Source: Halobacteriovoraceae bacterium (GTDB lineage Bacteria > Bdellovibrionota > Bacteriovoracia > Bacteriovoracales > Bacteriovoracaceae). Taken from it: DNA of 64,000 nucleotides. The notes beneath the pieces are model-generated. The model was not told the origin of the DNA. It searched no databases and saw only the letters and a list, made by a program, of their open reading frames with translations. Positions 1 to 64,000 of this stretch are shown here, one piece after another. The translations under genes and the position numbers were made by a program. The stretch spans positions 118,822 through 182,821 of the forward strand of contig PASP01000006.1 of NCBI GenBank assembly GCA_002712005.1, written 5' to 3'. Numbering within the stretch: position 1 is the stretch's first letter; each line of letters begins with the position of its first letter.

Positions 1-663
1 GGGGTTGGAGGTTCCGATCTCGTGGCCACCAAGGAATGGATTACTTATCTCAATGCTCAAAATATTGAGGCCATTCTTCTGGTAACTCCCCTCTATGCAA
101 AACCCGAGACCGAAGGACAATACCAATGGTTTAAAACCCTCATGGATCTCTCTGATCATCCTGTAATGCTCTATAATGTTCCAGGAAGAACAGGGAAAGC
201 AATGAGCTTTGATGCGGTTAAAAGACTTGCTGATCATCCTCGTCTATGGGCGATAAAAGAAGCATCTGGTTCGGTAGAAGATTTTAAGAAATATAAAGAA
301 GCGGCTCCTAAAGCAGCTCTTATGAGTGGTGATGATGGACTCGTTCCCGAATTTGCCAAGCATGGCTGTGTGGGACTAGTAAGTGTGGCCTCAAATGCAT
401 GGCCTGCTGCAACCCACGAATATGTCCTTCAGGCCATTAGTGGAGAGCTCTCTAAAGAAGATGCTTCTCTTTGGGATGCCTGTGCAGGCGCTCTTTTCTG
501 TGTCTCTAATCCGATTCCTGTAAAGAGGCTTCTTGCTGAGGAAGGAAGAATTGCTACACCTCAATTAAAACTTCCCTTAAGTCACAAAGATTTAGCCCAA
601 GCTGCTACCGTCTTAGAAGCTTCCTTAAGAATTAATGATTGGTACAAGAAAAATAAGAAATAA
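1..663 (+). CDS. dapA: 4-hydroxy-tetrahydrodipicolinate synthase, 3' part
   Basis: DapA condenses pyruvate with aspartate semialdehyde, the first committed step of the cytoplasmic lysine/diaminopimelate pathway. The reading frame is open from base 1, so the 5' part lies outside the window. Visible DapA signatures are PLYAKPETEGQYQWF (the catalytic tyrosine region, like the YNRP segment of E. coli), YNVPGRTG, and AIKEASGS, which carries the Schiff-base lysine. The C-terminal region of about 210 residues matches the usual 290-300 residue enzyme minus its N-terminus. dapD follows after 49 bp on the same strand, then a lysA-like gene, so this is a DAP operon. Family identification is secure; the true start cannot be seen. 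Confidence 0.95.
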   Translation, partial: GVGGSDLVATKEWITYLNAQNIEAILLVTPLYAKPETEGQYQWFKTLMDLSDHPVMLYNVPGRTGKAMSFDAVKRLADHPRLWAIKEASGSVEDFKKYKEAAPKAALMSGDDGLVPEFAKHGCVGLVSVASNAWPAATHEYVLQAISGELSKEDASLWDACAGALFCVSNPIPVKRLLAEEGRIATPQLKLPLSHKDLAQAATVLEASLRINDWYKKNKK

Positions 664-712
664 CTTCACTAGAAAAAAGAAAAAAGAAAAAAGTAAAAAA
701 GGAATTAATCAA

Positions 713-1468
713 ATGGAATGGATGGAAATTTTAGATCAGTTAGAAGCAGGAACATTGAGATCGGCCAATAAAGTCGATGGAGTATGGCAGGCCAATAAAG
801 AAGTAAAAGAAGGTATTCTTGCTGCTTTCAAAGCGGGAGAGCTTAAAGAATTCTCTGATGAAGCCTTTAGCGGTTTTGTAGATAAGCATAATTTGAGCCC
901 CCGTAAGTTTTCACCAGAAGACAAGGTTCGTATGGTTCCCGGTGGTTCTTCCGTAAGAAGAGGGGCCCATGTCGCTTCAGGTGTTATCATTATGCCTCCG
1001 GCCTATATCAATGTTGGTGCCTTTGTAGACGAAGGAACCATGGTTGACTCCCATGCCCTAGTTGGCTCATGTGCTCAAATTGGTAAGAATGTTCACCTCT
1101 CTGCTGGTGTGCAAATTGGTGGTGTACTTGAACCCATTGGTCTTGCTCCCGTAGTGATTGAAGACAATGCCTTCATTGGTGCTGGTTCTGTCATTGTTGA
1201 AGGTAAACAAGTTCTTGAAAGGGCCGTTATCGCTCCAGGTGTCGTTCTTTCTAAGGGTGTCCCGGTATACGACTGTGTAAATGAGAGAGTTCTTGCAGCA
1301 GATGAACCTATTCCTGCGGACGCCATTGTAGTTCCAGGATCTCGCCCTGTTAACGACAAACTCTCATGGGCCAAAGAAAGAGGGCTGACATTGAATTGTG
1401 CTCTTATCGTAAAATATCGTGATGAAAAGTCAGAAGCTTCTCTCGAATTAGAGCAATTTCTCAGATAA
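713..1468 (+). CDS. dapD: Tetrahydrodipicolinate N-succinyltransferase
   Basis: DapD transfers succinyl from succinyl-CoA to tetrahydrodipicolinate in the succinylase branch of DAP synthesis. The 251-residue product has the left-handed beta-helix hexapeptide core with the DapD hallmarks NVGAFVDEGTMVDSHALVGS, AQIGKNVHLSAGVQIGGVLE and VIEDNAFIGAGSVIVEG, which fit DapD better than the acetyl-transferring DapH. The frame is open further upstream to 635, but that extension is lysine-rich and non-homologous. The ATG at 713 follows an AAAGGA-like ribosome site and gives a normal N-terminus, so I chose it. At 251 residues it is somewhat shorter than E. coli DapD (about 274). It is the second gene of the dap operon. 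Confidence 0.93.
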   Translation: MEWMEILDQLEAGTLRSANKVDGVWQANKEVKEGILAAFKAGELKEFSDEAFSGFVDKHNLSPRKFSPEDKVRMVPGGSSVRRGAHVASGVIIMPPAYINVGAFVDEGTMVDSHALVGSCAQIGKNVHLSAGVQIGGVLEPIGLAPVVIEDNAFIGAGSVIVEGKQVLERAVIAPGVVLSKGVPVYDCVNERVLAADEPIPADAIVVPGSRPVNDKLSWAKERGLTLNCALIVKYRDEKSEASLELEQFLR

Positions 1469-1509
1469 TTTTTCAGGTAAATTCTTAAGTAAAGATTAAG
1501 GAGATTTCA

Positions 1510-2727
1510 GTGCCCATTACACGTGTATTTAATAAAGAGCAAAGAGAGGCGGTATCTAAAATGATCAACCGCCTCGATTCTTCTTTCTTCTTCTATGATT
1601 TAGATGGACTTAATCATCACCTCTCTGATCTATCGAGCATTATGACCGATGATATTAAGTTGTGGTACGCGTGTAAGGCCAATCCCTTATCGGCCATCCT
1701 CAAGATCTTTAGAAATAATGGATTTGGAATTGATGTGGCCTCTAAAGGTGAGATTGAACAGGTGCTGCGCTCGGGGATACGTCCTGAAAATATACTCTCT
1801 ACCGGGCCATCTAAGAGCCGAAAGTATTTAAGGGAGCTATTAGAAGAGAATATCCAAATTGTAGTTTGTGAATCTCTGAATCAAGTCTATTGGTTGAATA
1901 AAATAGCTGGCGAAATGAAGATGAAGCCTAAGGTTCTTTTGCGCGTCCAAATGGAATGGGAGGAAGGGACTTCTGTTCTTGGAGGTAATCAAATTACTCC
2001 TTTTGGTGAAGACGCTTCAACATGGTTAAAGCTTGATCATGCACAAACTGAAAATCTCGATATTAGAGGCCTTCACGTTTTTCAGTGGGGAAATATTCTA
2101 GACATCAAGAGATTGGAAAAGATATGGCATAAGATCGCAGCGCAAACCCATGAATTGGCAGAAAAGCTAGGAATTTCTACTGAGATTCTCGATCTTGGTG
2201 GTGGAATAGGCATTCCTTATACTGACTCGGAAAAGGATGTAAACTTCAAAGATATCTTAGATATCCTCCATAGTGTAAAGGCCCAATACGGATGGGGAAA
2301 AATATGGATGGAGCTGGGACGATATGCTGTAGGTCCTTACGGCCATTATATGACTCAAGTTATAGATAGAAAGAATGTAAGAGGAAAAGAGCTTCTTATA
2401 CTTGATGGAGGGGTAAATCATATTGCGCGACCTGCGCTTACCGGACAACCCTTTCCCGTCAATCTCTTTCGAGAATCTGATGCTGCCCCCAGAGATTTCC
2501 AAATCCATGGCCCTCTGTGTACGGCCCTTGATAACCTTGGAACTCTTCAGCTACCTGAAGATACTGAACCAGGTGATTGGCTATGTTTTCATCAAAGTGG
2601 GGCTTATGGGTTTACTGAGGGAATGCCCTTTTTCCTATGCCATAACTTACCAGCTGAAGTCATTATGTATGAAGGCAATGTTATGATTCCAAGAAATCCA
2701 AAAAAGGCAGAGGACTGGCTCTGTTAA
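1510..2727 (+). CDS. lysA: PLP-dependent fold-III decarboxylase, probable diaminopimelate decarboxylase
   Basis: This is a group IV (alanine-racemase fold) PLP decarboxylase of 405 residues. The PLP lysine lies in WYACKANP near residue 58. The glycine loop is DLGGGIGIPY, the substrate/PLP motif is ELGRYAVGPYG, and the C-terminal dimer-interface cysteine motif appears as GPLCTALDNLG instead of the usual CESxD. It starts at GTG with the site AAGGAG just upstream. Position after dapA and dapD argues for meso-DAP to lysine conversion, but the divergent motifs (LHVFQWG instead of HIG, CTALD instead of CESSD) leave room for a related decarboxylase such as a carboxynorspermidine type. The family is sure; the substrate is inferred from context. 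Confidence 0.75.
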   Translation: MPITRVFNKEQREAVSKMINRLDSSFFFYDLDGLNHHLSDLSSIMTDDIKLWYACKANPLSAILKIFRNNGFGIDVASKGEIEQVLRSGIRPENILSTGPSKSRKYLRELLEENIQIVVCESLNQVYWLNKIAGEMKMKPKVLLRVQMEWEEGTSVLGGNQITPFGEDASTWLKLDHAQTENLDIRGLHVFQWGNILDIKRLEKIWHKIAAQTHELAEKLGISTEILDLGGGIGIPYTDSEKDVNFKDILDILHSVKAQYGWGKIWMELGRYAVGPYGHYMTQVIDRKNVRGKELLILDGGVNHIARPALTGQPFPVNLFRESDAAPRDFQIHGPLCTALDNLGTLQLPEDTEPGDWLCFHQSGAYGFTEGMPFFLCHNLPAEVIMYEGNVMIPRNPKKAEDWLC

Positions 2728-2747
2728 ATATGGGAAGGCCCTAAATT

Positions 2748-3926
2748 ATGAATCAATTCAATCGTGAAGATATTTCTATTAATCAACTCTCCAATGGTCA
2801 AAAGTTAGAGATACGAAAATTCTCCCTTAAAGGTGAAGAGCAAGGGCCTCATGTCCATATTCAGGCCAGTGTCCATGGAGCAGAAGTCCAAGGTAATCCT
2901 GTCATTTATGAATTGATGCGCTTCTTTACCAAAGTTAATCTTAAGGGCTCCCTAAACCTAATACCCCTGGTTAATCCACTAGGCTCTAATACAAAGAGTG
3001 GAACTTATACTCAAGGACGATTTAATCCCGTTACCGGTGATAATTGGAATCGCAATTTTATCAATCTCATTGGATACGATTCACAAATTACTGATATTGA
3101 TCTTTCCACGTTTTGGAATGAAATTAGAGAATTACCACCTAGAGAACAAGCCGAGAAATTCAAAACACTCCAAAAGAAGGGATTCAAAAAAATTCGAGAC
3201 CATCTTAATAATTATGGACTCAGCGATAATGTTGAAATGAATCTCACCTTACAAGAGTTTGCTTGTGAAGCGGATATTGTACTCGATCTTCATACAGGTC
3301 CTGCCGCCACTCGCTATCTCTATGCTGGGGAATATGCGCTAAAGAAAATGAAAGACATTCCTTTTCCTCACAATCTCATCATACCTAATGAATTTGGTGG
3401 GGCCATGGATGAAGCCACTTTCTTTCCCTGGACCGAACTCACCCGTATTGCTCACGAATGTGGAGATAGTTTTATTAACCCATTTGAGTCCTACACCGTA
3501 GAATTAGGAAGTGAAGAAGTCATTGATTTTAAGATGGCGCGTTTAGACTGCACTCGCCTTCTTATTTTCTTAGCGGAAAGAGGTCTTTTTTCTAGAGATG
3601 AAATCGCAAAGGAATATCCGAAGGAACTAGATTATATTCAAAAAGAAAAACGATATGCCTGTCTTCTTTCTCATTATGCAACTTACTATGCTCAAAAAGG
3701 CGGACTGATTCAATACTCAAAACGCCCGGGTGATCATATAAAAATGGGTGAAGAACTCTATCGCATTCTCGACTTTAGTGACCTTCATCATCTCAATGAC
3801 TTGGATCACTGTATTGATCGAGTAAAGGCCCTAAAAGACGCTATCATTATCAATCATACACCCTCGGCAAGTGTCACCAAGGGCACCATTGCTTATCAAG
3901 TTATGGAAGAGTATTACGAGCTCTAA
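2748..3926 (+). CDS. M14-type succinylglutamate desuccinylase/aspartoacylase-like zinc deacylase
   Basis: The 392-residue protein has the zinc site of the AstE/AspA branch of the carboxypeptidase M14 fold: SVHGAEVQGNP (His and Glu ligands near residues 44-47), NPLGSNTKSG, and DLHTGPAATRY with the second His ligand near residue 178. VELGSEE near residue 240 fits the catalytic glutamate region. A GGGAAGG-like site precedes the ATG. It follows the lysA-like gene by 20 bp in the dap operon, and no dapE is visible here. My inference is that it hydrolyses the N-succinyl group of succinyl-LL-DAP. Alternatives are a deacylase of N-acyl amino acids or peptidoglycan fragments. No signal peptide is evident, so it is probably cytoplasmic. 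Confidence 0.8.
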   Translation: MNQFNREDISINQLSNGQKLEIRKFSLKGEEQGPHVHIQASVHGAEVQGNPVIYELMRFFTKVNLKGSLNLIPLVNPLGSNTKSGTYTQGRFNPVTGDNWNRNFINLIGYDSQITDIDLSTFWNEIRELPPREQAEKFKTLQKKGFKKIRDHLNNYGLSDNVEMNLTLQEFACEADIVLDLHTGPAATRYLYAGEYALKKMKDIPFPHNLIIPNEFGGAMDEATFFPWTELTRIAHECGDSFINPFESYTVELGSEEVIDFKMARLDCTRLLIFLAERGLFSRDEIAKEYPKELDYIQKEKRYACLLSHYATYYAQKGGLIQYSKRPGDHIKMGEELYRILDFSDLHHLNDLDHCIDRVKALKDAIIINHTPSASVTKGTIAYQVMEEYYEL

Positions 3927-3996
3927 TTTGCTCTTATCCCCTTTACTAGGCTCAATTTGCCGCCCCTACCAAGTCCCTTTGCCCCTATGAAATAAT

Positions 3997-4020
3997 AACC
4001 TCCCTATTCAATAGGAGGTT
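3997..4020 (+). promoter_or_regulatory. Inverted repeat that pairs with the ribosome-binding site of the next gene
   Basis: A 7-bp perfect stem, AACCTCC (3997-4003) against GGAGGTT (4014-4020), has a 10-nt loop. The right arm is the AGGAGG Shine-Dalgarno of the gene starting at ATG 4030, so the left arm is an anti-Shine-Dalgarno that could hide it. The hairpin has no U-tract and is not an ordinary terminator. Translational control, for example by temperature or a ligand, is an inference. Confidence 0.45.
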
Positions 4021-4029
4021 GCGGGGCCT

Positions 4030-4554
4030 ATGAAAAAATTAATTACTCCATTCTTATTGCTATGTCTTCTTTATCCTAGTGCTCTTTGTGCTCTTACTTC
4101 TAAGATGATTATTTTAGAAGCGACATCTTTCACCCAAAGTGGAAATGAAAAAAAATCCCACTACCATCATCCCTTCATTAAATCTTTTAGTGTGTCTAAT
4201 ATAACCAAAGAAAAGACTTTAAAGAACAATTCACTTTCAGAATCCTCCTATAAAGTCTCTATTAATCAAAAAACTTTCGATATCCATATTCTTGATGAGA
4301 ACCCACCCTTATTGAACTTAAAGGGTACAGACCTCTACGCACTAGTGGCCACATCCGGTAGTGCTGGTCGCTACTATCATTACTTTAAGGCAGTGGCCGA
4401 TGATATTATCTACCTAGGCTTTTATCCTGAGTTAGTGAAAGTGGGCTCCGATCAATTTATATCCTATGAAAGTGATGGCCCACGCTCTATAGAATCTCGT
4501 TATCAATTAAAGCAAAAAGAACTCACAACACTTTCACAGGTTGTTCTTCCATGA
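4030..4554 (+). CDS. Secreted protein of unknown function, partner of the GH19-type lipoprotein
   Basis: I do not recognise this 174-residue protein. The first ~20 residues (MKKLITPFLLLCLLYPSALC) form a signal peptide with cleavage likely after LCA, so it should be periplasmic or exported. The mature part has no cysteine-rich or catalytic motif that I can name. It holds several tyrosines and a beta-rich pattern. It ends in ATGA, overlapping the start of the following GH19-type lipoprotein by 4 bp, so the two are translationally coupled and probably act together (inhibitor, chaperone or cofactor would each fit). Its ribosome site is embedded in the hairpin at 3997-4020. Confidence 0.7.
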   Translation: MKKLITPFLLLCLLYPSALCALTSKMIILEATSFTQSGNEKKSHYHHPFIKSFSVSNITKEKTLKNNSLSESSYKVSINQKTFDIHILDENPPLLNLKGTDLYALVATSGSAGRYYHYFKAVADDIIYLGFYPELVKVGSDQFISYESDGPRSIESRYQLKQKELTTLSQVVLP

Positions 4555-5648
4555 GGGTCCTACAAATAAGAAAATCCTCTTTTCTTTTTATAGTACATCT
4601 GTCGGTTCTTTCTCTCTTATCTATGACCAGTTGTCAGGTAGAAGTACCTAACGAAGAACCAAATCAGCAAATAGAAGATGATATAGAAGAAGGTGAAGAT
4701 CTCACCTCTCAAGAAAATGAGTTATACGAGCAAGTAAGTTGCGCCCTTAAAGATGTTTACGGAGAAACCCATCTTGCTCTAAAACGAAAACGAACCTTAA
4801 AATTTATCATAAGCAAACTTCATGAAAACTTCGAACAATATCAGCTCAATTCCCTTTACGAAAGGGCCCACTTTCTCTCGCAACTCTTTCATGAAAGTGA
4901 TGGATTAAGTGCTACCGTCGAACGACTCTTAGGTCCCTCATGGCGTGCACTATTTAATGATCCAAGTGAGACCTGGCAATGTCACGAGTACTTAGAAGCC
5001 GTTAATGAGGACGATCGTTACTTCAATGAATCCTATATCTATTCCCGAAATAGCTATAAATCTAAATTTAGAGGCCGTGGTCTTATCCAACTTACGGGAT
5101 GTTTTAACTATATGGGTTTCTTCTACCACTCATCAGCAAAAGATAGAGGGGATGAGCAAAAGGCCAATATCCATAGAACCTACTTCCCTTATCGCGACAG
5201 TGAGGGAGATCTCGTTCAGGCGGGTATGTTTTGCTCTAATCATGATCTCCAGGCCCTTGATGAAAGATTTAGAAATGAAGGTCTTGAAATCTACCCCTAT
5301 GAATTACTTGAAGACTTTGAACAGAGTGTTGATGAGATGGCCCTTCCCTGTAAAGATCGTGGACTTGCAGACTTTTCCAGTGAAAAATTTATTGTTGATT
5401 CGAGCTTTTGGTACTGGAAAAAATGTCAAACTCAAAGTTACTTTTCAAGCTTCATTGACGATAATTCAAAACAAGCCGTGGCCAGAGTTACAGAATGTAT
5501 TCATGGTAGAAACTCTGTATATCAAAATTATCAAACCATCGACTGCTCTCAATCCCAATCCGGCAATTGGAGAAAGGAAAGTTTCTGCTCTCGTAAAAGG
5601 GCCTTTGAATCTCTTGTTCAATGTATGAAACTAGATAGTACAAAGTAA
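4551..5648 (+). CDS. Lipoprotein with GH19 chitinase/lysozyme-like domain
   Basis: The 365-residue product has a lipoprotein signal with Cys28 (LLSMTSC), an acidic linker at about 29-60, then a glycoside-hydrolase-19-like domain. Key motifs are RAHFLSQLFHES, with the probable catalytic Glu115, and FRGRGLIQLTG at about 173-183, both diagnostic of GH19 enzymes (chitinases and phage-type peptidoglycan lysins). Cysteines around C64, C143, C184 and several near the C-terminus suggest disulphides. As an exported lipoprotein in a putative predator it more likely cuts peptidoglycan glycan strands than chitin; this is inference. It is coupled to the upstream secreted protein by a 4-bp overlap. No clear terminator follows. 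Confidence 0.8.
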   Translation: MRVLQIRKSSFLFIVHLSVLSLLSMTSCQVEVPNEEPNQQIEDDIEEGEDLTSQENELYEQVSCALKDVYGETHLALKRKRTLKFIISKLHENFEQYQLNSLYERAHFLSQLFHESDGLSATVERLLGPSWRALFNDPSETWQCHEYLEAVNEDDRYFNESYIYSRNSYKSKFRGRGLIQLTGCFNYMGFFYHSSAKDRGDEQKANIHRTYFPYRDSEGDLVQAGMFCSNHDLQALDERFRNEGLEIYPYELLEDFEQSVDEMALPCKDRGLADFSSEKFIVDSSFWYWKKCQTQSYFSSFIDDNSKQAVARVTECIHGRNSVYQNYQTIDCSQSQSGNWRKESFCSRKRAFESLVQCMKLDSTK

Positions 5649-5685
5649 ATATAAAGAAATTAAAAAATATAAAAATAAATAAAGA

Positions 5686-6306
5686 TCAGAGATTAGGCTT
5701 TAACAACTTACCAAATCCGGCCAAAACATGACGGGGAAGAGTTAAGGGAGGATTAATCGTCTTACCAAAACGACCACCAACACCACCCCATTGGCCAGGA
5801 TTGATTTCCTGAGTGTTACTCTTATCAGAATTATTTTCGAGTACAACCTTCCCTTCAAAGAGAATAATTTCAGATTCTCCAAGATTCTCATTAACCTTTA
5901 AAATATACTCTGTTCCCCTAATCCCTACAGACATGTGAGGAGTCTTTATTTTAAGCTCTTGGTCTGTTTGCATTTTATCGTGAATAAATCTTGCAGCTCC
6001 TTTAATAAGAGAATGACCTTTATCCCCAAGAGGTTCTTGAGAAACTTTGAACGAAGAACTTGGGCCAAGAACCAGTTCAGAGGCTGAAGTCGCTCCCATT
6101 TTAGGAAGAGAGATTTTGATAAAGGAATTCTTCTTCGTTTCTAAGAGATGTCCCAAGGGTAAGGTAAGCCCTTTCTTAATTTTTTGACCATTATAATAGA
6201 CATCTCCCTTTAACCAAGGAACTTCAAAGCCCACTCCACTGGCCCAAACCTTTTGTGTGGCCATAAGCGAAAGGAGTAAGAAGAAAAAAATTAAAGTATT
6301 CTTCAT
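5686..6306 (-). CDS. Secreted FecR-domain protein
   Basis: This 206-residue protein has an N-terminal signal peptide (about 22 residues, cut near VWASG). A FecR-type beta domain follows, with the typical sequence of glycine turn, threshold segment and the motif HMSVGIRGTEYILKV near residue 130. FecR domains occur in sigma-regulator anti-sigma partners, but also as plain periplasmic structural domains. No cytoplasmic anti-sigma part or transmembrane helix beyond the signal is present here, so a signalling role is doubtful. The start follows AAAGGAA and lies 1 bp after the stop of the FkbM-type gene, so both are in one leftward operon. Confidence 0.8.
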   Translation of the reverse strand: MKNTLIFFFLLLSLMATQKVWASGVGFEVPWLKGDVYYNGQKIKKGLTLPLGHLLETKKNSFIKISLPKMGATSASELVLGPSSSFKVSQEPLGDKGHSLIKGAARFIHDKMQTDQELKIKTPHMSVGIRGTEYILKVNENLGESEIILFEGKVVLENNSDKSNTQEINPGQWGGVGGRFGKTINPPLTLPRHVLAGFGKLLKPNL

Positions 6307-6307
6307 G

Positions 6308-7009
6308 TTATGATTCCTTTAGAAAAACGAGACTGATTAAACAATTGGCCTTCAGCTTATAACCCTTACTTTTGATAAATTGGACAATTTCACTTTTTAG
6401 AGGCTCTTCAGGATCAAACTCATGATCTTCAATGATCAAGACTTTTGGAGGAAACTTGTCCCAATCGTGGGAGCGAAGAACTTCCTTATCCAATCCTTCA
6501 ACATCAATATTCATAAGATCAATTTCTGCATTCGTATCGAGATTTTCATTTAAAATATTTCTTAAAGGGGAAACCTTAATTTCTTTCTTGGATATAAATG
6601 TATCTTTATTATTTTCAAATACCTCATGGGAGAAACTATTTAGAGTCGGATCTTGAAACTCATAGTAAGTCAGAGAGTCTTCCGTTTCTCCAACTCCTTG
6701 GTCGATAAATTTATCTTTTGGTCTTTGAGTAAGAAACCTTTCCTTAGCGGCTGGATTAGGTTCAATCGTAATACCAGACCAACCGAGCTTACGGTAGAAG
6801 TAATAGGTTACGGAGAGCTCTTTTGGTCTAAAGGCACCAATATCTACATAAGTACCGTTCTTTTTAAAACCCAGAAGAACAGCGGCAACAAAGTCTTCCC
6901 CAAACTCACTATAAATATCTCTTCTATACTCAGTGATATGTTCCTTATAGATTTCTTTCATTCTCTGGTAAGTATCATCTGGCAACACCGACTTCAAAAG
7001 CTCTCGCAT
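6308..7009 (-). CDS. FkbM family methyltransferase
   Basis: The 233-residue protein matches the FkbM family of SAM-dependent O-methyltransferases. It shows YSEFGEDFVAAVLL at the N-terminal helix, TYVDIGAFRPKE as SAM-binding motif I, GITIEPNP as the acidic motif II loop, and IDLMNIDVEGLDKEVL as the motif IV/V region near residues 165-180. Members usually methylate hydroxyls on sugars or polyketides, often on surface glycans. No glycosyltransferases are adjacent, so the substrate is unknown. It precedes the FecR-domain gene by 1 bp. The 107-bp region before it is shared with the divergent lipoprotein gene at 7117 and must hold both promoters. Confidence 0.85.
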   Translation of the reverse strand: MRELLKSVLPDDTYQRMKEIYKEHITEYRRDIYSEFGEDFVAAVLLGFKKNGTYVDIGAFRPKELSVTYYFYRKLGWSGITIEPNPAAKERFLTQRPKDKFIDQGVGETEDSLTYYEFQDPTLNSFSHEVFENNKDTFISKKEIKVSPLRNILNENLDTNAEIDLMNIDVEGLDKEVLRSHDWDKFPPKVLIIEDHEFDPEEPLKSEIVQFIKSKGYKLKANCLISLVFLKES

Positions 7010-7116
7010 TTAAGCTCCTTCAAATAGAGTATTATTTTCCTCTAAAGATAAAAATAAAGTGACTCTATTATTATAGTTCAAAAAGCGTTGAAAAAAACCC
7101 ATACAAGGAAGACATC

Positions 7117-8034
7117 TTGAAAAAATCATATTTACTCTACTTTCTCACTATGAGCTTAATGGCAAGCTGTGGTTCTACAAAAATAAAAAAGAATAAAGAG
7201 CTTCCACCACTTGATCGTTTTGCAGAAGTCGAGGTTTTTCATAAGTCTCTCCCCCCTTTTGACTATGAGGTGATCTGCGATGCTGACGTAAATTCCAAAG
7301 GTAATTTCACTTCCACCACAAGAAAGGGCTATGTGGGAAAGGCCAAGGAAATCGCTAGAGAATGTGGAGTAAATAAAGCGGTTATTCTATCCCTAAGTGG
7401 ATTGACTAGCGGAAGCGGTGCCAATGTCAATGTGAGAATTCAAGCGATAGTCCAGACAACTGAGAAAGATAAAATTACAAAGAAAGATCCAGAAGAACTC
7501 AAGAAGCTCGCCGCAGCGGCTTCCCAAAATAAACTTAACTCTATAGATACTCTTTTTAAGCGTTATGAACTCAATCCTGAACAAGCAAAGAGATCTCCCC
7601 TGGATAATCATATTCTCAACACCCTGATGATTAAAATGGCCTTAAATGGTTCTCGCTGTCCCGTGAAGAGTATGAATCATATCTTTGAAAAGTATGGAGC
7701 CCATATTTCACATTACGATACATTTAAAGCTTACGGTGCCCGTCTTTCTGTATCCACGCGTAAAGTTTTAGAATGTCCTAGTAAGGCCGTGGTTTCCTCT
7801 TTTGAAAAGCTAACGCCTCCAAGAAGAAAAGAAGTCATCATTTCCCTCAATGCCTCACTCTCTGACTATCTCAATCGTGGAAGAAAACCATTAAAATCTT
7901 TGAAAGCAAATTTCAACTCTCTCTATCCCCTGATGAAGAAAGATATCGACAGCTCATGTTCTAAAGACAGCACAAATACTCTATGTTCACTGAAAGAAAA
8001 TATCGAAAAGATCAAAACTGTCCTACTCAAGTAG
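7117..8034 (+). CDS. Lipoprotein of unknown function
   Basis: I do not recognise this family. The protein of 305 residues begins at TTG, chosen because AAGGAAG lies 7 bases upstream and the reading gives a perfect lipoprotein signal (LMASC, acylated Cys18). The mature part has an N-terminal alpha/beta segment of about 100 residues with conserved-looking cysteines (EVICDAD, ARECGV), an Ala/Lys-rich helix near residues 125-140, and a helical C-terminal part with more cysteines. Lack of Asp after the acylated cysteine suggests outer-membrane localisation. A strong hairpin at 8050-8075 ends it. Confidence 0.7.
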   Translation: MKKSYLLYFLTMSLMASCGSTKIKKNKELPPLDRFAEVEVFHKSLPPFDYEVICDADVNSKGNFTSTTRKGYVGKAKEIARECGVNKAVILSLSGLTSGSGANVNVRIQAIVQTTEKDKITKKDPEELKKLAAAASQNKLNSIDTLFKRYELNPEQAKRSPLDNHILNTLMIKMALNGSRCPVKSMNHIFEKYGAHISHYDTFKAYGARLSVSTRKVLECPSKAVVSSFEKLTPPRRKEVIISLNASLSDYLNRGRKPLKSLKANFNSLYPLMKKDIDSSCSKDSTNTLCSLKENIEKIKTVLLK

Positions 8035-8049
8035 GTATGGGAAAAAATA

Positions 8050-8075
8050 AAAGGGAGGCTTAATGGCCTCCCTTT
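8050..8075. terminator. Bidirectional intrinsic terminator
   Basis: A 10-bp perfect stem, AAAGGGAGGC against GCCTCCCTTT, has a 6-nt loop and lies between two convergent genes. On the minus strand the stem is followed by TTATTTTTTC, a proper U-tract for the barrel-protein gene at 8096. On the plus strand the tail is only the last Ts of the stem. Confidence 0.8.
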
Positions 8076-8095
8076 AGAAATGCGTAAAATTTTGA

Positions 8096-8674
8096 TTAAA
8101 TATTAAGCGGTAAACTCACACTTAAGAAAATCTCATTCAACTCAAGTTCAGGATCAAGGTCCCCTTTAAAGCTTCCTGTCTCAACTTCATCGTAAGAGAA
8201 CATTCTGTACTCTAAATTGAGAGATACAAAAGGAAGTCCAGTGAAACCAACACCAAGAGCATAACCTCCACCAGAATATTCCGTAGTGGCCGTCGCTGAA
8301 GTCGTCTCAAGCTTTGAGCTTAAATAGTAAGTTGCCCAAGCGCGAAGAAGAATGGGGAACTCATAACCAACAAAGAGACCAAGTTGATTCTTATCAGTAT
8401 CGATCTTACTCGTACTTCCAGCTGTTTCAGCTTCTAAGTCAAATTCTGGCGCTAGAGAGGAATCAATCCCCCCCATGAGTCCAAGCATCTGGTAACCAAG
8501 ACGAGCACCAAATTGAGGCGTATTATAGTCGTAATCAGTATTGTTACGATCTCCAGAACCAATTCCATAACCTAGGTAGGGTTCAATAAGAGCACCTGCT
8601 TGAGTTGCGCTAGAGAAAGTGAAAAGGGCAATGATGAGGGCCATGAATTTGGCCGAAGATTTTTTAAATGTCAT
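8096..8674 (-). CDS. Outer-membrane beta-barrel protein
   Basis: The 192-residue protein has a cleavable signal peptide (basic start, hydrophobic stretch, cut after TQA), then alternating hydrophobic strands rich in Gly and aromatic residues (EPYLGYGIGSG, QFGARLGYQM, LGLFVGYEFP, GGGYALGVGF, SLNLEYRMFSY). It ends in a short strand, EIFLSVSLPLNI. This is the pattern of a small OmpA/OmpW-like 8-stranded barrel. The last residue is Ile rather than the classic Phe. No ligand or function can be read. It is monocistronic, with an AGGAGG site upstream and the terminator at 8050-8075. Confidence 0.8.
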   Translation of the reverse strand: MTFKKSSAKFMALIIALFTFSSATQAGALIEPYLGYGIGSGDRNNTDYDYNTPQFGARLGYQMLGLMGGIDSSLAPEFDLEAETAGSTSKIDTDKNQLGLFVGYEFPILLRAWATYYLSSKLETTSATATTEYSGGGYALGVGFTGLPFVSLNLEYRMFSYDEVETGSFKGDLDPELELNEIFLSVSLPLNI

Positions 8675-8771
8675 AGGTCCTCCTTGAACCGAAAATTTAA
8701 AAGCAATTAAGGAGAATTATAGAGAAAGAAAAACCAGAGTGCAAAGAATAGATATTGTACAACTCAGACCT

Positions 8772-9875
8772 TTAGGTGGCCTCATTTCGCCATAATCCAT
8801 CAGAACCAAGGGTAAATAATCTCTGCACTTTACGACTGGATTGAAGAGATTGCACGATCCATCTCATTTGAGGATTCTTCTTAGAGAAATCAATATCAAA
8901 GGTAGCAAAATTGTGCTCTACAACAACATTCTTCTTTCCATAGAAGAGCTTGATCAGGCGATGAAGTTTCTTACTTGGGGCGTGAGTCAGTCCAGAGCTT
9001 TGCAGTTCGTAATATCTCCCACGTTTTCCCCGACGGTCCCACTTCCTTTTTATGGCGGCACCAAAGTGCTTATCACCAGATAAGAAGAAAGTTCCGGAGA
9101 GATCATACTTGGCCACTAATTCCAGGAGACGATCTTTTTCTTCAGGAAACTCGGCCCAATCTTCTGTGACAAAGAGACGATTTAAGAGCACACCAATGGG
9201 GCTTACAATAATATTAACTTGAGCTTTTGAACGACTGAACTCATCTTCAAGCCACTGCCATTGGGACTCGCCAAGAAGCGTATGCTTTCGCCCCTTTTTG
9301 GGGTCGCGAAAGTAACGGCAATCCAAAAAGTAGAGTTTTACTCGCCCTTGATGGAGCTCTTTCGTATAATAGATTCCCTCTTGTTCCCTTCTGGGATCAT
9401 TCTTTGCCACATCAAAGAAATCTAAAAAGGCCTGTTGGGATTCTTCTTTTAGCGGGTATGTGCGATTGGCGCCATCCTCACCAAAGTCGTGATCATCCCA
9501 AATCCCTTCAACAGGTACCTGATTGCGAAAGAAGCGATAGTGGCGATTCGATTTCAATTCATTATATTTCTTTCTTAGAATATCGATATCACGGGTATTG
9601 CCGTAAATATTATCTCCTAGAAAGAGCCAGTGATCAGGGCGATACTTTAAAATTTGGTGCCAGAAACTTTGGGACTTATATTGGAGATTACAGGATCCAA
9701 AACAAATGCGGATCAGATCCTTTTGTTCACTTATTCGATTGGGACGAGGCCATAGGGGCAAGGAGATCAAGCCCAGGCTCGACATATATAGGGATTTTAT
9801 AAAGGCCCTCTTCCCTATTTTATTAGGTTGAGGAGTTTTCATTTCTATCGATTCATTGTCCTGCGTATCCCTCAC
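8772..9875 (-). CDS. PhoD-like alkaline phosphatase/phosphodiesterase
   Basis: The 367-residue protein carries the metal-site motifs of the PhoD metallophosphoesterase family: FGSCN, FLGDNIYGNT, GIWDDHDFGEDGAN, YFLDCRYFRDP and SGDKHFGA. These would bind Fe/Ca and hydrolyse phosphate mono- or diesters outside the cytoplasm. The N-terminus has KRAFIK followed by a moderate hydrophobic stretch, resembling a Tat signal with Lys-Arg instead of twin Arg. Start is a GTG with AAGGAG 6-7 bases upstream; an internal ATG 11 codons later is possible. No phosphate-starvation operator was found. It is monocistronic and divergent from the recombinase gene at 9976. Confidence 0.85.
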   Translation of the reverse strand: MRDTQDNESIEMKTPQPNKIGKRAFIKSLYMSSLGLISLPLWPRPNRISEQKDLIRICFGSCNLQYKSQSFWHQILKYRPDHWLFLGDNIYGNTRDIDILRKKYNELKSNRHYRFFRNQVPVEGIWDDHDFGEDGANRTYPLKEESQQAFLDFFDVAKNDPRREQEGIYYTKELHQGRVKLYFLDCRYFRDPKKGRKHTLLGESQWQWLEDEFSRSKAQVNIIVSPIGVLLNRLFVTEDWAEFPEEKDRLLELVAKYDLSGTFFLSGDKHFGAAIKRKWDRRGKRGRYYELQSSGLTHAPSKKLHRLIKLFYGKKNVVVEHNFATFDIDFSKKNPQMRWIVQSLQSSRKVQRLFTLGSDGLWRNEAT

Positions 9876-9975
9876 CTCAATCTCCTTTTGAAGTAACCCC
9901 TTTACTCGACTTTTTTACCTTGTTTTTTCTTGCCTATACCTTGTTCCCCATCCCCATATAAGTGATAATAAAACT

Positions 9976-10950
9976 ATGGGAAATACAGCTTTAAAAAATG
10001 ACGAAGATCAACCAATCGCCTTCACACTCTATGATGAATTCTTTGAGAACTTTACTAGTATCCACACAAGGACCAACTACCGCAATGATCTTTTAAAATT
10101 CTTTGAATATTTAACAGAAAACTATCCCAATCTTGTGAATCTCTCTCAGGTTCAAAGAAAGGAAATCATTGAATATCGCAATTTCTTGGCCGAGACAGGA
10201 GGCCGCGACGCAGGACCTTGTGCCCCTAAGACGGTCGCTCGAAAATTGGCCAGCCTATCGAGCTACTTTGACTATCTCGTTGAGAAAGGAGGAAGGGATT
10301 TTAATCCGGTTCAAAGTGTAAAGAGACCTCGTCACGAAGTTTTAAAGCCTACTCAGGCCTTGGAAAAAGAACAAGTGCGCGCACTCTTTGAACTTCTCTC
10401 CCAAGGAGATGAAAAATCTCCAAGTCGTTACCTTCACAAAGCGCTCCTGGTTACCTTCTTTATGACGGGTATGAGAAAGAGTGAAGTCCTTCATTTAAAA
10501 TTTAAAGACTATCGTGAGATTAATGACTACCGCGTTCTCGAATTTAAAGGAAAGGGGGGAAAGACGGGTCAAAAGGTTCTGCACCCTCTTTGCGTCGAGG
10601 CCATTGAAGAATATCTAGAATGGATGAAATCTGTGGATCGCGAACATATTGCTGAAGACTGGCTCTTTCAACCGACACGCAATCCTAGCAACCCCAAGAA
10701 CCTGAATCGTCCTCTCAATCCTCGTACCATTAATGAGATCATTACCGGATACGGAAAGAAAATTGGTCTTAACTTTAATATTTCACCCCACTCAGCACGA
10801 GCTACCTTCATTGGGGAATTACTAGAGGCGGGAGTTGATATCTACTCAGTGGCCAGAGAAGTGAATCATAGCTCCGTTAAAACCACCCAAGAATATGATA
10901 AGAGAAGAAAGCGCTTATCTGACTCTCCCATTAGTAAACTTAAATACTAA
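9976..10950 (+). CDS. Tyrosine recombinase, XerC/XerD type
   Basis: The 324-residue protein has an N-terminal SAM-like core-binding domain (about 15-110) and a C-terminal catalytic domain. Its catalytic residues read Arg in TGMRKSEVLHL, Lys in KGKGGKTGQ, His and Arg in HSARATF, a second His in VNHSSVKTT, and the nucleophilic Tyr in QEYDKRRK. Size and motif spacing match the Xer recombinases that resolve chromosome dimers at dif. No dif-like site, direct repeats or cargo is visible nearby, so I take it as a chromosomal Xer rather than an integrase; a second paralogue elsewhere cannot be excluded. HSAR instead of HxLR is a small deviation. Confidence 0.85.
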   Translation: MGNTALKNDEDQPIAFTLYDEFFENFTSIHTRTNYRNDLLKFFEYLTENYPNLVNLSQVQRKEIIEYRNFLAETGGRDAGPCAPKTVARKLASLSSYFDYLVEKGGRDFNPVQSVKRPRHEVLKPTQALEKEQVRALFELLSQGDEKSPSRYLHKALLVTFFMTGMRKSEVLHLKFKDYREINDYRVLEFKGKGGKTGQKVLHPLCVEAIEEYLEWMKSVDREHIAEDWLFQPTRNPSNPKNLNRPLNPRTINEIITGYGKKIGLNFNISPHSARATFIGELLEAGVDIYSVAREVNHSSVKTTQEYDKRRKRLSDSPISKLKY

Positions 10951-11180
10951 ACTCCTTCCTTAACTCTATTTATGGGGTGCCTTTAAATAAGCCCCCTTTT
11001 GGCGTGGAGCATCTAAAAAAGGATGTAAGAAAATTTAAATTTTTTTTCGAAAAGAAAATAGGGCTTGAAACCCTCTTAAAATGGGGCCATATGAGCAATC
11101 CTTTTTTTAACGCAAGCGCACCTTTAAAAAATTTCATTTTTTTTACTCTAAGGCCCTAGTGGTACTGGCCTACCTCTGCT

Positions 11181-11196
11181 ACCCTATATGTAGAGA
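11181..11196 (+). promoter_or_regulatory. Possible NrdR box upstream of nrdBA
   Basis: ACCCTATATGTAGAGA matches 12 of 16 positions of the NrdR consensus ACACTATATATAGTGT. NrdR represses ribonucleotide reductase genes from paired boxes about 31 bp apart. I see no second good box at that distance, so support is partial. Confidence 0.35.
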
Positions 11197-11255
11197 CACA
11201 ATCTCAAAAAAGTTTAAAAAACTTCACTCAAGGCGAATAAAAAATGAGTAAAGTT

Positions 11256-11283
11256 TTGCAGACGATACACACATTTGTATTAA
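11256..11283 (+). promoter_or_regulatory. Possible sigma70-like promoter for nrdBA
   Basis: TTGCAG and TATTAA are separated by 16 bp, about 170 bp before the nrdB start. The match is moderate in very AT-rich DNA, and the promoter would produce a long 5' leader containing the hairpin at 11404-11433. Confidence 0.3.
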
Positions 11284-11403
11284 ATTGATTTTATCAGTTA
11301 TTAATAACTTATGAAAGTTATCGGCTTCTTTGCGCTTGATCTCTATAAAGTATAAAAAAAATTTAAAGAAAGAATAAAAACACAACTTAACAACACCACA
11401 ACT

Positions 11404-11433
11404 CAGGAATCTTTAATAAAAATAAAGTTCCTG
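11404..11433 (+). promoter_or_regulatory. Leader hairpin just before the nrdB ribosome site
   Basis: CAGGAATCTTTA (11404-11415) pairs with TAAAGTTCCTG (11423-11433), 11 bp with one bulged T and a 7-nt loop. It ends about 8 bases before the AAAGGAGG ribosome site and has no U-tract, so a role in mRNA stability or translation is more likely than termination. Confidence 0.4.
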
Positions 11434-11453
11434 GATTTACGAAAGGAGGCATC

Positions 11454-12422
11454 GTGGATCCACTTCTATCACCTAACGAGGATCGTTTTGTAGTATTCCC
11501 CATCAAGTATCACCGTGTATGGGAGATGTACAAGAGACACATGGCCGTGTTTTGGACTGCAGAAGAAATTGATTTAGTACCTGATCTAGCAGACTGGGAA
11601 AAATTAAATGCTGATGAACAACACTTCATCAAGCACGTTCTTGCGTTCTTTGCGGCCAGTGATGGAATCGTTAATGAAAACCTTGCTCAGAGATTTTACA
11701 ATGAAATCCAAATTCCAGAAGCTCGCTGCTTCTATGGATTCCAGATTGCTATGGAGAATATCCACTCTGAAACTTACTCTCTTCTCATTGATACTTATAT
11801 CAAAGATCCTGAAGAAAAAGATAAGCTCTTCCATGCTATCGACACTCTTCCCCCAATTGCCAAGAAAGCAAACTGGGCCATGAAGTGGATCGATTCTAAA
11901 CGTTCATGGGCCGAGCGTGCTGTGGCCTTCGCTGCTGTTGAAGGAATTTTCTTCTCTGGAAGTTTCTGTGCCATCTTCTGGCTCAAAAAACGTGGTCTTA
12001 TGCCAGGTCTTTGTACTTCTAACGAATTTATTTCAAGAGATGAAGGTCTCCACTGCGAATTTGCCTGTCTTCTTCACGAGCTTCTTCAAGATGAAAATAA
12101 AGCTTCAAAAGAAGTTATTAAATCTATCATTACCGAAGCTGTGGAAATTGAAACAGAGTTTATTACTGATGCCCTACCTGTATCTTTAATTGGAATGAAT
12201 GCAGACCTTATGACTCAGTATATTCAATTCGTAGCTGATCATTGGCTACAGCAACTTGGATGTGATGCTCACTATAATGTAGAGAACCCATTTGATTGGA
12301 TGGAGCTGATTTCTCTTGAAGGGAAATCAAACTTCTTTGAAAGAAGAGTTTCTGAATATCAAAGACCTGGGGCACTTGCCGATCGCGAGCAACAGAAATT
12401 TACTCTAGATGCTGATTTCTAA
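11454..12422 (+). CDS. nrdB: Class Ia ribonucleotide reductase small subunit, eukaryote-like
   Basis: This R2 subunit of 322 residues houses the di-iron/tyrosyl-radical cofactor. Visible ligands are Asp40 (AEEID), Glu101 and His104 in [10 protein letters not shown] with radical Tyr108, then Glu in [10 protein letters not shown], and Glu/His in [10 protein letters not shown]. The sequence is strikingly like animal R2: [38 protein letters not shown] and the C-terminal tail FTLDADF, which docks on R1 in mammals and is the same here. The GTG start follows AAAGGAGG ideally. nrdA follows after 128 bp on the same strand, so R2 comes first in the operon. Function is secure. Confidence 0.97.
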
Positions 12423-12470
12423 TCAGCATCGGGGAGTAAACGGGAAATAGGCCTCCCACAAAATACAGGA

Positions 12471-12517
12471 ACACAAACAACACAACAAAAAACAAAACAA
12501 AACAAAACAAAAAAACA
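12471..12517 (+). other. A/C-only tract between nrdB and nrdA
   Basis: For 47 bases the plus strand contains only A and C, including about four tandem AAAAC units near 12488-12511. The tract lies in the nrdB-nrdA spacer about 30 bases before the nrdA ribosome site (TTGGAGAAC). Such RNA cannot form secondary structure and may enhance translation or recruit a protein; this is inference. Confidence 0.6.
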
Positions 12518-12550
12518 GAGACACACACACAACGATTTGGAGAACAACAC

Positions 12551-14914
12551 ATGTACGTAATGACAAGAAGTGGGCAGAAAGAGCCCATCAAATTTGACAA
12601 AATCACGGCCAGAATTGAAATGTTGGCCAAGGACTTATCAGACCGCGTAGACCCTTCGGCCATTGCTCAAAAAGTAATCGAAGGAATTTACGATGGGATT
12701 ACAACTCGTGAACTCGATAAGCTCGCTGGCGAAACAGCGGCTTACCTATCCACAAAACACCCAGACTACTCAAAGCTTGCTGGTCGTATTTCAGTAAGTA
12801 ACCTACACAAAGAAACTCGTGGTTGTTTCTCTGAAAATATCAAAGAAATGTACAACTACGTAAATGAAAAAACAGGGGAACATGCTCCTCTCGTTTCCAA
12901 AGAACTCCACGATACAGTTATGGCCAACGCCGAAATGCTCGATAAGGCCGTAGATGATTCTCGTGATTTCAATTACGACTACTTTGGATTCAAAACTCTA
13001 GAGCGCTCTTACCTTCTAAGAATGGACGGACAAATCGTAGAACGTCCTGGTCAAATGCTCATGAGAGTATCAGTAGGTATTCATATGAATAATATGGAAG
13101 CTGCTATTGAAACTTATAATCTAATGAGTGAGAAACTCTTCACTCATGCCTCTCCTACTCTCTTTAATTCGGGAACAGGACGTCCACAACTTTCAAGTTG
13201 TTTCCTTCTCACTATGAAAGACGACTCTATTGAAGGTATCTACGATACTCTTCGTCAGACCGCTCTTATCTCACAAAGTGCTGGTGGAATTGGGCTTTCT
13301 ATTCATAATATCAGGGCCAAAGGTTCTGCTATTAAAGGAACAAATGGAACTTCAAATGGTATCGTTCCCATGCTTAAAGTATTTAACGATACCGCTCGCT
13401 ACGTTGATCAAGGTGGGGGTAAACGTAAGGGTGCTTTCGCTATTTATCTCGAGCCATGGCATGCAGATATCTTCGATTTTCTTGAAATGAAGAAGAACAC
13501 TGGTAAAGACGAAAACCGTGGACGCGACCTCTTCTACGCCATGTGGACACCTGATCTCTTCATGAAGAGAGTAGAAGCTGATGGAATGTGGTCACTCTTC
13601 TGTCCTCATGAGTGTCCCGGTCTCGCCGACACTTATGGTGCTGAATTCGAGGCCCTGTATACGCGCTACGAAAATGAAGGAAAGGCCATGAAAACGGTAC
13701 GTGCACAAGACGTATGGTTTGCTATTCTTGAATCCCAAGTAGAAACGGGCTCTCCTTATATGCTCTATAAAGATGCAGCTAACGAGAAATCAAATCAAAA
13801 GAATCTTGGAACGATTAAATCTTCTAACCTCTGTACAGAGATTATGGAATATACATCACCAGATGAAGTGGCCGTTTGTAACCTTGCATCTGTGGCCTTA
13901 AATCGTTTTGTAAAAGTGGAAAATGGAAAGTCGAGCTACGATTTTGATGCTCTCTATGATGTTGTCTATCGTATGACTCTAAACTTGAATCGTATTATCG
14001 ATATCAATTTCTATCCAGTACCTGAGGCAAGAAACTCAAATATGAGACATCGTCCGATTGGTCTTGGAGTACAAGGTCTAGCGGATACATTCTTTCTCAT
14101 GAGATATCCATTTGAAAGTGAAGAAGCTCTTCAGCTTGACGAAGATATTTTTGAGACGATCTACTTTGCAGCGGCTACCGCTTCAAAGGATCTTGCTAAG
14201 AAAGAAGGAGCTTACGAAACTCACGAGGGAAGTCCAATGAGCCAAGGTCAAATGCAATTTGATCTTTGGGGAGTAAAACCTAGAAGTGGTCGTTGGGACT
14301 GGAATTCACTGAGAAGTGAAATCGCTGAGCACGGAGTAAGAAACTCTCTACTCGTTGCTCCTATGCCAACAGCTTCCACATCACAAATCCTTGGAAATAA
14401 CGAATGTTTTGAGCCGATCACATCGAATATTTATGTAAGACGTGTTCTTTCTGGAGAATTTGCCGTTGTAAATAAATACCTTGTTCAAGATCTTATTGAT
14501 CGCGACCTATGGGATGATGAAATGAGAAATGAAATCATTGCCAGCAATGGTTCAATTCAAGGTATTGAGCGTATTCCAGAGGATCTCAAGGCCCTATACA
14601 AAACAGTTTGGGAAATTTCTCAGCGTTCCGTTATTGATCACGCAGCAGCTCGTGGAGCTTATATTGATCAATCACAAAGTATGAACGTCCATATGCAAGA
14701 TCCTAACTTTGGAAAGATCTCTTCTATGCACTTCTATGCATGGAAGAAAGGTCTTAAGACAGGGATGTACTATCTGAGAACACGTGCAGCAGTAAATGCA
14801 GTTCAATTTACCGTAAAAAACAATTCAAAAGCTAAACCAGCAAAAGAAGAAGCCGAAGCACAAATGGTATGCTCCATCGAAAATCCCGATGATTGCGTCA
14901 TGTGCGGAAGCTAG
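12551..14914 (+). CDS. nrdA: Class Ia ribonucleotide reductase large subunit, eukaryote-like
   Basis: R1 reduces ribonucleoside diphosphates. The 787-residue chain has an N-terminal ATP-cone (about 1-90) and then the barrel with Cys217 in QLSSCFLL. Asn, Cys and Glu follow in SSNLCTEI, and the partner Cys in VAVCNLAS. The catalytic loop [16 protein letters not shown] and the radical-transfer tyrosines in MYYLRTRAA are present. The C-terminus DDCVMCGS supplies the swinging redox pair Cys782/Cys785. Much of the sequence parallels human RRM1 (for example [14 protein letters not shown]-type and [18 protein letters not shown] segments), placing it in the eukaryote-like NrdA clade. The presence of an ATP-cone predicts dATP feedback inhibition. 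A strong terminator follows at 14943. Confidence 0.97.
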
Positions 14915-14942
14915 GGAGCAAGACTCCAAATCGTTGAAATTG

Positions 14943-14974
14943 AAGGCCCACTCTCCAAAGTGGGCCTTTTTTTT
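14943..14974 (+). terminator. Intrinsic terminator of the nrdBA operon
   Basis: AAGGCCCACT pairs perfectly with AGTGGGCCTT over 10 bp with a 6-nt loop, followed by a run of eight Ts. This is a textbook rho-independent terminator 28 bp after the nrdA stop. Confidence 0.95.
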
Positions 14975-15060
14975 ATTTTCCACAATGCTTTAACAATTCC
15001 TCCCTAAACTACCCATAAGAAAAGAGGACCTAATGTTCTCTAGTAGCAAGCGGAGAAAAT

Positions 15061-15339
15061 ATGAAAACCCTTATTTTTACAAGTTTCCTTCTTTTAACTC
15101 TAAGCTCGGCCTACGCTCACAGAGGTGGAGGAGCGCAACAAGAAGGATTCCGAGAAGCTATGGAGGCCTGTCATGAAGAATTGGGAACCCAAAGACCTGA
15201 AAGAGGGCAACGTCCCTCAGAAGAAGAGAGAGAGGCCATGAAAAGCTGTCTTTCCGCCAAGGGGATTGAAATGCCAGAGTGTGGTCCTAGAGGACAAGGT
15301 GGTCAAAGAGGCGAAAGAAATCAAGACAGTGAAGACTAA
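15061..15339 (+). CDS. Small secreted Gly/Arg/Glu-rich protein
   Basis: I do not recognise this 92-residue product. It has a signal peptide cut after AYA, then a short mature chain with three cysteines (MEACHEEL, MKSCLSAKG, MPECGPRG) and low-complexity hydrophilic sequence rich in Gly, Arg, Gln and Glu at both ends. The EAMxACHEEL / EAMKSCLSAKG pair looks like a twofold internal repeat with cysteine at the same helix position, as in small periplasmic cysteine-pair proteins. It has GGAGAA before the ATG and a terminator after it, so it is an independent unit. Confidence 0.7.
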   Translation: MKTLIFTSFLLLTLSSAYAHRGGGAQQEGFREAMEACHEELGTQRPERGQRPSEEEREAMKSCLSAKGIEMPECGPRGQGGQRGERNQDSED

Positions 15340-15351
15340 TCCTAATGTATA

Positions 15352-15374
15352 TATAGGGAGCCTTGCTCCCTATA
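15352..15374. terminator. Bidirectional hairpin between convergent genes
   Basis: TATAGGGAGC pairs perfectly with GCTCCCTATA over 10 bp with a 3-nt loop, followed on the plus strand by ATTTTC. It overlaps the last codons of the leftward gene at 15370. Confidence 0.7.
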
Positions 15375-16476
15375 ATTTTCTTAGGATTTCAAATCGATAA
15401 ACACCGACTTTCTCAGTTAAACAAAGATCAGAAAATTCAGAAGTGATCTCTTCAAAGCCGGAACGATCACAGTCTGGTTTTCTTAAATAATGGCGCATAC
15501 AAATGACTCCCCCCTTACGTACTGAAGGAGCCATATCTTGTAGAAATTCTTTTTCTACTTTTCCAGAGAAGTAGCTAGGAACATCAGATAGAGAGAGATA
15601 ATCAAATTGATTTTCATAGAGAGGTGAATTTAACAATTCCACCATATTTCCTTGAACCATCTCATAGCATGACTCACTTGATTGAATTCGCTCTTTCACT
15701 TTCAAGTAATTTGACTCCCACGCTTCAATAGGATTACCGTCTGAATGAGTTATCTTTCCATAGAAACAGAGATGGGCAAAGAAGCTCTCACGAGCTAGAG
15801 AGTGAGTGAATAAATTCTCAAAACTCTTCTTATAGTAATCAAAGTGAGATTCGGGATAATTCTTTACTATAAAATCTCCCTTATAGAGTAAGGCATTAAA
15901 GACCGATTTATTTCCTAAAAGAAAGAGAAGGGCCTTCCAATTGAGATTGGAAAACTTGTCATAGAAGAATTCTCTTTGTTCATCAAGATCATGAAAATCA
16001 AAAATACGATCATGATCCTTCTTTAAAATAACTCTCAAGGCCTTACTTAGAGTTTGAAAGGTTCTTTCCCAACGGCCGTAATAGAGAAGGGATTGCCATT
16101 TAATTTCAGAAAATACCCCATAGAAGAATTCTTTATCACTTTCTTCCAGCTCTAATTGATAAAAGATTTCCTTTCTTCTTCTTGAGTTATCTTGGGCGTG
16201 ATAGGGAGCATAATCAAAGAATAAGAGGAAGTCTTGGAAATCTAGATCTGAATTCTTATAGAGACTGGCCCTCAAGCGCGAAAGAGCTAATTGATAGGGG
16301 CCGACGTCATTTAATACCAGAGATTCACATTGCTCCAGTAAGGGTAAGGCCCTTGAACCACACCCTGCGATAGAAAAGACATTCTTAGAATCTAACTTCT
16401 TGATGATCTCAAGATCAACAGAGGTATCCTCATTTCCGAGAGTATAATTTAGCTGTCCGAAATATTTCTTAGTCAA
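15370..16476 (-). CDS. DUF3419 / BtaA-like aminocarboxypropyl transferase
   Basis: The 368-residue protein resembles DUF3419 proteins, which include BtaA, the enzyme that moves 3-amino-3-carboxypropyl from SAM onto diacylglycerol to start betaine-lipid synthesis. Evidence is the SAM-site motif NVFSIAGCGSRALPLLEQ followed by VLNDVGPYQLALSRLR near residues 30-65, the segment DFQDFLLFF, and the late motif FDYLSLSDVPSYF, typical of the family. No btaB methyltransferase is adjacent, so the betaine lipid itself may not be the product. It sits 9 bp after the acyl-ACP-reductase-like gene as the last gene of the leftward lipid operon. Family call is fairly confident; the acceptor is unknown. Confidence 0.75.
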   Translation of the reverse strand: MTKKYFGQLNYTLGNEDTSVDLEIIKKLDSKNVFSIAGCGSRALPLLEQCESLVLNDVGPYQLALSRLRASLYKNSDLDFQDFLLFFDYAPYHAQDNSRRRKEIFYQLELEESDKEFFYGVFSEIKWQSLLYYGRWERTFQTLSKALRVILKKDHDRIFDFHDLDEQREFFYDKFSNLNWKALLFLLGNKSVFNALLYKGDFIVKNYPESHFDYYKKSFENLFTHSLARESFFAHLCFYGKITHSDGNPIEAWESNYLKVKERIQSSESCYEMVQGNMVELLNSPLYENQFDYLSLSDVPSYFSGKVEKEFLQDMAPSVRKGGVICMRHYLRKPDCDRSGFEEITSEFSDLCLTEKVGVYRFEILRKL

Positions 16477-16485
16477 AGTAAACTC

Positions 16486-18561
16486 CTATTTTACCTCTAG
16501 TTTTCTCTTTACATGCTCACGGCATAAGTCAAATTCATCATCACCAATAAAGCCATTATGCCCCATAATACAACTGAGTTTTACACCATGTTCAGAGGCC
16601 ATACGGTCAATTTCAAGTACCTTCTCATAAGAGATCACGCGAGAAAGGGTGAAGCTCTCAAAGGTTCCATCCATGGCCAGAAGGGCCGTTTCCGCTAAAC
16701 AAGCGTAGACAATATTTCCTTCGAGCCCAAGATCCACTTTAAAATCAACAGGACCCGGAAGCATAACCTCACCGGAGGCAATGACCATAACATCAGGTCG
16801 AGAAAGAGCATCTTCCTCTGAAATATCAAAAGGACGAGAGACATCACAAATGATGGCACCAGATTTCACCTTATCAATGTCGAGAATTTTCTTACCTTGA
16901 GCACTCGTTGTGGTAATGATCAAATCACAACTGCTACTATAATCATCGGGATCCGTTGATACGTGAATCTTTACCTCGGAATCAATCTCCTCTATTTCTT
17001 CTTTCAATTCTAAAATTATATAGGCCCTAGGGGCAACGAGAACAATCTCATCCCAATTTTGGGCAAGAATCTTTGCACTAACGGCACCAATACTCCCTGT
17101 TGCTCCTACCACCATAACACGGCCTTTATAACGACCATCGACTTTATCGACCAGATTTAAACGCTCTAGTGCAAACTTGGCCGCCCATAGGGTGGCACAG
17201 GCACTTAAACTATTTCCCGTGGTCACAGGGATCGGAGATCGTTCATTAACACTTACTCCTGCATCGCCGACAATTTTAGTATAAGCTCCAAGTCCAATAA
17301 TTTTGGCGCCCTTATCATGGGCCTGATAACAAAAGCGAATAAGTCTTCTATAAACTTTATCCACATCCTTTTCCATTAACTTCTTAGGGGTCTCCGTCAT
17401 CATATAGATGAGGCCTTCCACTTCCCTACCATTTTTTTCTGAACGAATACCTTTCATTTTTCCCCAGTAAAAACCAGGAAAAGCGCTGATCACTTCTTCT
17501 GCGATAGGAAGCAAAGGTCTAGATATTGGAAGAAGAGGTTTTAAAAGAGGATGTCGAAAGAGATGTTTCTTACTCAAAGGATGAACAATGAAAGCAAATT
17601 TGGTGGTTCCTTCAGCCTTACTAGACAATAAAGAATCACGATTCTTTTCTCTATTGCATTTTTTGAGATCAATTAAATGAACAAGTTCATCTTTTCTCTC
17701 ACGAGACTCCATCCACCCAATGATAATTTGATCTGTTAACCTATCATCATCCGAGTAGCAGCTGTAGATGAGTGCTTCAATTAGCGAAAAACTTAAGTGC
17801 TCATGCTCCATAAGTTTTGGCATACAAACGAGACAATTCTCAACGCCTACTGCTTTAAATTTCTCTTCTAGACTAGCACTCAAAAAATCAACGATAACGG
17901 TTTTTCCCTCTAAATGGGAGAGATCCAAGAGATGAAAGGTGCTCGCATTTCCCATAAAGTAATCAGAATAGAGAAAAGGCTTAAAACTATTGGGCAGGTC
18001 TGTGAATCTTCCCAATTTAGAATGCTTAATCTTCATTTTCTTGAATACTGGAGTTAAGAATTTTGCAAAGCGAGTTAACTGACCTTTGGAACGCAGAAGC
18101 TTAGGAACTCCCAAATAGAAGTAAGGATCACCCAATTTAATTTTTGAACCAAATGAAGTGAGATCATCTAAGAGAGAATAATTGAAAGCTCCCGAATAAA
18201 TACTGATCTTCTTGGAAGCAAAGAATTTAGGATTCTTATAATGAAATTTTCTTAAGGCCCAAGGAAGATAAGTTTTCTTAATTAAGCTCCCATCAAATAA
18301 TGGAGTTACCTTCGCATAGGAGGCCAATTTTTGAATCTCTGGATGCATGAAGGTAATTTCTTTGGAATTAATAATGGGAGGAATACCATTTAAAGAAAAA
18401 GCATCCACTCGCCCATCGTATTCTTTAATGAGAGAAGCCGCCAATTCAAAATTGAATCCCAAGTTATATTGAGAGATACGTATTTCTTCACCATCAAAGT
18501 CATAAATTTCGTCACCGCTTGTGCCGTAACTTGAATAGGAAAGGGAGATTATATGTTTCAT
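16486..18561 (-). CDS. Acyl-ACP-reductase-like fusion protein
   Basis: The 691-residue protein has two parts. Residues about 1-320 match no domain I know. Residues about 330-691 resemble cyanobacterial long-chain acyl-ACP reductase (AAR), which makes fatty aldehydes. Shared features are AFIVHPLS at the start, IIGLGAYTKI, PVTTGNSLSACA, the NADPH loop VVGATGSIGA near 480, GAIICDVSRPFDIS and a C-terminal CLAETALLAMDG segment. Cyanobacterial AAR is about 340 residues, so the N-terminal half is an extra domain. The catalytic cysteine used by AAR is not certain by eye; SACATLW is a candidate. It is the third gene of the leftward operon. The predicted role is thioester reduction to an aldehyde or alcohol. 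Confidence 0.7.
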   Translation of the reverse strand: MKHIISLSYSSYGTSGDEIYDFDGEEIRISQYNLGFNFELAASLIKEYDGRVDAFSLNGIPPIINSKEITFMHPEIQKLASYAKVTPLFDGSLIKKTYLPWALRKFHYKNPKFFASKKISIYSGAFNYSLLDDLTSFGSKIKLGDPYFYLGVPKLLRSKGQLTRFAKFLTPVFKKMKIKHSKLGRFTDLPNSFKPFLYSDYFMGNASTFHLLDLSHLEGKTVIVDFLSASLEEKFKAVGVENCLVCMPKLMEHEHLSFSLIEALIYSCYSDDDRLTDQIIIGWMESRERKDELVHLIDLKKCNREKNRDSLLSSKAEGTTKFAFIVHPLSKKHLFRHPLLKPLLPISRPLLPIAEEVISAFPGFYWGKMKGIRSEKNGREVEGLIYMMTETPKKLMEKDVDKVYRRLIRFCYQAHDKGAKIIGLGAYTKIVGDAGVSVNERSPIPVTTGNSLSACATLWAAKFALERLNLVDKVDGRYKGRVMVVGATGSIGAVSAKILAQNWDEIVLVAPRAYIILELKEEIEEIDSEVKIHVSTDPDDYSSSCDLIITTTSAQGKKILDIDKVKSGAIICDVSRPFDISEEDALSRPDVMVIASGEVMLPGPVDFKVDLGLEGNIVYACLAETALLAMDGTFESFTLSRVISYEKVLEIDRMASEHGVKLSCIMGHNGFIGDDEFDLCREHVKRKLEVK

Positions 18562-18574
18562 TCAATCTTTCTTT

Positions 18575-19705
18575 TCAATGCTTGAAATGCTTTAGTGAAT
18601 ATTCCAATATTGTATCAGAAAATTCACTATATTGAGGAATCTCTATACTTTTCTTTAGTTCACCTTCTAGGAGATGGGAAGTCACTCTTCCTTTAGAAGT
18701 CATATAGTCGGCCAAAGATTCAGGGATCGAAAACTTCTTAAGGATCTTCTTCGTTAAAGGAAGAAGAAAGGAGTTAAAAAGAGGATTATTCACAGGTAAT
18801 GCCCTCACCTCAAGTTCTATTCCCATTATTCTAAGGAAGTCATCCATGAGCCTCTTATGGGTCGGGGGATGCTTGGCAATGATATGAAGCACTCTTAGCG
18901 AGGGTTGATCTATGTCTTTCTTTTCTTTCTTATGTTTCTTTTGATTTTTGAGCCCATTTATTACACTTGCTGCAAAATCAACGGGGACGATAGGAATCTC
19001 AGAAGTTTCTTGATAAGGAAAATAGATAAAAGGTAATTGGTTAACGATATCTCTTTGCTTCTTTAACAGAGTCAAATGCTTGAGTAAGAAATAAGGTCCA
19101 TCCATCCTCGACATGTGCCCCGTTTGAGAATGGCCAACGACAATTCCAAAACGAGCAATCGTAACTCTTACTTGAGGTCGTTTATAAGCGAAGTCTCTGA
19201 CCAATTTTTCTGATTCAAATTTTGATTGAGAATAAGCATCCGGGAACTCCTGCCCAAGATCAAAATCAGCTTCACTAAAGATCCCTTGCCAATTACCTGC
19301 AACCGCAATTGTACTTGCAAAGAATACCTCTTTCAAAGACTTCATTCGCGCGGCTAAAAAAAGAAGATTCTGAGTGCCGACGACGTTGACCTTAAAGAGT
19401 TTAGAATAAGGAGCTTTAAGATCGTATAAAGCGGCGAGATGAACAATTCGATCGATCTTCCCCAGATCTTCTTCTAGGCCATCTTGCTTTGAATGAGCTG
19501 TAAAAATATCTGGAGAGAGAAGATCCCCTATTCTATATTCAATATGATCCCATTGATGATTTTCAATGAGATCTTTGTAATACTCTTCATGGCGCTCACG
19601 AATAAGCAGAATATAGCGCTCTTTCTTTGCAGAAGAGGACGCCATAATGATTTTTAAATATTCGCTACCGATCAGACCGGTAATTCCTGTAACAAGTGTA
19701 ATCAT
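18575..19705 (-). CDS. Extended SDR reductase/epimerase (thioester- or fatty-acyl-reductase-like)
   Basis: The 376-residue protein has the Rossmann loop TGITGLIGSEYL at its N-terminus, VHLAALYDLKAPY near residue 90, a catalytic serine in FFASTIAVAG, and the YxxxK pair in DAYSQSKFESEKLV near 170, so it is an extended short-chain dehydrogenase. The longer spacer and RFGIVVGHSQTG favour the male-sterility/thioester-reductase or OleD-like branch over sugar epimerases. It follows the kinase-like gene by about 16 bp and precedes the AAR-like gene by 13 bp in the leftward operon. Reduction of a lipid carbonyl is the inferred job; substrate and cofactor preference are not visible. Confidence 0.75.
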   Translation of the reverse strand: MITLVTGITGLIGSEYLKIIMASSSAKKERYILLIRERHEEYYKDLIENHQWDHIEYRIGDLLSPDIFTAHSKQDGLEEDLGKIDRIVHLAALYDLKAPYSKLFKVNVVGTQNLLFLAARMKSLKEVFFASTIAVAGNWQGIFSEADFDLGQEFPDAYSQSKFESEKLVRDFAYKRPQVRVTIARFGIVVGHSQTGHMSRMDGPYFLLKHLTLLKKQRDIVNQLPFIYFPYQETSEIPIVPVDFAASVINGLKNQKKHKKEKKDIDQPSLRVLHIIAKHPPTHKRLMDDFLRIMGIELEVRALPVNNPLFNSFLLPLTKKILKKFSIPESLADYMTSKGRVTSHLLEGELKKSIEIPQYSEFSDTILEYSLKHFKH

Positions 19706-19721
19706 AGAGTATTACTCTTCG

Positions 19722-20696
19722 TTATTGAGTGAGAGTAACTTGAGAACAATAAGACAAAAATGAACTTTCTTTTTCCATACAATAAACGAGCAATGATTTA
19801 GGGAGAATTTTAATATCCCAGCTTCGGCAGGATTGGTGAAAGACTTCCCCATCCCCAAAGAAATTGACGTCCTTCTCGCTCGACTCCAAAAGTTCTACTT
19901 TAAGAGCATCTGTTTCAAAAGATAGAAAATGCGGATCTTGACTCATATCTGATCCCTTTGACATGGACCATAAGCACTGAAGTACTTGAGCACGTGAACG
20001 ATGCTTAAAGAGGCTAATATTCATTTTTCCATCAGAGTTATCAGCTCCAGGAGCAACGGTAAATCCCCCACCAAGAACCTTTTGGTTATTGATTAAAAGG
20101 GCGGGTCCTTCGACAATACCGGAGAACTCCTTGGATTCAATTTTAAATTTATAGCGATTAAATCGAGGATCGAGTAATTCAGTTGCAGCAAAGAAAGAAT
20201 AAACACTTCGGCCTGAATACTTCATGAAAGTTTTAAAGAGAGGTATTTTCTTTCTCATTTCATTGATTTGATTGGCAACACGACCACCAAATCCAATCCC
20301 CCCATTCGTAGCCATCAATTGTCCATTAACGGAAATAAGATCGATTTTCTTTGTTTGCCGGGCCCTAATCTGGGAAAGTGCATGTCGAATCGAATGCTTC
20401 GTTCCCAGTTCAGCTGCAAGATCATTGGCCGTTCCCCCGGGAATAACGAGGAGTCCTATATTTTCACCAGCTAATTTTTGAATCAGAGTATTGGCCGTAC
20501 CATCACCTCCAACGGAGATAATACTATCGACTCTTCTTTTGATATCAAATTCAAGATTATCTCGTAGTTCATCTATAGAATCCGGTCTTCTAAAGGTAAC
20601 CGAACTTCTAAAAAGACAGCGGAGGATCTCTTTTTCCCAGACTCCTGCATCCGCTTTTCCAGCACGTGAATTTAGATAAACAGCGATTTCTTGCAT
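19722..20696 (-). CDS. Diacylglycerol/lipid kinase family protein
   Basis: The 324-residue protein belongs to the DAGK_cat/YegS family of soluble lipid kinases. It shows the N-terminal YLNSRAGKAD, the nucleotide loop SVGGDGTANTLIQ, the second motif VIPGGTANDLAAELG, and NGGIGFGGRVA. It would phosphorylate a diacylglycerol-, sphingoid- or other lipid alcohol with ATP. The frame opens at TTG 20708, but ATG 20696 has GGGAAG at the right distance, so I prefer it. It is first in the leftward operon of four lipid-type genes and divergent from the formyltransferase gene across about 150 bp. Confidence 0.85.
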   Translation of the reverse strand: MQEIAVYLNSRAGKADAGVWEKEILRCLFRSSVTFRRPDSIDELRDNLEFDIKRRVDSIISVGGDGTANTLIQKLAGENIGLLVIPGGTANDLAAELGTKHSIRHALSQIRARQTKKIDLISVNGQLMATNGGIGFGGRVANQINEMRKKIPLFKTFMKYSGRSVYSFFAATELLDPRFNRYKFKIESKEFSGIVEGPALLINNQKVLGGGFTVAPGADNSDGKMNISLFKHRSRAQVLQCLWSMSKGSDMSQDPHFLSFETDALKVELLESSEKDVNFFGDGEVFHQSCRSWDIKILPKSLLVYCMEKESSFLSYCSQVTLTQ

Positions 20697-20845
20697 GATA
20701 CTTCCCAACTAAATTTAACTAACAGGATTAAGTTTACTTTTATTTGTTCGTTTTTTGGGCAAGGCCGTAAAGATTACGCCCACCTGTAGGAAATATGACA
20801 TCTGGCCCTTAAAATAGATTTTACGAATTAAAAGGAGCTAAGCTA
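20697..20845. promoter_or_regulatory. Divergent promoter region of the lipid-type cluster
   Basis: This 149-bp gap must drive both the leftward four-gene and rightward operons. A TAAAAT at 20810-20815 could be a rightward -10 box, but no convincing -35 sits at 17 bp. No clear operator palindrome was found by eye. Confidence 0.4.
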
Positions 20846-21616
20846 TTGAAAGTATTACTTGTTACAAGTGAAATTAATTATATGCCTGATAATTACGACC
20901 GTCTAATTGAAGGACTATTACAGGTAGGGTCTGCGGATTATAAAGTGGAGGCCGTGGTTTCCCTTAAAACCCTCGATAAAAAACTCCTCCATCCCCTTAT
21001 GAAAATGCCCTTTGCCGGTATGTGGGAAATGGCCTCGCAAATTCTAAAGAATATAAGCAGAGAGAAACTCTTTAGGAAAAGAGATCAATTATGCGCTAGG
21101 TTTCACTGTTCCCATTTCAAATGGGAATCCATGAATACTTCAGAGGCCATTAACTGGGTAAGAGATAATCATATTGATCTCATTATCAATTTAAGAACTC
21201 GCTGTATCTACAAGAAGAAAATTTTAGAGGCCCCTCGCCTAGGCTGTATTAATATTCATCACGGAATTCTTCCCTCTTATCGCGGAACATTCTGCGATCT
21301 CTATGCATTGAGTGAATATAGGCCTGCAGGATACAGCATCCATAAAATGGTAAAGAAGATAGATGATGGCGAGGTTTTCAAAGTAACTCCTGTCTATAAG
21401 AGAGAGAGAGGAGAAAGAATAAGTTATCAAGAGTATTTGGAACGAACCATTGAAAAGGAAATAATAGACTTAAACTCTCTTCTAAATGAGATTTCCCTAG
21501 GCGGAAAACTCCCAAAACCACTGGAATTTTCTGAGGAATCTACCGATATAGTTTACACAAAAAATCCAAATTACAAGAAAATTAGATCCTTAATCAAAGA
21601 AGGTATCACTTTATGA
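20846..21616 (+). CDS. Formyltransferase-family protein
   Basis: The 256-residue protein resembles the formyltransferase superfamily (methionyl-tRNA formyltransferase, GART, ArnA N-domain). The core motif is NIHHGILPSYRGT with catalytic Asn136 and His138, and the acidic residue is Asp173 in KKIDDGEVF, in the same order as those enzymes. The N-terminal third is less typical, and no C-terminal tRNA-binding domain is present, so it is not Fmt. TTG start is preceded by AAAAGGAGC. It ends in ATGA, overlapping the hydrolase/AMP-ligase gene by 4 bp. It probably formylates an amine on a small molecule or lipid intermediate using formyl-THF; this is inference. Confidence 0.7.
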   Translation: MKVLLVTSEINYMPDNYDRLIEGLLQVGSADYKVEAVVSLKTLDKKLLHPLMKMPFAGMWEMASQILKNISREKLFRKRDQLCARFHCSHFKWESMNTSEAINWVRDNHIDLIINLRTRCIYKKKILEAPRLGCINIHHGILPSYRGTFCDLYALSEYRPAGYSIHKMVKKIDDGEVFKVTPVYKRERGERISYQEYLERTIEKEIIDLNSLLNEISLGGKLPKPLEFSEESTDIVYTKNPNYKKIRSLIKEGITL

Positions 21617-22908
21617 TAACACCTACGTTTTATACATTTCACGGTTCACCAGGAACTCCCTATGACTTTTATCCTATTGAGATGATTTTCATCCAGGCCA
21701 AATGGAAAGGATTCATTCGCTATACACAGAGTATGCCTGAAATTACCCATGCAAAGAATGAATTTCCCATCGCAATGGGATACTCCTATGGATGTATAGA
21801 TGCCTTAAAAGTAGCGGCTAAGAATGAAGAGATTAAAGCACTCGTTCTCATCTCGCCCTATGTACACAATACAAAAACATCACTACTCAAGAAGCTTATA
21901 GCGGTAGCTCCCGGAATTGGGAGAAAAATCCTAGAGAAGAAAGCGCCTGAGGCCATAGATGACTTCTTAATCAAGTCATCTTATCCCGATGCTCCCACTG
22001 AAGGTTATCTTAAATACGGTGAAAACTTAAAGAATGCCAAACTTCTACAGGCCTCCCTATGGGAAAAGAAAGATCGTGATACTGAAGTATTAGGATATAT
22101 TAACCAACTAAAGGAAAGAAAAATTCCCATACTCATTCTTTGGGGTAAAGAAGACCAAACTTCAAGCTATGCCGAACAAATCAAGCCTTTGGTAGACCGT
22201 CTTCCCATGGCCCAGCTCTGTGAAATCCAAGGAGGGCACGCTCTTTCCTACACTCAGACAGCAAAGGTGATAGAAAATCTCGCCGACTTTTGTAGGAGTG
22301 AAATCAAAAAAGTTTTCATCGGTGCAAAAGTGAGAGAGCTTCAAAAGAAGGAAGAAGATGAATACGATTATCTCAACCCTGAAACCCCCTTTGGTAAATA
22401 TGAAGGGAATCATAAACTGAATAATGTAAGTGCGTTTATGTATCAGCATCTCAAGAAGAATAGAAAAACTTCGATTCTTTCTTGGGCCCATCCTACTCAT
22501 TTAGAAATGTGGAAGAATAAAGAGCTACCTCTACTTCCCCATAGCTCTATCAGTGTGGAAGATCTCGACTATTTAGTAGGAAAAATTGCAGCCGGTTTAA
22601 AAGCGCAGGGAATAGAAAAAGGAGATCGAATTATTATCTTTATCCCAATGAGTCTCTATCTCTATTCAGCAATGTTTGCTGTCCAAAAGATTGGGGCCAT
22701 TGCTGTTTTCCTAGATAGCTGGGCGCGAAGGGATCAAATGGGTGTAGCAGTAGATGTTGTAAAACCCAAGGCGATTATTTCAGTGGAAAGGGCCTTTGAT
22801 TATCTCGATAATATTCCCCAGATTAAAGAAATTCCCATACGAATTGTAGCGGCAGCTCATGAAAAAAAAATATACGATCACGCTAGAAGAGCTTATGCTC
22901 ACCGATGA
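21613..22908 (+). CDS. Serine alpha/beta hydrolase fused to N-terminal half of OleC-like AMP-ligase (5' part of split gene)
   Basis: Residues 1-230 are an alpha/beta hydrolase: FHGSPGTPYDF oxyanion loop, nucleophile Ser58 in GYSYG, acid in ILWGKEDQTS and base in GGHALSYT. Residues about 265-415 are the first half of an acyl-adenylating enzyme (GIEKGDRIIIFIPMSLYLY, KIGAIAVFLDSWARRDQMG), as in OleC. The frame then runs into a stop at 22906 shortly after an A9 tract at 22862-22870, while the rest of the ligase continues in the +1 frame. Removing one A would restore a single ~830-residue OleB-OleC-like fusion. Unlike true OleB, the nucleophile is Ser, not Asp. Confidence 0.75.
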   Translation: MITPTFYTFHGSPGTPYDFYPIEMIFIQAKWKGFIRYTQSMPEITHAKNEFPIAMGYSYGCIDALKVAAKNEEIKALVLISPYVHNTKTSLLKKLIAVAPGIGRKILEKKAPEAIDDFLIKSSYPDAPTEGYLKYGENLKNAKLLQASLWEKKDRDTEVLGYINQLKERKIPILILWGKEDQTSSYAEQIKPLVDRLPMAQLCEIQGGHALSYTQTAKVIENLADFCRSEIKKVFIGAKVRELQKKEEDEYDYLNPETPFGKYEGNHKLNNVSAFMYQHLKKNRKTSILSWAHPTHLEMWKNKELPLLPHSSISVEDLDYLVGKIAAGLKAQGIEKGDRIIIFIPMSLYLYSAMFAVQKIGAIAVFLDSWARRDQMGVAVDVVKPKAIISVERAFDYLDNIPQIKEIPIRIVAAAHEKKIYDHARRAYAHR

Positions 22909-24100
22909 TTATGCGCAAGCGACACCAGTAGAAAGTGAGCATACCGCATTAATTACTTTTACAACGGGCTCATCAGGTACACCAAAGGGAGCAGATCGCA
23001 GCCACCGTTTTTTGGCCTCTCAACACTACGCCCTTAATCGTCATCTCCCCTATGAAAAAGGCGATGCCGATCTTCCTGCGTTTCCCATCTTCAGTTTGAA
23101 TAATTTAGCAGCAGGAGTAACAACAGTGATTCCCGCTTTTGATGTGGGAACTCCTTCTGAGGACGATGCTAAAATTATTTTAGAACAATTTAAACAAACT
23201 AAAACCACTTGTACGACATTAAGTCCCAGTCTCTTTCGAACCCTTTATAATTATTGCCTCGACAATGAGATTACATTAGATGAGATGAAAAGAATTGTAA
23301 CAGGCGGTGCTCCTGTTGGGAGAGATGATATTGCTTCCATGAAGAAAGTGGCTCCTTCTGCCGAAATTCTTGTCCTCTATGGGTCAACTGAAGTTGAGCC
23401 TATGGCCCATATTGAAGCAGAACAAATGCTAAGAGAAGATCCTCAAGATAAGGATCCAAAATATGTCAGTGATGGGGTCAATGTCGGTCGTTTTGATGAA
23501 GGCCTTGAAGTAAAATTTATCCACATCATTAAAGAATCACTAGAAATTAAAGAAGATAGCGAATGGAGCAAAATAGAAGTTCCCAAGGGTCATGTAGGAG
23601 AAATCCTTGTCTCAGGTGAACATGTTTGCGAACGCTATTACAACAATCCAGAAGCAACTCTTAAAACTAAAATTAGGGATCACCAAGGGAAGATATGGCA
23701 TCGAACAGGAGACCTAGGAAGATTAGATGAAAAGGGTGATCTCTGGTTAGTGGGACGAGTTCACAATGCCATCAATCGTGCCGGTTCGTATATATTTCCA
23801 GTGCGAGCTGAATTTGTCATGAATAAGAGTACCAAAATTAAACGTGCTGCGTATTTAGGAATTCAAGACGAAACTCTGGGCGAAAAAACAGTCGCCGTCT
23901 GTGAATTTGATAAAAGTATTGCAGAAAATGAAAATAAAACCGCTGAAGCACTCAAAGAAGTCAGAGAGCTTCTCGACTATAATGGAATTATTGTTGATCA
24001 TCTTATTTCCTATCACTCTATTCCCATGGATGCCCGTCATCACTCGAAGGTAGAATATAAGAAATTGAGAGAATCACTTAAAGAAGAGGGTCTCCTATAA
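22859..24100 (+). CDS. C-terminal part of OleC-like AMP-dependent ligase (3' part of split gene)
   Basis: This 413-residue frame holds the rest of the adenylating domain: phosphate loop TFTTGSSGTPKG (33-44), DLPAFPIFSLN, the A5 motif LYGSTEVEPM, the A7 motif HRTGDLGRLD and a terminal lysine in RHHSKVEYKKL. The FPxFxLxxxxxGxTTVIP stretch and the RHHSK-type end resemble OleC, the beta-lactone synthetase of olefin biosynthesis. It opens at an ATG placed exactly before the A9 tract (ATGAAAAAAAAA), so independent translation is conceivable, but the protein alone would lack half of the ligase. I therefore treat it with the upstream frame as one gene. Stop TAA abuts the next ATG at 24101. Confidence 0.75.
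   Translation: MKKKYTITLEELMLTDDYAQATPVESEHTALITFTTGSSGTPKGADRSHRFLASQHYALNRHLPYEKGDADLPAFPIFSLNNLAAGVTTVIPAFDVGTPSEDDAKIILEQFKQTKTTCTTLSPSLFRTLYNYCLDNEITLDEMKRIVTGGAPVGRDDIASMKKVAPSAEILVLYGSTEVEPMAHIEAEQMLREDPQDKDPKYVSDGVNVGRFDEGLEVKFIHIIKESLEIKEDSEWSKIEVPKGHVGEILVSGEHVCERYYNNPEATLKTKIRDHQGKIWHRTGDLGRLDEKGDLWLVGRVHNAINRAGSYIFPVRAEFVMNKSTKIKRAAYLGIQDETLGEKTVAVCEFDKSIAENENKTAEALKEVRELLDYNGIIVDHLISYHSIPMDARHHSKVEYKKLRESLKEEGLL
22862..22870 (+). other. A9 homopolymer at the frame junction of the hydrolase/AMP-ligase gene
   Basis: Nine As sit where the reading frame must change by +1 (equivalently, where one A must be omitted). Possible causes are transcriptional slippage on A9, programmed ribosomal frameshifting, a real one-base insertion, or a homopolymer sequencing error. 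The sequence itself cannot decide. Confidence 0.8.
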
Positions 24101-25033
24101 ATGGATTCAACACAATATAAGAGAAATAGATTAGATGAATTAAGACGTTACTTCATTTTTATGAAGGAACGATTTGGCCTTATCGGTAGTTCATTTATGA
24201 TCACCCTATTCGTATTGGCCCACTATGGATTGGTCTATATCAAATCCGATTTAGTAATTGAGACCCATCTTCTCTTTGCTGTCATTTTAGGATCAATTAT
24301 ATTCTTTGTTAAATTACGACTCTATGACGAAATAAAAGACTATGAAGTAGACCTTATTCAAAACCCAGATCGCCCCCTTCCGCGTGGACTCGTTACAAGA
24401 GATGAATTAAAGGAAGGAATAGAGAAGAGAATAATGCTTGAGAGCATCCTCTTTTACGGTGCAGGAATAGAGGCCTTTAGCTCTATCCTTCTCGCCATTG
24501 CTTATAGCCTACTCATGTATAAAGAATTCTTTATTGGTAAATATATTAGACCCCATTTAACTACGTATGCGACCTCCCATACCATTGTAACCTTCTTTCT
24601 ATCATTAGCGATTTTTAGCGCCTTTACCCAATCTTTTATTTGGAACTTAGATGGCGAATATATCTTCTTTTCTCTAATGAGTTGGCTTCTCTTTAATATT
24701 TTTGAATTGGGAAGAAAAATGTATCAGCCTTTTGAAGAAAGAGACCAAGTCGAAAGTTATTCAAAAGTATGGACACGTCCAGGTGCAACTTTACTCGTTC
24801 TTATTCATGCATCTTTAATCCAATGGCTAATCCACAAGATCGAATTCTTTAAAGATCCTCTCTTTCTAATGATATTTAGAATACCTGTGGCCATCCTACT
24901 TCTGGTATCCCTACTCTACTTACTTCTTAAAAAGAGTGTTACCGCAAATCTCTATCGTAATTACAGCACAGTTTTTATACTTTTAAATTATGTCATTATT
25001 TTATTCTTTCTCGCTAAAGCGGCCCTTAACTGA
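24101..25033 (+). CDS. UbiA-like membrane prenyltransferase family protein
   Basis: The 310-residue protein has about seven to eight hydrophobic helices and a cytoplasmic loop VKLRLYDEIKDYEVDLIQNP followed by DRPLPRGLVTRDEL. This resembles the Asp-rich motif I of a UbiA subfamily (DExKDxxxDxxxxPxRPLPRGLV). A second conserved loop, FELGRKMYQPFEERDQVESY, then SKVWTRPGA, fits the motif-II region of the same group, although it lacks the classic DxxxD. UbiA enzymes join prenyl or alkyl chains to aromatic or lipid acceptors at the inner membrane. The ATG directly follows the AMP-ligase stop (TAAATG), so the genes are coupled. The acceptor is unknown. Confidence 0.7.
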   Translation: MDSTQYKRNRLDELRRYFIFMKERFGLIGSSFMITLFVLAHYGLVYIKSDLVIETHLLFAVILGSIIFFVKLRLYDEIKDYEVDLIQNPDRPLPRGLVTRDELKEGIEKRIMLESILFYGAGIEAFSSILLAIAYSLLMYKEFFIGKYIRPHLTTYATSHTIVTFFLSLAIFSAFTQSFIWNLDGEYIFFSLMSWLLFNIFELGRKMYQPFEERDQVESYSKVWTRPGATLLVLIHASLIQWLIHKIEFFKDPLFLMIFRIPVAILLLVSLLYLLLKKSVTANLYRNYSTVFILLNYVIILFFLAKAALN

Positions 25034-25069
25034 TGCCCGATTTAGTCTTCCTATATAAAGGAATTAATT

Positions 25070-27772
25070 ATGTTTTTAATCACTAAAGAATCAACCTTAA
25101 ATTACGCCCATGCTAAGGCCGGTGGAAAAGGTCTCAATTTATATAAAATGGCCAATAAGGGTCTCAATGTTCCTGAATTCAATGTTATTCCTCCTGATGC
25201 ATTTTCTCTTTACTGTGAACAAGTAGGAATTTCACAAGAGATAGATTCACTCCTTCTCTCTTTGGTTGAAACTGATCTCAAACCCAATTTCCTTGAGGTT
25301 TCGCAAAAAATAGAACGATTAATCTTAGAGGCATCTTGGGAAAAGGCATCGTCTATAAAAGATTTTATCGAAGGCGCTTATGATAAACTGAATAAGGATT
25401 GTCTATCCGTTAGATCAAGTGCACTCGATGAAGACGGAGGTGGACATAGTTTCGCGGGACAACTCTCAAGTTTTCTCTTCATCGAAAATAAAAAGGATAC
25501 CCTAGAGTCTGTAAGAAAGTGTTGGGCATCCGGCTTCTCAGAGCGCTCCCTCTTTTATCGCTTTCAAAATAAGCTGGAAATGCAAAAAATTTCAGTTGCC
25601 GTTGTCCTACAAGAGATGATTTTTGCTGAAGTCGCTGGCGTACTCTTTAGTGCCGATCCTATATCGAAAAGTCCAGAGGTCGCTGTCATCAACTCTGTAT
25701 TTGGTGTTGGAGAAGGTTTAGTGAGTGGTCATCTTGAAGGTGATTCCTATCATGTTGAAAAAGGAAGTTATCAAATTATTTCAAAAGAAATAAATCCTCA
25801 AAACGAGATATTCATCAAAGATCCTCATGCTGGTCAGATATCCATAGCTCCTCTTTCTAAAGAAGAAGGTGAAAAAGAAACTCTCAATGAAGAGATGATC
25901 AAAGAACTCATTGAGATGGCAATCACACTAGAAGATATTTATCAAGATCCTCAAGATATAGAGTGGGCCTTCTATCAAGGAAAGCTCTATCTTCTTCAAA
26001 CCCGTCCTATTACGACCGAAACCTATAGTGCCCAGGGTAGACTCTTTATTTGGGATAATTCCAATATTGTAGAAAGTTATGGAGGTCTTACTCTTCCACT
26101 AACCTTTGGTTTTGCCCGCTATGTCTACCATCAAGTCTATGTTCAATTTTGCGAAATCCTTATGGTGCCAGGTGGTCAAATTAGAAAAATGGATGATTTC
26201 TTAAAGAATATGCTTGGGATATTCTATGGACGTGTCTATTACAATCTTCTTAACTGGTACAAGCTCACCAATATCTTACCTGGATATAAATTTAATAGAA
26301 AATTTATGGAAACGATGATGGGGACAGATCAAAGCTTAGCCGATGAAATTGCACAACGTATACGACCACCTGAATATCAAAATACATTAGGGGCACGTTT
26401 CAAAAAAATTATTACTGGTTTTAAATTCTTTTACTTTCATTTAAATATACAAAATATAGTGGATGAATACCTAAGAGTCTTCAATAAACATTATAATCAC
26501 TATCGTAAATTAGATTATTCAAGTATGCGAGCAGATGAGATCTATACTCATTATAGAAAACTTGAAAAGGACTTACTTTGGAAGTGGCATGCTCCAATTA
26601 TTAATGACTTCTTATGTATGGTCCACTTTGGTATCTATAAAACACTAGGTCAGAAATGGTTGGCCCATCTAGGTGATAATTTCTTTAATGATCTTCTCTC
26701 AGGAAATGGGAATCTTGAAAGTGCTGAGCCCACTAAGAGGCTTATTGTCTTAGCGGGAAAAGTATCCAGAGATCAAAAGCTCAAAGAACTTGTCTTAAAG
26801 ACACCAAAAGAAGACTTAATGGAGGCCCTTGCAAGAAGTCCCTTTCAAGAAATCTACACTGATGTCTTAGATTATATTGATAAGTATGGATTTCGCTGTA
26901 TGAGTGAAATGAAGCTAGAACAAATTGATCTGCATCGGGATCCCACTCAACTCTTTGTCTTTCTCAAAAACCTTATCAACGCTGATCAAACAGATCTCGA
27001 ACAATATGAAAAACGTGAGAAAGAAATAAGAGAAAATGCAGAAAAAGAACTCGACAAGAATTTACGTGGATTTAAATCCCTCGTTTTTCACTGGGCCCTT
27101 AAACACACACGAAAAGCAGTTATGAATCGTGAGAATACTCGATTTTGTCGAACACGTATTTATGGAGTGGTTCGTAAGATGTACTACACCATCGGTGATA
27201 AGCTAACGATAGCCGGACAAATAGACTGTTCAAAAGATATTTTCTATCTCACGATAGAAGAGTTTGAAGGTCTATTTGAAGGGACAACCACTACCCATAA
27301 CCTTAGAGAAATCATTCAGGCCAGAAAGAATGAATATGCACGTTTCGAACAGGCTGAAGCACCTGATAGTCGCTTTCATACAAGAGGGCTGGTCTATTAT
27401 AGAAATAAACACTTCCCTGATCCAGTAGAGATAGATGAATCCGACTTGGCCGAAAATCAACTCAAAGGTCTCGGTTGCTCTCCGGGTATTATCGAAGGTG
27501 AAGTAAAAGTGATTATGGGTCCTGAAGATGATATGGAATTAAATGATCAAATTTTAGTAACCTATAGAACCGATCCTGGTTGGATTCCACTCTATCCATC
27601 GGCGAAGGGTCTACTCGTTGAAAGAGGAGGACTTCTTTCTCACTCGGCCGTTGTTGCCAGAGAAATGGGGTTACCGACAATTGTCTCGATTAAGAATCTC
27701 ACCAAGAGATTAAAGACTGGAGATAGAATTCGCTTTGATGGAGAGACAGGCCTAATTGAAATTTTATCTTAA
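25070..27772 (+). CDS. PEP-synthase / rifampin-phosphotransferase-like protein
   Basis: The 900-residue protein has an N-terminal PPDK/PEP-synthase ATP-binding domain (about 1-320: AGGKGLNLYKM, LSVRSSALDEDGGG, FAGQLSSFL, IEWAFYQGKLYLLQTRPITT). A central helical domain follows at about 330-790. The C-terminal swivelling phosphohistidine domain has the catalytic His in GGLLSHSAVVARE, near residue 857. The PEP-binding TIM barrel of true PEP synthase is missing, so the architecture equals rifampin phosphotransferase, which uses ATP to phosphorylate a small molecule giving AMP and Pi. In this operon the acceptor is more likely the cluster's own product. ATG follows AAAGGAATT. It is the last gene of the rightward operon. 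Confidence 0.85.
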   Translation: MFLITKESTLNYAHAKAGGKGLNLYKMANKGLNVPEFNVIPPDAFSLYCEQVGISQEIDSLLLSLVETDLKPNFLEVSQKIERLILEASWEKASSIKDFIEGAYDKLNKDCLSVRSSALDEDGGGHSFAGQLSSFLFIENKKDTLESVRKCWASGFSERSLFYRFQNKLEMQKISVAVVLQEMIFAEVAGVLFSADPISKSPEVAVINSVFGVGEGLVSGHLEGDSYHVEKGSYQIISKEINPQNEIFIKDPHAGQISIAPLSKEEGEKETLNEEMIKELIEMAITLEDIYQDPQDIEWAFYQGKLYLLQTRPITTETYSAQGRLFIWDNSNIVESYGGLTLPLTFGFARYVYHQVYVQFCEILMVPGGQIRKMDDFLKNMLGIFYGRVYYNLLNWYKLTNILPGYKFNRKFMETMMGTDQSLADEIAQRIRPPEYQNTLGARFKKIITGFKFFYFHLNIQNIVDEYLRVFNKHYNHYRKLDYSSMRADEIYTHYRKLEKDLLWKWHAPIINDFLCMVHFGIYKTLGQKWLAHLGDNFFNDLLSGNGNLESAEPTKRLIVLAGKVSRDQKLKELVLKTPKEDLMEALARSPFQEIYTDVLDYIDKYGFRCMSEMKLEQIDLHRDPTQLFVFLKNLINADQTDLEQYEKREKEIRENAEKELDKNLRGFKSLVFHWALKHTRKAVMNRENTRFCRTRIYGVVRKMYYTIGDKLTIAGQIDCSKDIFYLTIEEFEGLFEGTTTTHNLREIIQARKNEYARFEQAEAPDSRFHTRGLVYYRNKHFPDPVEIDESDLAENQLKGLGCSPGIIEGEVKVIMGPEDDMELNDQILVTYRTDPGWIPLYPSAKGLLVERGGLLSHSAVVAREMGLPTIVSIKNLTKRLKTGDRIRFDGETGLIEILS

Positions 27773-27827
27773 CTGAGGATGGGGTGCATTCCCAGCTAAG
27801 ACAAAATTAGACTGATTATTGATTCTT

Positions 27828-29483
27828 TTAGGCCTCTAATTTCTCTAAGGGATGATAAGTACTGGTATGGGAGTCATTTGCCCTACCACTGGGATCGACA
27901 TCATAGTCTTGCCACTTAGGTATCCAGCGCTTGGCCTGTTTGGCAATATCTCCATGAGGATGAACTTCGCTAAAGATTTTTCGATAGAGAAAAGCTTCTT
28001 TAGTAGTGGGAGTTAGATAAGGAAAGAGCTCTTCTCTCTTGGAAAAATCAGCATCACTGATAATAGATTCTGCATATTCCTTAAGTCCATCGACCCAACT
28101 ATAACCTACTCCATCACTAAATTGCTCTTTCTGCCTCCAGAGGATTTCATCGGGAATAAGAGACTCTTCACTAAAGCTTGAACGAAGAATCCACTTTTCA
28201 CACCTTCCCTCTTCTCTTCTAATCATTTTCAAAGATGGATCAATAGACATGGCCACATCCAAGAACGCCTTATCGAGAAAAGGAACTCTGGCCTCTACAG
28301 AGGCACCCATAGTAGAGCGGTCAGCACGTAAGAGATCAGAGGTATGCAATCTCTTGATTCTTCTTACACATTCTTTTTGGAACTCATCAGCACTCGGTGC
28401 ATGAGAGAAGTAGAGATAGCCGCCAAATATTTCATCAGCTCCTTCACCAGAGAGGACTACTTTATAACCTAAATCCCTAATGACTTTAGACATAATGAAC
28501 ATAGGAGTTGACGCCCTAATCGTTGTCACATCAAAGGTTTCTAAGAGGGTAATCATAGTTCGTAAAAGAGAGATCCCTTCTTCTACATCAAAGATAATTT
28601 CCTTATGATCAGATCCAATAAACTCGGCCACTTTAGCAGCACTTAAAAGATCATGAGTTCCCGCTTTTAATCCTACGGAAAAAGTCGTGAGTCGTTTACC
28701 TGTTTTTTTCAACTCACGAGCTGCAATAGCAGCTACTAAGGAACTATCCAAACCTCCACTTAAAAGAGCACCTAGTGGAACATCTGTCATCAATCGCTTC
28801 TTTGTCGCAGTGACTAGTTTATCTCTTAAAAGCTCCTTAATTTGATCTTTATCTTGCAATGTAAATGGCCCTAACGCTTCCTTTGATTCAAACCATTGCG
28901 GTTCATAATAACGAATAAAACCTTCATCACTGGTATAGAGCGTGCCTGGAGGAAAAGTATGAATTTCACGACAATGAGAACTCAAGGCCTTCATTTCACT
29001 GGCAAACCACATACGTTCTTCGTCATCAAACCCATAGAATAGAGGCTTAACTCCTAGAGGATCCCTTGCTGCAATAATCTTATCTCCATCTAAAATAACG
29101 ATAGAGAAGACGCCATCAAGTTTAGAGACAAAGTCAGTTCCATACTTCTTATAAAGTGGGCCAATAATTGCTGAATCACTTAAAGATAAATCACTTTGAT
29201 CAAAGAGGGATTTAAATTCTTCTTCCCTAAAATGGGCATGATTATAAATCTCGCCATTATGAATCCACTGCAAGTCTTCCCAGAGAAAAGGCTGGGCTCC
29301 AAAGCTAGGATCAATGATACTCAAGCGAGTATGTCCAAGACCTTTAGAGAAGTCGGAACTTTGATAGATATGAGACTCATCGGGACCACGGTGGGACATT
29401 TTTTTGAGAGAACTCTCGATGATCGATTTTTGTGATTCTAACTTTAATGGACTCTTTTGATAGAAAGCAATAATCCCACACAT
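27828..29483 (-). CDS. asnB: Asparagine synthetase (glutamine-hydrolysing)
   Basis: The 551-residue enzyme has the N-terminal class II glutaminase domain starting with Met-Cys-Gly (nucleophile Cys2), HRGPDE, HTRLSIID and NGEIYNH. The synthetase domain has the pyrophosphate loop LLSGGLDSSLVAA near residue 240 and the late motifs SGEGADEIFGGYLYF and VEARVPFLDK. It makes asparagine from aspartate, glutamine and ATP. The frame extends to 29510, but the ATG at 29483 is preceded by GAGGAGG and exposes Cys2 after Met removal, so it is the true start. It converges with the PEP-synthase-like gene, 55 bp apart, so it is a separate transcript from the lipid-type cluster. Confidence 0.95.
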   Translation of the reverse strand: MCGIIAFYQKSPLKLESQKSIIESSLKKMSHRGPDESHIYQSSDFSKGLGHTRLSIIDPSFGAQPFLWEDLQWIHNGEIYNHAHFREEEFKSLFDQSDLSLSDSAIIGPLYKKYGTDFVSKLDGVFSIVILDGDKIIAARDPLGVKPLFYGFDDEERMWFASEMKALSSHCREIHTFPPGTLYTSDEGFIRYYEPQWFESKEALGPFTLQDKDQIKELLRDKLVTATKKRLMTDVPLGALLSGGLDSSLVAAIAARELKKTGKRLTTFSVGLKAGTHDLLSAAKVAEFIGSDHKEIIFDVEEGISLLRTMITLLETFDVTTIRASTPMFIMSKVIRDLGYKVVLSGEGADEIFGGYLYFSHAPSADEFQKECVRRIKRLHTSDLLRADRSTMGASVEARVPFLDKAFLDVAMSIDPSLKMIRREEGRCEKWILRSSFSEESLIPDEILWRQKEQFSDGVGYSWVDGLKEYAESIISDADFSKREELFPYLTPTTKEAFLYRKIFSEVHPHGDIAKQAKRWIPKWQDYDVDPSGRANDSHTSTYHPLEKLEA

Positions 29484-29669
29484 AATTCCTCCTCGATGGG
29501 TTTTTACCATAGTAACAATCTATCGACATACTTAATAGAATAATAAATAATTATCTTAATTTTTAGTAGATCTCTAATAAAATAGCAATTAAGTTACGAC
29601 CCCCAAATTTCAACAGGTCTCACATGTAGAGCTTTTAACATATTCACAAAACTAAAAGGATTAGTGACA

Positions 29670-29702
29670 ATGAACGGGCAAAAAAATTCAATCAAGGAAT
29701 AA
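29670..29702 (+). CDS. Possible 10-residue leader peptide
   Basis: ATG 29670 follows an AAAAGGA ribosome site by 9 bases and encodes MNGQKNSIKE before TAA, which lies just before the GTG start of the methyltransferase gene. The short frame is in phase with that gene. Its last codons contain the methyltransferase's own ribosome site (AAGGAA, 29694-29699), so translation of one should affect the other. Confidence 0.35.
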   Translation: MNGQKNSIKE

Positions 29703-29705
29703 AGA

Positions 29706-30353
29706 GTGGAAGCAGATTTTTGGCTCAATCGCTGGCAAGAAAATAAAATTGGATTTCATAGAGAGGACTATCATGAAAAGCTTCTCCAATACTTTCCGGA
29801 ACTCTCCCCTCAAAATGGACAAAAAGTTCTCGTCCCTCTATGTGGCAAAACAAAGGATATGCTATGGCTTCTCAATATGAATCTCTATGTTCATGGAGTC
29901 GAGCTTAGTCGTAAGGCCATAGATTCTTTCTTTATTGAAAATAATTTTGATCGCCCAAAAGAAACTCAAGATCAAGACTTCACCCACTTCACTCATGAAA
30001 ATCTCATCATTAGCCAAGGTGATTTCTTTAAATTAAATTCAGGAGATCAATACGACTATATTTATGATCGTGCGGCCCTAGTGGCCTTACCTCATGAAAT
30101 GCGAACACGTTATAGTGAAGTTATAGAGAATGTCCTGCCAACCGGAGGACAATATCTTCTCATTACCTTTGAATACGACCAAGAAAAAATGGAGGGACCT
30201 CCTTTCAATGTAGATGCCAATGAAGTGCATCGTCTTTTTGAAAAGAGCTTTAAAATAGAACTTAAAGAAACGATGGAGAATGTTCCTGAAGGTCCTCGCC
30301 TTGGTGAGCTCGATAAGTTCAAGCAAAAAGTCTATATTCTAACTAAGAAATAA
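29706..30353 (+). CDS. tpm: Thiopurine S-methyltransferase family protein
   Basis: The 215-residue protein matches the TPMT family: DFWLNRWQENKIGFHR at the N-terminus, KVLVPLCGKTKDMLWL as SAM motif I, VHGVELSRKAID, a YDYIYDRAALVALP loop, and YLLITFEYDQEKMEGPPFNV with the family's PPF motif. Bacterial homologues methylate thiols and also tellurium and selenium compounds; the natural substrate is usually unknown. A GTG start after AAGGAA is used. A short upstream leader frame ends 3 bp before it. The gene is monocistronic in rightward orientation. Confidence 0.9.
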   Translation: MEADFWLNRWQENKIGFHREDYHEKLLQYFPELSPQNGQKVLVPLCGKTKDMLWLLNMNLYVHGVELSRKAIDSFFIENNFDRPKETQDQDFTHFTHENLIISQGDFFKLNSGDQYDYIYDRAALVALPHEMRTRYSEVIENVLPTGGQYLLITFEYDQEKMEGPPFNVDANEVHRLFEKSFKIELKETMENVPEGPRLGELDKFKQKVYILTKK

Positions 30354-30365
30354 GAGACTCAATCA

Positions 30366-30614
30366 TTAGCCAGCATGCTTAATGACTTTATCACTCTTAA
30401 AGAGATGATTAAATTCGATTTGATGACCAGGAAAGACTTCATCTAATAGCTTATGGAATTCTCCCTCCTCAAGTCCTTCGCGATAAGCAGCGGCCCATAG
30501 ACCACTAATCTTATTTTCAAATTCATCAAGATAGAGCTCGTCACTATGGGTGCACTCAATGAGGATCTCATGCATTTCATGACGATAGAAACTGAAGAGT
30601 TTTGACTTATCCAT
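30366..30614 (-). CDS. Small conserved-looking hypothetical protein
   Basis: The 82-residue protein is not one I recognise. It is acidic and mainly helical (HEMHEILIECTHSDELYLDEFENK, split here into two helices around the cysteine), with no signal peptide or transmembrane segment, so cytoplasmic. I set the start at ATG 30614 because AAAGGA precedes it by six bases; the frame is open to a TTG at 30635. It converges with the methyltransferase gene with 12 bp between stops, so it is probably a separate transcript. Confidence 0.55.
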   Translation of the reverse strand: MDKSKLFSFYRHEMHEILIECTHSDELYLDEFENKISGLWAAAYREGLEEGEFHKLLDEVFPGHQIEFNHLFKSDKVIKHAG

Positions 30615-30720
30615 TGGCCATCCTTTAACACTCAATGTGTAGAAGATTTATCGGATAATCAAAAACGTGACTTAAATAGAATTCCTCAAATGCGTAGAAA
30701 ATCCCATTAAAACTAATAAC

Positions 30721-31089
30721 TTAGGGATTACAAAAAGCATGAGCGTCCGCAGTGACCAAGGGGTCAACCGTGGGATTGCGAGCATAGACCTGTCCATACA
30801 TACACTGGCCTGGAGCTACCATGGCCTTTTTCTTGCCTTCAAACCAATAACCATAGAGGGTTTGCCCTCTAACGTATAATTCACAGAGAAGCGGTCGGTA
30901 GGATTCGAAATTACAAACTTCGCAACGAGCGTAATGACCTGAGTTGATTTCACAGTAGGCCTGTCTCCTTACCCTTTCTTGAGCGCTTTCCAGCTGATTT
31001 ACCGAATCAGCTAAAGAAGAAAACGAAGAGCTAAGGAGAAAAAGAAAACTAAGGGTCCTAAGAAATTTCCAATTCACTTTATAAGTCAT
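30721..31089 (-). CDS. Secreted six-cysteine protein of unknown function
   Basis: The 122-residue product has a signal peptide (hydrophobic TLSFLFLLSSSF, cut after SLA or ADS). The mature domain has six cysteines (AYCEIN, ARCEVC, LLCELY, GQCMYG, AFCNP), which suits three periplasmic disulphides. No catalytic motif is visible. It has aromatic-rich strands (TLYGYWFEGKKK). An AAGGAG-like site precedes the ATG. It lies downstream of the subtilase gene at 31179 on the same strand, but a terminator stands between. Confidence 0.65.
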   Translation of the reverse strand: MTYKVNWKFLRTLSFLFLLSSSFSSLADSVNQLESAQERVRRQAYCEINSGHYARCEVCNFESYRPLLCELYVRGQTLYGYWFEGKKKAMVAPGQCMYGQVYARNPTVDPLVTADAHAFCNP

Positions 31090-31104
31090 AAATACTCCTT
31101 AAAT

Positions 31105-31130
31105 AAAAAAGGGAGGGTTTAACCCCTCCC
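31105..31130 (-). terminator. Intrinsic terminator of the subtilase gene at 31179
   Basis: Read on the minus strand, GGGAGGG pairs with CCCTCCC around a 6-nt loop and is followed by TTTTTT. It lies about 50 bp after the subtilase stop. Confidence 0.85.
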
Positions 31131-31178
31131 CTTGAATTCACTTGGATAAACTCATCCTAACCTTTGGGAAACACATTA

Positions 31179-32582
31179 TTATTTTCTAATAATGAATGAA
31201 TTTTGTAGCGGCAATACAAAATCTTTTAAATCTGGAACAAGGTTACCAAGAGAAATATTCTTCTTCGTTGATCTTTGTGCTTTAACTTCTTTCTTACTTT
31301 GAGCAATGGCATCAGCTAAGCTATGAGTAAGGGCCAATTCAGCAGCTCTTACTGCACGCTCTCTATTTACCATTCCCCCTGTTACTACTTTATCAGCAAG
31401 GAAGGCCTTCTTATCTACTGTCTCCATAATAAGAGTACGCATTTGACCAGGAGTAAGTTTCTCGTTGATTGATTTCATCGCTGTTGCCACTTGGGCTACA
31501 AAAGGAGCGGCTTGAGAGGGTCCACTAACCTTTAAATAGTTATTTCCAGGAACAGCAGACTCAATGGCCACACCAGGTGCAGCTACATCAACCATCGTTT
31601 TACCGTAGTTTGAAAAAGGAGCAATGGCCACATCAGAAAGAGTAGCAGCTACAGAGATGACATTGTCAGATTGGAGATTTGTCGGAGATGCAGGATAAGT
31701 ATCATTATCTAGACCATCATTACCAGCAGCAAATACAAAGAGAGAATTGGGAGCTGCCGCCGTCATCATTTCTCCATGCTCAATAAGCTTGGCAAAGAAG
31801 TGGTGAGCTGCTTCTGCAACTTCTTCTTCCGTGATATCTTTCCAAACTGTCTGAGCAATCGTTTTTACAATTGTCGTAGCTTGAGGCCAACCTGTCCCAA
31901 AAGAACCATTGGCCACATCAGACTTATGTCCTGCTACATAAGCAGCAATCTCTTCCATTTGTAACATTTGTTGCTTGGCCAAAGCACCAAGAGCTTGCTT
32001 AAGAAGGAACATCTTAACGCCCTTATCTTGTTCAGCATTAGACTTAGCGTCTTCTTGTCCAGGAAGCTTAACTTCAGTAGGAATTAATTTAACGGCCAAA
32101 AGCTTAGCTTCATCAACACCTTCAATCGCAATACCACCTACGTGTGTACCGTGCATGAAATTACCATAAATAGAAATCTGCTTAATAAAGTTTTCATCTT
32201 GAAGTTGAGCTCTTGCCCAAGCAAGATCTTCTTCAGTAATGGTTCCAAGCATCGCATCGGTTTGAATTTGAAAGAAACGACGAATATCCTCAGTAAGAGT
32301 TCCAAGGTAGCTATAGTCGATCACTTCCGCATTACCTTCTGCAAAGTTCCAACCATGAATATCATCTTGATATCCGTTACCATCTTCATCTCTTGAATTT
32401 CCTGCGATTTCTACAGGGTTGATCCAAGCCTTAGGTGAAATATCGTTATGGAGCATATCTGTTCCAGAATCAATAATAGCAATTGTCGCCGCTTGAGAAT
32501 AAGGAGCAGCTAGAAAGCCTGTGAGGGCAATTAAAGAAGCTACTGAAGACTTTCTGATAAAAGTCGATATAGAAGTAAACAT
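31179..32582 (-). CDS. Secreted S8 subtilisin-family protease
   Basis: This 467-residue protein has a signal peptide cut after SQA and then immediately the S8 catalytic domain without a propeptide. The catalytic residues are Asp in AIIDSGTDMLHND (residue about 40), His in FMHGTHVGGIAIEG and Ser in VSGPSQAAPFVAQ, with the oxyanion Asn in FVFAAGNDGLDND. The Ser motif GPSQAAP replaces the usual GTSMAAP, and an insert of about 100 residues with helical character lies between His and Asn. Export to periplasm or medium is expected. AAGGAG precedes the ATG and a terminator follows. Confidence 0.85.
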   Translation of the reverse strand: MFTSISTFIRKSSVASLIALTGFLAAPYSQAATIAIIDSGTDMLHNDISPKAWINPVEIAGNSRDEDGNGYQDDIHGWNFAEGNAEVIDYSYLGTLTEDIRRFFQIQTDAMLGTITEEDLAWARAQLQDENFIKQISIYGNFMHGTHVGGIAIEGVDEAKLLAVKLIPTEVKLPGQEDAKSNAEQDKGVKMFLLKQALGALAKQQMLQMEEIAAYVAGHKSDVANGSFGTGWPQATTIVKTIAQTVWKDITEEEVAEAAHHFFAKLIEHGEMMTAAAPNSLFVFAAGNDGLDNDTYPASPTNLQSDNVISVAATLSDVAIAPFSNYGKTMVDVAAPGVAIESAVPGNNYLKVSGPSQAAPFVAQVATAMKSINEKLTPGQMRTLIMETVDKKAFLADKVVTGGMVNRERAVRAAELALTHSLADAIAQSKKEVKAQRSTKKNISLGNLVPDLKDFVLPLQNSFIIRK

Positions 32583-32855
32583 AAACTCTCCTTAGTATAT
32601 ATGTTGCGGATTCCATATTCGTTCCCTTAAATATGTTGGAATGAATCCTTAGTCATTTTATGCAGTTAGTATAAAGAATCTGTTTAAGGAAAGTCACGGC
32701 CTTTACTCTGACAATTCCTAACAATATCTCTACACTATCTTTATAATTTCTATAAAATAGAGAAGATATTTAGAGCGTAACACTTGGATGCCTATCTATA
32801 GCTAATATTGTGGCCATTGAAGCTGTATTCTATTATTAACGCGGAGTAATAACCT

Positions 32856-33845
32856 ATGACTCATAAAATTTGGATTCCCGAAGCTCTTGAAGGAATTGAA
32901 AAAGTAGAAGCTTTTATTAATCAGGATATTTCCTCACCTGAGGAGATAATAGAGTTAGATTACCCTCAAGTTGGACAGCGCCGCTTGGAAGAATTCATTG
33001 AGGCCAAGAATAAAGAAGAATACTCGGCGATGGTGAGCCTACTAAGTTATCCCATGAATAGAGAAAACTTAAAAAAAATTTCTCACTTAAAGGCCATTAG
33101 CAACTATGCAGTTGGATACAATAATATTGATCTCGATGCCGCAAGAGAATTGGGAATCCCCGTTGGTTATACTCCTGACGTTTTAAATGAAGCGACGGCC
33201 GACACGGCCCTAACTCTTCTTCTTATGTGCTGTCGAAAAGTCCCTTACGTCACCCGGGAAGTTAAAGAAGGAAATTGGCAAAGCTTTGAACTAAAAAAAT
33301 ATAATGGAATAGATCCGCGAGATCTTCGCATTGGTATTATAGGTATGGGTCGTATTGGAGAAACCTTTGCTCGAAAATGTTACAAACTATGGGGCAATAA
33401 AATCTTTACTCTTAAAAGAAAGAGTCTTGAAAATAGAGAATTTGATTTTCCTATTCAGATCGTTGAAGAGGAAGAATTCTTTAAAGAAGTCAATTTAGTT
33501 AGCTTACACTGTCCCCTCACTGACCAAACCCACAAGATGTTCAATCGCGCGTATATTGAAAAATTTAAGCATCCTCTCGTCTTTATTAATACCGCTAGAG
33601 GGGCCATTCATGAGGAAGAGGACCTACTTTGGGCCTTACGTGAAGGGAAAATAATCTCTCTAGGATTAGATGTTACCGACCCTGAGCCCATGGACAAAGA
33701 TCATCAACTCTTAAAAGATGATAGGGCCATTATATTTCCTCACATCGGATCAGCAACGAAGAGAACGAGATCGGAAATGAGTACGATGGCCCTTAGAAAT
33801 CTTGCGGAAGTTCTAAGGGGAAGAACTATGCCTCACGAGGCCTAG
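32856..33845 (+). CDS. D-2-hydroxyacid dehydrogenase (NAD(P)-dependent)
   Basis: The 329-residue protein fits the D-isomer-specific 2-hydroxyacid dehydrogenase family. It shows the Rossmann loop GIIGMGRIGETFA, the substrate-binding arginine in INTARGAIHEEEDL, the catalytic Glu in LGLDVTDPEP and the catalytic His in FPHIGSATKRTR. It most resembles glyoxylate/hydroxypyruvate reductases and would reduce a 2-oxoacid such as glyoxylate. No catabolic partner is nearby, so the substrate is open. A CGGAG site precedes the ATG. Its end overlaps the last 20 bp of the convergent protease gene. Confidence 0.9.
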   Translation: MTHKIWIPEALEGIEKVEAFINQDISSPEEIIELDYPQVGQRRLEEFIEAKNKEEYSAMVSLLSYPMNRENLKKISHLKAISNYAVGYNNIDLDAARELGIPVGYTPDVLNEATADTALTLLLMCCRKVPYVTREVKEGNWQSFELKKYNGIDPRDLRIGIIGMGRIGETFARKCYKLWGNKIFTLKRKSLENREFDFPIQIVEEEEFFKEVNLVSLHCPLTDQTHKMFNRAYIEKFKHPLVFINTARGAIHEEEDLLWALREGKIISLGLDVTDPEPMDKDHQLLKDDRAIIFPHIGSATKRTRSEMSTMALRNLAEVLRGRTMPHEA

Positions 33846-35358
33846 AAGTTCTTGTCCAACTTAAGGCCAATAGTAAACCTAGCGCTAAGCTGAGCAGTTG
33901 AGCTCCAAGTCCCCCCTTGGGACCCCCTCCATTTCCATCAATGAAGGCCACACTTCCACAAATACCGCCACTACTTTCTTCTTGATAAGTAACTCGTCGA
34001 TAATCGCCACTGCCCGAATTGTCAGAGTCAAGATTATCCGTACCCGATACCGCTCCTTCACCATCAGTAATTAAAGCTTCTTGAACAGCTGCAAAAGCAT
34101 CGATAAGACCAGAGCCACAACCTTGGGTGTGCGTACAAGAAAAATATTTTGAAGTCACTTTGATAATCTCTTCAACTTGATCAGGATTAAGTTCAGGATT
34201 TTCTCCCAAAATAAGGGAAGCTACACCGGCCACATGAGGAGCGGCCATACTTGTTCCCATCATGGTTTTAAAACTAAAGGCATCTTCCACTGTAAAACCA
34301 TTATTACCTAAACTTAAAATACCTCCATTACTATCCCCTCCAGGGGCCATGATATCTATATCTTCGCCGTAGTTAGAGTAGTAACTCTTTTCTGCATATA
34401 AGTTTCCCGCGCCAACAGTGAGTACTCCATTACAGCTTGCGGGGACAAAGGGAGTAAAATCCATATTTACGCCACTATTTCCGGCCGCTACAACAACAAC
34501 AGAACCTTTTGAGCGAGCAAAATTAATGGCCGCTTGAATCGTTTGAGAACATCTTCCTCGTCCACCAAGACTAAGATTGATCACATGGGCCGGATGAGGA
34601 TTATCTTTGAGACCTGAAACACTTCCCCCCGCTGCCCAACGGATTCCATCAGCGATATCTGACATAAAACCACCACCCTTACCCAATACACGAATGGGGA
34701 GAATTTTGGCCTTCCAATTCACGGAACTCACTCCTAATTCATTGGCCGAATTAGCAGCTATAGTACCAGCGACATGGGTGCCATGCCACGAAGAAGCTTC
34801 TTCTCTACCATTAAAGCAATAATCACTTGAAGAAATCCAATCCCCAGAATCAACCGGATCATGATCACGTCCATCTCCATCATTAGCAATATCGGGATCA
34901 CTAATAAGATCCGCCCCAGGAAGAATTCGACCGGCCAAATCAGGGTGATTTAATATTCCTGTATCGACAACGGCCACAACGGTATCACTAGAGCCTACGG
35001 TTAAATCCCATACGCTTGGCAATTCAATTCCTCCAAGGGAATCAAAGTAATGCCACTGTTGATAATAGAGATCATCTTCACGTCCGCCAAAATCTCCAGG
35101 TTCAGCAAAGTGTTGCAAGAGTAAGTCTTCTTCAACCTCTGTAATATTATGAGCCCCAAGGGGAAATTGGGCGATGGCCTCTTCTTCACTATTCGCCGAG
35201 ACTATTTCTTGGCCTGTAGTTGAACGAGCTTGTTTTGAATGAAGAGAAAGAGAGCCTTGTTTCTTATAATGAATGATAAAACGTTTTCTTTGACCAAGGG
35301 CCATTGAGTTATGGGCCCAAGCAACCATGAGAGTTACCAAGAGAATCCTTCTCACCAT
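33826..35358 (-). CDS. Secreted S8 subtilisin-family protease with C-terminal membrane sorting tail
   Basis: The 510-residue protein has a signal peptide, an inhibitor-I9-like propeptide (about 25-95: KRFIIHYKKQGSL to ITEVEEDLLLQ), and the catalytic domain. Catalytic residues are Asp in VAVVDTGILNHPDL, His in WHGTHVAGTIAA, Asn in VVVAAGNSGVN and Ser in MMGTSMAAPHVAG, all canonical. A 60-residue Ser/Gly/Asp-rich linker follows, with Cys in GGICGSV. The tail reads GGGPKGGLGAQLLSLALGLL, then LALSWTRTSRPREA: a Gly-rich stretch, one hydrophobic helix and basic residues. That is the layout of GlyGly-CTERM-type sorting tails. Two of the cysteines in the catalytic domain probably pair. It overlaps a convergent gene by 20 bp. 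Confidence 0.9.
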   Translation of the reverse strand: MVRRILLVTLMVAWAHNSMALGQRKRFIIHYKKQGSLSLHSKQARSTTGQEIVSANSEEEAIAQFPLGAHNITEVEEDLLLQHFAEPGDFGGREDDLYYQQWHYFDSLGGIELPSVWDLTVGSSDTVVAVVDTGILNHPDLAGRILPGADLISDPDIANDGDGRDHDPVDSGDWISSSDYCFNGREEASSWHGTHVAGTIAANSANELGVSSVNWKAKILPIRVLGKGGGFMSDIADGIRWAAGGSVSGLKDNPHPAHVINLSLGGRGRCSQTIQAAINFARSKGSVVVVAAGNSGVNMDFTPFVPASCNGVLTVGAGNLYAEKSYYSNYGEDIDIMAPGGDSNGGILSLGNNGFTVEDAFSFKTMMGTSMAAPHVAGVASLILGENPELNPDQVEEIIKVTSKYFSCTHTQGCGSGLIDAFAAVQEALITDGEGAVSGTDNLDSDNSGSGDYRRVTYQEESSGGICGSVAFIDGNGGGPKGGLGAQLLSLALGLLLALSWTRTSRPREA

Positions 35359-35522
35359 AAAATTCTTCCTTGAATAAGTTTCTATTACCGCTATAGAACT
35401 TGAGGTCCCATCCTAGGACCTCTTTTATTTTACCCCATTTCTAGTAGCAAAAGTTATTCCAAATTTAAGTAGTTGTTTTTGGGAAAAAAGAGCATTAATT
35501 GCCGGAGCCAGTTTGGATATCT

Positions 35523-36398
35523 CTATAAATAAGGGGTCAAAAAGTGAATGCGATTCACTTCCTCACCATGACACTCTCCAGGATCACAAACTCGCGAACG
35601 ATAACAAAGGGCGTTCTTATCGTAGACAAAATCGCTTTCCCCACGAACTAAAATCCCTTCCACTTCCATGGTTTGAATATTGAAAATGGGTGAACCCGAA
35701 TTATAGGAATAAGTGTCGAGATCCACTTTAAAATAAGCATTATGAGAGTTTTCTAAGATATATCCCTCATCAGCAAACTTCTTTGGGATACCATAAGGAT
35801 GTCCGATGACGGCCATCTCTTCACCTTTAGTTGGACCTTTAGATTGTGATAATTTTAAAGGTTCACGATCCGTAACTTTCTTATTTAATCGAATTAAGGC
35901 GTAATCAATTTTTGTTACCTTATCTTCAACTTTCTTGATTAAATTCTTACAAGAGTAGAATTTTTCCTTATCAATTTTGTAATCATATTCTTGGGCACTC
36001 GACTTTTGTACATCAAAGACATAGGCCAAACGCTTACAGTGATCCTGATCTTTAATACAATGTCCTGCTGTTGCCACAATGTCTGGAGCAACGAGGAATC
36101 CTGAACAATGGGCCACCATTCGTTGCTCACCATAGGGTTCATCTGAACATAAATTCTTCTCTTTTCTATAATTATGACCTAAGAGCTCATAAAGCCCCGG
36201 ATCTTGATTAAGAACAATCTGATCGGATCGGACCAATGTGACCGTGGATCTCGCCAACTCTTGCCATTTCTGGGGAGCTTCATAGATTTCGCGGCGGTTA
36301 TCGACGCCATAAATCACTTTAGGACGCTGAAGAAGCCCAGGCATAGACCAAGAGCTTGAAATAAAAGTTAAGAAAGAAAGATACGCGAAAAACTTCAT
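35523..36398 (-). CDS. V8-like serine protease, paralogue 1
   Basis: This is one of three tandem paralogues of the S1B (glutamyl-endopeptidase-like) trypsin fold. The 291 residues include a signal peptide, then PKVIYGVDNRREIY near residue 27, comparable to the mature N-terminus of V8-type enzymes. Catalytic residues: His in ATAGHCI, Asp in KIDYALI, Ser in YNSGSP. The residue before the Asn-Ser-Gly is Tyr instead of the Gly that forms the oxyanion hole in its sister proteins (GGNSGSA), so activity could be altered. Several cysteines are conserved with the sisters. It is probably exported. It is the last of the three in leftward order. Confidence 0.8.
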   Translation of the reverse strand: MKFFAYLSFLTFISSSWSMPGLLQRPKVIYGVDNRREIYEAPQKWQELARSTVTLVRSDQIVLNQDPGLYELLGHNYRKEKNLCSDEPYGEQRMVAHCSGFLVAPDIVATAGHCIKDQDHCKRLAYVFDVQKSSAQEYDYKIDKEKFYSCKNLIKKVEDKVTKIDYALIRLNKKVTDREPLKLSQSKGPTKGEEMAVIGHPYGIPKKFADEGYILENSHNAYFKVDLDTYSYNSGSPIFNIQTMEVEGILVRGESDFVYDKNALCYRSRVCDPGECHGEEVNRIHFLTPYL

Positions 36399-36474
36399 TT
36401 AAGTATTATAGAATTTCAGCCATTTATTGCCACTTAATTGAATTTTTTATAGATGCGTTCACTAAGATATACAC

Positions 36475-36503
36475 AAAAAAAAAGGCCTTCCGAAGAAGAC
36501 CTT
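36475..36503 (-). terminator. Intrinsic terminator of the V8-like protease gene at 36541
   Basis: On the minus strand AAGGTCTTC pairs with GAAGGCCTT (one G-U) around a TTCG tetraloop, followed by a run of nine Ts. Confidence 0.9.
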
Positions 36504-36540
36504 TTTTATAATTGAAAGAATAATTCTCTATTATAAATTA

Positions 36541-37404
36541 TTAGTTCAATATTTCCGCTACATTTGTAATTCTTGTAACATCCTCACCACGACATCCATC
36601 ATTTGAACATCTGTAAGATACTGTACAAGATCCATTTCTGGCATAGTCAGTCTCACCACGAACTAGGATACCTTCGATAACACCTGTACGAGAATTGAAT
36701 ACTGCTGAACCAGAGTTACCACCATAAGTATCAAGGTTGGCCGAGAAGTAAGCTGATTGGCTGTTATTTCTTACATAAGCACCATCAGCAATTTTTGTTG
36801 GAAGTCCAGATGGGTGACCGATAACAACAAGATCTTCACCGTTAGCTACTTTTCCAGAAGTTCTGTACTTAAGAGGAGCACGGTCTGTAACTTTTCTATC
36901 AAGTTCGATTACAGCATAGTCCATTTTATCGCCCCAGTTGTTAAGAACAGTCTTAACTACTTTCTTACAGCTATAAACGCTAGACTTTGGAACTTTATAT
37001 TCTGTTTGACCAGAGTGAGTTGTTTTGAAGTCAAATACAAAGTTATAGTTCTTACAGTCACTTAAGCTTCTTACACAGTGTCCAGCCGTTACAAGAACAT
37101 TTGGAGCTACTAGGAATCCAGAACAGTTTGCCGCTGCAATTTGGTTTCCATAAGGCTCGTCTGCACAGAAGTTTCTTGCTTGACCAAGCTTACGACCATT
37201 AATTTTCATCATTCCCTGACCATCGTCAGAAAGACCTCTAGTACTAATAAGAGCTGCAGTAGATTTCGCTAATTCAAGAAGCATTGTATCGCTTTCTTCG
37301 TAAACGTCTCTTCTGTTATCATCTCCGTAGATAACTTTCTGTTGTGCTGCCTGTGTACCCGTTACACAGAAAAGCGCTGCTAAAATAAATCCTTTTAATT
37401 TCAT
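36541..37404 (-). CDS. V8-like serine protease, paralogue 2
   Basis: The 287-residue protein has a signal peptide (MKLKGFILAALFCVTGTQAA), then QKVIYGDDNRRDVY, in which Val-Ile-Tyr resembles the Val1 N-terminus that gives staphylococcal V8 its Glu preference. His lies in VTAGHCV, Asp in KMDYAVIEL and Ser in YGGNSGSAVF. The frame opens at 37446, but the ATG 37404 follows AAAGGGA and starts directly at the signal peptide, so I use it. The cysteine pattern (CADEP, CSGFL, GHC, SCKK, near-C-terminal pairs) is shared with the two sister genes. It is separated from paralogue 1 by a terminator. Excretion into prey or medium is inferred. Confidence 0.85.
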   Translation of the reverse strand: MKLKGFILAALFCVTGTQAAQQKVIYGDDNRRDVYEESDTMLLELAKSTAALISTRGLSDDGQGMMKINGRKLGQARNFCADEPYGNQIAAANCSGFLVAPNVLVTAGHCVRSLSDCKNYNFVFDFKTTHSGQTEYKVPKSSVYSCKKVVKTVLNNWGDKMDYAVIELDRKVTDRAPLKYRTSGKVANGEDLVVIGHPSGLPTKIADGAYVRNNSQSAYFSANLDTYGGNSGSAVFNSRTGVIEGILVRGETDYARNGSCTVSYRCSNDGCRGEDVTRITNVAEILN

Positions 37405-37595
37405 AACGTTTCCCTTTATTACTTGATTAAAGTGTTCTGTTGCCATGTTGTGAAAGCATTAAACACGTCGGGCCGAACCATTGACAACTTACAATCCCTG
37501 ACATTTTTACACCTGCACCGCGTCACACCGTGTAAACTTTACAATTTCAACCAGTTACAAATTTCTTACAAATAATGTCAGGAAATAAAATTGCG

Positions 37596-38003
37596 TTAAG
37601 TCTTAGAAAAATAAGAGAATTTCCACCGGCGCCCATCTAAATCTTTCAGAAAGAAGAAATGCTCCCCTCCCTCATGGTGCAAAATGGCCTTTTTATCGGA
37701 ATTTAAGGCAGTTGGGTCCCCATTTCGATAGCTCATGAATTGAACTTTATGGAGAAGATCGTCTAAATGAGATAACTCTTCTACCTCGAATGTGAGAATT
37801 GTATCCCTTTCTCCATCTACAGGAGGAAGCTTCTGTGCGCTGATTTGTATAACCTGAAAAGAGATACTCTCCCCTTTAAGAAGAATTCTGCCCTCGCTTG
37901 GGTTACTTGCCATGATTTCAAGATCTAAGATTTCGCTTAGAAATTGCGCAAGCTGGGTCGCTTTACGAGAATAGAGAATATGGGGACCTAGTAGGTAGCT
38001 CAT
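37596..38003 (-). CDS. VOC (glyoxalase/bleomycin-resistance) family protein
   Basis: The 135-residue protein has the two-module VOC layout: LGPHILYSRKATQLAQFLSE with the ILDLEIM turn in the first module, and LTFEVEELSHLDDLL followed by FFLKDLDGRRWKFS in the second. DLDGRRW is the usual ending (D-P-D-G-N-x-W type). Metal ligand positions look partly lost, so enzymatic activity is uncertain. It is cytoplasmic and inserted between two V8-like protease paralogues on the same strand, which may simply be neighbour effect. Confidence 0.7.
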   Translation of the reverse strand: MSYLLGPHILYSRKATQLAQFLSEILDLEIMASNPSEGRILLKGESISFQVIQISAQKLPPVDGERDTILTFEVEELSHLDDLLHKVQFMSYRNGDPTALNSDKKAILHHEGGEHFFFLKDLDGRRWKFSYFSKT

Positions 38004-38030
38004 CTTTAAATTATGAACTAAAAAAGGTGA

Positions 38031-38060
38031 AAAAAAAAGGCCCTTTTTTAAGGGCCTTTT
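38031..38060. terminator. Bidirectional intrinsic terminator
   Basis: AAAAGGCCCTT pairs perfectly with AAGGGCCTTTT (11 bp, 4-nt loop). On the minus strand it is followed by a run of eight Ts, ending the protease gene at 38086. Confidence 0.92.
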
Positions 38061-38085
38061 ATCATTTTTTGAATTTTATCACATT

Positions 38086-39192
38086 CTAGTTAGCAAGATA
38101 GATATTCGTGTACCAAAGAACATAGAGGGTTTGTGCATCGAGAGTAGAAACCCATACTTGGTAAGTCTGTACTAGGGTTTGCTCGGCCATCATCGTTGCT
38201 ATCTCAGTTGTACTTTGTTGCATATACCATAGGTAGTAAAGTTGCTGGGCCGTTACCGACTGAACCCAAACCTGATACATTTGAACCGGTGAAGGTGCCG
38301 GAGCTTCTGGTGTCATTCCCGGTGCGAGCTCTGGGATAACTGTAATTCTCGTAATATCTTCGCCACGACATTCATCATTTTCACAAAGCTTAGGACGGTT
38401 ACATCCTGCCGCTGCATCGTATTCGTAATCTTTTTCACCACGTACAAGAATTCCTTCAACAACACCTGTTTCTGCGTTAAATACCGCTGAACCTGAGTTA
38501 CCGCCGAAAGTATCCGTATTGGCCTTGAAGAAGAAATCATGATCATTAGATCTCACCCAAGCTCCATCAGCGATGATCGTAGGTAGACCTGAAGGGTGAC
38601 CGATAACGACAAGTTCAGTCCCTAGTTCAACTTTCCCCTGTGTTCTTACTTTAAGAGGCTCACGTCCTTCAACCTTGCGATCAAGTTGAATGAGAGCAAA
38701 GTCATTCTTAGAAAAGCTATTGAGTTCTTGGTTGATAATGGTTTTACATGAGTAGACTTCTTTGGCCTCAAGAACATTATCGGAAGCAGAGATGACATCA
38801 TTTTGATAATTAAAGGCCCACTTAGCATTGTCACATGCTTCTTGAGAAGCCATACAATGACCAGCAGTTACGAGGAGATCTTCCCCTACAAGAAATCCAG
38901 AACAATTTCCTGCATTGGCCACTTGGGAGAAATCTTCATCGGCGCAAACATTGGCGAAGCTATCTTGAAGCTTACCTGGGTTAACACGATAAGATTCACC
39001 CTCTTTAAGGACTTCAATATCTTTGGCCAGGATTTGAACGGCCGTAGAAGCTGCCCATTTCTTATAAGTTTCATTATTAGAATCTTCAGCGAAAATTCTA
39101 TTATCGTCACCATAAATAACTTTAGGGGTAGCAGCTTGAACCATTGGGCTCAAACAAAGGGTCATAACGGCAACTTCTACTAAATTCTTCAT
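38086..39192 (-). CDS. V8-like serine protease, paralogue 3, with duplicated aromatic C-terminal repeat
   Basis: The 368-residue protein has a signal peptide, then PKVIYGDDNRIFAED, and the S1B catalytic residues: His in VTAGHCM, Asp in KNDFALIQL and Ser in GGNSGSAVF. It is about 80 residues longer than its sisters. After a Pro/Ala linker (PEAPAPSP) come two copies of an aromatic motif: QMYQVWVQSVTAQQLYYLWY and QTYQVWVSTLDAQTLYVLWY, about 44 residues apart. The repeat is amphipathic and very Trp/Tyr-rich, suggesting a carbohydrate-, membrane- or self-binding tail. I know no family for it. The gene ends at the terminator 38031-38060. Confidence 0.85.
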   Translation of the reverse strand: MKNLVEVAVMTLCLSPMVQAATPKVIYGDDNRIFAEDSNNETYKKWAASTAVQILAKDIEVLKEGESYRVNPGKLQDSFANVCADEDFSQVANAGNCSGFLVGEDLLVTAGHCMASQEACDNAKWAFNYQNDVISASDNVLEAKEVYSCKTIINQELNSFSKNDFALIQLDRKVEGREPLKVRTQGKVELGTELVVIGHPSGLPTIIADGAWVRSNDHDFFFKANTDTFGGNSGSAVFNAETGVVEGILVRGEKDYEYDAAAGCNRPKLCENDECRGEDITRITVIPELAPGMTPEAPAPSPVQMYQVWVQSVTAQQLYYLWYMQQSTTEIATMMAEQTLVQTYQVWVSTLDAQTLYVLWYTNIYLAN

Positions 39193-39382
39193 TCTCTTAC
39201 ATCTCCAAACGAATTAAGGGGAACAGCTTTATTGTGTGAGCAGAAAGTAGTTCAAGGAGGAAATACTGGCCAACCACAACGCGTTGCGCATGTAAAAATG
39301 TTCATTTCTTTCACAGAAATGAAGGAAGATGTTAGAAAAAGTACATTCTCACACTTGAATCAATGAAATTTTTCTATAGATA

Positions 39383-40270
39383 CTATTGGGCCTTGGCAAG
39401 ATCCACAATATCACTATCATGCACTCGAAAAATGATTTCCTTTGCATGAGAGCTACAAATCTTACAATTCAGAATCCGTTTAATGAGTTCATAATGAAGC
39501 CACTCACTTTTGATTAAGGCCTCTTCTTTAGGAAGTTCTCTTTTGAGTTGCTCACCTAGGAATCTGCGAAGAAATGATTTCTTCGATAATCCTATGATCC
39601 AATTCGCACCAGGCACGGCCTGAGTTAGGTCAGAAAAGCGATGAATTAAATCCCAATTTTGCTCATAAGTTTTAGAAAATCCAAAGCAAGGATCGAGATA
39701 GATAGGATTAGAAATCTTATTCACTCTTAGATCTTCTCCTATTTCCAAAAAGTAAGAAGAAATATGGGAGAAGATATCGAGATCTTCGTCTACATATTCC
39801 ATGTGAGAACTGGTTAACTCTCTTTGTGGAGCGAGATTATGAGAATAGATATAGGGGGATAAGGGAAATTCTTTGAAGTACTCTTTTACCAAAGTATCCC
39901 ACTGCCCGCTGACATCATTCCATATAAGATTTTGAGGACTCACCCTAGCTTTATCCCTCAATCCCCTAAAGAACCAAGTGACGGTTTCATAGTGATAACT
40001 ATCCAAAGAAAGAGTTAACGATCTTGTGAGTTTTTCATTAGAACAGAGATATTCAAAAAGCGGAGTGAGCCGCTGCTTTTCAACTTCGCTAGAAATAGCT
40101 TCATTAAAGGGCGCCGTAGATTCAGCACCAAAATCAAAAATAAAGTGACCCTTAGAACTTAAGGAAGTAATTTTGGATTGGAGAGAGGAGAATTCTTGAT
40201 GAATTCCCCCATCGCTAAAAGAATTAGGGGTGATATTCATCACCCCCATTGTCTTAAAAGTACATGTCAT
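39383..40270 (-). CDS. folP: Dihydropteroate synthase
   Basis: FolP joins p-aminobenzoate to dihydropterin pyrophosphate in folate synthesis. The 295-residue protein has the signatures GVMNITPNSFSDGG, FDFGAESTAPF, the pterin site motif LDPCFGFSKTYEQN and GLSKKSFLRRFL, and the terminal RVHDSD. It is slightly divergent: Cys in DPCFGF where DPGFGF is usual, and Phe-Asp-Phe-Gly before EST. It starts 12 bp after the ftsH stop, so it is in an ftsH-folP operon, an order also known from E. coli. No other folate gene is visible. Confidence 0.92.
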   Translation of the reverse strand: MTCTFKTMGVMNITPNSFSDGGIHQEFSSLQSKITSLSSKGHFIFDFGAESTAPFNEAISSEVEKQRLTPLFEYLCSNEKLTRSLTLSLDSYHYETVTWFFRGLRDKARVSPQNLIWNDVSGQWDTLVKEYFKEFPLSPYIYSHNLAPQRELTSSHMEYVDEDLDIFSHISSYFLEIGEDLRVNKISNPIYLDPCFGFSKTYEQNWDLIHRFSDLTQAVPGANWIIGLSKKSFLRRFLGEQLKRELPKEEALIKSEWLHYELIKRILNCKICSSHAKEIIFRVHDSDIVDLAKAQ

Positions 40271-40282
40271 ACTTATTGAGTT

Positions 40283-42214
40283 TTATACTGTTGGTAGTGG
40301 ATCATCAGACCCATCTTTTGTAGGTTGCACATCGGCTTTAGGTACAGAGTCGGCAACTGGAGTTTCCTCTGCTGCTTGATCGGCTGGCCTTGGATTATCA
40401 TTTACAATAGGCATACCAATATCTTTACCATTAACGAGATATTGTACCTGAGTGAAGTCAAGAGTTTCCCAAACGATAAGACCTTCGGCTAAACGCTCGA
40501 GAGCTTCTTTATTATCTTCAAGTATTTTAAGAGCTATTTTATAGTTCTCAGTTACAAGACGATGAATTTCATCATCGATCTCTTGACCAGTCTTTTCAGA
40601 ATAGCTTGATGAAGAAGGAGCACTCCAAGCACTTTGCTGTTCCTTGTGATAATTGATAGGTCCTAGCTTATCACTCATTCCCCATGAACAAACCATACTT
40701 CTGGCCAGCTGAGTGGCCCTTTCAATATCGTTGGAAGCACCATTGGTAATTTCACCAAAGACAAGCTCTTCAGCACAACGTCCCCCCATAAGAAAGGAAA
40801 TGAAGTTTTCACCTCTCTCTCTTGTGAGATTGAGCATATCTTCATTAGGTAGGGTTTGAGTAACCCCAAGGGCACCACCACGAGGCATGATAGAAACTTT
40901 GTGAATAGGATCTGTGTGAGGAAGATTCATTCCAACGAGAGTATGTCCCGCCTCATGAAAGGCCGTCACTCTCTTCTCTTTATCCGAGATAACCATGGAC
41001 TTACGCTCAGGACCCATGAGGACCTTATCTTTAGCAGCTTCAAAGTCACCATGATCGAGAGTTTTCTTATTTAAGCGAGCAGCATTGAGGGCCGCTTCAT
41101 TTACAAGATTGGCCAGGTCAGCCCCAGTAAAGCCTGGAGTTCCTTTGGCCACCACTTCAAGATCAACATTTTCTGAAAGTGGAGTTTTTTGAGTATGAAC
41201 TCTTAGGATTCCGAGACGTCCACGAACATCAGGAGAACCTACAGTAACACGACGATCAAAACGACCCGGTCTTAAAAGGGCCGGATCGAGAACATCTATA
41301 CGGTTTGTTGCCGCAATAAGAATCACTCCCTCATTTGATTCGAAACCATCCATTTCAACAAGAAGCTGGTTAAGAGTTTGTTCTCTCTCATCGTGACCAC
41401 CACCCATACCGTGTCCACGGTGGCGTCCAACAGCATCAATCTCATCAATAAAGATAATACAAGGAGCGTGTTTCTTACCTTGTTCAAAGAGGTCACGAAC
41501 TCTTGAAGCCCCTACCCCTACAAACATTTCTACGAAGTCAGAACCAGAGATAGAGAAGAAAGGTACATCTGCTTCTCCGGCCACTGCACGGGCCAATAAG
41601 GTTTTACCTGTACCAGGAGGACCTACCAAAATAACACCCTTAGGAATCTTACCTCCGAGTTTTGTATATTTCTTAGGCTCTTTAAGAAAGTCTACCACTT
41701 CCCTAAGTTCTTCCTTAGCTTCCTCAACCCCAGAAACATCTTTGAATGTAACTTTCTTGTCTGAAGCCGAAAGCATTTTGGCCTTAGACTTACCAAAACT
41801 CATGGCCTTTCCGCCACCAGCTTGGATCTGTCTTAGGAAGAAGTAGAATATGACAAAGAGAAGGATCATCGGTCCCCAGCTAATGAGGAGACTGGTGAAG
41901 AAAGTTTGCTTTTCTTCTTCCTGATATTCAGGATAGATCCCATGCTTCTTTAATATTTCAAAAGTTTCCTGACCTGTAGTTCCAGCGAGAGTAAAGCGTT
42001 GCCCTTGCTCATAACCATCAGAGAACTTTCCTAGAATTCTCTTATCCCCTTTAAACGTAACTTCCGTTACATGATTACTCTCCACCGCTTGGATGAATTC
42101 AGGGTAAGTAATCCTCTTGTAAGTCGTCTTATCTTCAACGGCCACCTTTGCAATAAGGGCCATCATCAAAAGCACAACAACCCAAAGGGTTAATGTTTTT
42201 TGTTGGGGTTTCAT
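40283..42214 (-). CDS. ftsH: ATP-dependent zinc metalloprotease FtsH
   Basis: FtsH degrades membrane and some soluble proteins. The 643-residue chain has an N-terminal transmembrane helix (about 10-25), a periplasmic segment and a second helix (about 108-127). The AAA domain has the Walker A loop GPPGTGKT near 195, Walker [12 protein letters not shown] and the second-region-of-homology arginines RPGRFDRR. The zinc protease site is HEAGH near 418 with a later acidic ligand. The last ~60 residues are Pro/Asp/Ala-rich and unstructured. ATG follows AAAGGAA. It lies between tilS and folP on one strand. Confidence 0.97.
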
Positions 42215-42412
42215 CGATTAAATTCCTTTTTCGTTGTAAAAAAATCCGTCTGCAAACACACCGGTGTTTCTTATGATTCACCTAGGTTTAGAGTAACATA
42301 TTTTAAGCTGAGAGGTTGTCGATTTTCAATAAACTCGGCGTAATCAAATGGATTTATTACAGTTTCCTTACAAAAAAAGGGTTATACGGCCAAAACTTCC
42401 CCAATGCTGCTC

Positions 42413-43795
42413 TCAATCATTCGCCTCATGGATAAAATAGACTTCTAAAGTCTTTTTTCGATGCTCCAATTTTTGATAGGCCTTTCGGAGAAATGGCCAG
42501 GGGCGATAAGATAAACCTCTATCTTTGAGGGCCTTAGAAAATTCAACAAATAATTTATCCTCACCTAGACCCTTCGCTGCCTTCTTACCCATATGGGAGA
42601 ACTCTGTATCCCTATAGATGACGAAGGGAAAGAAGGGATGATAACTCGTAAGCTCAGATAAGCTTCCAAAACGTTTAGAAATATACGAACCTTCAGAAAT
42701 CGCTTGCGCCAACTCTCTATCCCTCTTTTTCATAAAAGCACGGGTATCGGGCAAGTTATCGCGAATAAGAAGCATTTGAGCGTAGATATAAACTTCTACC
42801 CCACCGCTAAAAGTAAGGGGCCCTCGAGGCCCTTGAGCTTTACGTAAAGAGGTAACCAGCTGTTGCAAATTACGGCGTAATTCTCCACGTCCTTGCTGGG
42901 ATAGTGTTGAAATCAATTCCCTTAAAAGAAGCTTAAGCCGTTCTTCAGATAGGTCAGACCAACTCTTTTGGTAATTATAGACGATGGCCATTCCTCTATG
43001 GGGACGTACGACTCTTATATCTTTTGAGCTTTGAGCTTCTGGGATTGGGAGAGAAGTTTGGTTGTACTTAAGCGCCCATTGATTGGCCCTTTCTACAAAA
43101 TGGGCCATGGCCTTGGGATAGGCCGTTTTCAAAGGGCCAATGATTTCATGGCGCAGAAAATTTCTTTTAAAACGAAGGGAGTCATTACTCTTATCTTGCA
43201 CATAAAAGAGGTTGAGCTTTCTCACAAAATAAGAAATTTGTTTCTTAGTTAAGCAATGAAGGGGGCGTCTAATAGATCCATGAATTAAAGGAATTCCCAT
43301 CGGCAGATCTGGCCTAGAATTTGACTTAGAATTCGTACCGGAACTCGATAGGAGTAAGTGAAGAAACCACTCAAAGGAATCATCAATATGATGGCCCAAG
43401 TAAAGTAAGTCTGAATGACTATCGTTTGCCTCTAACCACCCCTTTAAAATTTGATAGCGTCTGGTACGCGCCCATTTTTCAATATTTCCGCGCGGGGGAT
43501 TTTCTTTAATCTTCTCTATGATGAGCTCAGGATAGTGCTCTTGTAATTTCTTTGCCTGCAAAGAGGACTCTTCTCTAAGAGCGTGATCCACATGAATAGG
43601 AATGACTTGATCAATATAAGACGTCGTATCGCGAAAGTGACATAGGAGATGATAGAGAAGAACGCTATCCTGCCCTCCACTCATTGCGACAATGGCCCTC
43701 TTTATTTGGCCAGTCTTTGAGTTGGGAAATAAATGGTTTTTCTTCATAAAAAGAAGAACCCATTTATAGAGATGTTCATTTGTAAGAGAACTCAT
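42413..43795 (-). CDS. tilS: tRNA(Ile)-lysidine synthase
   Basis: TilS attaches lysine to C34 of tRNA-Ile2 (CAU), converting it from Met to Ile decoding. The 460-residue protein has the PP-loop VAMSGGQDSVLLYHLL, then HVDHALREES, the LYLGHHIDDSFE motif and a long C-terminal half with less clear conservation. The frame runs up to 43879, but the tRNA promoter at 43868-43896 overlaps that extension and its hydrophobic N-terminus is alien to TilS, so I place the start at ATG 43795. Another ATG at 43747 is possible. A CAU-anticodon tRNA lies just upstream on the opposite strand. Confidence 0.88.
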   Translation of the reverse strand: MSSLTNEHLYKWVLLFMKKNHLFPNSKTGQIKRAIVAMSGGQDSVLLYHLLCHFRDTTSYIDQVIPIHVDHALREESSLQAKKLQEHYPELIIEKIKENPPRGNIEKWARTRRYQILKGWLEANDSHSDLLYLGHHIDDSFEWFLHLLLSSSGTNSKSNSRPDLPMGIPLIHGSIRRPLHCLTKKQISYFVRKLNLFYVQDKSNDSLRFKRNFLRHEIIGPLKTAYPKAMAHFVERANQWALKYNQTSLPIPEAQSSKDIRVVRPHRGMAIVYNYQKSWSDLSEERLKLLLRELISTLSQQGRGELRRNLQQLVTSLRKAQGPRGPLTFSGGVEVYIYAQMLLIRDNLPDTRAFMKKRDRELAQAISEGSYISKRFGSLSELTSYHPFFPFVIYRDTEFSHMGKKAAKGLGEDKLFVEFSKALKDRGLSYRPWPFLRKAYQKLEHRKKTLEVYFIHEAND

Positions 43796-43867
43796 TAGGC
43801 CATTTAGCCCAAAGCTAGGGAGAAAGTAAATAATTGAAAAAACTAGAAGCAAAAAATTTAAATCGTA

Positions 43868-43896
43868 TTGACAGGCCAAAAGAGATCATTTAAGAT
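43868..43896 (+). promoter_or_regulatory. sigma70-type promoter of the CAU tRNA gene
   Basis: TTGACA and TAAGAT are separated by exactly 17 bp, with transcription expected to begin near 43903, about 20 bp before the tRNA. The consensus -35 and ideal spacing make this the best promoter seen in the window. Confidence 0.8.
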
Positions 43897-43921
43897 TTCG
43901 CTCACTTAAAAAGTTGTAGAT

Positions 43922-43998
43922 GGCTTTGTAGCTCAGTTGGTTAGAGCGTAGCATTCATAACGCTAAGGTCCGCAGTTCAATTCTGCGCAAAGCCACCA
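43922..43998 (+). tRNA. tRNA with CAU anticodon (Met elongator or Ile2)
   Basis: The 77-nt gene folds as a cloverleaf with encoded CCA. The 7-bp acceptor stem is GGCTTTG/CAAAGCC, the D-stem is GCTC/GAGC, the anticodon loop is TTCATAA with CAT, and the T-stem is CGCAG/CTGCG. It lacks the initiator features (three G-C pairs before the anticodon loop and mispaired first acceptor pair). Position 31-39 is an A-C mismatch. A CAU anticodon can be elongator Met or the Ile2 acceptor modified by TilS. Overall resemblance (GTAGCTCAGTTGGTTAGAGC) favours Met, but the neighbouring tilS makes Ile2 worth testing. Confidence 0.93.
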
Positions 43999-44004
43999 CA
44001 CTTT

Positions 44005-45195
44005 TTAAAATCCCAAACACTGCGCTTCTTCCCTAAATAATTTCGAAAAATTCTCTGCACGAATCAGATCTAATTTCTTATTGAAATTTCTAAATATCCC
44101 TAAAAGCTGGGACTGATCAGCTCCTTCCATATAAGAAATGGCATTATCTAAATCTTCGGCCACTCTTCCCAAGTGGCGCAAAGGAAAATTTTGATACCTG
44201 CGGCGAAGTTCTTTCTTTAAATCAGGGGGAAGAATTTGTAGGCTTTGCCATTTAGGCTCTTCCACCAATGTAACCGAAAAGTCCTTAAGGTCTTGGCCAT
44301 GATAGAAATCACTTTCATGAATAAACTCGATAAACTCAAGGACATGGAACATATTATAAACACTCAAAGTAAAGTTATTCATCAAGCGTACATGAGGTGC
44401 TTCTTCTTTTACCCGATTCCAATTTTTTAAAAAGCTATTCCAATCCAATCCCTTGCGAATAAACTCCCCTTTTTCACCAAGGCCATCAATACTGGCAGAG
44501 AGATTCACTTTTTTAAATTGGTTCCACAGAGGAATCACTTCCCTATCTCCTAGAGAAAGAATACTCAAATTGGTGTCGTAAGTAATTTCAATATCAGGAT
44601 TAACGCTAGCGAGGCGCTCTAAAATATCATAGTGCTCACTCTCCATAAGAGGCTCTCCCCCGACAAAATGAATTTGAGTCAGTCCTTTTAAATAGGGCTC
44701 AATTTGCGAGAGCATCGATTTATTAGAGGGAGTACTCGTGACTTTTTGATATTGCCCACGGGGATTTAAAAAGAGGGCATCTTTAAACCAACCTGTACTC
44801 GTAGCAGGTCGACAAGTACGACAAGAGAAATTACAGAGATTACTAAAGCGAAGCGATAGTGATTTAGGCTGACTTGGGGCGCTTCCTGCAAGAACGTCAT
44901 CAATATATAAAGACCAATTCTCATTTTCATACTGGCGCCACGATTTAGCTCCAAGGCTTTCATAATAGAAACAATCTTTACAATGAGAATTCTTCTGGGT
45001 CTGAGCAGAGAGGATATGACGTTTGAAGTCTTTAAGCTGGTCCCCTTGCCAAACAGATTGAAGATCTTGCTGGTGAAGATTTCCCATATCTTGAGGCTGA
45101 TTAGTGTGACAACACACATGCACCTGACCTTGGATTTGGATTTCCATATGGACAAAGGGAAGAATACAGAAGCCTTCAGGCAATTTCTTAGTCAT
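44005..45195 (-). CDS. Radical SAM/SPASM-twitch-type protein
   Basis: The 396-residue protein contains the 4Fe-4S radical SAM motif NLCNFSCRTCRP with Cys121, Cys125 and Cys128. FVGGEPLMESEHYDI supplies the usual GGEP loop. An additional N-terminal cysteine-rich segment (GFCILPFVHMEI, VHVCCHTN, HCKDCFYYE) resembles the SPASM/twitch part, here placed before the barrel. Such proteins modify peptides or small metabolites. No obvious precursor peptide is nearby; the neighbours are a tRNA and a damaged amidinotransferase gene divergent from it. The domain call is confident, the function unknown. Confidence 0.8.
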   Translation of the reverse strand: MTKKLPEGFCILPFVHMEIQIQGQVHVCCHTNQPQDMGNLHQQDLQSVWQGDQLKDFKRHILSAQTQKNSHCKDCFYYESLGAKSWRQYENENWSLYIDDVLAGSAPSQPKSLSLRFSNLCNFSCRTCRPATSTGWFKDALFLNPRGQYQKVTSTPSNKSMLSQIEPYLKGLTQIHFVGGEPLMESEHYDILERLASVNPDIEITYDTNLSILSLGDREVIPLWNQFKKVNLSASIDGLGEKGEFIRKGLDWNSFLKNWNRVKEEAPHVRLMNNFTLSVYNMFHVLEFIEFIHESDFYHGQDLKDFSVTLVEEPKWQSLQILPPDLKKELRRRYQNFPLRHLGRVAEDLDNAISYMEGADQSQLLGIFRNFNKKLDLIRAENFSKLFREEAQCLGF

Positions 45196-45268
45196 ATATC
45201 TATATTACTCTTAACTTAGAATTCTTCCAAATCATACGTAATATCCAAGATCTATGCTAATATAACCT

Positions 45269-46354
45269 ATGGCCGTCAATATCTATACCGAATGGGGAAA
45301 ATTAAAGGAAGTCGTCGTAGGCGATTGTGTCAACATTAATTCTTATAATGTTGATCTCTCCTTTCGTTACTTCTTTGGAGACAATATTAGAGATGAGTTT
45401 TTAAAAAATAATATAACTCTACAAACACGCCTCATCGAACAGAGAAAAGAAGACCTCGATGCCGTGGCCAAATCATTAGAAGAGCTAGGAATTCGGGTTC
45501 ATAGGCCAAGAAAACTAGAAAAAATAGAATCGTTTAAAACTCCTCATTTTGAAGATTGGACAAGGCCAATTGATAACCCTCGCGACCAAGTCCTGATTTA
45601 CGCAGATGAAATTATTGAAACCTCCTGTTTATGGCGGGCCAGATATTTTTAAAACGATCTCTTTAAAGATATTTTTAAAGAATTATTCGATCGTGGAGCC
45701 CATTGGGTAAGCTCCCCAAGGCCTGAGTTAAGAGATGAAAATTTTGATTTGAGTTATCTTCGTAAAAATCCCAATCAAGATGTGGATTGGCAGTATTATG
45801 ATTCTCTCACCAAAAGTTTTGAGATTATGTTTGATGGCGCTCAATGTTTAAAATTTGGAAAAGATATTATTATGAATATCTCCAATGAAAATCATCGCCT
45901 TGGGGCCAAGTGGTTACAGCGCCACCTAAGAGAGAGGGCCCAAGTTCATACGGTGCAATTAACGGATCATCATATCGATGGCATGTTCATGCCTCTAAGG
46001 CCTGGACTCTTACTGTGCAATTACAGTTCTATGAAAGATAAAATATCCCTTCTTCCAAAGCCCTTACAAAAGTGGGATCACATCTATGTCCCAGGTCCCT
46101 CCCTAGAAACAAAGAAAGAGACTCCTCAGTTGGCCAGTGCTAATATCCTCGTCAATGTCCTGCCCCTAAGTGAAAGTATGACGGCGATTTTTGCTAGCAC
46201 GAAGGAAGAGGGGCTCCCCCTCGAAAAAACTCTTAGAAAAGCAGGACAAGAAGTTATCATCCTTCCTCTGCGCCATAGTCGTCTCTTTGGAGGAGGACTT
46301 CACTGTGCAACTCTAGATCTTATTCGGGACGAGGTTTGCGAATCCTATTTCTAA
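45269..46354 (+). pseudogene. Amidinotransferase gene with in-frame TAA
   Basis: Codons 1-127 and 129-361 lie in the same frame and together form a full-length amidinotransferase of the arginine:glycine type: TEWGKLKEVVVGD, SCLWRARYF, MFDGAQCLKFGKDI, DHHIDGMFMPLRPG with the catalytic His, and GGGLHCATLDL with Cys346. A single TAA at 45650-45652 follows RARYF, where relatives carry Glu (RARYFE), so GAA to TAA fits. The downstream part is otherwise intact and could start again at ATG 45749, but that would remove the N-terminal propeller blades. It may be a recent pseudogene, a readthrough gene or an error. It overlaps the convergent FAD gene by 42 bp. Confidence 0.85.
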
Positions 46355-47356
46355 AATAGCTTTCTTTCCTATCAGATGACTTAGAGACCAGCCATTCTTA
46401 TAGAGGCCATTAAGGATCAGGATATCTCTTTGATCATCCCACTTAAGAATGGGAGCACGTTTTGGCCCTTTGGAACGAACACCAGTTCGAATTGATTTCT
46501 TTCCTGTAAATTCCAATTCGGGATAAACAGAAATAAAATCCTCAAGATCATCCTTTAAATCTTTTTCCCTCTTTGCAGTAATCCCATCACTATAAGTAGA
46601 ACCTCCCCAAACAAGAGTGCGCAAAGAGTGGTTATAGATAAAATTATGCCCCTTCCAAGTAAGAACTAAACTCTCCTTAGGTCCTTCATGAACAAAAGTG
46701 ATATCGCTAAAATGGAAATAATGGCCAACAGCAACTTTAGGAATTTTATGAAGCTGACTTAAATTGAGATCACTCTCCAGCGCACCGGTGCATAGGGCAA
46801 GGCGATCAAAGCAATAGGTTTGTCCCTTTAGGGTGGAAACCTGATGATCATCTAGTGTGGTGACAAGATCATCGACGAGAGTGATATTTAATTGGGATAA
46901 AATGGTATCTTGCCACCAAGAAAGAAAAGTTTGAGGCTCAAATATATAGGCCTCTTCGTGAAAGAATTCGCTCTTTGGTCTAAAGTTTGAGGAAGTTATA
47001 CTAACTGGAGCTTGAAGAGAACCAAAGCGTCTTCTTATCTTATTGTCTTCACCAGGACTCACCAAGTGAAACCGATCCACCTTTTGAACCCCTGCCGGTG
47101 TATACTCTTCTATGAATTCACGGGTAAGAAAGAAGGCCTCATATAAACAATCCCCAAGGTCAGAGAGATCCTTTTTTATCCCTTGCAAGGCCACTAATGC
47201 CGTCGTATTGAGGGAGCAGAAGTGGGCCGGGGGATGGTTTTTGGGATCTAGGAAAGGGCCAATCCAATAGATTTCATCTACCTTCTTTTTCTCTTTTATC
47301 ATATTCCACAGTAGACCCATTGCAGCTAAACCGCGGCCAACAACAACTAATTTCAA
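46313..47356 (-). CDS. FAD-dependent oxidoreductase, DAO-like
   Basis: The 347-residue protein begins with a dinucleotide-binding fold, LVVVGRGLAAMGLLWNM (GxGxxA type, lacking the third classical Gly), and has FDRLALCTGALES as the FAD-binding ATG-like motif near residue 200. It shows IRTGVRSKGPKRAPI and LNGLYKNGWSLSHLIG near the C-terminus, typical of glycine/D-amino acid oxidase-like proteins. Substrate is unknown. It converges on the amidinotransferase with a 42-bp overlap of coding ends, an unusually large one. A start with upstream AAGGGG-like bases is used. Confidence 0.75.
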   Translation of the reverse strand: MKLVVVGRGLAAMGLLWNMIKEKKKVDEIYWIGPFLDPKNHPPAHFCSLNTTALVALQGIKKDLSDLGDCLYEAFFLTREFIEEYTPAGVQKVDRFHLVSPGEDNKIRRRFGSLQAPVSITSSNFRPKSEFFHEEAYIFEPQTFLSWWQDTILSQLNITLVDDLVTTLDDHQVSTLKGQTYCFDRLALCTGALESDLNLSQLHKIPKVAVGHYFHFSDITFVHEGPKESLVLTWKGHNFIYNHSLRTLVWGGSTYSDGITAKREKDLKDDLEDFISVYPELEFTGKKSIRTGVRSKGPKRAPILKWDDQRDILILNGLYKNGWSLSHLIGKKAILEIGFANLVPNKI

Positions 47357-47466
47357 GTACTTTACCCCTTAGTGCCTTCATCTTTTTTCATCAAACCCTT
47401 GGCACTATAAAGTTTTTTCCGTAGGCTAATTACCCACTACACTAACACAGCAGGAGTACAACCCAC

Positions 47467-49812
47467 ATGACTAAAAATGTCATTGAAGCAGAAGCGGCCA
47501 AATTTGCGGCCCTCGAAACCCAAATTAATATGAACCAAGTTGTGGCAACGCTCAACCTTCTCTTTAATGAAGATTGTACCGTTCCTTTCATCACCCGCTA
47601 TCGTAAAGAAGCCACGGGTGGACTTGATGAAGAGCAAATTCGTGCGATTCAAAAATCATATGAAGATTATATCGAAAGAGAAAAAAGAAGGGCCTATATC
47701 TTAGAAACTCTCGAAAAGATGGAAGTTCTTAGTGCCGATCTCAAAAAGAAAGTTCTCGCTGCAGAAACTCTTAATCAATTAGAAGATATCTACGCCCCTT
47801 ATAAATCAAAACGTAAAACAAAAGGCCAGTTGGCCGAAGCTGCTGGATTAAAACCTCTAGCGGAAAGGATTCTTGAAGGAAGTATTTCCCTTGAAGAACT
47901 TGAAGCCCAAGCGGATCAGTGGATTAATAAAGAAGCAAAATTCAATGAATGGAAAGATTGCTTAAAAGGAGCTCAGGCCATCATTATGGAGAGCTTCTCT
48001 CACGATACTGAATTAAAAGAAACTCTAAGAACAGATTATTGGAAAGATGCCGCCCTCGTATCGACGAAGCGAGATGGAGCTGAAGAAGTCAAAGACTGGC
48101 AGAAATTTAAAGACTACTTTGAATTCTCTCAACCGGTCAGTGAATTAAAGAACCCAAAAGCAGCTCACCGCTTTTTGGCCATGAGAAGAGGGATGACCCT
48201 TAAAATTTTAAAAGTTGAAGTGAGTTACCCGGTAGAAAATTCGGTAGGGCTTATTCAAAGAAAGCATTTCCCAGTGGAAAGCGCTAAGACTTTTGACTTT
48301 CTCATGAAAACAGCAGAAAAGGCCGTGAATACTTCAATTCACCCTTCACTCGATCTTGAAGTAAAAGGGGATCTTAAGAAACTCTCTGATGAATCGGCCA
48401 TCGATGTATTTGGAGTCAATTTAAAGAACCTCCTACTTCAACCCTATCTTGGGGCCAAGACAGTATTGGCCTTAGACCCTGGAGTGAGAACAGGTTGCAA
48501 GACTGTTGTGGTCGATAGCACGGGAAAACTTCTCTTTGATACCGTTATTTTTCCCCACGAGCCTCAAAATGATGTTAAAGGAAGCCAGACTATTCTTGAA
48601 AGGCTAATTGATCACTACAATGTTGAATATGTGGCCATTGGAAATGGAACCTACGGAAGAGAAACTCTTCACTTTGTAGAAGAATATGTAGCCCAAGTAA
48701 AAGAAGAAAAAGTGAAGGCCACATTAGTTAATGAAAGTGGAGCTTCAATTTACTCGGCTTCTGAAATTGCCAAGAAAGAATTCCCTGATAAAGATGCCAC
48801 CGTAAGAGGAGCTGTTAGTATTGCTCGTCGTTTTCAAGATCCTCTGGCGGAACTTGTTAAAATTGATCCCAAGTCTATTGGTGTTGGTCAATACCAACAC
48901 GATGTGAATCAATCTAAATTAAAGAAAGGCTTAACGGGTATTGTAGAAGACTGTGTGAACTATGTAGGTGTAGACCTCAATACAGCTTCGGCTCCACTCT
49001 TGGCCTATGTATCAGGTATCGGTGATACCGTCGCCAAGAATATTGTTAAAATGAGAGAAGAGTTAGGAGGATTTAATTCTAGGGAACAGCTTCTTAAAGT
49101 TTCTCGTTTTTCTCAGAAAGTATTTGAACAGTCTGGTGGATTTCTTCGTATCTATGGTGGAGCTCATCCCCTAGATGCAACCTTTATTCACCCAGAGCGC
49201 TACGAAATTCTCGAAAGCTGGGTAAAAGAACAAGGTCATCAACTTAAAGAACTTATTGAAGATCAAGAAATCATTCAAAAGCTTGAGAACGATAAAGAAC
49301 TTTCAGAAAAGATTGGTCAATACACACACGATGATATCGTGAAGGCCCTTAAAGCGCCTTCCCAAGATCCACGTACAGAATTTAAATCAACAGACTTTAG
49401 AAAAGATATTAAAACGATTGGAGACCTTGAGCCAGGTCAGTGGTATCCAGGTATCGTAACAAATATCACTCAATTTGGTGCTTTCGTAGATATTGGGATC
49501 AAGCAAAATGGTCTCGTTCACGTTTCAGAAATGGCCGATCGCTTTGTTGAAAATGCATTAGAAGTTCTCAAAGTCGGACAAGAAGTTAAAGCGAGAGTCA
49601 TCGAAGTCGACGAAAACCGGGGACGAGTGGCCCTCTCCCTTAAAACTGGTGAATCAATCCCTAAAGCTGCTGGTCAATCTTCTCAACAAAGATCAGGAGG
49701 CCATAAAGGTGGTTCAAAACCAAGGTCTCACCAACAAGGTGGAGGCAACCAAAGAAATCAAAAGCTCAAAAATAATGCTTTTGCTGCTCTTAAAAACTTC
49801 AAAGTAAAATAA
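47467..49812 (+). CDS. tex: Tex-family S1 RNA-binding transcription accessory protein
   Basis: The 781-residue protein follows the Tex plan: N-terminal helical region with VPFITRYRKEATGGLDEEQI, a YqgF-like domain (about 330-430: VLALDPGVRTGCKTVVVD, AIGNGTYGRETLHF), HhH segments with VGVDLNTASAPLLAYVSGIG and GGFNSREQLLKV. A C-terminal S1 domain (about 655-725: YPGIVTNITQFGAFVDIGI, NGLVHVSEMADRFV) is followed by a Gly/Ser/Gln/Arg-rich tail. Tex binds RNA and affects transcription and stress tolerance. CAGGAG precedes the ATG. It is divergent from the FAD gene and separately transcribed from metG. Confidence 0.95.
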   Translation: MTKNVIEAEAAKFAALETQINMNQVVATLNLLFNEDCTVPFITRYRKEATGGLDEEQIRAIQKSYEDYIEREKRRAYILETLEKMEVLSADLKKKVLAAETLNQLEDIYAPYKSKRKTKGQLAEAAGLKPLAERILEGSISLEELEAQADQWINKEAKFNEWKDCLKGAQAIIMESFSHDTELKETLRTDYWKDAALVSTKRDGAEEVKDWQKFKDYFEFSQPVSELKNPKAAHRFLAMRRGMTLKILKVEVSYPVENSVGLIQRKHFPVESAKTFDFLMKTAEKAVNTSIHPSLDLEVKGDLKKLSDESAIDVFGVNLKNLLLQPYLGAKTVLALDPGVRTGCKTVVVDSTGKLLFDTVIFPHEPQNDVKGSQTILERLIDHYNVEYVAIGNGTYGRETLHFVEEYVAQVKEEKVKATLVNESGASIYSASEIAKKEFPDKDATVRGAVSIARRFQDPLAELVKIDPKSIGVGQYQHDVNQSKLKKGLTGIVEDCVNYVGVDLNTASAPLLAYVSGIGDTVAKNIVKMREELGGFNSREQLLKVSRFSQKVFEQSGGFLRIYGGAHPLDATFIHPERYEILESWVKEQGHQLKELIEDQEIIQKLENDKELSEKIGQYTHDDIVKALKAPSQDPRTEFKSTDFRKDIKTIGDLEPGQWYPGIVTNITQFGAFVDIGIKQNGLVHVSEMADRFVENALEVLKVGQEVKARVIEVDENRGRVALSLKTGESIPKAAGQSSQQRSGGHKGGSKPRSHQQGGGNQRNQKLKNNAFAALKNFKVK

Positions 49813-49931
49813 ACATCAAGCCTATGGCCTTTTCTTACGGGGAAAGGCCATTATTTCCTAGCTTCAAACTTCCCTCTTTCCCCCATTCTTTGCTATAATC
49901 CCTCGGTATCCCTGAATGAACGAGGTTATTA

Positions 49932-51890
49932 ATGGTAGCACAAACCCAAGCACATCCCCCCCACGTCACTGAAGTAAAAGAGAAAATCGATTTTATTCTA
50001 GATAAGATGAAAGATAGCTTTCCCGAAAAGGCCGTGGTTACTGCAGGGATGCCCTATGCAAATGGGCCGGTTCACATTGGACACCTAGCTGGTACCCATG
50101 TGCCCGCTGATATTTATTCTAGTTTTCTAAAACTTCTTATTGGAAATGAGAATGTTCTCTTCGTCTGTGGAACAGATGATCATGGTTCTACTTCTGAAGT
50201 AGCCGCCAAGAAAGTAGGCAAAAGTACTCGAGAATTTATTGATGAAATCCATTCACGTCAAGCTCAGACAATGAAGTCCTACGGAATTGATCTCGATGTT
50301 TATACAGGAACCTCTAGAGAAGAAAATTACGAAACCCATAAAGAAATCTGCCAAGATTTTCTAAGAGATCTTTATAAGAATGAACGTCTCGATAAGCGAA
50401 CAAGCTTGCAGTGGTTTGATGAAAAAGCATCGATGTTTCTTCCTGATCGCTACGTGACGGGAACTTGTCCTAAGTGTGAGGCCCCAGGCGCCTATAGTGA
50501 AGAATGTGATTCCTGTGGTGCCAATTACGAGGCCAAGGAATTAAAAGAGCCTATCAGTAGCGTAACCCAAACCACTCCCGAACTTAAAGAAACAGATCAT
50601 TGGTACTTAAATATGTGGAAGGCCACAGACCAATTATGTGAATGGCTAGAAGGAAATCAAAAGACATGGCGAAAGAATCTTCTGACAGAAGTTCTAGGTA
50701 CAGTTCGCACTACATTTATCTTTAGCAATACCCATGAAGATAGCTACAAAGAAATAAAGGAAGATCTTCCAGAACATAAGAGTCGTTATGCTCCTGGAAA
50801 GAAAGTCGCCCTTACTTTTAAATGCCTGAATGATTTGGAAAAGGCATCACAAGAATTAAAAGCACGAGGCTTTGATATTGAACTTCTCGATGCTTGGGCC
50901 CATCGTTCTATAACAAGAGATGTCTCCTGGGCCATTCCCGTGCCTGAAGAAATTGATGAAACCATGAAGGGAAAAACCCTCTATGTTTGGCCAGAATCTT
51001 TAATTGCTCCCATTTCCTTTTCTAAATTGGCCCTTAAAAATAAAGGAAAAGACCCGCAGGATTCTGACCTTTATTGGAAAAATCCTAAAGCTGGTCGTTA
51101 CCAATTTCTTGGTCAGGATAATATTTTCTTCTATGTACTGATGCAAGGATCCATGTGGTTAGGTACCCAGAAAGATCCCAAGCGTTTACCTGTTGCCGGT
51201 GAATATCAAATGACAGATATCTTTAGCAATTACCATCTTCAAATTAATGGGGCTAAAATGTCTAAGTCCAAAGGTAACTTCTTTACTGGTGATCAACTTA
51301 TTGCCCCTAAGGAAGATGGGGGTATGGGCTACCATCCCGATCAAATCCGCTACTTTCTAAGTATCTTAAGTTTGACTGAGAAGAACTCCAATTTTGATGA
51401 AGAGATTTTAAAAGAGAGAAATAAATTTCTTGCGGGACCGCTCAATGCTGCTTTTGAAAAACCAATCTCGGCCTGTCATTCAAAATTCAAAGGTCAAATA
51501 CCCGAGGGTGATCTCATTGGTAAGACAGCAAAAGAGACTCAAAAAATCATTCCCAATTATATAAAAATGATGAAAAAAGGTGATTATGCGAAAATCCTTT
51601 TTGCCATAGAAAACTATGCTCGTGTGATTAACGGACTCTTTAGTGTGTATAAGCCCCATGATGATCGTGGTGATGATAAAGAGCGAGCAGATGCTCTCTA
51701 TTCCTGCTTCTATATTTTAAAGAATGTTATGATCATGCTCTCTCCTTTTGCACCTGTGACCATGGAGAAATTGAGAATCTCTCTCAATCTCCCCGAAGAG
51801 AGTCTCTCTCTTAAAGAATTAGGAGTTCCTCTTATGCCCGGTCACACGATTCATGAACAGAGTGATTACTTTCCAGCAGTTTCCGAGTGA
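49932..51890 (+). CDS. metG: Methionyl-tRNA synthetase
   Basis: MetG charges tRNA-Met and initiator tRNA. The 652-residue class I synthetase has HIGH in GPVHIGHLAGTHVPAD near 48, VCGTDDHGS, the zinc knuckle CPKCEAPGAYSEECDSCGA, and MSKSKG near 442 in LQINGAKMSKSKGN. The anticodon domain extends to about 610. No C-terminal Trbp111 domain is present. An insert of about 60 residues after the knuckle (EDSYKEIKEDLPEHKSRY region) seems larger than usual. GAGG precedes the ATG. The last 25 bp overlap a convergent secreted-protein gene. Confidence 0.95.
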   Translation: MVAQTQAHPPHVTEVKEKIDFILDKMKDSFPEKAVVTAGMPYANGPVHIGHLAGTHVPADIYSSFLKLLIGNENVLFVCGTDDHGSTSEVAAKKVGKSTREFIDEIHSRQAQTMKSYGIDLDVYTGTSREENYETHKEICQDFLRDLYKNERLDKRTSLQWFDEKASMFLPDRYVTGTCPKCEAPGAYSEECDSCGANYEAKELKEPISSVTQTTPELKETDHWYLNMWKATDQLCEWLEGNQKTWRKNLLTEVLGTVRTTFIFSNTHEDSYKEIKEDLPEHKSRYAPGKKVALTFKCLNDLEKASQELKARGFDIELLDAWAHRSITRDVSWAIPVPEEIDETMKGKTLYVWPESLIAPISFSKLALKNKGKDPQDSDLYWKNPKAGRYQFLGQDNIFFYVLMQGSMWLGTQKDPKRLPVAGEYQMTDIFSNYHLQINGAKMSKSKGNFFTGDQLIAPKEDGGMGYHPDQIRYFLSILSLTEKNSNFDEEILKERNKFLAGPLNAAFEKPISACHSKFKGQIPEGDLIGKTAKETQKIIPNYIKMMKKGDYAKILFAIENYARVINGLFSVYKPHDDRGDDKERADALYSCFYILKNVMIMLSPFAPVTMEKLRISLNLPEESLSLKELGVPLMPGHTIHEQSDYFPAVSE

Positions 51891-52309
51891 AGTTGGTTAA
51901 AGTCACAATCTCTTACCTGAGAGAGATCAATCACGGTACCACTAGGTAGGCTAAAGAAGCCTTCAAGACCTGAGTGCCATGTCTCATGATCATGAAAGAG
52001 CTGAAAGTATGTAGCGTATTCAGAAGAGATGGCCTGGTAATTAAAATTACCGGCCTGATCATCTTCTAGTGAACCTAAATCAAAGACATATTTTTCTTGA
52101 GTGTCTTGGTTAATCACTTCAATATAGTCATCGACTCGAAAGAGGGATTCACCGTCGTTATAAGCATCATCATAAGTCTGCTCTTCAAGGCTTACGCGAA
52201 ACTTATATTCATATCCCCCTTCTTTAACCGTGCATGCGGCTTCAGAGGATAAGCTTGTAAGAAAAAGAGGAAGGGAAAGAAGAGTGATTACAGATAGAAT
52301 TCTTTTCAT
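51866..52309 (-). CDS. Secreted protein of unknown function
   Basis: I know no family for this 147-residue protein. It has a signal peptide (MKRILSVITLLSLPLFLTSL, cut near SEA), then an acidic, Tyr/Asp-rich mature domain with two cysteines (AACTVK near the start, RDCDFN near the end) that could bridge its termini. The frame is open to 52345, but ATG 52309 begins the signal peptide exactly. Coding overlaps the 3' end of metG by 25 bp. No catalytic motif is visible. Confidence 0.65.
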   Translation of the reverse strand: MKRILSVITLLSLPLFLTSLSSEAACTVKEGGYEYKFRVSLEEQTYDDAYNDGESLFRVDDYIEVINQDTQEKYVFDLGSLEDDQAGNFNYQAISSEYATYFQLFHDHETWHSGLEGFFSLPSGTVIDLSQVRDCDFNQLHSETAGK

Positions 52310-52634
52310 GGTTAGGGCCTTTTCTAATAATTTATTGGGGGCCAAAACTTATCAGAATCTATTTAAAAATTCTTTAACACTTTGTAATTGCGTATTTTTT
52401 TCAAACTAGAGTCCTTGAAAACCCTTTCTCGCAGAAAACCATAAATAATTGGCGCCTTAATTAAGCATTCTTTGATAAGTGTCCGATAAATAATCAAATA
52501 ACTTGTTGAATATACGCGTATTTTTAGAAAAGGCTTTCGACTTAGGCATAATACAGAAGCCCAACCTATTTAAGAGATAAAATAGAATTATTGATAAGCG
52601 ATATCTGCTATCTGAAATGTGAGAAGGGATCTTT
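52310..52634. other. Intergenic region between divergent genes
   Basis: No gene is seen in these 325 bp. They contain a 10-bp palindrome, ATACGCGTAT (52512-52521), which might be an operator for the PilZ-protein gene at 52635, and GGCGCC near 52453. The rest is AT-rich with short T runs. Confidence 0.5.
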
Positions 52635-53393
52635 ATGAAGAATAGACCTTTTATTTTTATATTAATTGCTTTCTTTCATATCATTGAACCACTTATTAAG
52701 TTGGCCTACTTTAAGGCCATAACGCCCTTTAGTTTGGGAACTATCATATCTAATATTTCTCAAATTCATTCTTTCAAAGAAGTGATCGAATTTTGGTTTC
52801 TCTTTCCTCTAGGAGGATTGGCGCTCTTAGGAGTGAAGAGATGGAGCTACCCTATTTTTGTTGGAGTACAACTCTATAATATTTATGGGCATATGACCTA
52901 TGAGAAATATACTTGGCCATATGTGAGTGAAGTCCCCTTTGCTTCAGGAATTATCCTTCTCTTTATCAATTCATTAATTATTATCTACTTTGCTCTCCCC
53001 GATGTACGTCGTCCCTTCTTTGACAAAACTATGCGTTGGTGGGAGACACGCACTCGTTATGCTATGAAAATCCCGGTTACCTTTACCCATTGCAATCCCA
53101 ATTCTATTTTAGATGGGGTCATAGAGAATATTTCAGAAACAGGTGTCTTTATTAATCACAAAAATATTATTGATGTGGATAGCGAAATCAAATTGACCCT
53201 AACCTACAATGACTTATCGATTTCCTTAAAAGGAAAGGTAGTTTCCCATCATGCATTTAAAGGGCAACGAGGTATGGGAGTACAATTGAAGTTTGAAAAT
53301 ATTTGGGAAAAACTCTATATCCGAAAGATCATCCATGAGATCAGAAAGGATATAAAGAAACAAGAGAAGTTGCAGATGCCTGCAGCCGCTTAA
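52635..53393 (+). CDS. Membrane protein with C-terminal PilZ domain
   Basis: The 252-residue protein has four hydrophobic helices (about 6-27, 48-70, 76-90, 103-125), then a cytoplasmic PilZ-like beta domain (about 135-235). PilZ binds cyclic di-GMP through an RxxxR and a [D/N]xSxxG motif. Here the second is clear as ENISETGVF, and the first is reduced: TRYAMK with one Arg in place of the pair, so binding may be weakened. Such proteins couple c-di-GMP to membrane events such as motility or predation entry (inference). AGAAGGGA precedes the ATG. Confidence 0.8.
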   Translation: MKNRPFIFILIAFFHIIEPLIKLAYFKAITPFSLGTIISNISQIHSFKEVIEFWFLFPLGGLALLGVKRWSYPIFVGVQLYNIYGHMTYEKYTWPYVSEVPFASGIILLFINSLIIIYFALPDVRRPFFDKTMRWWETRTRYAMKIPVTFTHCNPNSILDGVIENISETGVFINHKNIIDVDSEIKLTLTYNDLSISLKGKVVSHHAFKGQRGMGVQLKFENIWEKLYIRKIIHEIRKDIKKQEKLQMPAAA

Positions 53394-53417
53394 TAATTAA
53401 TTATTGAAAATTATATA

Positions 53418-54170
53418 TTATATATAAAGATCAAAGCGAACGGACTTACTCTTCCACTGTGAGTTCGGTCCTTTCAAAAGAAGCTCCCCTTTTGGGGCGC
53501 GCTTAATCACTAATCGCTTAGTTTTCTCCCTCAAAAGCTGGGCCGCCTTTTCACTATCATCTTCCGTATCTTTTAAGAGTTTGTGAAAGAGACTCATTTC
53601 TTTATTGGTTTTTGCCTTTCGCTTAGATCCATCGTCATACATAGGATCATAGAAAACAGGACATTCCCATTGATCATCATTAGTAGCATAGTCACCAAAA
53701 ATAATCTTTAGGGGTAAGTTTTCAGATAGACTCTTCTGCTGTTTTTCGTAGAGAAAACTATATTGCAAGAGAAGATAAGTCGGAAAGAAGCGCTCATAGG
53801 CCGTCACTTGAAGCCCAGCATGGAGAAGAAAAGCACTATCCATACCTGTTCCACAGGTGGCATCGACCACGTGATCTCCCTCTTTAACGCCTAAGGCCTT
53901 TAAGAGAGGAGTCTTTTTAAAGCTATAACTCTCACGGGACCAAAACTGCAGGGCCTTCTCCCAAGAAAAAACGATAGGCTTTTGATTTTCCTCTCCGACA
54001 AAGACCAGTTGATCTAATTTGTCTAAATAGAGAGAGCCAGCTTCTAGGGACTTTGGATCAGGGCAAAGGTTATAATTAAAGCTATATTCAGTGCCTAGAG
54101 TAAGCTTATGGAGGATATCCTTACATTTTTGCAAAGCGCATTCAGGATGATAAAAAACTTTCAGATTCAT
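53418..54170 (-). CDS. rsmJ: 16S rRNA (guanine1516-N2)-methyltransferase RsmJ
   Basis: The 250-residue protein shows the RsmJ plan: an N-terminal variable part, then GDHVVDATCGTGMDSAFLL as SAM motif I near 95, VTAYERF, IIFGDYATND, and the catalytic loop VFYDPMYDDGSKRKAKTN (DPM(F/Y) type). The C-terminal KRLVIKRAPKG and VRFDLYI match the family's V-KRP and RFD-Y ends. It methylates G1516 of 16S rRNA in E. coli. It overlaps nothing and lies convergent to the PilZ gene and divergent to gcvP. Confidence 0.88.
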   Translation of the reverse strand: MNLKVFYHPECALQKCKDILHKLTLGTEYSFNYNLCPDPKSLEAGSLYLDKLDQLVFVGEENQKPIVFSWEKALQFWSRESYSFKKTPLLKALGVKEGDHVVDATCGTGMDSAFLLHAGLQVTAYERFFPTYLLLQYSFLYEKQQKSLSENLPLKIIFGDYATNDDQWECPVFYDPMYDDGSKRKAKTNKEMSLFHKLLKDTEDDSEKAAQLLREKTKRLVIKRAPKGELLLKGPNSQWKSKSVRFDLYI

Positions 54171-54287
54171 AGGGTCATTCTACTAGAAACACTGTAGTAA
54201 TTCATGGTAAAAAGTACGCCAAATGATTAATAATTCAAAGGCTTAATAGATCCCAACGATGGGATGAGAGCTCTTATGGAGAAACCT

Positions 54288-57200
54288 ATGACTTCACAAA
54301 ACAATCAAAATCTTAATCCCGATGTCATCGCTAGACTTCCCTATAATCCCTACGAGCTGGCCCGCGAACTCGAGCCAAATTATATAAGTGCGACAAAAGA
54401 AGAAATCGATTCCATGCTAGAGAGTATTGGCATGAAAGAGAGAAAGGAATTATTCGCTCATCTTGATCCTAAAGACCTCTTTGATCAAACTCCTGATATC
54501 GGTGAAGCTCTGGCCTATGATGATCTAGTTGTTCATTTAGAAGAATTGGCCGCCAAGAATAATCTCTGTGCTTCCTTCATTGGGGATGGACTCAAGTGGG
54601 GAGCTGTCCATCCAATCGTAGAACATGTCTCTAATATTAGAGGACTCACCACGGCCTATACTCCCTATCAGCCAGAAAGATCTCAAGGAACCCTTCATAC
54701 CCTATGGATTTATGCTAGTGCCCTGGCCCAGATTACTGGATTTGAGGCCATCAATGCTTCTCTCTATGAAAGATCAACAGGTCTTTATGAAGCCCTTAAT
54801 ACGGCCACAAGAATTAAAAGAGGAAAGAATAAAGTTATCGTTAGTGAAGGAATCTACCCAGGAGACTGGGAGGTACTAAAAACTTTAGCTTCCCAAACTG
54901 AACTTGAAATCATTCCAGCTCCACTAAGTGAAGACGGCTTAATCGATATGGCGCTTCTTGAAAAGTTAGTCAATACTGGCGATATAGCAGGTTTTGCCTT
55001 CCCTCAAACCAATCACTTGGGTCTATTAGAAGATGTACACACCCTAACCGCCATGGCCCATCAAAATGATATTTTGGCCATTGGAATTATCGATCCCCTC
55101 CTCTATGTAAATAGTGGGCTTACTCCTCCAGCACAGTGGAATGAAGTGGGCTGTGACATGATCGTTGGTGAAGCTCAGCACTTGGCCATCGGACCCAATT
55201 TTGGTGGACCAGGTCTTGGCCTATTTGGAATTCGTTACAACGAAAATAATAAAACTCATATTCGTTCCACGGCCGGACGCTTTGTAGGAAAAGGTAAAGA
55301 TGAATCAGGTGAAGAATGTCTTCTTATGGTTCTCTCTACCCGCGAACAACATATTCGTCGTGAAAAAGCGACCTCTAATATTTGTTCTAATCAATCCTTC
55401 CTTGCCACACTTGTGGGGGCCTCCCTCCTCGCCAAAGGGGAAAAAGGTCTCGAAGACTCTCTTAAGAAATCACGAGAGGGGGCCATGAATTTTGCTCATT
55501 TTATCCTAGAGGAAACTTCACTTAGTTTTCTCTATGAGCATGGTATCTTCTTTAATGAAGTTGCCATTGAAATCCCTCACCAAATACCTGCCCAAGACTT
55601 GATCTTAAAAGCAAGTGAAGAGGGTCTACATATTGGTGTAGATATAACAGAAAGAGACCAGCAAAGAAGAAACTCCATTCTCTTTTACTTCAACGATGCC
55701 CAAAGTGATGAAGATAGAGAAAAACTAAAGAGCTTCCTAAGAAGAGAATTTCCAAAAAGTGACGAAAACTCATCAGAAGAATTAACTATTGCAGCGATTC
55801 CCCCCCAATGGTTAAGAAATGAAGATACTCCGGTTGGACTGCCTAATCTTGAACTATCAGAACTCAAGGCCTTCTATGATGAATTAGGTCAAATGAATGT
55901 TAGTCCTGACGATGCCATTTATCCTCTAGGGAGTTGTACGATGAAATACAACCCCTATATCAATGACTACGCTGCTGGGTTAAAAGGATTTACCGACATC
56001 CATCCTCAGGCCCCTCTAAAAGATGCCCAAGGTTGTCTTGAAGTACTCTATGAAACACAAGAACTTTTTAAAACGATTACTGGCCTAAAAGGTGTGACGA
56101 CTCAACCTGTAGCGGGAGCTCAAGGTGAATTAGTAGGAATTAAAATGTTTCAGGCCTATCATCGTGATCGTGGAAATGGTGTTAAGAAAGATATCATCCT
56201 CATCCCTGCTTCGGCCCATGGAACAAATCCTGCGACGGCCACAATGGCCGGTTATATCACCAAAGGAGTAGGAGCTAAGAAAACGGGAATCGTAACGATT
56301 AACGCTAACTCTCGCGGTGAAATTGATTTTGATCAACTTAAAGAGTTAGTTGACACTTATTCTGAACGAATTGCCGGAATCATGATTACGAATCCAAATA
56401 CCTCCGGAATCTTTGAATCTCGCTTTAGAGAAATCGCGGATCTCATTCACAGTGTAGATGGGCTTGTCTATATGGACGGGGCGAATATGAACGCCATTGC
56501 CTCATGGGTTGATCTCGATAAATTAGGTGTCGATGCCATTCACAACAATCTTCATAAAACTTGGACCATTCCTCATGGTGGAGGTGGACCAGGAGACGCT
56601 ATCGTGGCCGTAAGTGAGAAACTTATTGATTACCTTCCAGGCATTCAAGTGGAAAAAAGTGAGGAAGGAATATTCTCTGCAGTAAAACCACCTAAATCGA
56701 TAGGATCTATCCACCGTCACTTTGGAAATTTTGCACATAAGATTAGAAGTTATACTTATATCAAGGCCCTAGGTTCAGAGGGCGTTAGAGAGATGTCGGC
56801 CATCGCCGTCTTATCGGCTGTCTATCTTTATAAGAAACTTAAAAACGAATTCCCTACTCTTCCTGCTGAAGCATCTGATGTAGATAGAATGCATGAATTC
56901 ATCCTTACTCTTTCAAAAGAGACTTTTGATAAGGCCCAAGCTGCAGGAACCCCTAAAGCTCAAGTCATTGCCAAGGTTGGAAAACTCTTTCTAGATTTTG
57001 GTCTTCATGCTCCAACAGTAAGCTTCCCCGAACCATTGGGGCTCATGGTTGAACCAACCGAATCTTTCTCCAAAGCTGAGCTTGATGAATTTCATGAAGT
57101 ATTAACGGCCATTAGAGAATTATTAGAAGAAGCTCCTGAAGTACTTACCACGGCTCCTCACTTCACTCCAATCAAGAAAGTTGATGAAGTAACCGCGAAT

Positions 57201-57344
57201 AAGAATTTACAATTATCACAGAAGATCAACGCACTTCCCAAGCTTCAAAAAAATATTGTCTCCCCAGGCGTCTTAAAAGAAATGGGTGCCCAATTGGTGA
57301 AAGAGAAAATAATTGAAGCTCATAAGAAAACTTCCAAGGCGTAG
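54288..57344 (+). CDS. gcvP: Glycine dehydrogenase (P protein), fused gcvPA-gcvPB
   Basis: The P protein decarboxylates glycine with PLP and passes the aminomethyl group to lipoyl-GcvH. Residues about 20-490 resemble the GcvPA subunit (SATKEEIDSMLESIG, the GGPGLGLFGIRYNEN segment). Residues about 510-1018 resemble GcvPB (YPLGSCTMKYNPYIN, HGTNPATATMAGY, NNLHKTWTIPHGGGGPG with the PLP lysine near 756). This is the clostridial-type two-subunit enzyme joined into one chain of 1018 residues, longer than the usual fused P protein (about 950). ATG 54288 follows GGAG; an in-frame ATG at 54264 is less likely. gcvT and gcvH are not in the window. prfC follows 18 bp later. Confidence 0.92.
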   Translation: MTSQNNQNLNPDVIARLPYNPYELARELEPNYISATKEEIDSMLESIGMKERKELFAHLDPKDLFDQTPDIGEALAYDDLVVHLEELAAKNNLCASFIGDGLKWGAVHPIVEHVSNIRGLTTAYTPYQPERSQGTLHTLWIYASALAQITGFEAINASLYERSTGLYEALNTATRIKRGKNKVIVSEGIYPGDWEVLKTLASQTELEIIPAPLSEDGLIDMALLEKLVNTGDIAGFAFPQTNHLGLLEDVHTLTAMAHQNDILAIGIIDPLLYVNSGLTPPAQWNEVGCDMIVGEAQHLAIGPNFGGPGLGLFGIRYNENNKTHIRSTAGRFVGKGKDESGEECLLMVLSTREQHIRREKATSNICSNQSFLATLVGASLLAKGEKGLEDSLKKSREGAMNFAHFILEETSLSFLYEHGIFFNEVAIEIPHQIPAQDLILKASEEGLHIGVDITERDQQRRNSILFYFNDAQSDEDREKLKSFLRREFPKSDENSSEELTIAAIPPQWLRNEDTPVGLPNLELSELKAFYDELGQMNVSPDDAIYPLGSCTMKYNPYINDYAAGLKGFTDIHPQAPLKDAQGCLEVLYETQELFKTITGLKGVTTQPVAGAQGELVGIKMFQAYHRDRGNGVKKDIILIPASAHGTNPATATMAGYITKGVGAKKTGIVTINANSRGEIDFDQLKELVDTYSERIAGIMITNPNTSGIFESRFREIADLIHSVDGLVYMDGANMNAIASWVDLDKLGVDAIHNNLHKTWTIPHGGGGPGDAIVAVSEKLIDYLPGIQVEKSEEGIFSAVKPPKSIGSIHRHFGNFAHKIRSYTYIKALGSEGVREMSAIAVLSAVYLYKKLKNEFPTLPAEASDVDRMHEFILTLSKETFDKAQAAGTPKAQVIAKVGKLFLDFGLHAPTVSFPEPLGLMVEPTESFSKAELDEFHEVLTAIRELLEEAPEVLTTAPHFTPIKKVDEVTANKNLQLSQKINALPKLQKNIVSPGVLKEMGAQLVKEKIIEAHKKTSKA

Positions 57345-57362
57345 ATAAAAGAAGGAATTATT

Positions 57363-58964
57363 TTGAACGATAAAGTTAAACCACGCTGTACATTTGCCAT
57401 TATTTCTCACCCGGATGCTGGTAAGACCACCATGACAGAAAAACTCCTCTGGTTTGGACGAGTGGTCAGAGAAGCGGGAATGGTTAAATCTAAGCAAGGA
57501 AACTATGCCAAGTCCGACTGGATGGAAATGGAAAAAGAAAGAGGTATCTCCATTGCCTCTTCAGTAATGAGCTTTCCCTATGAGAAAAGGGCCATGCACC
57601 TCTTGGATACACCAGGACACAAAGACTTCTCTGAGGATACCTATCGTACTCTTACAGCAGTGGAGTCGGTACTCATGATGATCGACTCGGCCAAAGGGGT
57701 TGAGGAACAAACGAAGAAACTTATGGAAGTATGTCGTATGCGAGATACTCCCATTGTTACATTCATGAATAAATTTGATCGTGATTCGATGGATCCTTTT
57801 GAGCTCATCGATAATGTCGAAGAGATCTGTTCCATTCAATGTGCGCCAATGACCTGGCCTATCGGAGATGGAGTCAACTTCAAGGGTGTTTATGACATAT
57901 CTTCTAAGTCAATCACTCGCTTTAGTGAAGAAAGTGATCCTCATTCTCCCGATATTATAGATGCTAGTGACTTAAATGCTCCTGAAGTCGTCAATTATAT
58001 TGGTGAAGCACTCAAAGAAAAATTAGAAGAAGATCTGATGATGGTTGAAGAGCTTATGCCCAAATTCAACCAAGAAGAATTCTTAGCAGGAATTCAAACT
58101 CCAGTTTTCTTTGGAACGGCCCTACACAATTTTGGGGTAAAAGAAGTCTTAGATAAGTTTGCTGACTTTGCACCAGGTCCTCTACCAAGAGAAGTTCAAC
58201 TTCCTCCTTTTGCTAATGACAGTGAAACAAAGATCATCGAACCCAATCATGGAAAATTCTCTGGATTTATTTTTAAGATTCAGGCGAATATGGACAAGAG
58301 GCACCGTGATCGAGTGGCCTTTATGCGAGTATGTTCAGGGCATTTTAAAAGAGGAGACAAACTCTTTCATGTCCGAACAAAGAAAGATATCAAGGTGGCC
58401 ACCCCCCTCATTTTTCAAGCTCAAGATCGTGAAATCGTAGAAGAAGCTTATCCAGGAGATATCATCGGTCTTCACGACACAGGGAAATATCAAATTGGAG
58501 ATACCTTTACTCTTGGAGAGGAATTCCAATACACAGGAATCCCCTCTTTCGCTCCAGAAATTTTTCAAAAGGTTGTCCTCAAAGATCCCATGAAAGGTAA
58601 ACAACTCGAAAAAGGCTTGAAACAACTCTCTGAAGAAGGAACGGTACAACTCTTTAGTCGCCACTCCATTAATGAGAAAATTCTCGGTGCCGTGGGGATG
58701 CTCCAATTTGAAGTTGTGAAACAAAGACTTGAAGATGAGTATAATGTTCAAGGTGAGTATCAGGGTCATGCCTATACTGGTGTACGCTGGTTGCGTTTTC
58801 CTGATGAAAAGACAAAGAAACAATTCATTCAGGCCAATGGAAATAATATTTGCTACGACCACAAAGACAGAGTCTGCTTTGGTGTACGTAGCGAATGGGA
58901 CCTAAAGCTTGTCCTCGAAAAATTTCCAGAGGTTGAGTTCTTTAAAAACTCTGACTATAAATGA
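57363..58964 (+). CDS. prfC: Peptide chain release factor 3
   Basis: RF3 is the GTPase that releases RF1/RF2 after translation termination. The 533-residue protein has the P-loop SHPDAGKTTMTEKLLW at 16-31, switch regions EKERGISIASSVMSF and DTPGHKDFSEDTYRT, G4 FMNKFDRD, and domains II and III with LQFEVVKQRLEDEYN. TTG is the start, with AAGGAA upstream. It lies 18 bp after gcvP on the same strand, so co-transcription is likely though functionally unexpected. Its 3' end overlaps the convergent HEMGH gene by 10 bp. Confidence 0.95.
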   Translation: MNDKVKPRCTFAIISHPDAGKTTMTEKLLWFGRVVREAGMVKSKQGNYAKSDWMEMEKERGISIASSVMSFPYEKRAMHLLDTPGHKDFSEDTYRTLTAVESVLMMIDSAKGVEEQTKKLMEVCRMRDTPIVTFMNKFDRDSMDPFELIDNVEEICSIQCAPMTWPIGDGVNFKGVYDISSKSITRFSEESDPHSPDIIDASDLNAPEVVNYIGEALKEKLEEDLMMVEELMPKFNQEEFLAGIQTPVFFGTALHNFGVKEVLDKFADFAPGPLPREVQLPPFANDSETKIIEPNHGKFSGFIFKIQANMDKRHRDRVAFMRVCSGHFKRGDKLFHVRTKKDIKVATPLIFQAQDREIVEEAYPGDIIGLHDTGKYQIGDTFTLGEEFQYTGIPSFAPEIFQKVVLKDPMKGKQLEKGLKQLSEEGTVQLFSRHSINEKILGAVGMLQFEVVKQRLEDEYNVQGEYQGHAYTGVRWLRFPDEKTKKQFIQANGNNICYDHKDRVCFGVRSEWDLKLVLEKFPEVEFFKNSDYK

Positions 58965-59947
58965 ATCTCTACGACAATTTCTGCTGTTTGCGAATAAAGT
59001 GAAGAACTCACTTCTTCGCGACAGTAGAAATCAGCCCATAGTCCCACCTTTAAAGAATTCTCATCAGATCTCAACCAATGAAGATTCCACAGCGTTAAGT
59101 AATCAAGATCGCTCCCTTGAGGACATTCAATTTGTTCCATAATCTGGTCGCGAACATCATAATAGTCTCTATCAGTGATAAACTGGGACTCAAATAAAAT
59201 AGAGTCTACAATAGGATTTTTTATCGTAAAAATAATATCCTGATCATTCTGATGCTTAATGATTCTTTCTGATTGTTCATCTATGAAGGCCTTAATTAAA
59301 TTACCTAATTTATCAAGATAGGCATGATTCTTGATTCCTGCTTGATGTCCCATTTCATGAATAAGAATCGCTACTGCATCAGACTGGGTAACGATAGGAT
59401 CACCAGTTTCACTATGATAAAGTTGCGAGCGATTAATAAGAATGGGTGCCCCTGGGTGATAGGCTGTCATCGCAATTCGATGAGGGATATCGGATTGATT
59501 AAATATTCCTTCATCTCCGTTAAGAAAGATGAGAGCATAATCTTTTTGCTCAGCGAGATTACGAATATTAGCAATAGTCGCCAAGTTTATATAATCATTG
59601 GTATCCATTTGTGACTTATATGTAATCAAGTACTCATTAATATACTTATAGAGATTCTGATAAGCATAGCGAAAGTAGGATTCAGCAAGACCTCCCCCAT
59701 TACCGATAATGTCTCCACCGTAGAGAAAATGCCAAATTCTCTCATCTTCGATCTCTTCAATCGCTAGATTTCCATCGAGAAGTTCCTCAACCTTTCTTTG
59801 TTGCTCGGGGGTGAGAACAACAGGATTTATCCGTGAGTCACTCTCATAGTCTTGATAGAAACTAGATGCTCTATTACTTTCTAAGGTAACAAACCCGATA
59901 AAGAATACTAAGATAATATGAGTTAGTTTTGGATTTATCGAAATCAT
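58955..59947 (-). CDS. Secreted putative zinc-dependent peptidase (HEMGH) of unknown family
   Basis: The 330-residue protein has an N-terminal hydrophobic signal segment (about 8-22), a probable propeptide-like region, and near residue 197 the sequence AVAILIHEMGHQAG, a zinc-metallopeptidase HExxH with a possible downstream ligand His208 in KNHAY. No known family can be assigned, so catalysis is inference. Translation begins in the ATGA overlap with the TIGR02147-type regulator, so the two are coupled. It overlaps prfC by 10 bp at the 3' end. Confidence 0.65.
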   Translation of the reverse strand: MISINPKLTHIILVFFIGFVTLESNRASSFYQDYESDSRINPVVLTPEQQRKVEELLDGNLAIEEIEDERIWHFLYGGDIIGNGGGLAESYFRYAYQNLYKYINEYLITYKSQMDTNDYINLATIANIRNLAEQKDYALIFLNGDEGIFNQSDIPHRIAMTAYHPGAPILINRSQLYHSETGDPIVTQSDAVAILIHEMGHQAGIKNHAYLDKLGNLIKAFIDEQSERIIKHQNDQDIIFTIKNPIVDSILFESQFITDRDYYDVRDQIMEQIECPQGSDLDYLTLWNLHWLRSDENSLKVGLWADFYCREEVSSSLYSQTAEIVVEIHL

Positions 59948-60885
59948 TGGATCATCCCCTCTTGATCGCTCTTCTCACTTTTTTTCAAGGAAGAAAGTGA
60001 AATGCTTTCTTTATTTAAATCTTTATTTAATCTGAAAAATTGTATATTGAGTTGTCCTAAGTGCTTTGAGTCTTTCTTGTAGTACTTAGTATTAAAATCA
60101 TTTAAGAACTGCATAATATCCGCTGTCGCTTCTTCTTTCTGACTGGTATCAAATTGCAAAGTTAAACCAGAAATAAAGCGACGATCAGCATTTTCATTCT
60201 CGAGACTATAGAGTGCTTCTAAGATCATCCCTTTATGGAATTTCCTGATTGCACTTGAGTTAATACCGGTAGGTGTACGCCAAGAACCGGTATTAACCTC
60301 TAACTCACCTGCGCTATTGCGTTCAATAACTTCAAGTTCCAATAATAAATCGATCGCTTCTTTTACTTGTTTAGGTGTCACTCGATTCTTTAATTGACGT
60401 GAAATAATATCGTAATCTTCAATAAAGTAAGGAGTCTTAATAAGGTTCTTAATTGCAGTATAATGCCAACCCGCAACTTTTTTAAACCAGAGCACATCGA
60501 CGGTATCAATATGACGATCGGGCATGAGTCTTTGAATTTTGTTTGAAATATCAGAGATATCTTGTCCCTTAGAGTTCTTTCTTTCTAAGTTAACAAGAAG
60601 ATGCAGCAATTCTTTTTGAGTATTATTTATTTTGAAATATTCACAAAATTGATCAATAAAAGTTCGACTTGGAAAGCGTTGACCTTTGAGTATCATCGTT
60701 AGAATACTGGGAGAATTATAACCTAGATCGGCGGCCATCTCTCTTAATGAGGGCTTTCCCATCCCATAGCTGCCCGTAGGTCGCAGATATTGGTTCAAGA
60801 AATCCAAATAGTTAAAAGACGGCAAAGAAGCTTCATTAATCTTCTTTGAACTTGTCTTAGAATGTGGTATCTCTTGATTCATCAT
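59944..60885 (-). CDS. TIGR02147-family regulator
   Basis: The 313-residue protein matches the TIGR02147/DUF4423 family, frequent in Fibrobacter and Bdellovibrio lineages. It has an N-terminal helix-turn-helix-like part, NYLDFLNQYLRPTG then LREMAADLGYNSPSILTMI, with LKGQRFPSRTFIDQFCEYF. The family core WHYTAIKNLIKTPYF then VTPKQVKEAIDLLLELEVIE resembles a winged helix. It probably controls genes by DNA binding. Its stop codon overlaps the start of the HEMGH gene by 4 bp (ATGA), so a shared role or co-regulation is likely. No transmembrane helix is seen. Confidence 0.8.
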   Translation of the reverse strand: MMNQEIPHSKTSSKKINEASLPSFNYLDFLNQYLRPTGSYGMGKPSLREMAADLGYNSPSILTMILKGQRFPSRTFIDQFCEYFKINNTQKELLHLLVNLERKNSKGQDISDISNKIQRLMPDRHIDTVDVLWFKKVAGWHYTAIKNLIKTPYFIEDYDIISRQLKNRVTPKQVKEAIDLLLELEVIERNSAGELEVNTGSWRTPTGINSSAIRKFHKGMILEALYSLENENADRRFISGLTLQFDTSQKEEATADIMQFLNDFNTKYYKKDSKHLGQLNIQFFRLNKDLNKESISLSSLKKSEKSDQEGMIQ

Positions 60886-60940
60886 TTTTGTGATGCCTAC
60901 TTGTTTTTCGTACTTACATTTGGTTTCACAGAACTAAAAT

Positions 60941-60971
60941 AGGCCCAAGTTAAATCTTGGGCCTTTTTTTT
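60941..60971. terminator. Intrinsic terminator between the regulator and secreted-protein genes
   Basis: AGGCCCAAG pairs perfectly with CTTGGGCCT (9 bp, 6-nt loop). On the plus strand it is followed by eight Ts. On the minus strand it is followed by ATTTTAG, which is weaker but lies just after the secreted-protein gene at 60977. Confidence 0.8.
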
Positions 60972-60976
60972 GTTTA

Positions 60977-61585
60977 TTAGTAACAAGCTGGTAGAGAGAA
61001 TTTCTTTTTGAAAAGAAGTTCACCATTGTAACGGCTTGAGGAATTTCTATGTCCTTTTCCACGCTTTCTTACGATGTTAAAAGTCCAAGAAGTCTTTCTT
61101 TTCATGTTGATTGTTTTAAAAACAGAGCAGTTAGGGAAATCTGTGTTGAGATCTCTACCGTGGTTACGACGATGCCATGCACGCCCTTCAGCATCTCTTG
61201 CAGTTGCACATACTTGCTTTGAACCGTAGATAGGAGCAGAAAGAACAGCAAAGTCAGTAGCTACACAAACTTTTGGAGCATCTCTATCGATGTCACCATC
61301 GTTATCAATTTGATAGTCACGCTCAACACATACTTCTCTTGCGTCTTTAGTTTTGATCATTCCACCTTCAACACAAAGACCAGTGATTTTTGTGTAAACA
61401 GTTTTACCAAGTCCAGAAACACCAACATTTGGGATTCCTGTGATATTTTTATTATGAGCACTTTGAATGATGATTCCTGGTCTTTGAAGTTCTTCAAGAG
61501 TCCAGCTTGAATCTACATCATTAAGGTAACGTGCTTGTGAACTAACAGCTCCAAGAGCCAAAAGAGCAAGTAATAGTTGTTTCAT
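60977..61585 (-). CDS. Secreted cysteine-containing basic protein of unknown function
   Basis: The 202-residue protein has a signal peptide (MKQLLLALLALGAVSSQA) and a mature domain with seven cysteines (GLCVEGG, EVCVER, KVCVAT, QVCATA, PNCSVF, PACY) and a strongly basic C-terminal third (KRKTSWTFNIVRKRGKGHR). No family is known to me. It has a strong AAGGAG site and a good upstream promoter, so expression may be high. The basic tail could bind nucleic acid or negatively charged surfaces (inference). Confidence 0.65.
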   Translation of the reverse strand: MKQLLLALLALGAVSSQARYLNDVDSSWTLEELQRPGIIIQSAHNKNITGIPNVGVSGLGKTVYTKITGLCVEGGMIKTKDAREVCVERDYQIDNDGDIDRDAPKVCVATDFAVLSAPIYGSKQVCATARDAEGRAWHRRNHGRDLNTDFPNCSVFKTINMKRKTSWTFNIVRKRGKGHRNSSSRYNGELLFKKKFSLPACY

Positions 61586-61642
61586 TTAAATCTCCTTGTG
61601 ATTTGTCTGAGGTAATCCTCGTTACTTGTTTTTCGTGAGGGC

Positions 61643-61671
61643 AAAGTATTCACGATTCACAAGAATGACAA
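61643..61671 (-). promoter_or_regulatory. sigma70-like promoter of the secreted-protein gene at 60977
   Basis: On the minus strand TTGTCA and TACTTT are spaced 17 bp, about 58 bases before the ATG. The -10 box is a moderate match. Confidence 0.5.
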
Positions 61672-61865
61672 ATATTTTTTCACAAAATCTAAATAGCAAA
61701 TACTGAGTTTTTCTCAAGTAAAAACATAATTTCAATTCTTTAGGATGTAATTTGTTCACAAAATGTTAGGGGCAAAATCGCCTAAGTTTGGGAAATGCGC
61801 AGGAAAATGATTTTTATGAGTTTTACATATCTGGTATGTAATTTTTTCATCAAAACAAGAGTGAA

Positions 61866-62915
61866 TTACTGATTGGCCAATTGCCCACAAGCTGCGAGGA
61901 TATCATCACCCTTTGTGGTTCTTACCATCGTTCGGATTTTTCGTTCGACTAATCTCAGTTTAAAAGCATTTAAACGCTCATCACTTGGACGTTGAAACGG
62001 AGACTCGGGATAGGGATTAAAGGGTATCAGATTCACCATCGATGGAAATCGAGAAACGATATCGGCCAAGGCATCAGCGTGCTCGAGGGAATCATTGTGA
62101 TCACCTAAGAGAAGATATTCAAAGTTGATTCTTTTACGATGATGCCAGGGATAGCCTTCAAGTATTTCAAGTAGTGAATCAATACTCCATACTTTATTTA
62201 CCGGCATCATCTGGGTTCTCTCCTTTTCAAAGGGAGAATGAAGACTGATTGCCAAATTAACCGGAGGTAATTCCTGCCAGCGTTTTAATCCTGGAGCATG
62301 GCCCACTGTGGATACTGTAATTTGTTTTGGCCCTAAGCCAAGCCCAGGGAATTCTAAGAAGCTTTCAATAGACTCTTTGAGAACATCAAAATTATGAAGG
62401 GGCTCCCCTTGTCCCATAAAAACAATATTTGGGGTGCTGGGATGACCAAATTTATCCTTGAGATGATTCCAAACGAAGAGGTATTGGCCTAGAATTTCTT
62501 CTTTTTTAAGATGGCGAGTGAGACCAGTGGTTCCCGTAAAGCAGAACTTACAGCCCATAGCACAGCCTACCTGAGAACTTAGACACAAAGTATATTTCTT
62601 ATGAAAAGGGACTGCGACACTTTCAACCTTTGTCCCATCACTGAGTCGAAAGAGATATTTTATGGTTCTATCATCTTTTGATTCTCTAATATCTTCAGCA
62701 ATTAAAGGAAGAAACTCAAAGGTTTCATTAATTTTGTGAAGGAGCTTATCAGAAATTTCAGAATCACTCTTTAGAGGAAGGGATAATTTACTTCGTATGA
62801 TTTCAGAAAAAATTCTCTTTTGAGGGCCTAATTTTGCCCCTTCGTCACACCACCACTGACAAATCTCTTGATAGGAATAAGAAAGTAAAGGAACTCTTTT
62901 CATATGGCGTATCAT
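61866..62915 (-). CDS. rlmN: 23S rRNA (adenine2503-C2)/tRNA(adenine37-C2) methyltransferase
   Basis: RlmN is a radical SAM enzyme that methylates C2 of A2503 in 23S rRNA and A37 of some tRNAs. The 349-residue protein has the cluster motif VGCAMGCKFCF (Cys118, Cys122, Cys125), the VFMGQGEPLHNFD segment, STVGHAPGL and LAISLHSPFEKER. The essential second cysteine is in LAACGQ (Cys343). The start is at 62915, or possibly at the ATG four codons later. The 280-bp region between it and the downstream secreted-protein gene contains the latter's promoter. Function is secure. Confidence 0.93.
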   Translation of the reverse strand: MIRHMKRVPLLSYSYQEICQWWCDEGAKLGPQKRIFSEIIRSKLSLPLKSDSEISDKLLHKINETFEFLPLIAEDIRESKDDRTIKYLFRLSDGTKVESVAVPFHKKYTLCLSSQVGCAMGCKFCFTGTTGLTRHLKKEEILGQYLFVWNHLKDKFGHPSTPNIVFMGQGEPLHNFDVLKESIESFLEFPGLGLGPKQITVSTVGHAPGLKRWQELPPVNLAISLHSPFEKERTQMMPVNKVWSIDSLLEILEGYPWHHRKRINFEYLLLGDHNDSLEHADALADIVSRFPSMVNLIPFNPYPESPFQRPSDERLNAFKLRLVERKIRTMVRTTKGDDILAACGQLANQ

Positions 62916-62964
62916 GCCTGATCGGCTTCACTTTGTCATGATGACAAGGCCTAAATTAAAGGCC

Positions 62965-62990
62965 AAAAAAAAGCCCCTATTAAGGGGCTT
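62965..62990 (-). terminator. Intrinsic terminator of the gene at 62999
   Basis: On the minus strand AAGCCCCT pairs with AGGGGCTT (8 bp, 4-nt loop) and a run of eight Ts follows. Confidence 0.9.
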
Positions 62991-62998
62991 AATTAAAT

Positions 62999-63814
62999 TT
63001 ATTTTTTCTTTTTAACCTTCTTCTTAACTTTCTTCTTTTTCTTTTTGGACTGGGCACCTTTTTTCTTTTTTAAACGAGTGATCCCAAAAACAACCGCTGC
63101 TGCCAAAAGACCGTAGAGGATAAGATCACCTTCACCACTTCCGCTAGATTTCTTTCTCTTTCTAGGGTCCCCACCAATGTCAAAAGCTCGCGCCGAATCT
63201 GGGATGATAGGACCATCTAGGAGGTCACCATTTTTTGTATTCGCTAATTTAAAATCAGTTGCTTTCGTATTCTTTTGTCTGAAAACTTTTAATGTAGAAA
63301 TAATACTTTCGAAAAGATCCTGATAAGCGGAATAATGATCTTTAGCAACAGAGAAAGTCACTGCGATTCCAAGGTCTTCTTTTACCGTGGCCATGTAGCG
63401 AGTATAGAATCCTGGCACCTCAGAGGCCATGTGTAGAGAATCTACCCATTTCTGATTATTCACATCATTGAGTTTGGTATACTTTGCTTCCGAGACTTGA
63501 GTCTTCCCACCTGGAAGGGTAAACGTCTTGGCCTTATTGAGATAGCTCTGATACTGCGTGAGAGAATCCTGAGAGCCTCTGATCTTAGCGGCAAGAATAA
63601 TAATCGCTTCTTTCTTACGATCTTTATTAGAACTTTGACAGACCCACTCCGTTCCTTCAAGAGCACAGTCCCAACCACTTGGGAGTTCAAACTCACAGTA
63701 TTGAGAGGTAAACTTTCTGGCCCATAAATTAGGCTGAATCAGCGTACAAACAGCAATTATTAAACTTATTCTTTTTAACCATTGCCCTTGCATTGGGCCC
63801 ATACTCAACTTCAT
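62999..63814 (-). CDS. Exported protein with C-terminal transmembrane helix and poly-lysine tail
   Basis: The 271-residue protein has an N-terminal signal (KRISLIIAVCTLIQPNLWA) and a mature domain of about 150 residues with two cysteines near FELPSGWDCALEG and WVCQSS, resembling a small disulphide-bridged periplasmic domain. A linker (DIGGDPRKRKKSSGSGEG) leads to one hydrophobic helix (LILYGLLAAAVVFGI), then a cytoplasmic tail with 19 lysines in about 26 residues (KKKKGAQSKKKKKKVKKKVKKKK-like). No function is known. The tail could bind nucleic acid, acidic membrane or protein partners (inference). It is monocistronic with its own terminator. Confidence 0.7.
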   Translation of the reverse strand: MKLSMGPMQGQWLKRISLIIAVCTLIQPNLWARKFTSQYCEFELPSGWDCALEGTEWVCQSSNKDRKKEAIIILAAKIRGSQDSLTQYQSYLNKAKTFTLPGGKTQVSEAKYTKLNDVNNQKWVDSLHMASEVPGFYTRYMATVKEDLGIAVTFSVAKDHYSAYQDLFESIISTLKVFRQKNTKATDFKLANTKNGDLLDGPIIPDSARAFDIGGDPRKRKKSSGSGEGDLILYGLLAAAVVFGITRLKKKKGAQSKKKKKKVKKKVKKKK

Positions 63815-63897
63815 ATTGAGATCCTTCTTAGTGATTTCCTAGTATTACTATAACCTATAGATTTATTTTAACCTAAGTCTGGATAGTTACAAGTTTG

Positions 63898-63926
63898 AAA
63901 AAAAGACCACTTTTATTGGGTGGTCT
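63898..63926 (-). terminator. Intrinsic terminator of a leftward gene to the right
   Basis: On the minus strand AGACCAC pairs with GTGGTCT across a 9-nt loop and is followed by seven Ts. It lies 41 bp after the stop of a possible gene entering from the right edge. Confidence 0.7.
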
Positions 63927-63966
63927 CTCTTTAGACAACAATTTATGTCAGTTATATATAATGGAC

Positions 63967-64000
63967 TTATTGAGAATGCTGGGCCCTGGCCGTAAAGCCT
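63967..64000 (-). CDS. Possible C-terminal end of a leftward gene cut by the window edge
   Basis: On the minus strand one frame reads GFTARAQHSQ and then TAA, 41 bp before a good terminator. The fragment is too short to identify. The frame choice rests only on the stop being well placed. Confidence 0.3.
   Translation of the reverse strand, partial: GFTARAQHSQ

Follow-up and report, generated by a model that had tools for sequence, protein, structure and literature searches.

In betaine-lipid synthesis BtaA and BtaB alone suffice for the formation of DGTS, and in the olefin-related OleBC system the nucleophile of OleB is an aspartate. BtaA moves an aminocarboxypropyl group from SAM (PMC10491745). 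Membrane lipids peculiar to Bdellovibrio-like predators have been described (Muller et al. 2011, Lipids 46:1129, as cited in PMC7529429), and no genes assigned to these lipids were found in the searchable open literature.

A window of 64,000 nucleotides from a Halobacteriovoraceae bacterium (contig PASP01000006.1) was analysed and contained two divergent operons, 15370-20708 on the minus strand and 20846-27772 on the plus strand (Table 1). The leftward operon encodes DUF3419/BtaA-like, acyl-thioester reductase (AAR) fusion, SDR and DAG-kinase-like proteins, and the rightward operon encodes a formyltransferase (FMT), a Ser-hydrolase~AMP-ligase, a UbiA-fold protein and a rifampin-phosphotransferase-type protein. 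Within either operon the genes overlap or are spaced by 0-36 bp. All genes named by the first-pass annotation were found in place and most were backed by family searches (Pfam and NCBIfam), while the promoter region it described as shared is a shared intergenic region of 137 bp rather than 150 bp. On balance we lean towards reading the locus as one conserved, uncharacterised pathway leading to an exported, N-capped aminolipid, a product that, like the order of the steps, we infer.

Table 1. Features of the divergent cluster (positions in the window).
Feature	Position	Strand	Basis
DUF3419 (BtaA-like), putative SAM-dependent 3-amino-3-carboxypropyl transferase	15370..16476	-	PF11899 E=2.1e-28
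Fused acyl-thioester reductase; N-half 1-320, C-half 321-691 AAR/PigE-type, predicted catalytic Cys621	16486..18561	-	PigE/AAR matches
Extended SDR, fatty-acyl/aldehyde reductase-like	18575..19705	-	NAD_binding_4 2.1e-32, PRK07201 1.3e-57
YegS/diacylglycerol-kinase-like lipid kinase	19722..20708	-	PF00781 (DAGK_cat 4.5e-17) + PF19279 (YegS_C)
Divergent intergenic region, 137 bp	20709..20845		from sequence
Formyltransferase FMT, N10-formyl-THF type	20846..21616	+	PF00551 (Formyl_trans_N) 2.4e-9
Hydrolase~AMP-ligase, first piece: Ser hydrolase domain (~1-230) + ligase start	21613..22908	+	Abhydrolase/AMP-binding
Hydrolase~AMP-ligase, second piece: remaining AMP-ligase (PRK09274/OleC-like)	22859..24100	+	PF00501 1.2e-22; PRK09274 327 bits
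A9 homopolymer, site of reading-frame change	22862..22870	+	sequence
UbiA-fold membrane transferase; motif I DExKDxxxD, ExxRK instead of motif II	24101..25033	+	family Pfam matches, fold
Rifampin-phosphotransferase/PigC-type ATP-dependent phosphotransferase, predicted catalytic His858	25070..27772	+	NF004881 1018 bits (cut-off 883)

The PF11899 match covered most of the DUF3419 protein at 100 bits (cut-off 28.2), NCBIfam gave zero matches, and the 13 conserved positions checked were near-invariant in 54 relatives. The putative homoserine link of the first-pass annotation has the family membership of DUF3419 as its sole basis. The C-half of the AAR fusion matched the PigE model (1.9e-45) and AcACP_reductase (3.9e-11), and residues ~309-660 were matched by the structures of PigE (4ppm) and AAR (6jzq), although the TIGR04058 (AAR) score of 42.9 bits did not reach the curated cut-off of 449.7 bits. 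Cys621 aligned with the AAR cysteine that is a serine in the 6jzz chain and was conserved in 50 of 50 alignable relatives. The N-half belongs to no recognised family and is predicted to be Rossmann-type, with the carmabin TAD (9e4u, TM 0.48) as the best fold match; a profile comparison aligned the two halves co-linearly without reaching significance (probability 0.9%, P=0.06), and an internal duplication is offered as a suggestion. The SDR motifs TGxxGxxG and YxxxK were invariant in 45 relatives and the GGDGT of the DAG-kinase-like protein in 43. At the Fibrobacter locus L058 the DAG-kinase-like gene was missing and a dolichol/phytol-kinase-like membrane protein, identified by motif reading, adjoined DUF3419. 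A TPMT-family gene (29706-30353) is located outside the cluster.

The FMT matched Fmt, ArnA and sugar N-formyltransferases in the PDB, and its triad of Asn136, His138 and Asp173 was invariant in 35/35 sequences. The serine hydrolase and AMP-ligase listed separately by the first-pass annotation are both present as domains but form a single ~800-aa open reading frame in most relatives, with which the second window piece is co-linear over its second part; in the window assembly the frame is broken within the ligase domain at the A9 run. The hydrolase triad Ser58-Asp181-His209 was invariant in 33/33 sequences. The window UbiA-like protein had no direct Pfam match, while PF01040 was matched by 15 of 26 family members and an AlphaFold2 model gave UbiA structures (7bpu/6m31, TM 0.62-0.68) as the best Foldseek matches. 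The UbiA assignment thus stands for the fold, but ordinary prenyl transfer is probably unsupported because motif II was replaced by ExxRK in 75/75 proteins, a correspondence by position rather than by structural superposition. The cluster also marks a UbiA subfamily with a replaced second metal motif. The AMP-ligase was fused to UbiA at ten loci (L078, L079, L085, L097, L099-L101, L103, L104 and L107), and a tblastn search for the UbiA-like protein on plasmids gave no match.

The phosphotransferase carries PPDK_N and PEP-utilizers domains (Pfam), aligned end to end with the Listeria rifampin phosphotransferase 5fbs, and has the architecture of that enzyme, namely an ATP-binding domain, a middle domain and a C-terminal catalytic histidine (His858, kept in 85/85 alignable phosphotransferases). 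The Rph model NF041857 scored 339 against 999 bits. Top scores for the family within the phylum came from one genus, probably Bdellovibrio. Assignment as a PEP synthase was rejected, as the C-terminal PEP/pyruvate-binding barrel is lacking and the His domain (826-894 of 900) ends the protein; of the two likenesses originally proposed only that to rifampin phosphotransferase was kept, and the curated name of NF004881, 'phosphoenolpyruvate synthase', is misleading.

Across 129 Bacteriovoracales genomes both halves of the cluster were present in 57, only one half in 7 and 9, and neither in 56 (Fisher odds ratio 51, p=5e-19, in a test that ignores relatedness), and the halves were less than 20 kb from each other in 37 of the 57 genomes having both. 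The linkage that the first-pass annotation had named as a check was therefore present in relatives, in agreement with its view of the eight genes as one conserved unit. The divergent arrangement of the window was shared by most Bacteriovoracales loci, whereas in Oligoflexus-, Bdellovibrio- and other-type genomes gene order varied and linkage was kept, including loci with one co-directional operon (L065, L066, L072 and L134) and loci with the halves swapped (Oligoflexus L055/L056 and Bdellovibrio L067/L129). The DUF3419 gene can travel with either half, and at L058 (Fibrobacter) and L075 it accompanied the rightward module. The key catalytic residues examined were invariant or nearly so over the sampled loci. 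The halves were unlinked in genus g15 (G042-G046) despite good assemblies, and AAR was not found in the Fibrobacter and L050 genomes having the rightward module, so that a strict requirement for the leftward half does not hold in all genomes. A locus titled 'Betaproteobacteria' (L068) grouped with Fibrobacter in the phosphotransferase tree. The statement that the cluster has no known counterpart held only in that no characterised counterpart was found, since many Bdellovibrionota carry it and it is also present in Fibrobacter; a search of the open PMC literature, a scope that makes for weak evidence of novelty, gave no account of it.

The FMT and a ~340-aa GNAT-type acyltransferase were mutually exclusive, occurring at 36 and 33 of 88 loci and never both, and over the same loci the hydrolase was never found with GNAT while the ligase was kept in the GNAT class. 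Mapped on the phosphotransferase tree, the two states required just 2 changes, so that the exclusivity is partly phylogenetic and the swap amounts to essentially one replacement event and one deep split. A GNAT trio (L045, L047 and L073) was nested within the FMT clade, and together with the exclusivity this makes FMT and GNAT look like alternative amine-capping modules, which fits the formylated amine proposed earlier. Many relatives' loci include Lol-like or RND exporters, among them a LolC/E-like permease (7e-28), a LolA-like protein (PF17131, 6e-32) and an ABC ATPase, in keeping with the earlier idea of an unusual exported lipid. Exporter genes were not found near the window cluster, nor was a Lol-type permease homologue detected in that strain's genome by homology search, while LolA-like and RND genes sit elsewhere in it.

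In the proposed pathway the AAR-type domain would use Cys621 to form a fatty aldehyde by reduction of an acyl thioester, and the SDR would reduce the aldehyde, or a related acyl or keto group, to an alcohol. The DAG-kinase-like enzyme would phosphorylate the lipid and the rifampin-phosphotransferase-type enzyme may use ATP and His858 to transfer a second phosphate as an activating group. The UbiA-fold membrane enzyme would work with the AMP-ligase, to which it is fused in some relatives, in linking the head group to an activated acyl or alkyl chain, and DUF3419 may add a SAM-derived 3-amino-3-carboxypropyl (homoserine-type) unit. Capping of the amine would follow, by formylation through FMT with the Ser-hydrolase in the window class or by acylation through GNAT in the sister class, and in many relatives a Lol-like ABC system with LolA-like and outer-membrane proteins, or an RND system, would move the product to the outer membrane.

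The halves could instead be neighbours that belong to two separate pathways. DAGK-SDR-AAR, perhaps with DUF3419, would then be a fatty-alcohol/lipid module, the genes from FMT to the phosphotransferase would serve a formylated secondary metabolite, and co-regulation would be the sole reason for the common promoter region. The AAR-free rightward modules of Fibrobacter and L050 and the separated halves of genus g15 would suit this arrangement, which we nevertheless consider unlikely given the tight co-occurrence of the halves (odds ratio 51) and a linkage that persists in several gene orders with DUF3419 beside either half. Membership of DUF3419 in the BtaA family would also allow a betaine- or homoserine-glycerolipid pathway (DGHS) with the remaining genes as tailoring. 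That reading is improbable, as no N-trimethylating BtaB-type methyltransferase was found among the eight genes by Pfam and NCBIfam, a formyl or acyl cap would block trimethylation, and, since BtaA and BtaB need no partners for DGTS, seven conserved enzymes would be left unexplained.

A pyrrole or prodiginine-like pathway, in which AAR would play the part of PigE and the phosphotransferase that of the PigC/RedH ligases, draws on PigE being the top model and PDB match of the AAR half, on PigC/RedH models giving the phosphotransferase 367-378 bits, and on a variant (L080-L082) in which a PigE-type aminotransferase~AAR lies near UbiA and the phosphotransferase. It is very improbable all the same, because NF004881 matches the phosphotransferase far better (1018 bits), the window AAR has no aminotransferase domain and further pig/red genes were not found among the cluster genes. 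Least probable is that the hydrolase~ligase is a fused OleBC in a pathway of the OleBCD kind, with beta-lactones or olefins as products. PRK09274 and OleC are the closest curated models of the ligase and the domain order is that of OleBC, but the ligase of an intact relative scored only 222 and 220 bits against NCBIfam OleC cut-offs of 850 and 900 and the Ser nucleophile is invariant, two results on which the OleC-like beta-lactone chemistry of the first-pass annotation was dropped; moreover OleA was not seen in the window and the GNAT class discards the hydrolase and retains the ligase.

Under the single aminolipid pathway, the cluster is a strong, deletable candidate for the genes behind the peculiar predator lipids, and the formyl/acyl swap predicts related predators with the same lipid and different N-caps. 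More tentatively, the product might be an unrecognised class of outer-membrane lipid of predators. Its homoserine-type head group, derived from SAM, would be put on by a UbiA-fold transferase bearing a novel motif II together with an activating enzyme of the rifampin-phosphotransferase type, formyl and acyl modules would be interchangeable in capping its amine, and a dedicated Lol-like exporter would bring it to the surface.

Several parts of the cluster resemble known systems and depart from them. The DUF3419 protein shares family PF11899 with BtaA but has no BtaB partner and lies in a different operon context. The AAR C-half is like the N-terminal reductase of PigE and cyanobacterial AAR in sequence and catalytic Cys, yet it has an extra N-half, lacks the aminotransferase domain and falls below curated cut-offs (155 vs 850; 43 vs 450). 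The hydrolase and AMP-ligase follow one another within one protein as in OleBC, although the nucleophile is Ser instead of Asp and the ligase is far under the OleC cut-offs. The UbiA-fold protein is nearest to MjDGGGPS (6m31/7bpu) in predicted fold and Asp-rich motif I, but differs in its invariant ExxRK, its 17% identity and its occasional fusion to the AMP-ligase. The phosphotransferase agrees with RPH-Lm (5fbs) and PigC/RedH in domain order and catalytic His, while only 273 bits and a diverged middle domain set it apart as a distinct family. The LolC/E-like permease and PF17131 protein of relatives' clusters recall Lol/LolA export, except that these dedicated copies, none of them linked in the window, lie inside a biosynthetic cluster.

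All of the open reading frames named at the locus by the first-pass annotation were recovered, and family scans concurred. The starts of the two divergent operons were 137 bp apart, and neighbouring genes within both operons were in contact, overlapped or were separated by gaps of at most 36 bp. The two pieces annotated as serine hydrolase and AMP-ligase are corrected here to one frame-broken gene, since most relatives encode a single intact ORF for a fused protein of ~800 aa (HYD-AMP-ligase). In this assembly the frame changed at an A9 run (22862-22870) that falls midway through the ligase N-domain, and both flanks were co-linear; the change may reflect an error of sequencing or assembly, a genuine lesion or slippage during transcription. 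A protease array was located at 31179-39192, with two subtilases (S8) around a D-2-hydroxyacid dehydrogenase and then three trypsin-like proteins, and much of this block was kept downstream of the cluster in relatives.

Genes of the divergent cluster (window coordinates)
Feature	Coordinates	Strand	Basis
DUF3419	15370-16476	-	ORF, family scans
Acyl-ACP reductase (AAR) fusion	16486-18561	-	ORF, family scans
Extended SDR	18575-19705	-	ORF, family scans
DAGK-like (nearest divergent region on minus side)	19722-20708	-	ORF, family scans
Formyltransferase (FMT)	20846-21616	+	ORF, family scans
HYD-AMP-ligase, two pieces	21613-24100	+	ORFs, family scans
UbiA-like	24101-25033	+	ORF, family scans, relatives, AlphaFold2 model
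Phosphotransferase	25070-27772	+	ORF, family scans

The first-pass annotation had proposed that the two operons form one pathway, with absent linkage in relatives as a refuting condition. Linkage was present in relatives, which were compared using loci from genome contigs and from 129 genomes of the order Bacteriovoracales. At cut-offs that we set at ~250 bits for AAR and ~400 bits for the phosphotransferase, strong matches to both were found in 57 of the 129 genomes and to one singly in 7 and 9, while 56 genomes lacked both (Fisher odds ratio 51, a statistic that ignores relatedness). The two genes were at most 20 kb apart on one contig in 37 of the 57, on separate contigs in 19, many of these assemblies being fragmented, and 1.2 Mb apart in one. 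The halves were truly unlinked in one genus (g15, genomes G042-G046). Loci L065, L066, L072 and partly L134 had one co-directional operon of DAGK, SDR, AAR, DUF3419, FMT, HYD, AMP-ligase, UbiA and phosphotransferase, the two halves were swapped in Oligoflexus (L055, L056), and Bdellovibrio (L062, L067, L129) had further orders. Because the gene orders differ, the linkage is more than inheritance of a single arrangement.

Of 88 non-identical loci, 36 had FMT, 33 had a GNAT-type protein of ~340 aa (called from a PF00583 match at 2e-8 in one member and by homology to it in the others), and none had both. HYD was found in 34 loci, never with GNAT, and a further 19, many of which were short or truncated, lacked FMT and GNAT alike. 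Placing the two classes on the phosphotransferase tree took two state changes, a deep split and a trio (L045, L047, L073) nested in the FMT clade, in which GNAT-UbiA-AMP replaces FMT-HYD-AMP-UbiA and the remaining genes are kept. A search of the window's genome found no GNAT homologue of this type. The mutual exclusivity of FMT and GNAT suggests that FMT, with HYD, and GNAT are alternative amine-capping modules, a reading backed by essentially one replacement. An AHL-lactonase-like metallo-beta-lactamase and a cytochrome P450 were inserted into some GNAT-class clusters (L079 8363-10566, L100, L101, L103).

The Fibrobacter locus L058, and L068, which grouped with it on the tree, contained DUF3419, a ~456-aa membrane protein, FMT, AMP-ligase, UbiA and phosphotransferase; a genome search of a Fibrobacter with the cluster found no AAR. 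The membrane protein had no Pfam match and, by our motif reading, appears to carry dolichol/phytol-kinase-like motifs. L068 (WREK01000030.1) has the record title Betaproteobacteria, which may stem from misbinning or misnaming, as its phosphotransferase grouped with Fibrobacter (support 100). PigE-type aminotransferase-AAR fusions of 900-993 aa (L080 4749-7451, L081 2927-5866, L082 3522-6503) were located near UbiA-like and phosphotransferase genes, in some cases with P450 and GNAT, and mark a related second cluster type that could form amines from fatty aldehydes. Stand-alone homologues of the N-terminal half of the AAR fusion (33-35% identity) occurred outside the cluster (L090 8887-9843, L091 8592-9545, L092 8980-9918, L094 2995-3951), and L093 had such a protein inside a cluster without the AAR half.

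The residues checked were invariant or nearly so in the sampled loci, including SDR TGxxGxxG and YxxxK, DAGK GGDGT, the AAR Cys that aligns with the one substituted in 6jzz, FMT Asn-His-Asp, HYD Ser-Asp-His, the phosphotransferase His and UbiA-like DExKDxxxD and ExxRK. The AMP-ligase P-loop Lys was kept in 71 of 72; the C-terminal HRTGD motif was unaligned in 28 of 72, and the C-domain check is limited to loci outside the sister class. UbiA membership of the window protein was weak at sequence level and was borne by relatives and by its AlphaFold2 model (pLDDT 90), for which the top matches were UbiA structures, the archaeal enzyme DGGGPS among them. Replacement of its motif II suggests a donor different from ordinary prenyl diphosphate. 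AMP-ligase and UbiA-like were fused in one polypeptide in the sister class (L078, L079, L085 and others), and the two steps are therefore tied.

Many relatives' clusters hold a LolC/E-like permease, ABC ATPase, LolA_like protein (PF17131), OMP-like protein or RND transporter. No exporter genes of these kinds were located near the cluster in the window and a search of its genome found no Lol-type permease homologue; two LolA-like genes and RND genes were present away from the cluster. Members of the AAR family reduce acyl thioesters. BtaA transfers a 3-amino-3-carboxypropyl group from SAM (PMC10491745). The cluster product would be an exported N-capped aminolipid, and the substrates and order of steps are likewise putative. 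A search of open-access PMC papers found no description of the cluster.

The "PEP synthase" label of the last gene was set aside, as the protein is without the C-terminal PEP-binding barrel. The matching NCBIfam model NF004881 ("phosphoenolpyruvate synthase") had its highest score in genus g83, which belongs to a different family of the phylum and is probably Bdellovibrio, since L067, a locus of B. bacteriovorus, has the same gene. This model covers Rph/PigC-type proteins without the PEP barrel and its name is probably a misnomer. Rph-type enzymes carry out His-mediated phosphate transfer from ATP, and the domain order of the window protein is the same as that of rifampin phosphotransferase.
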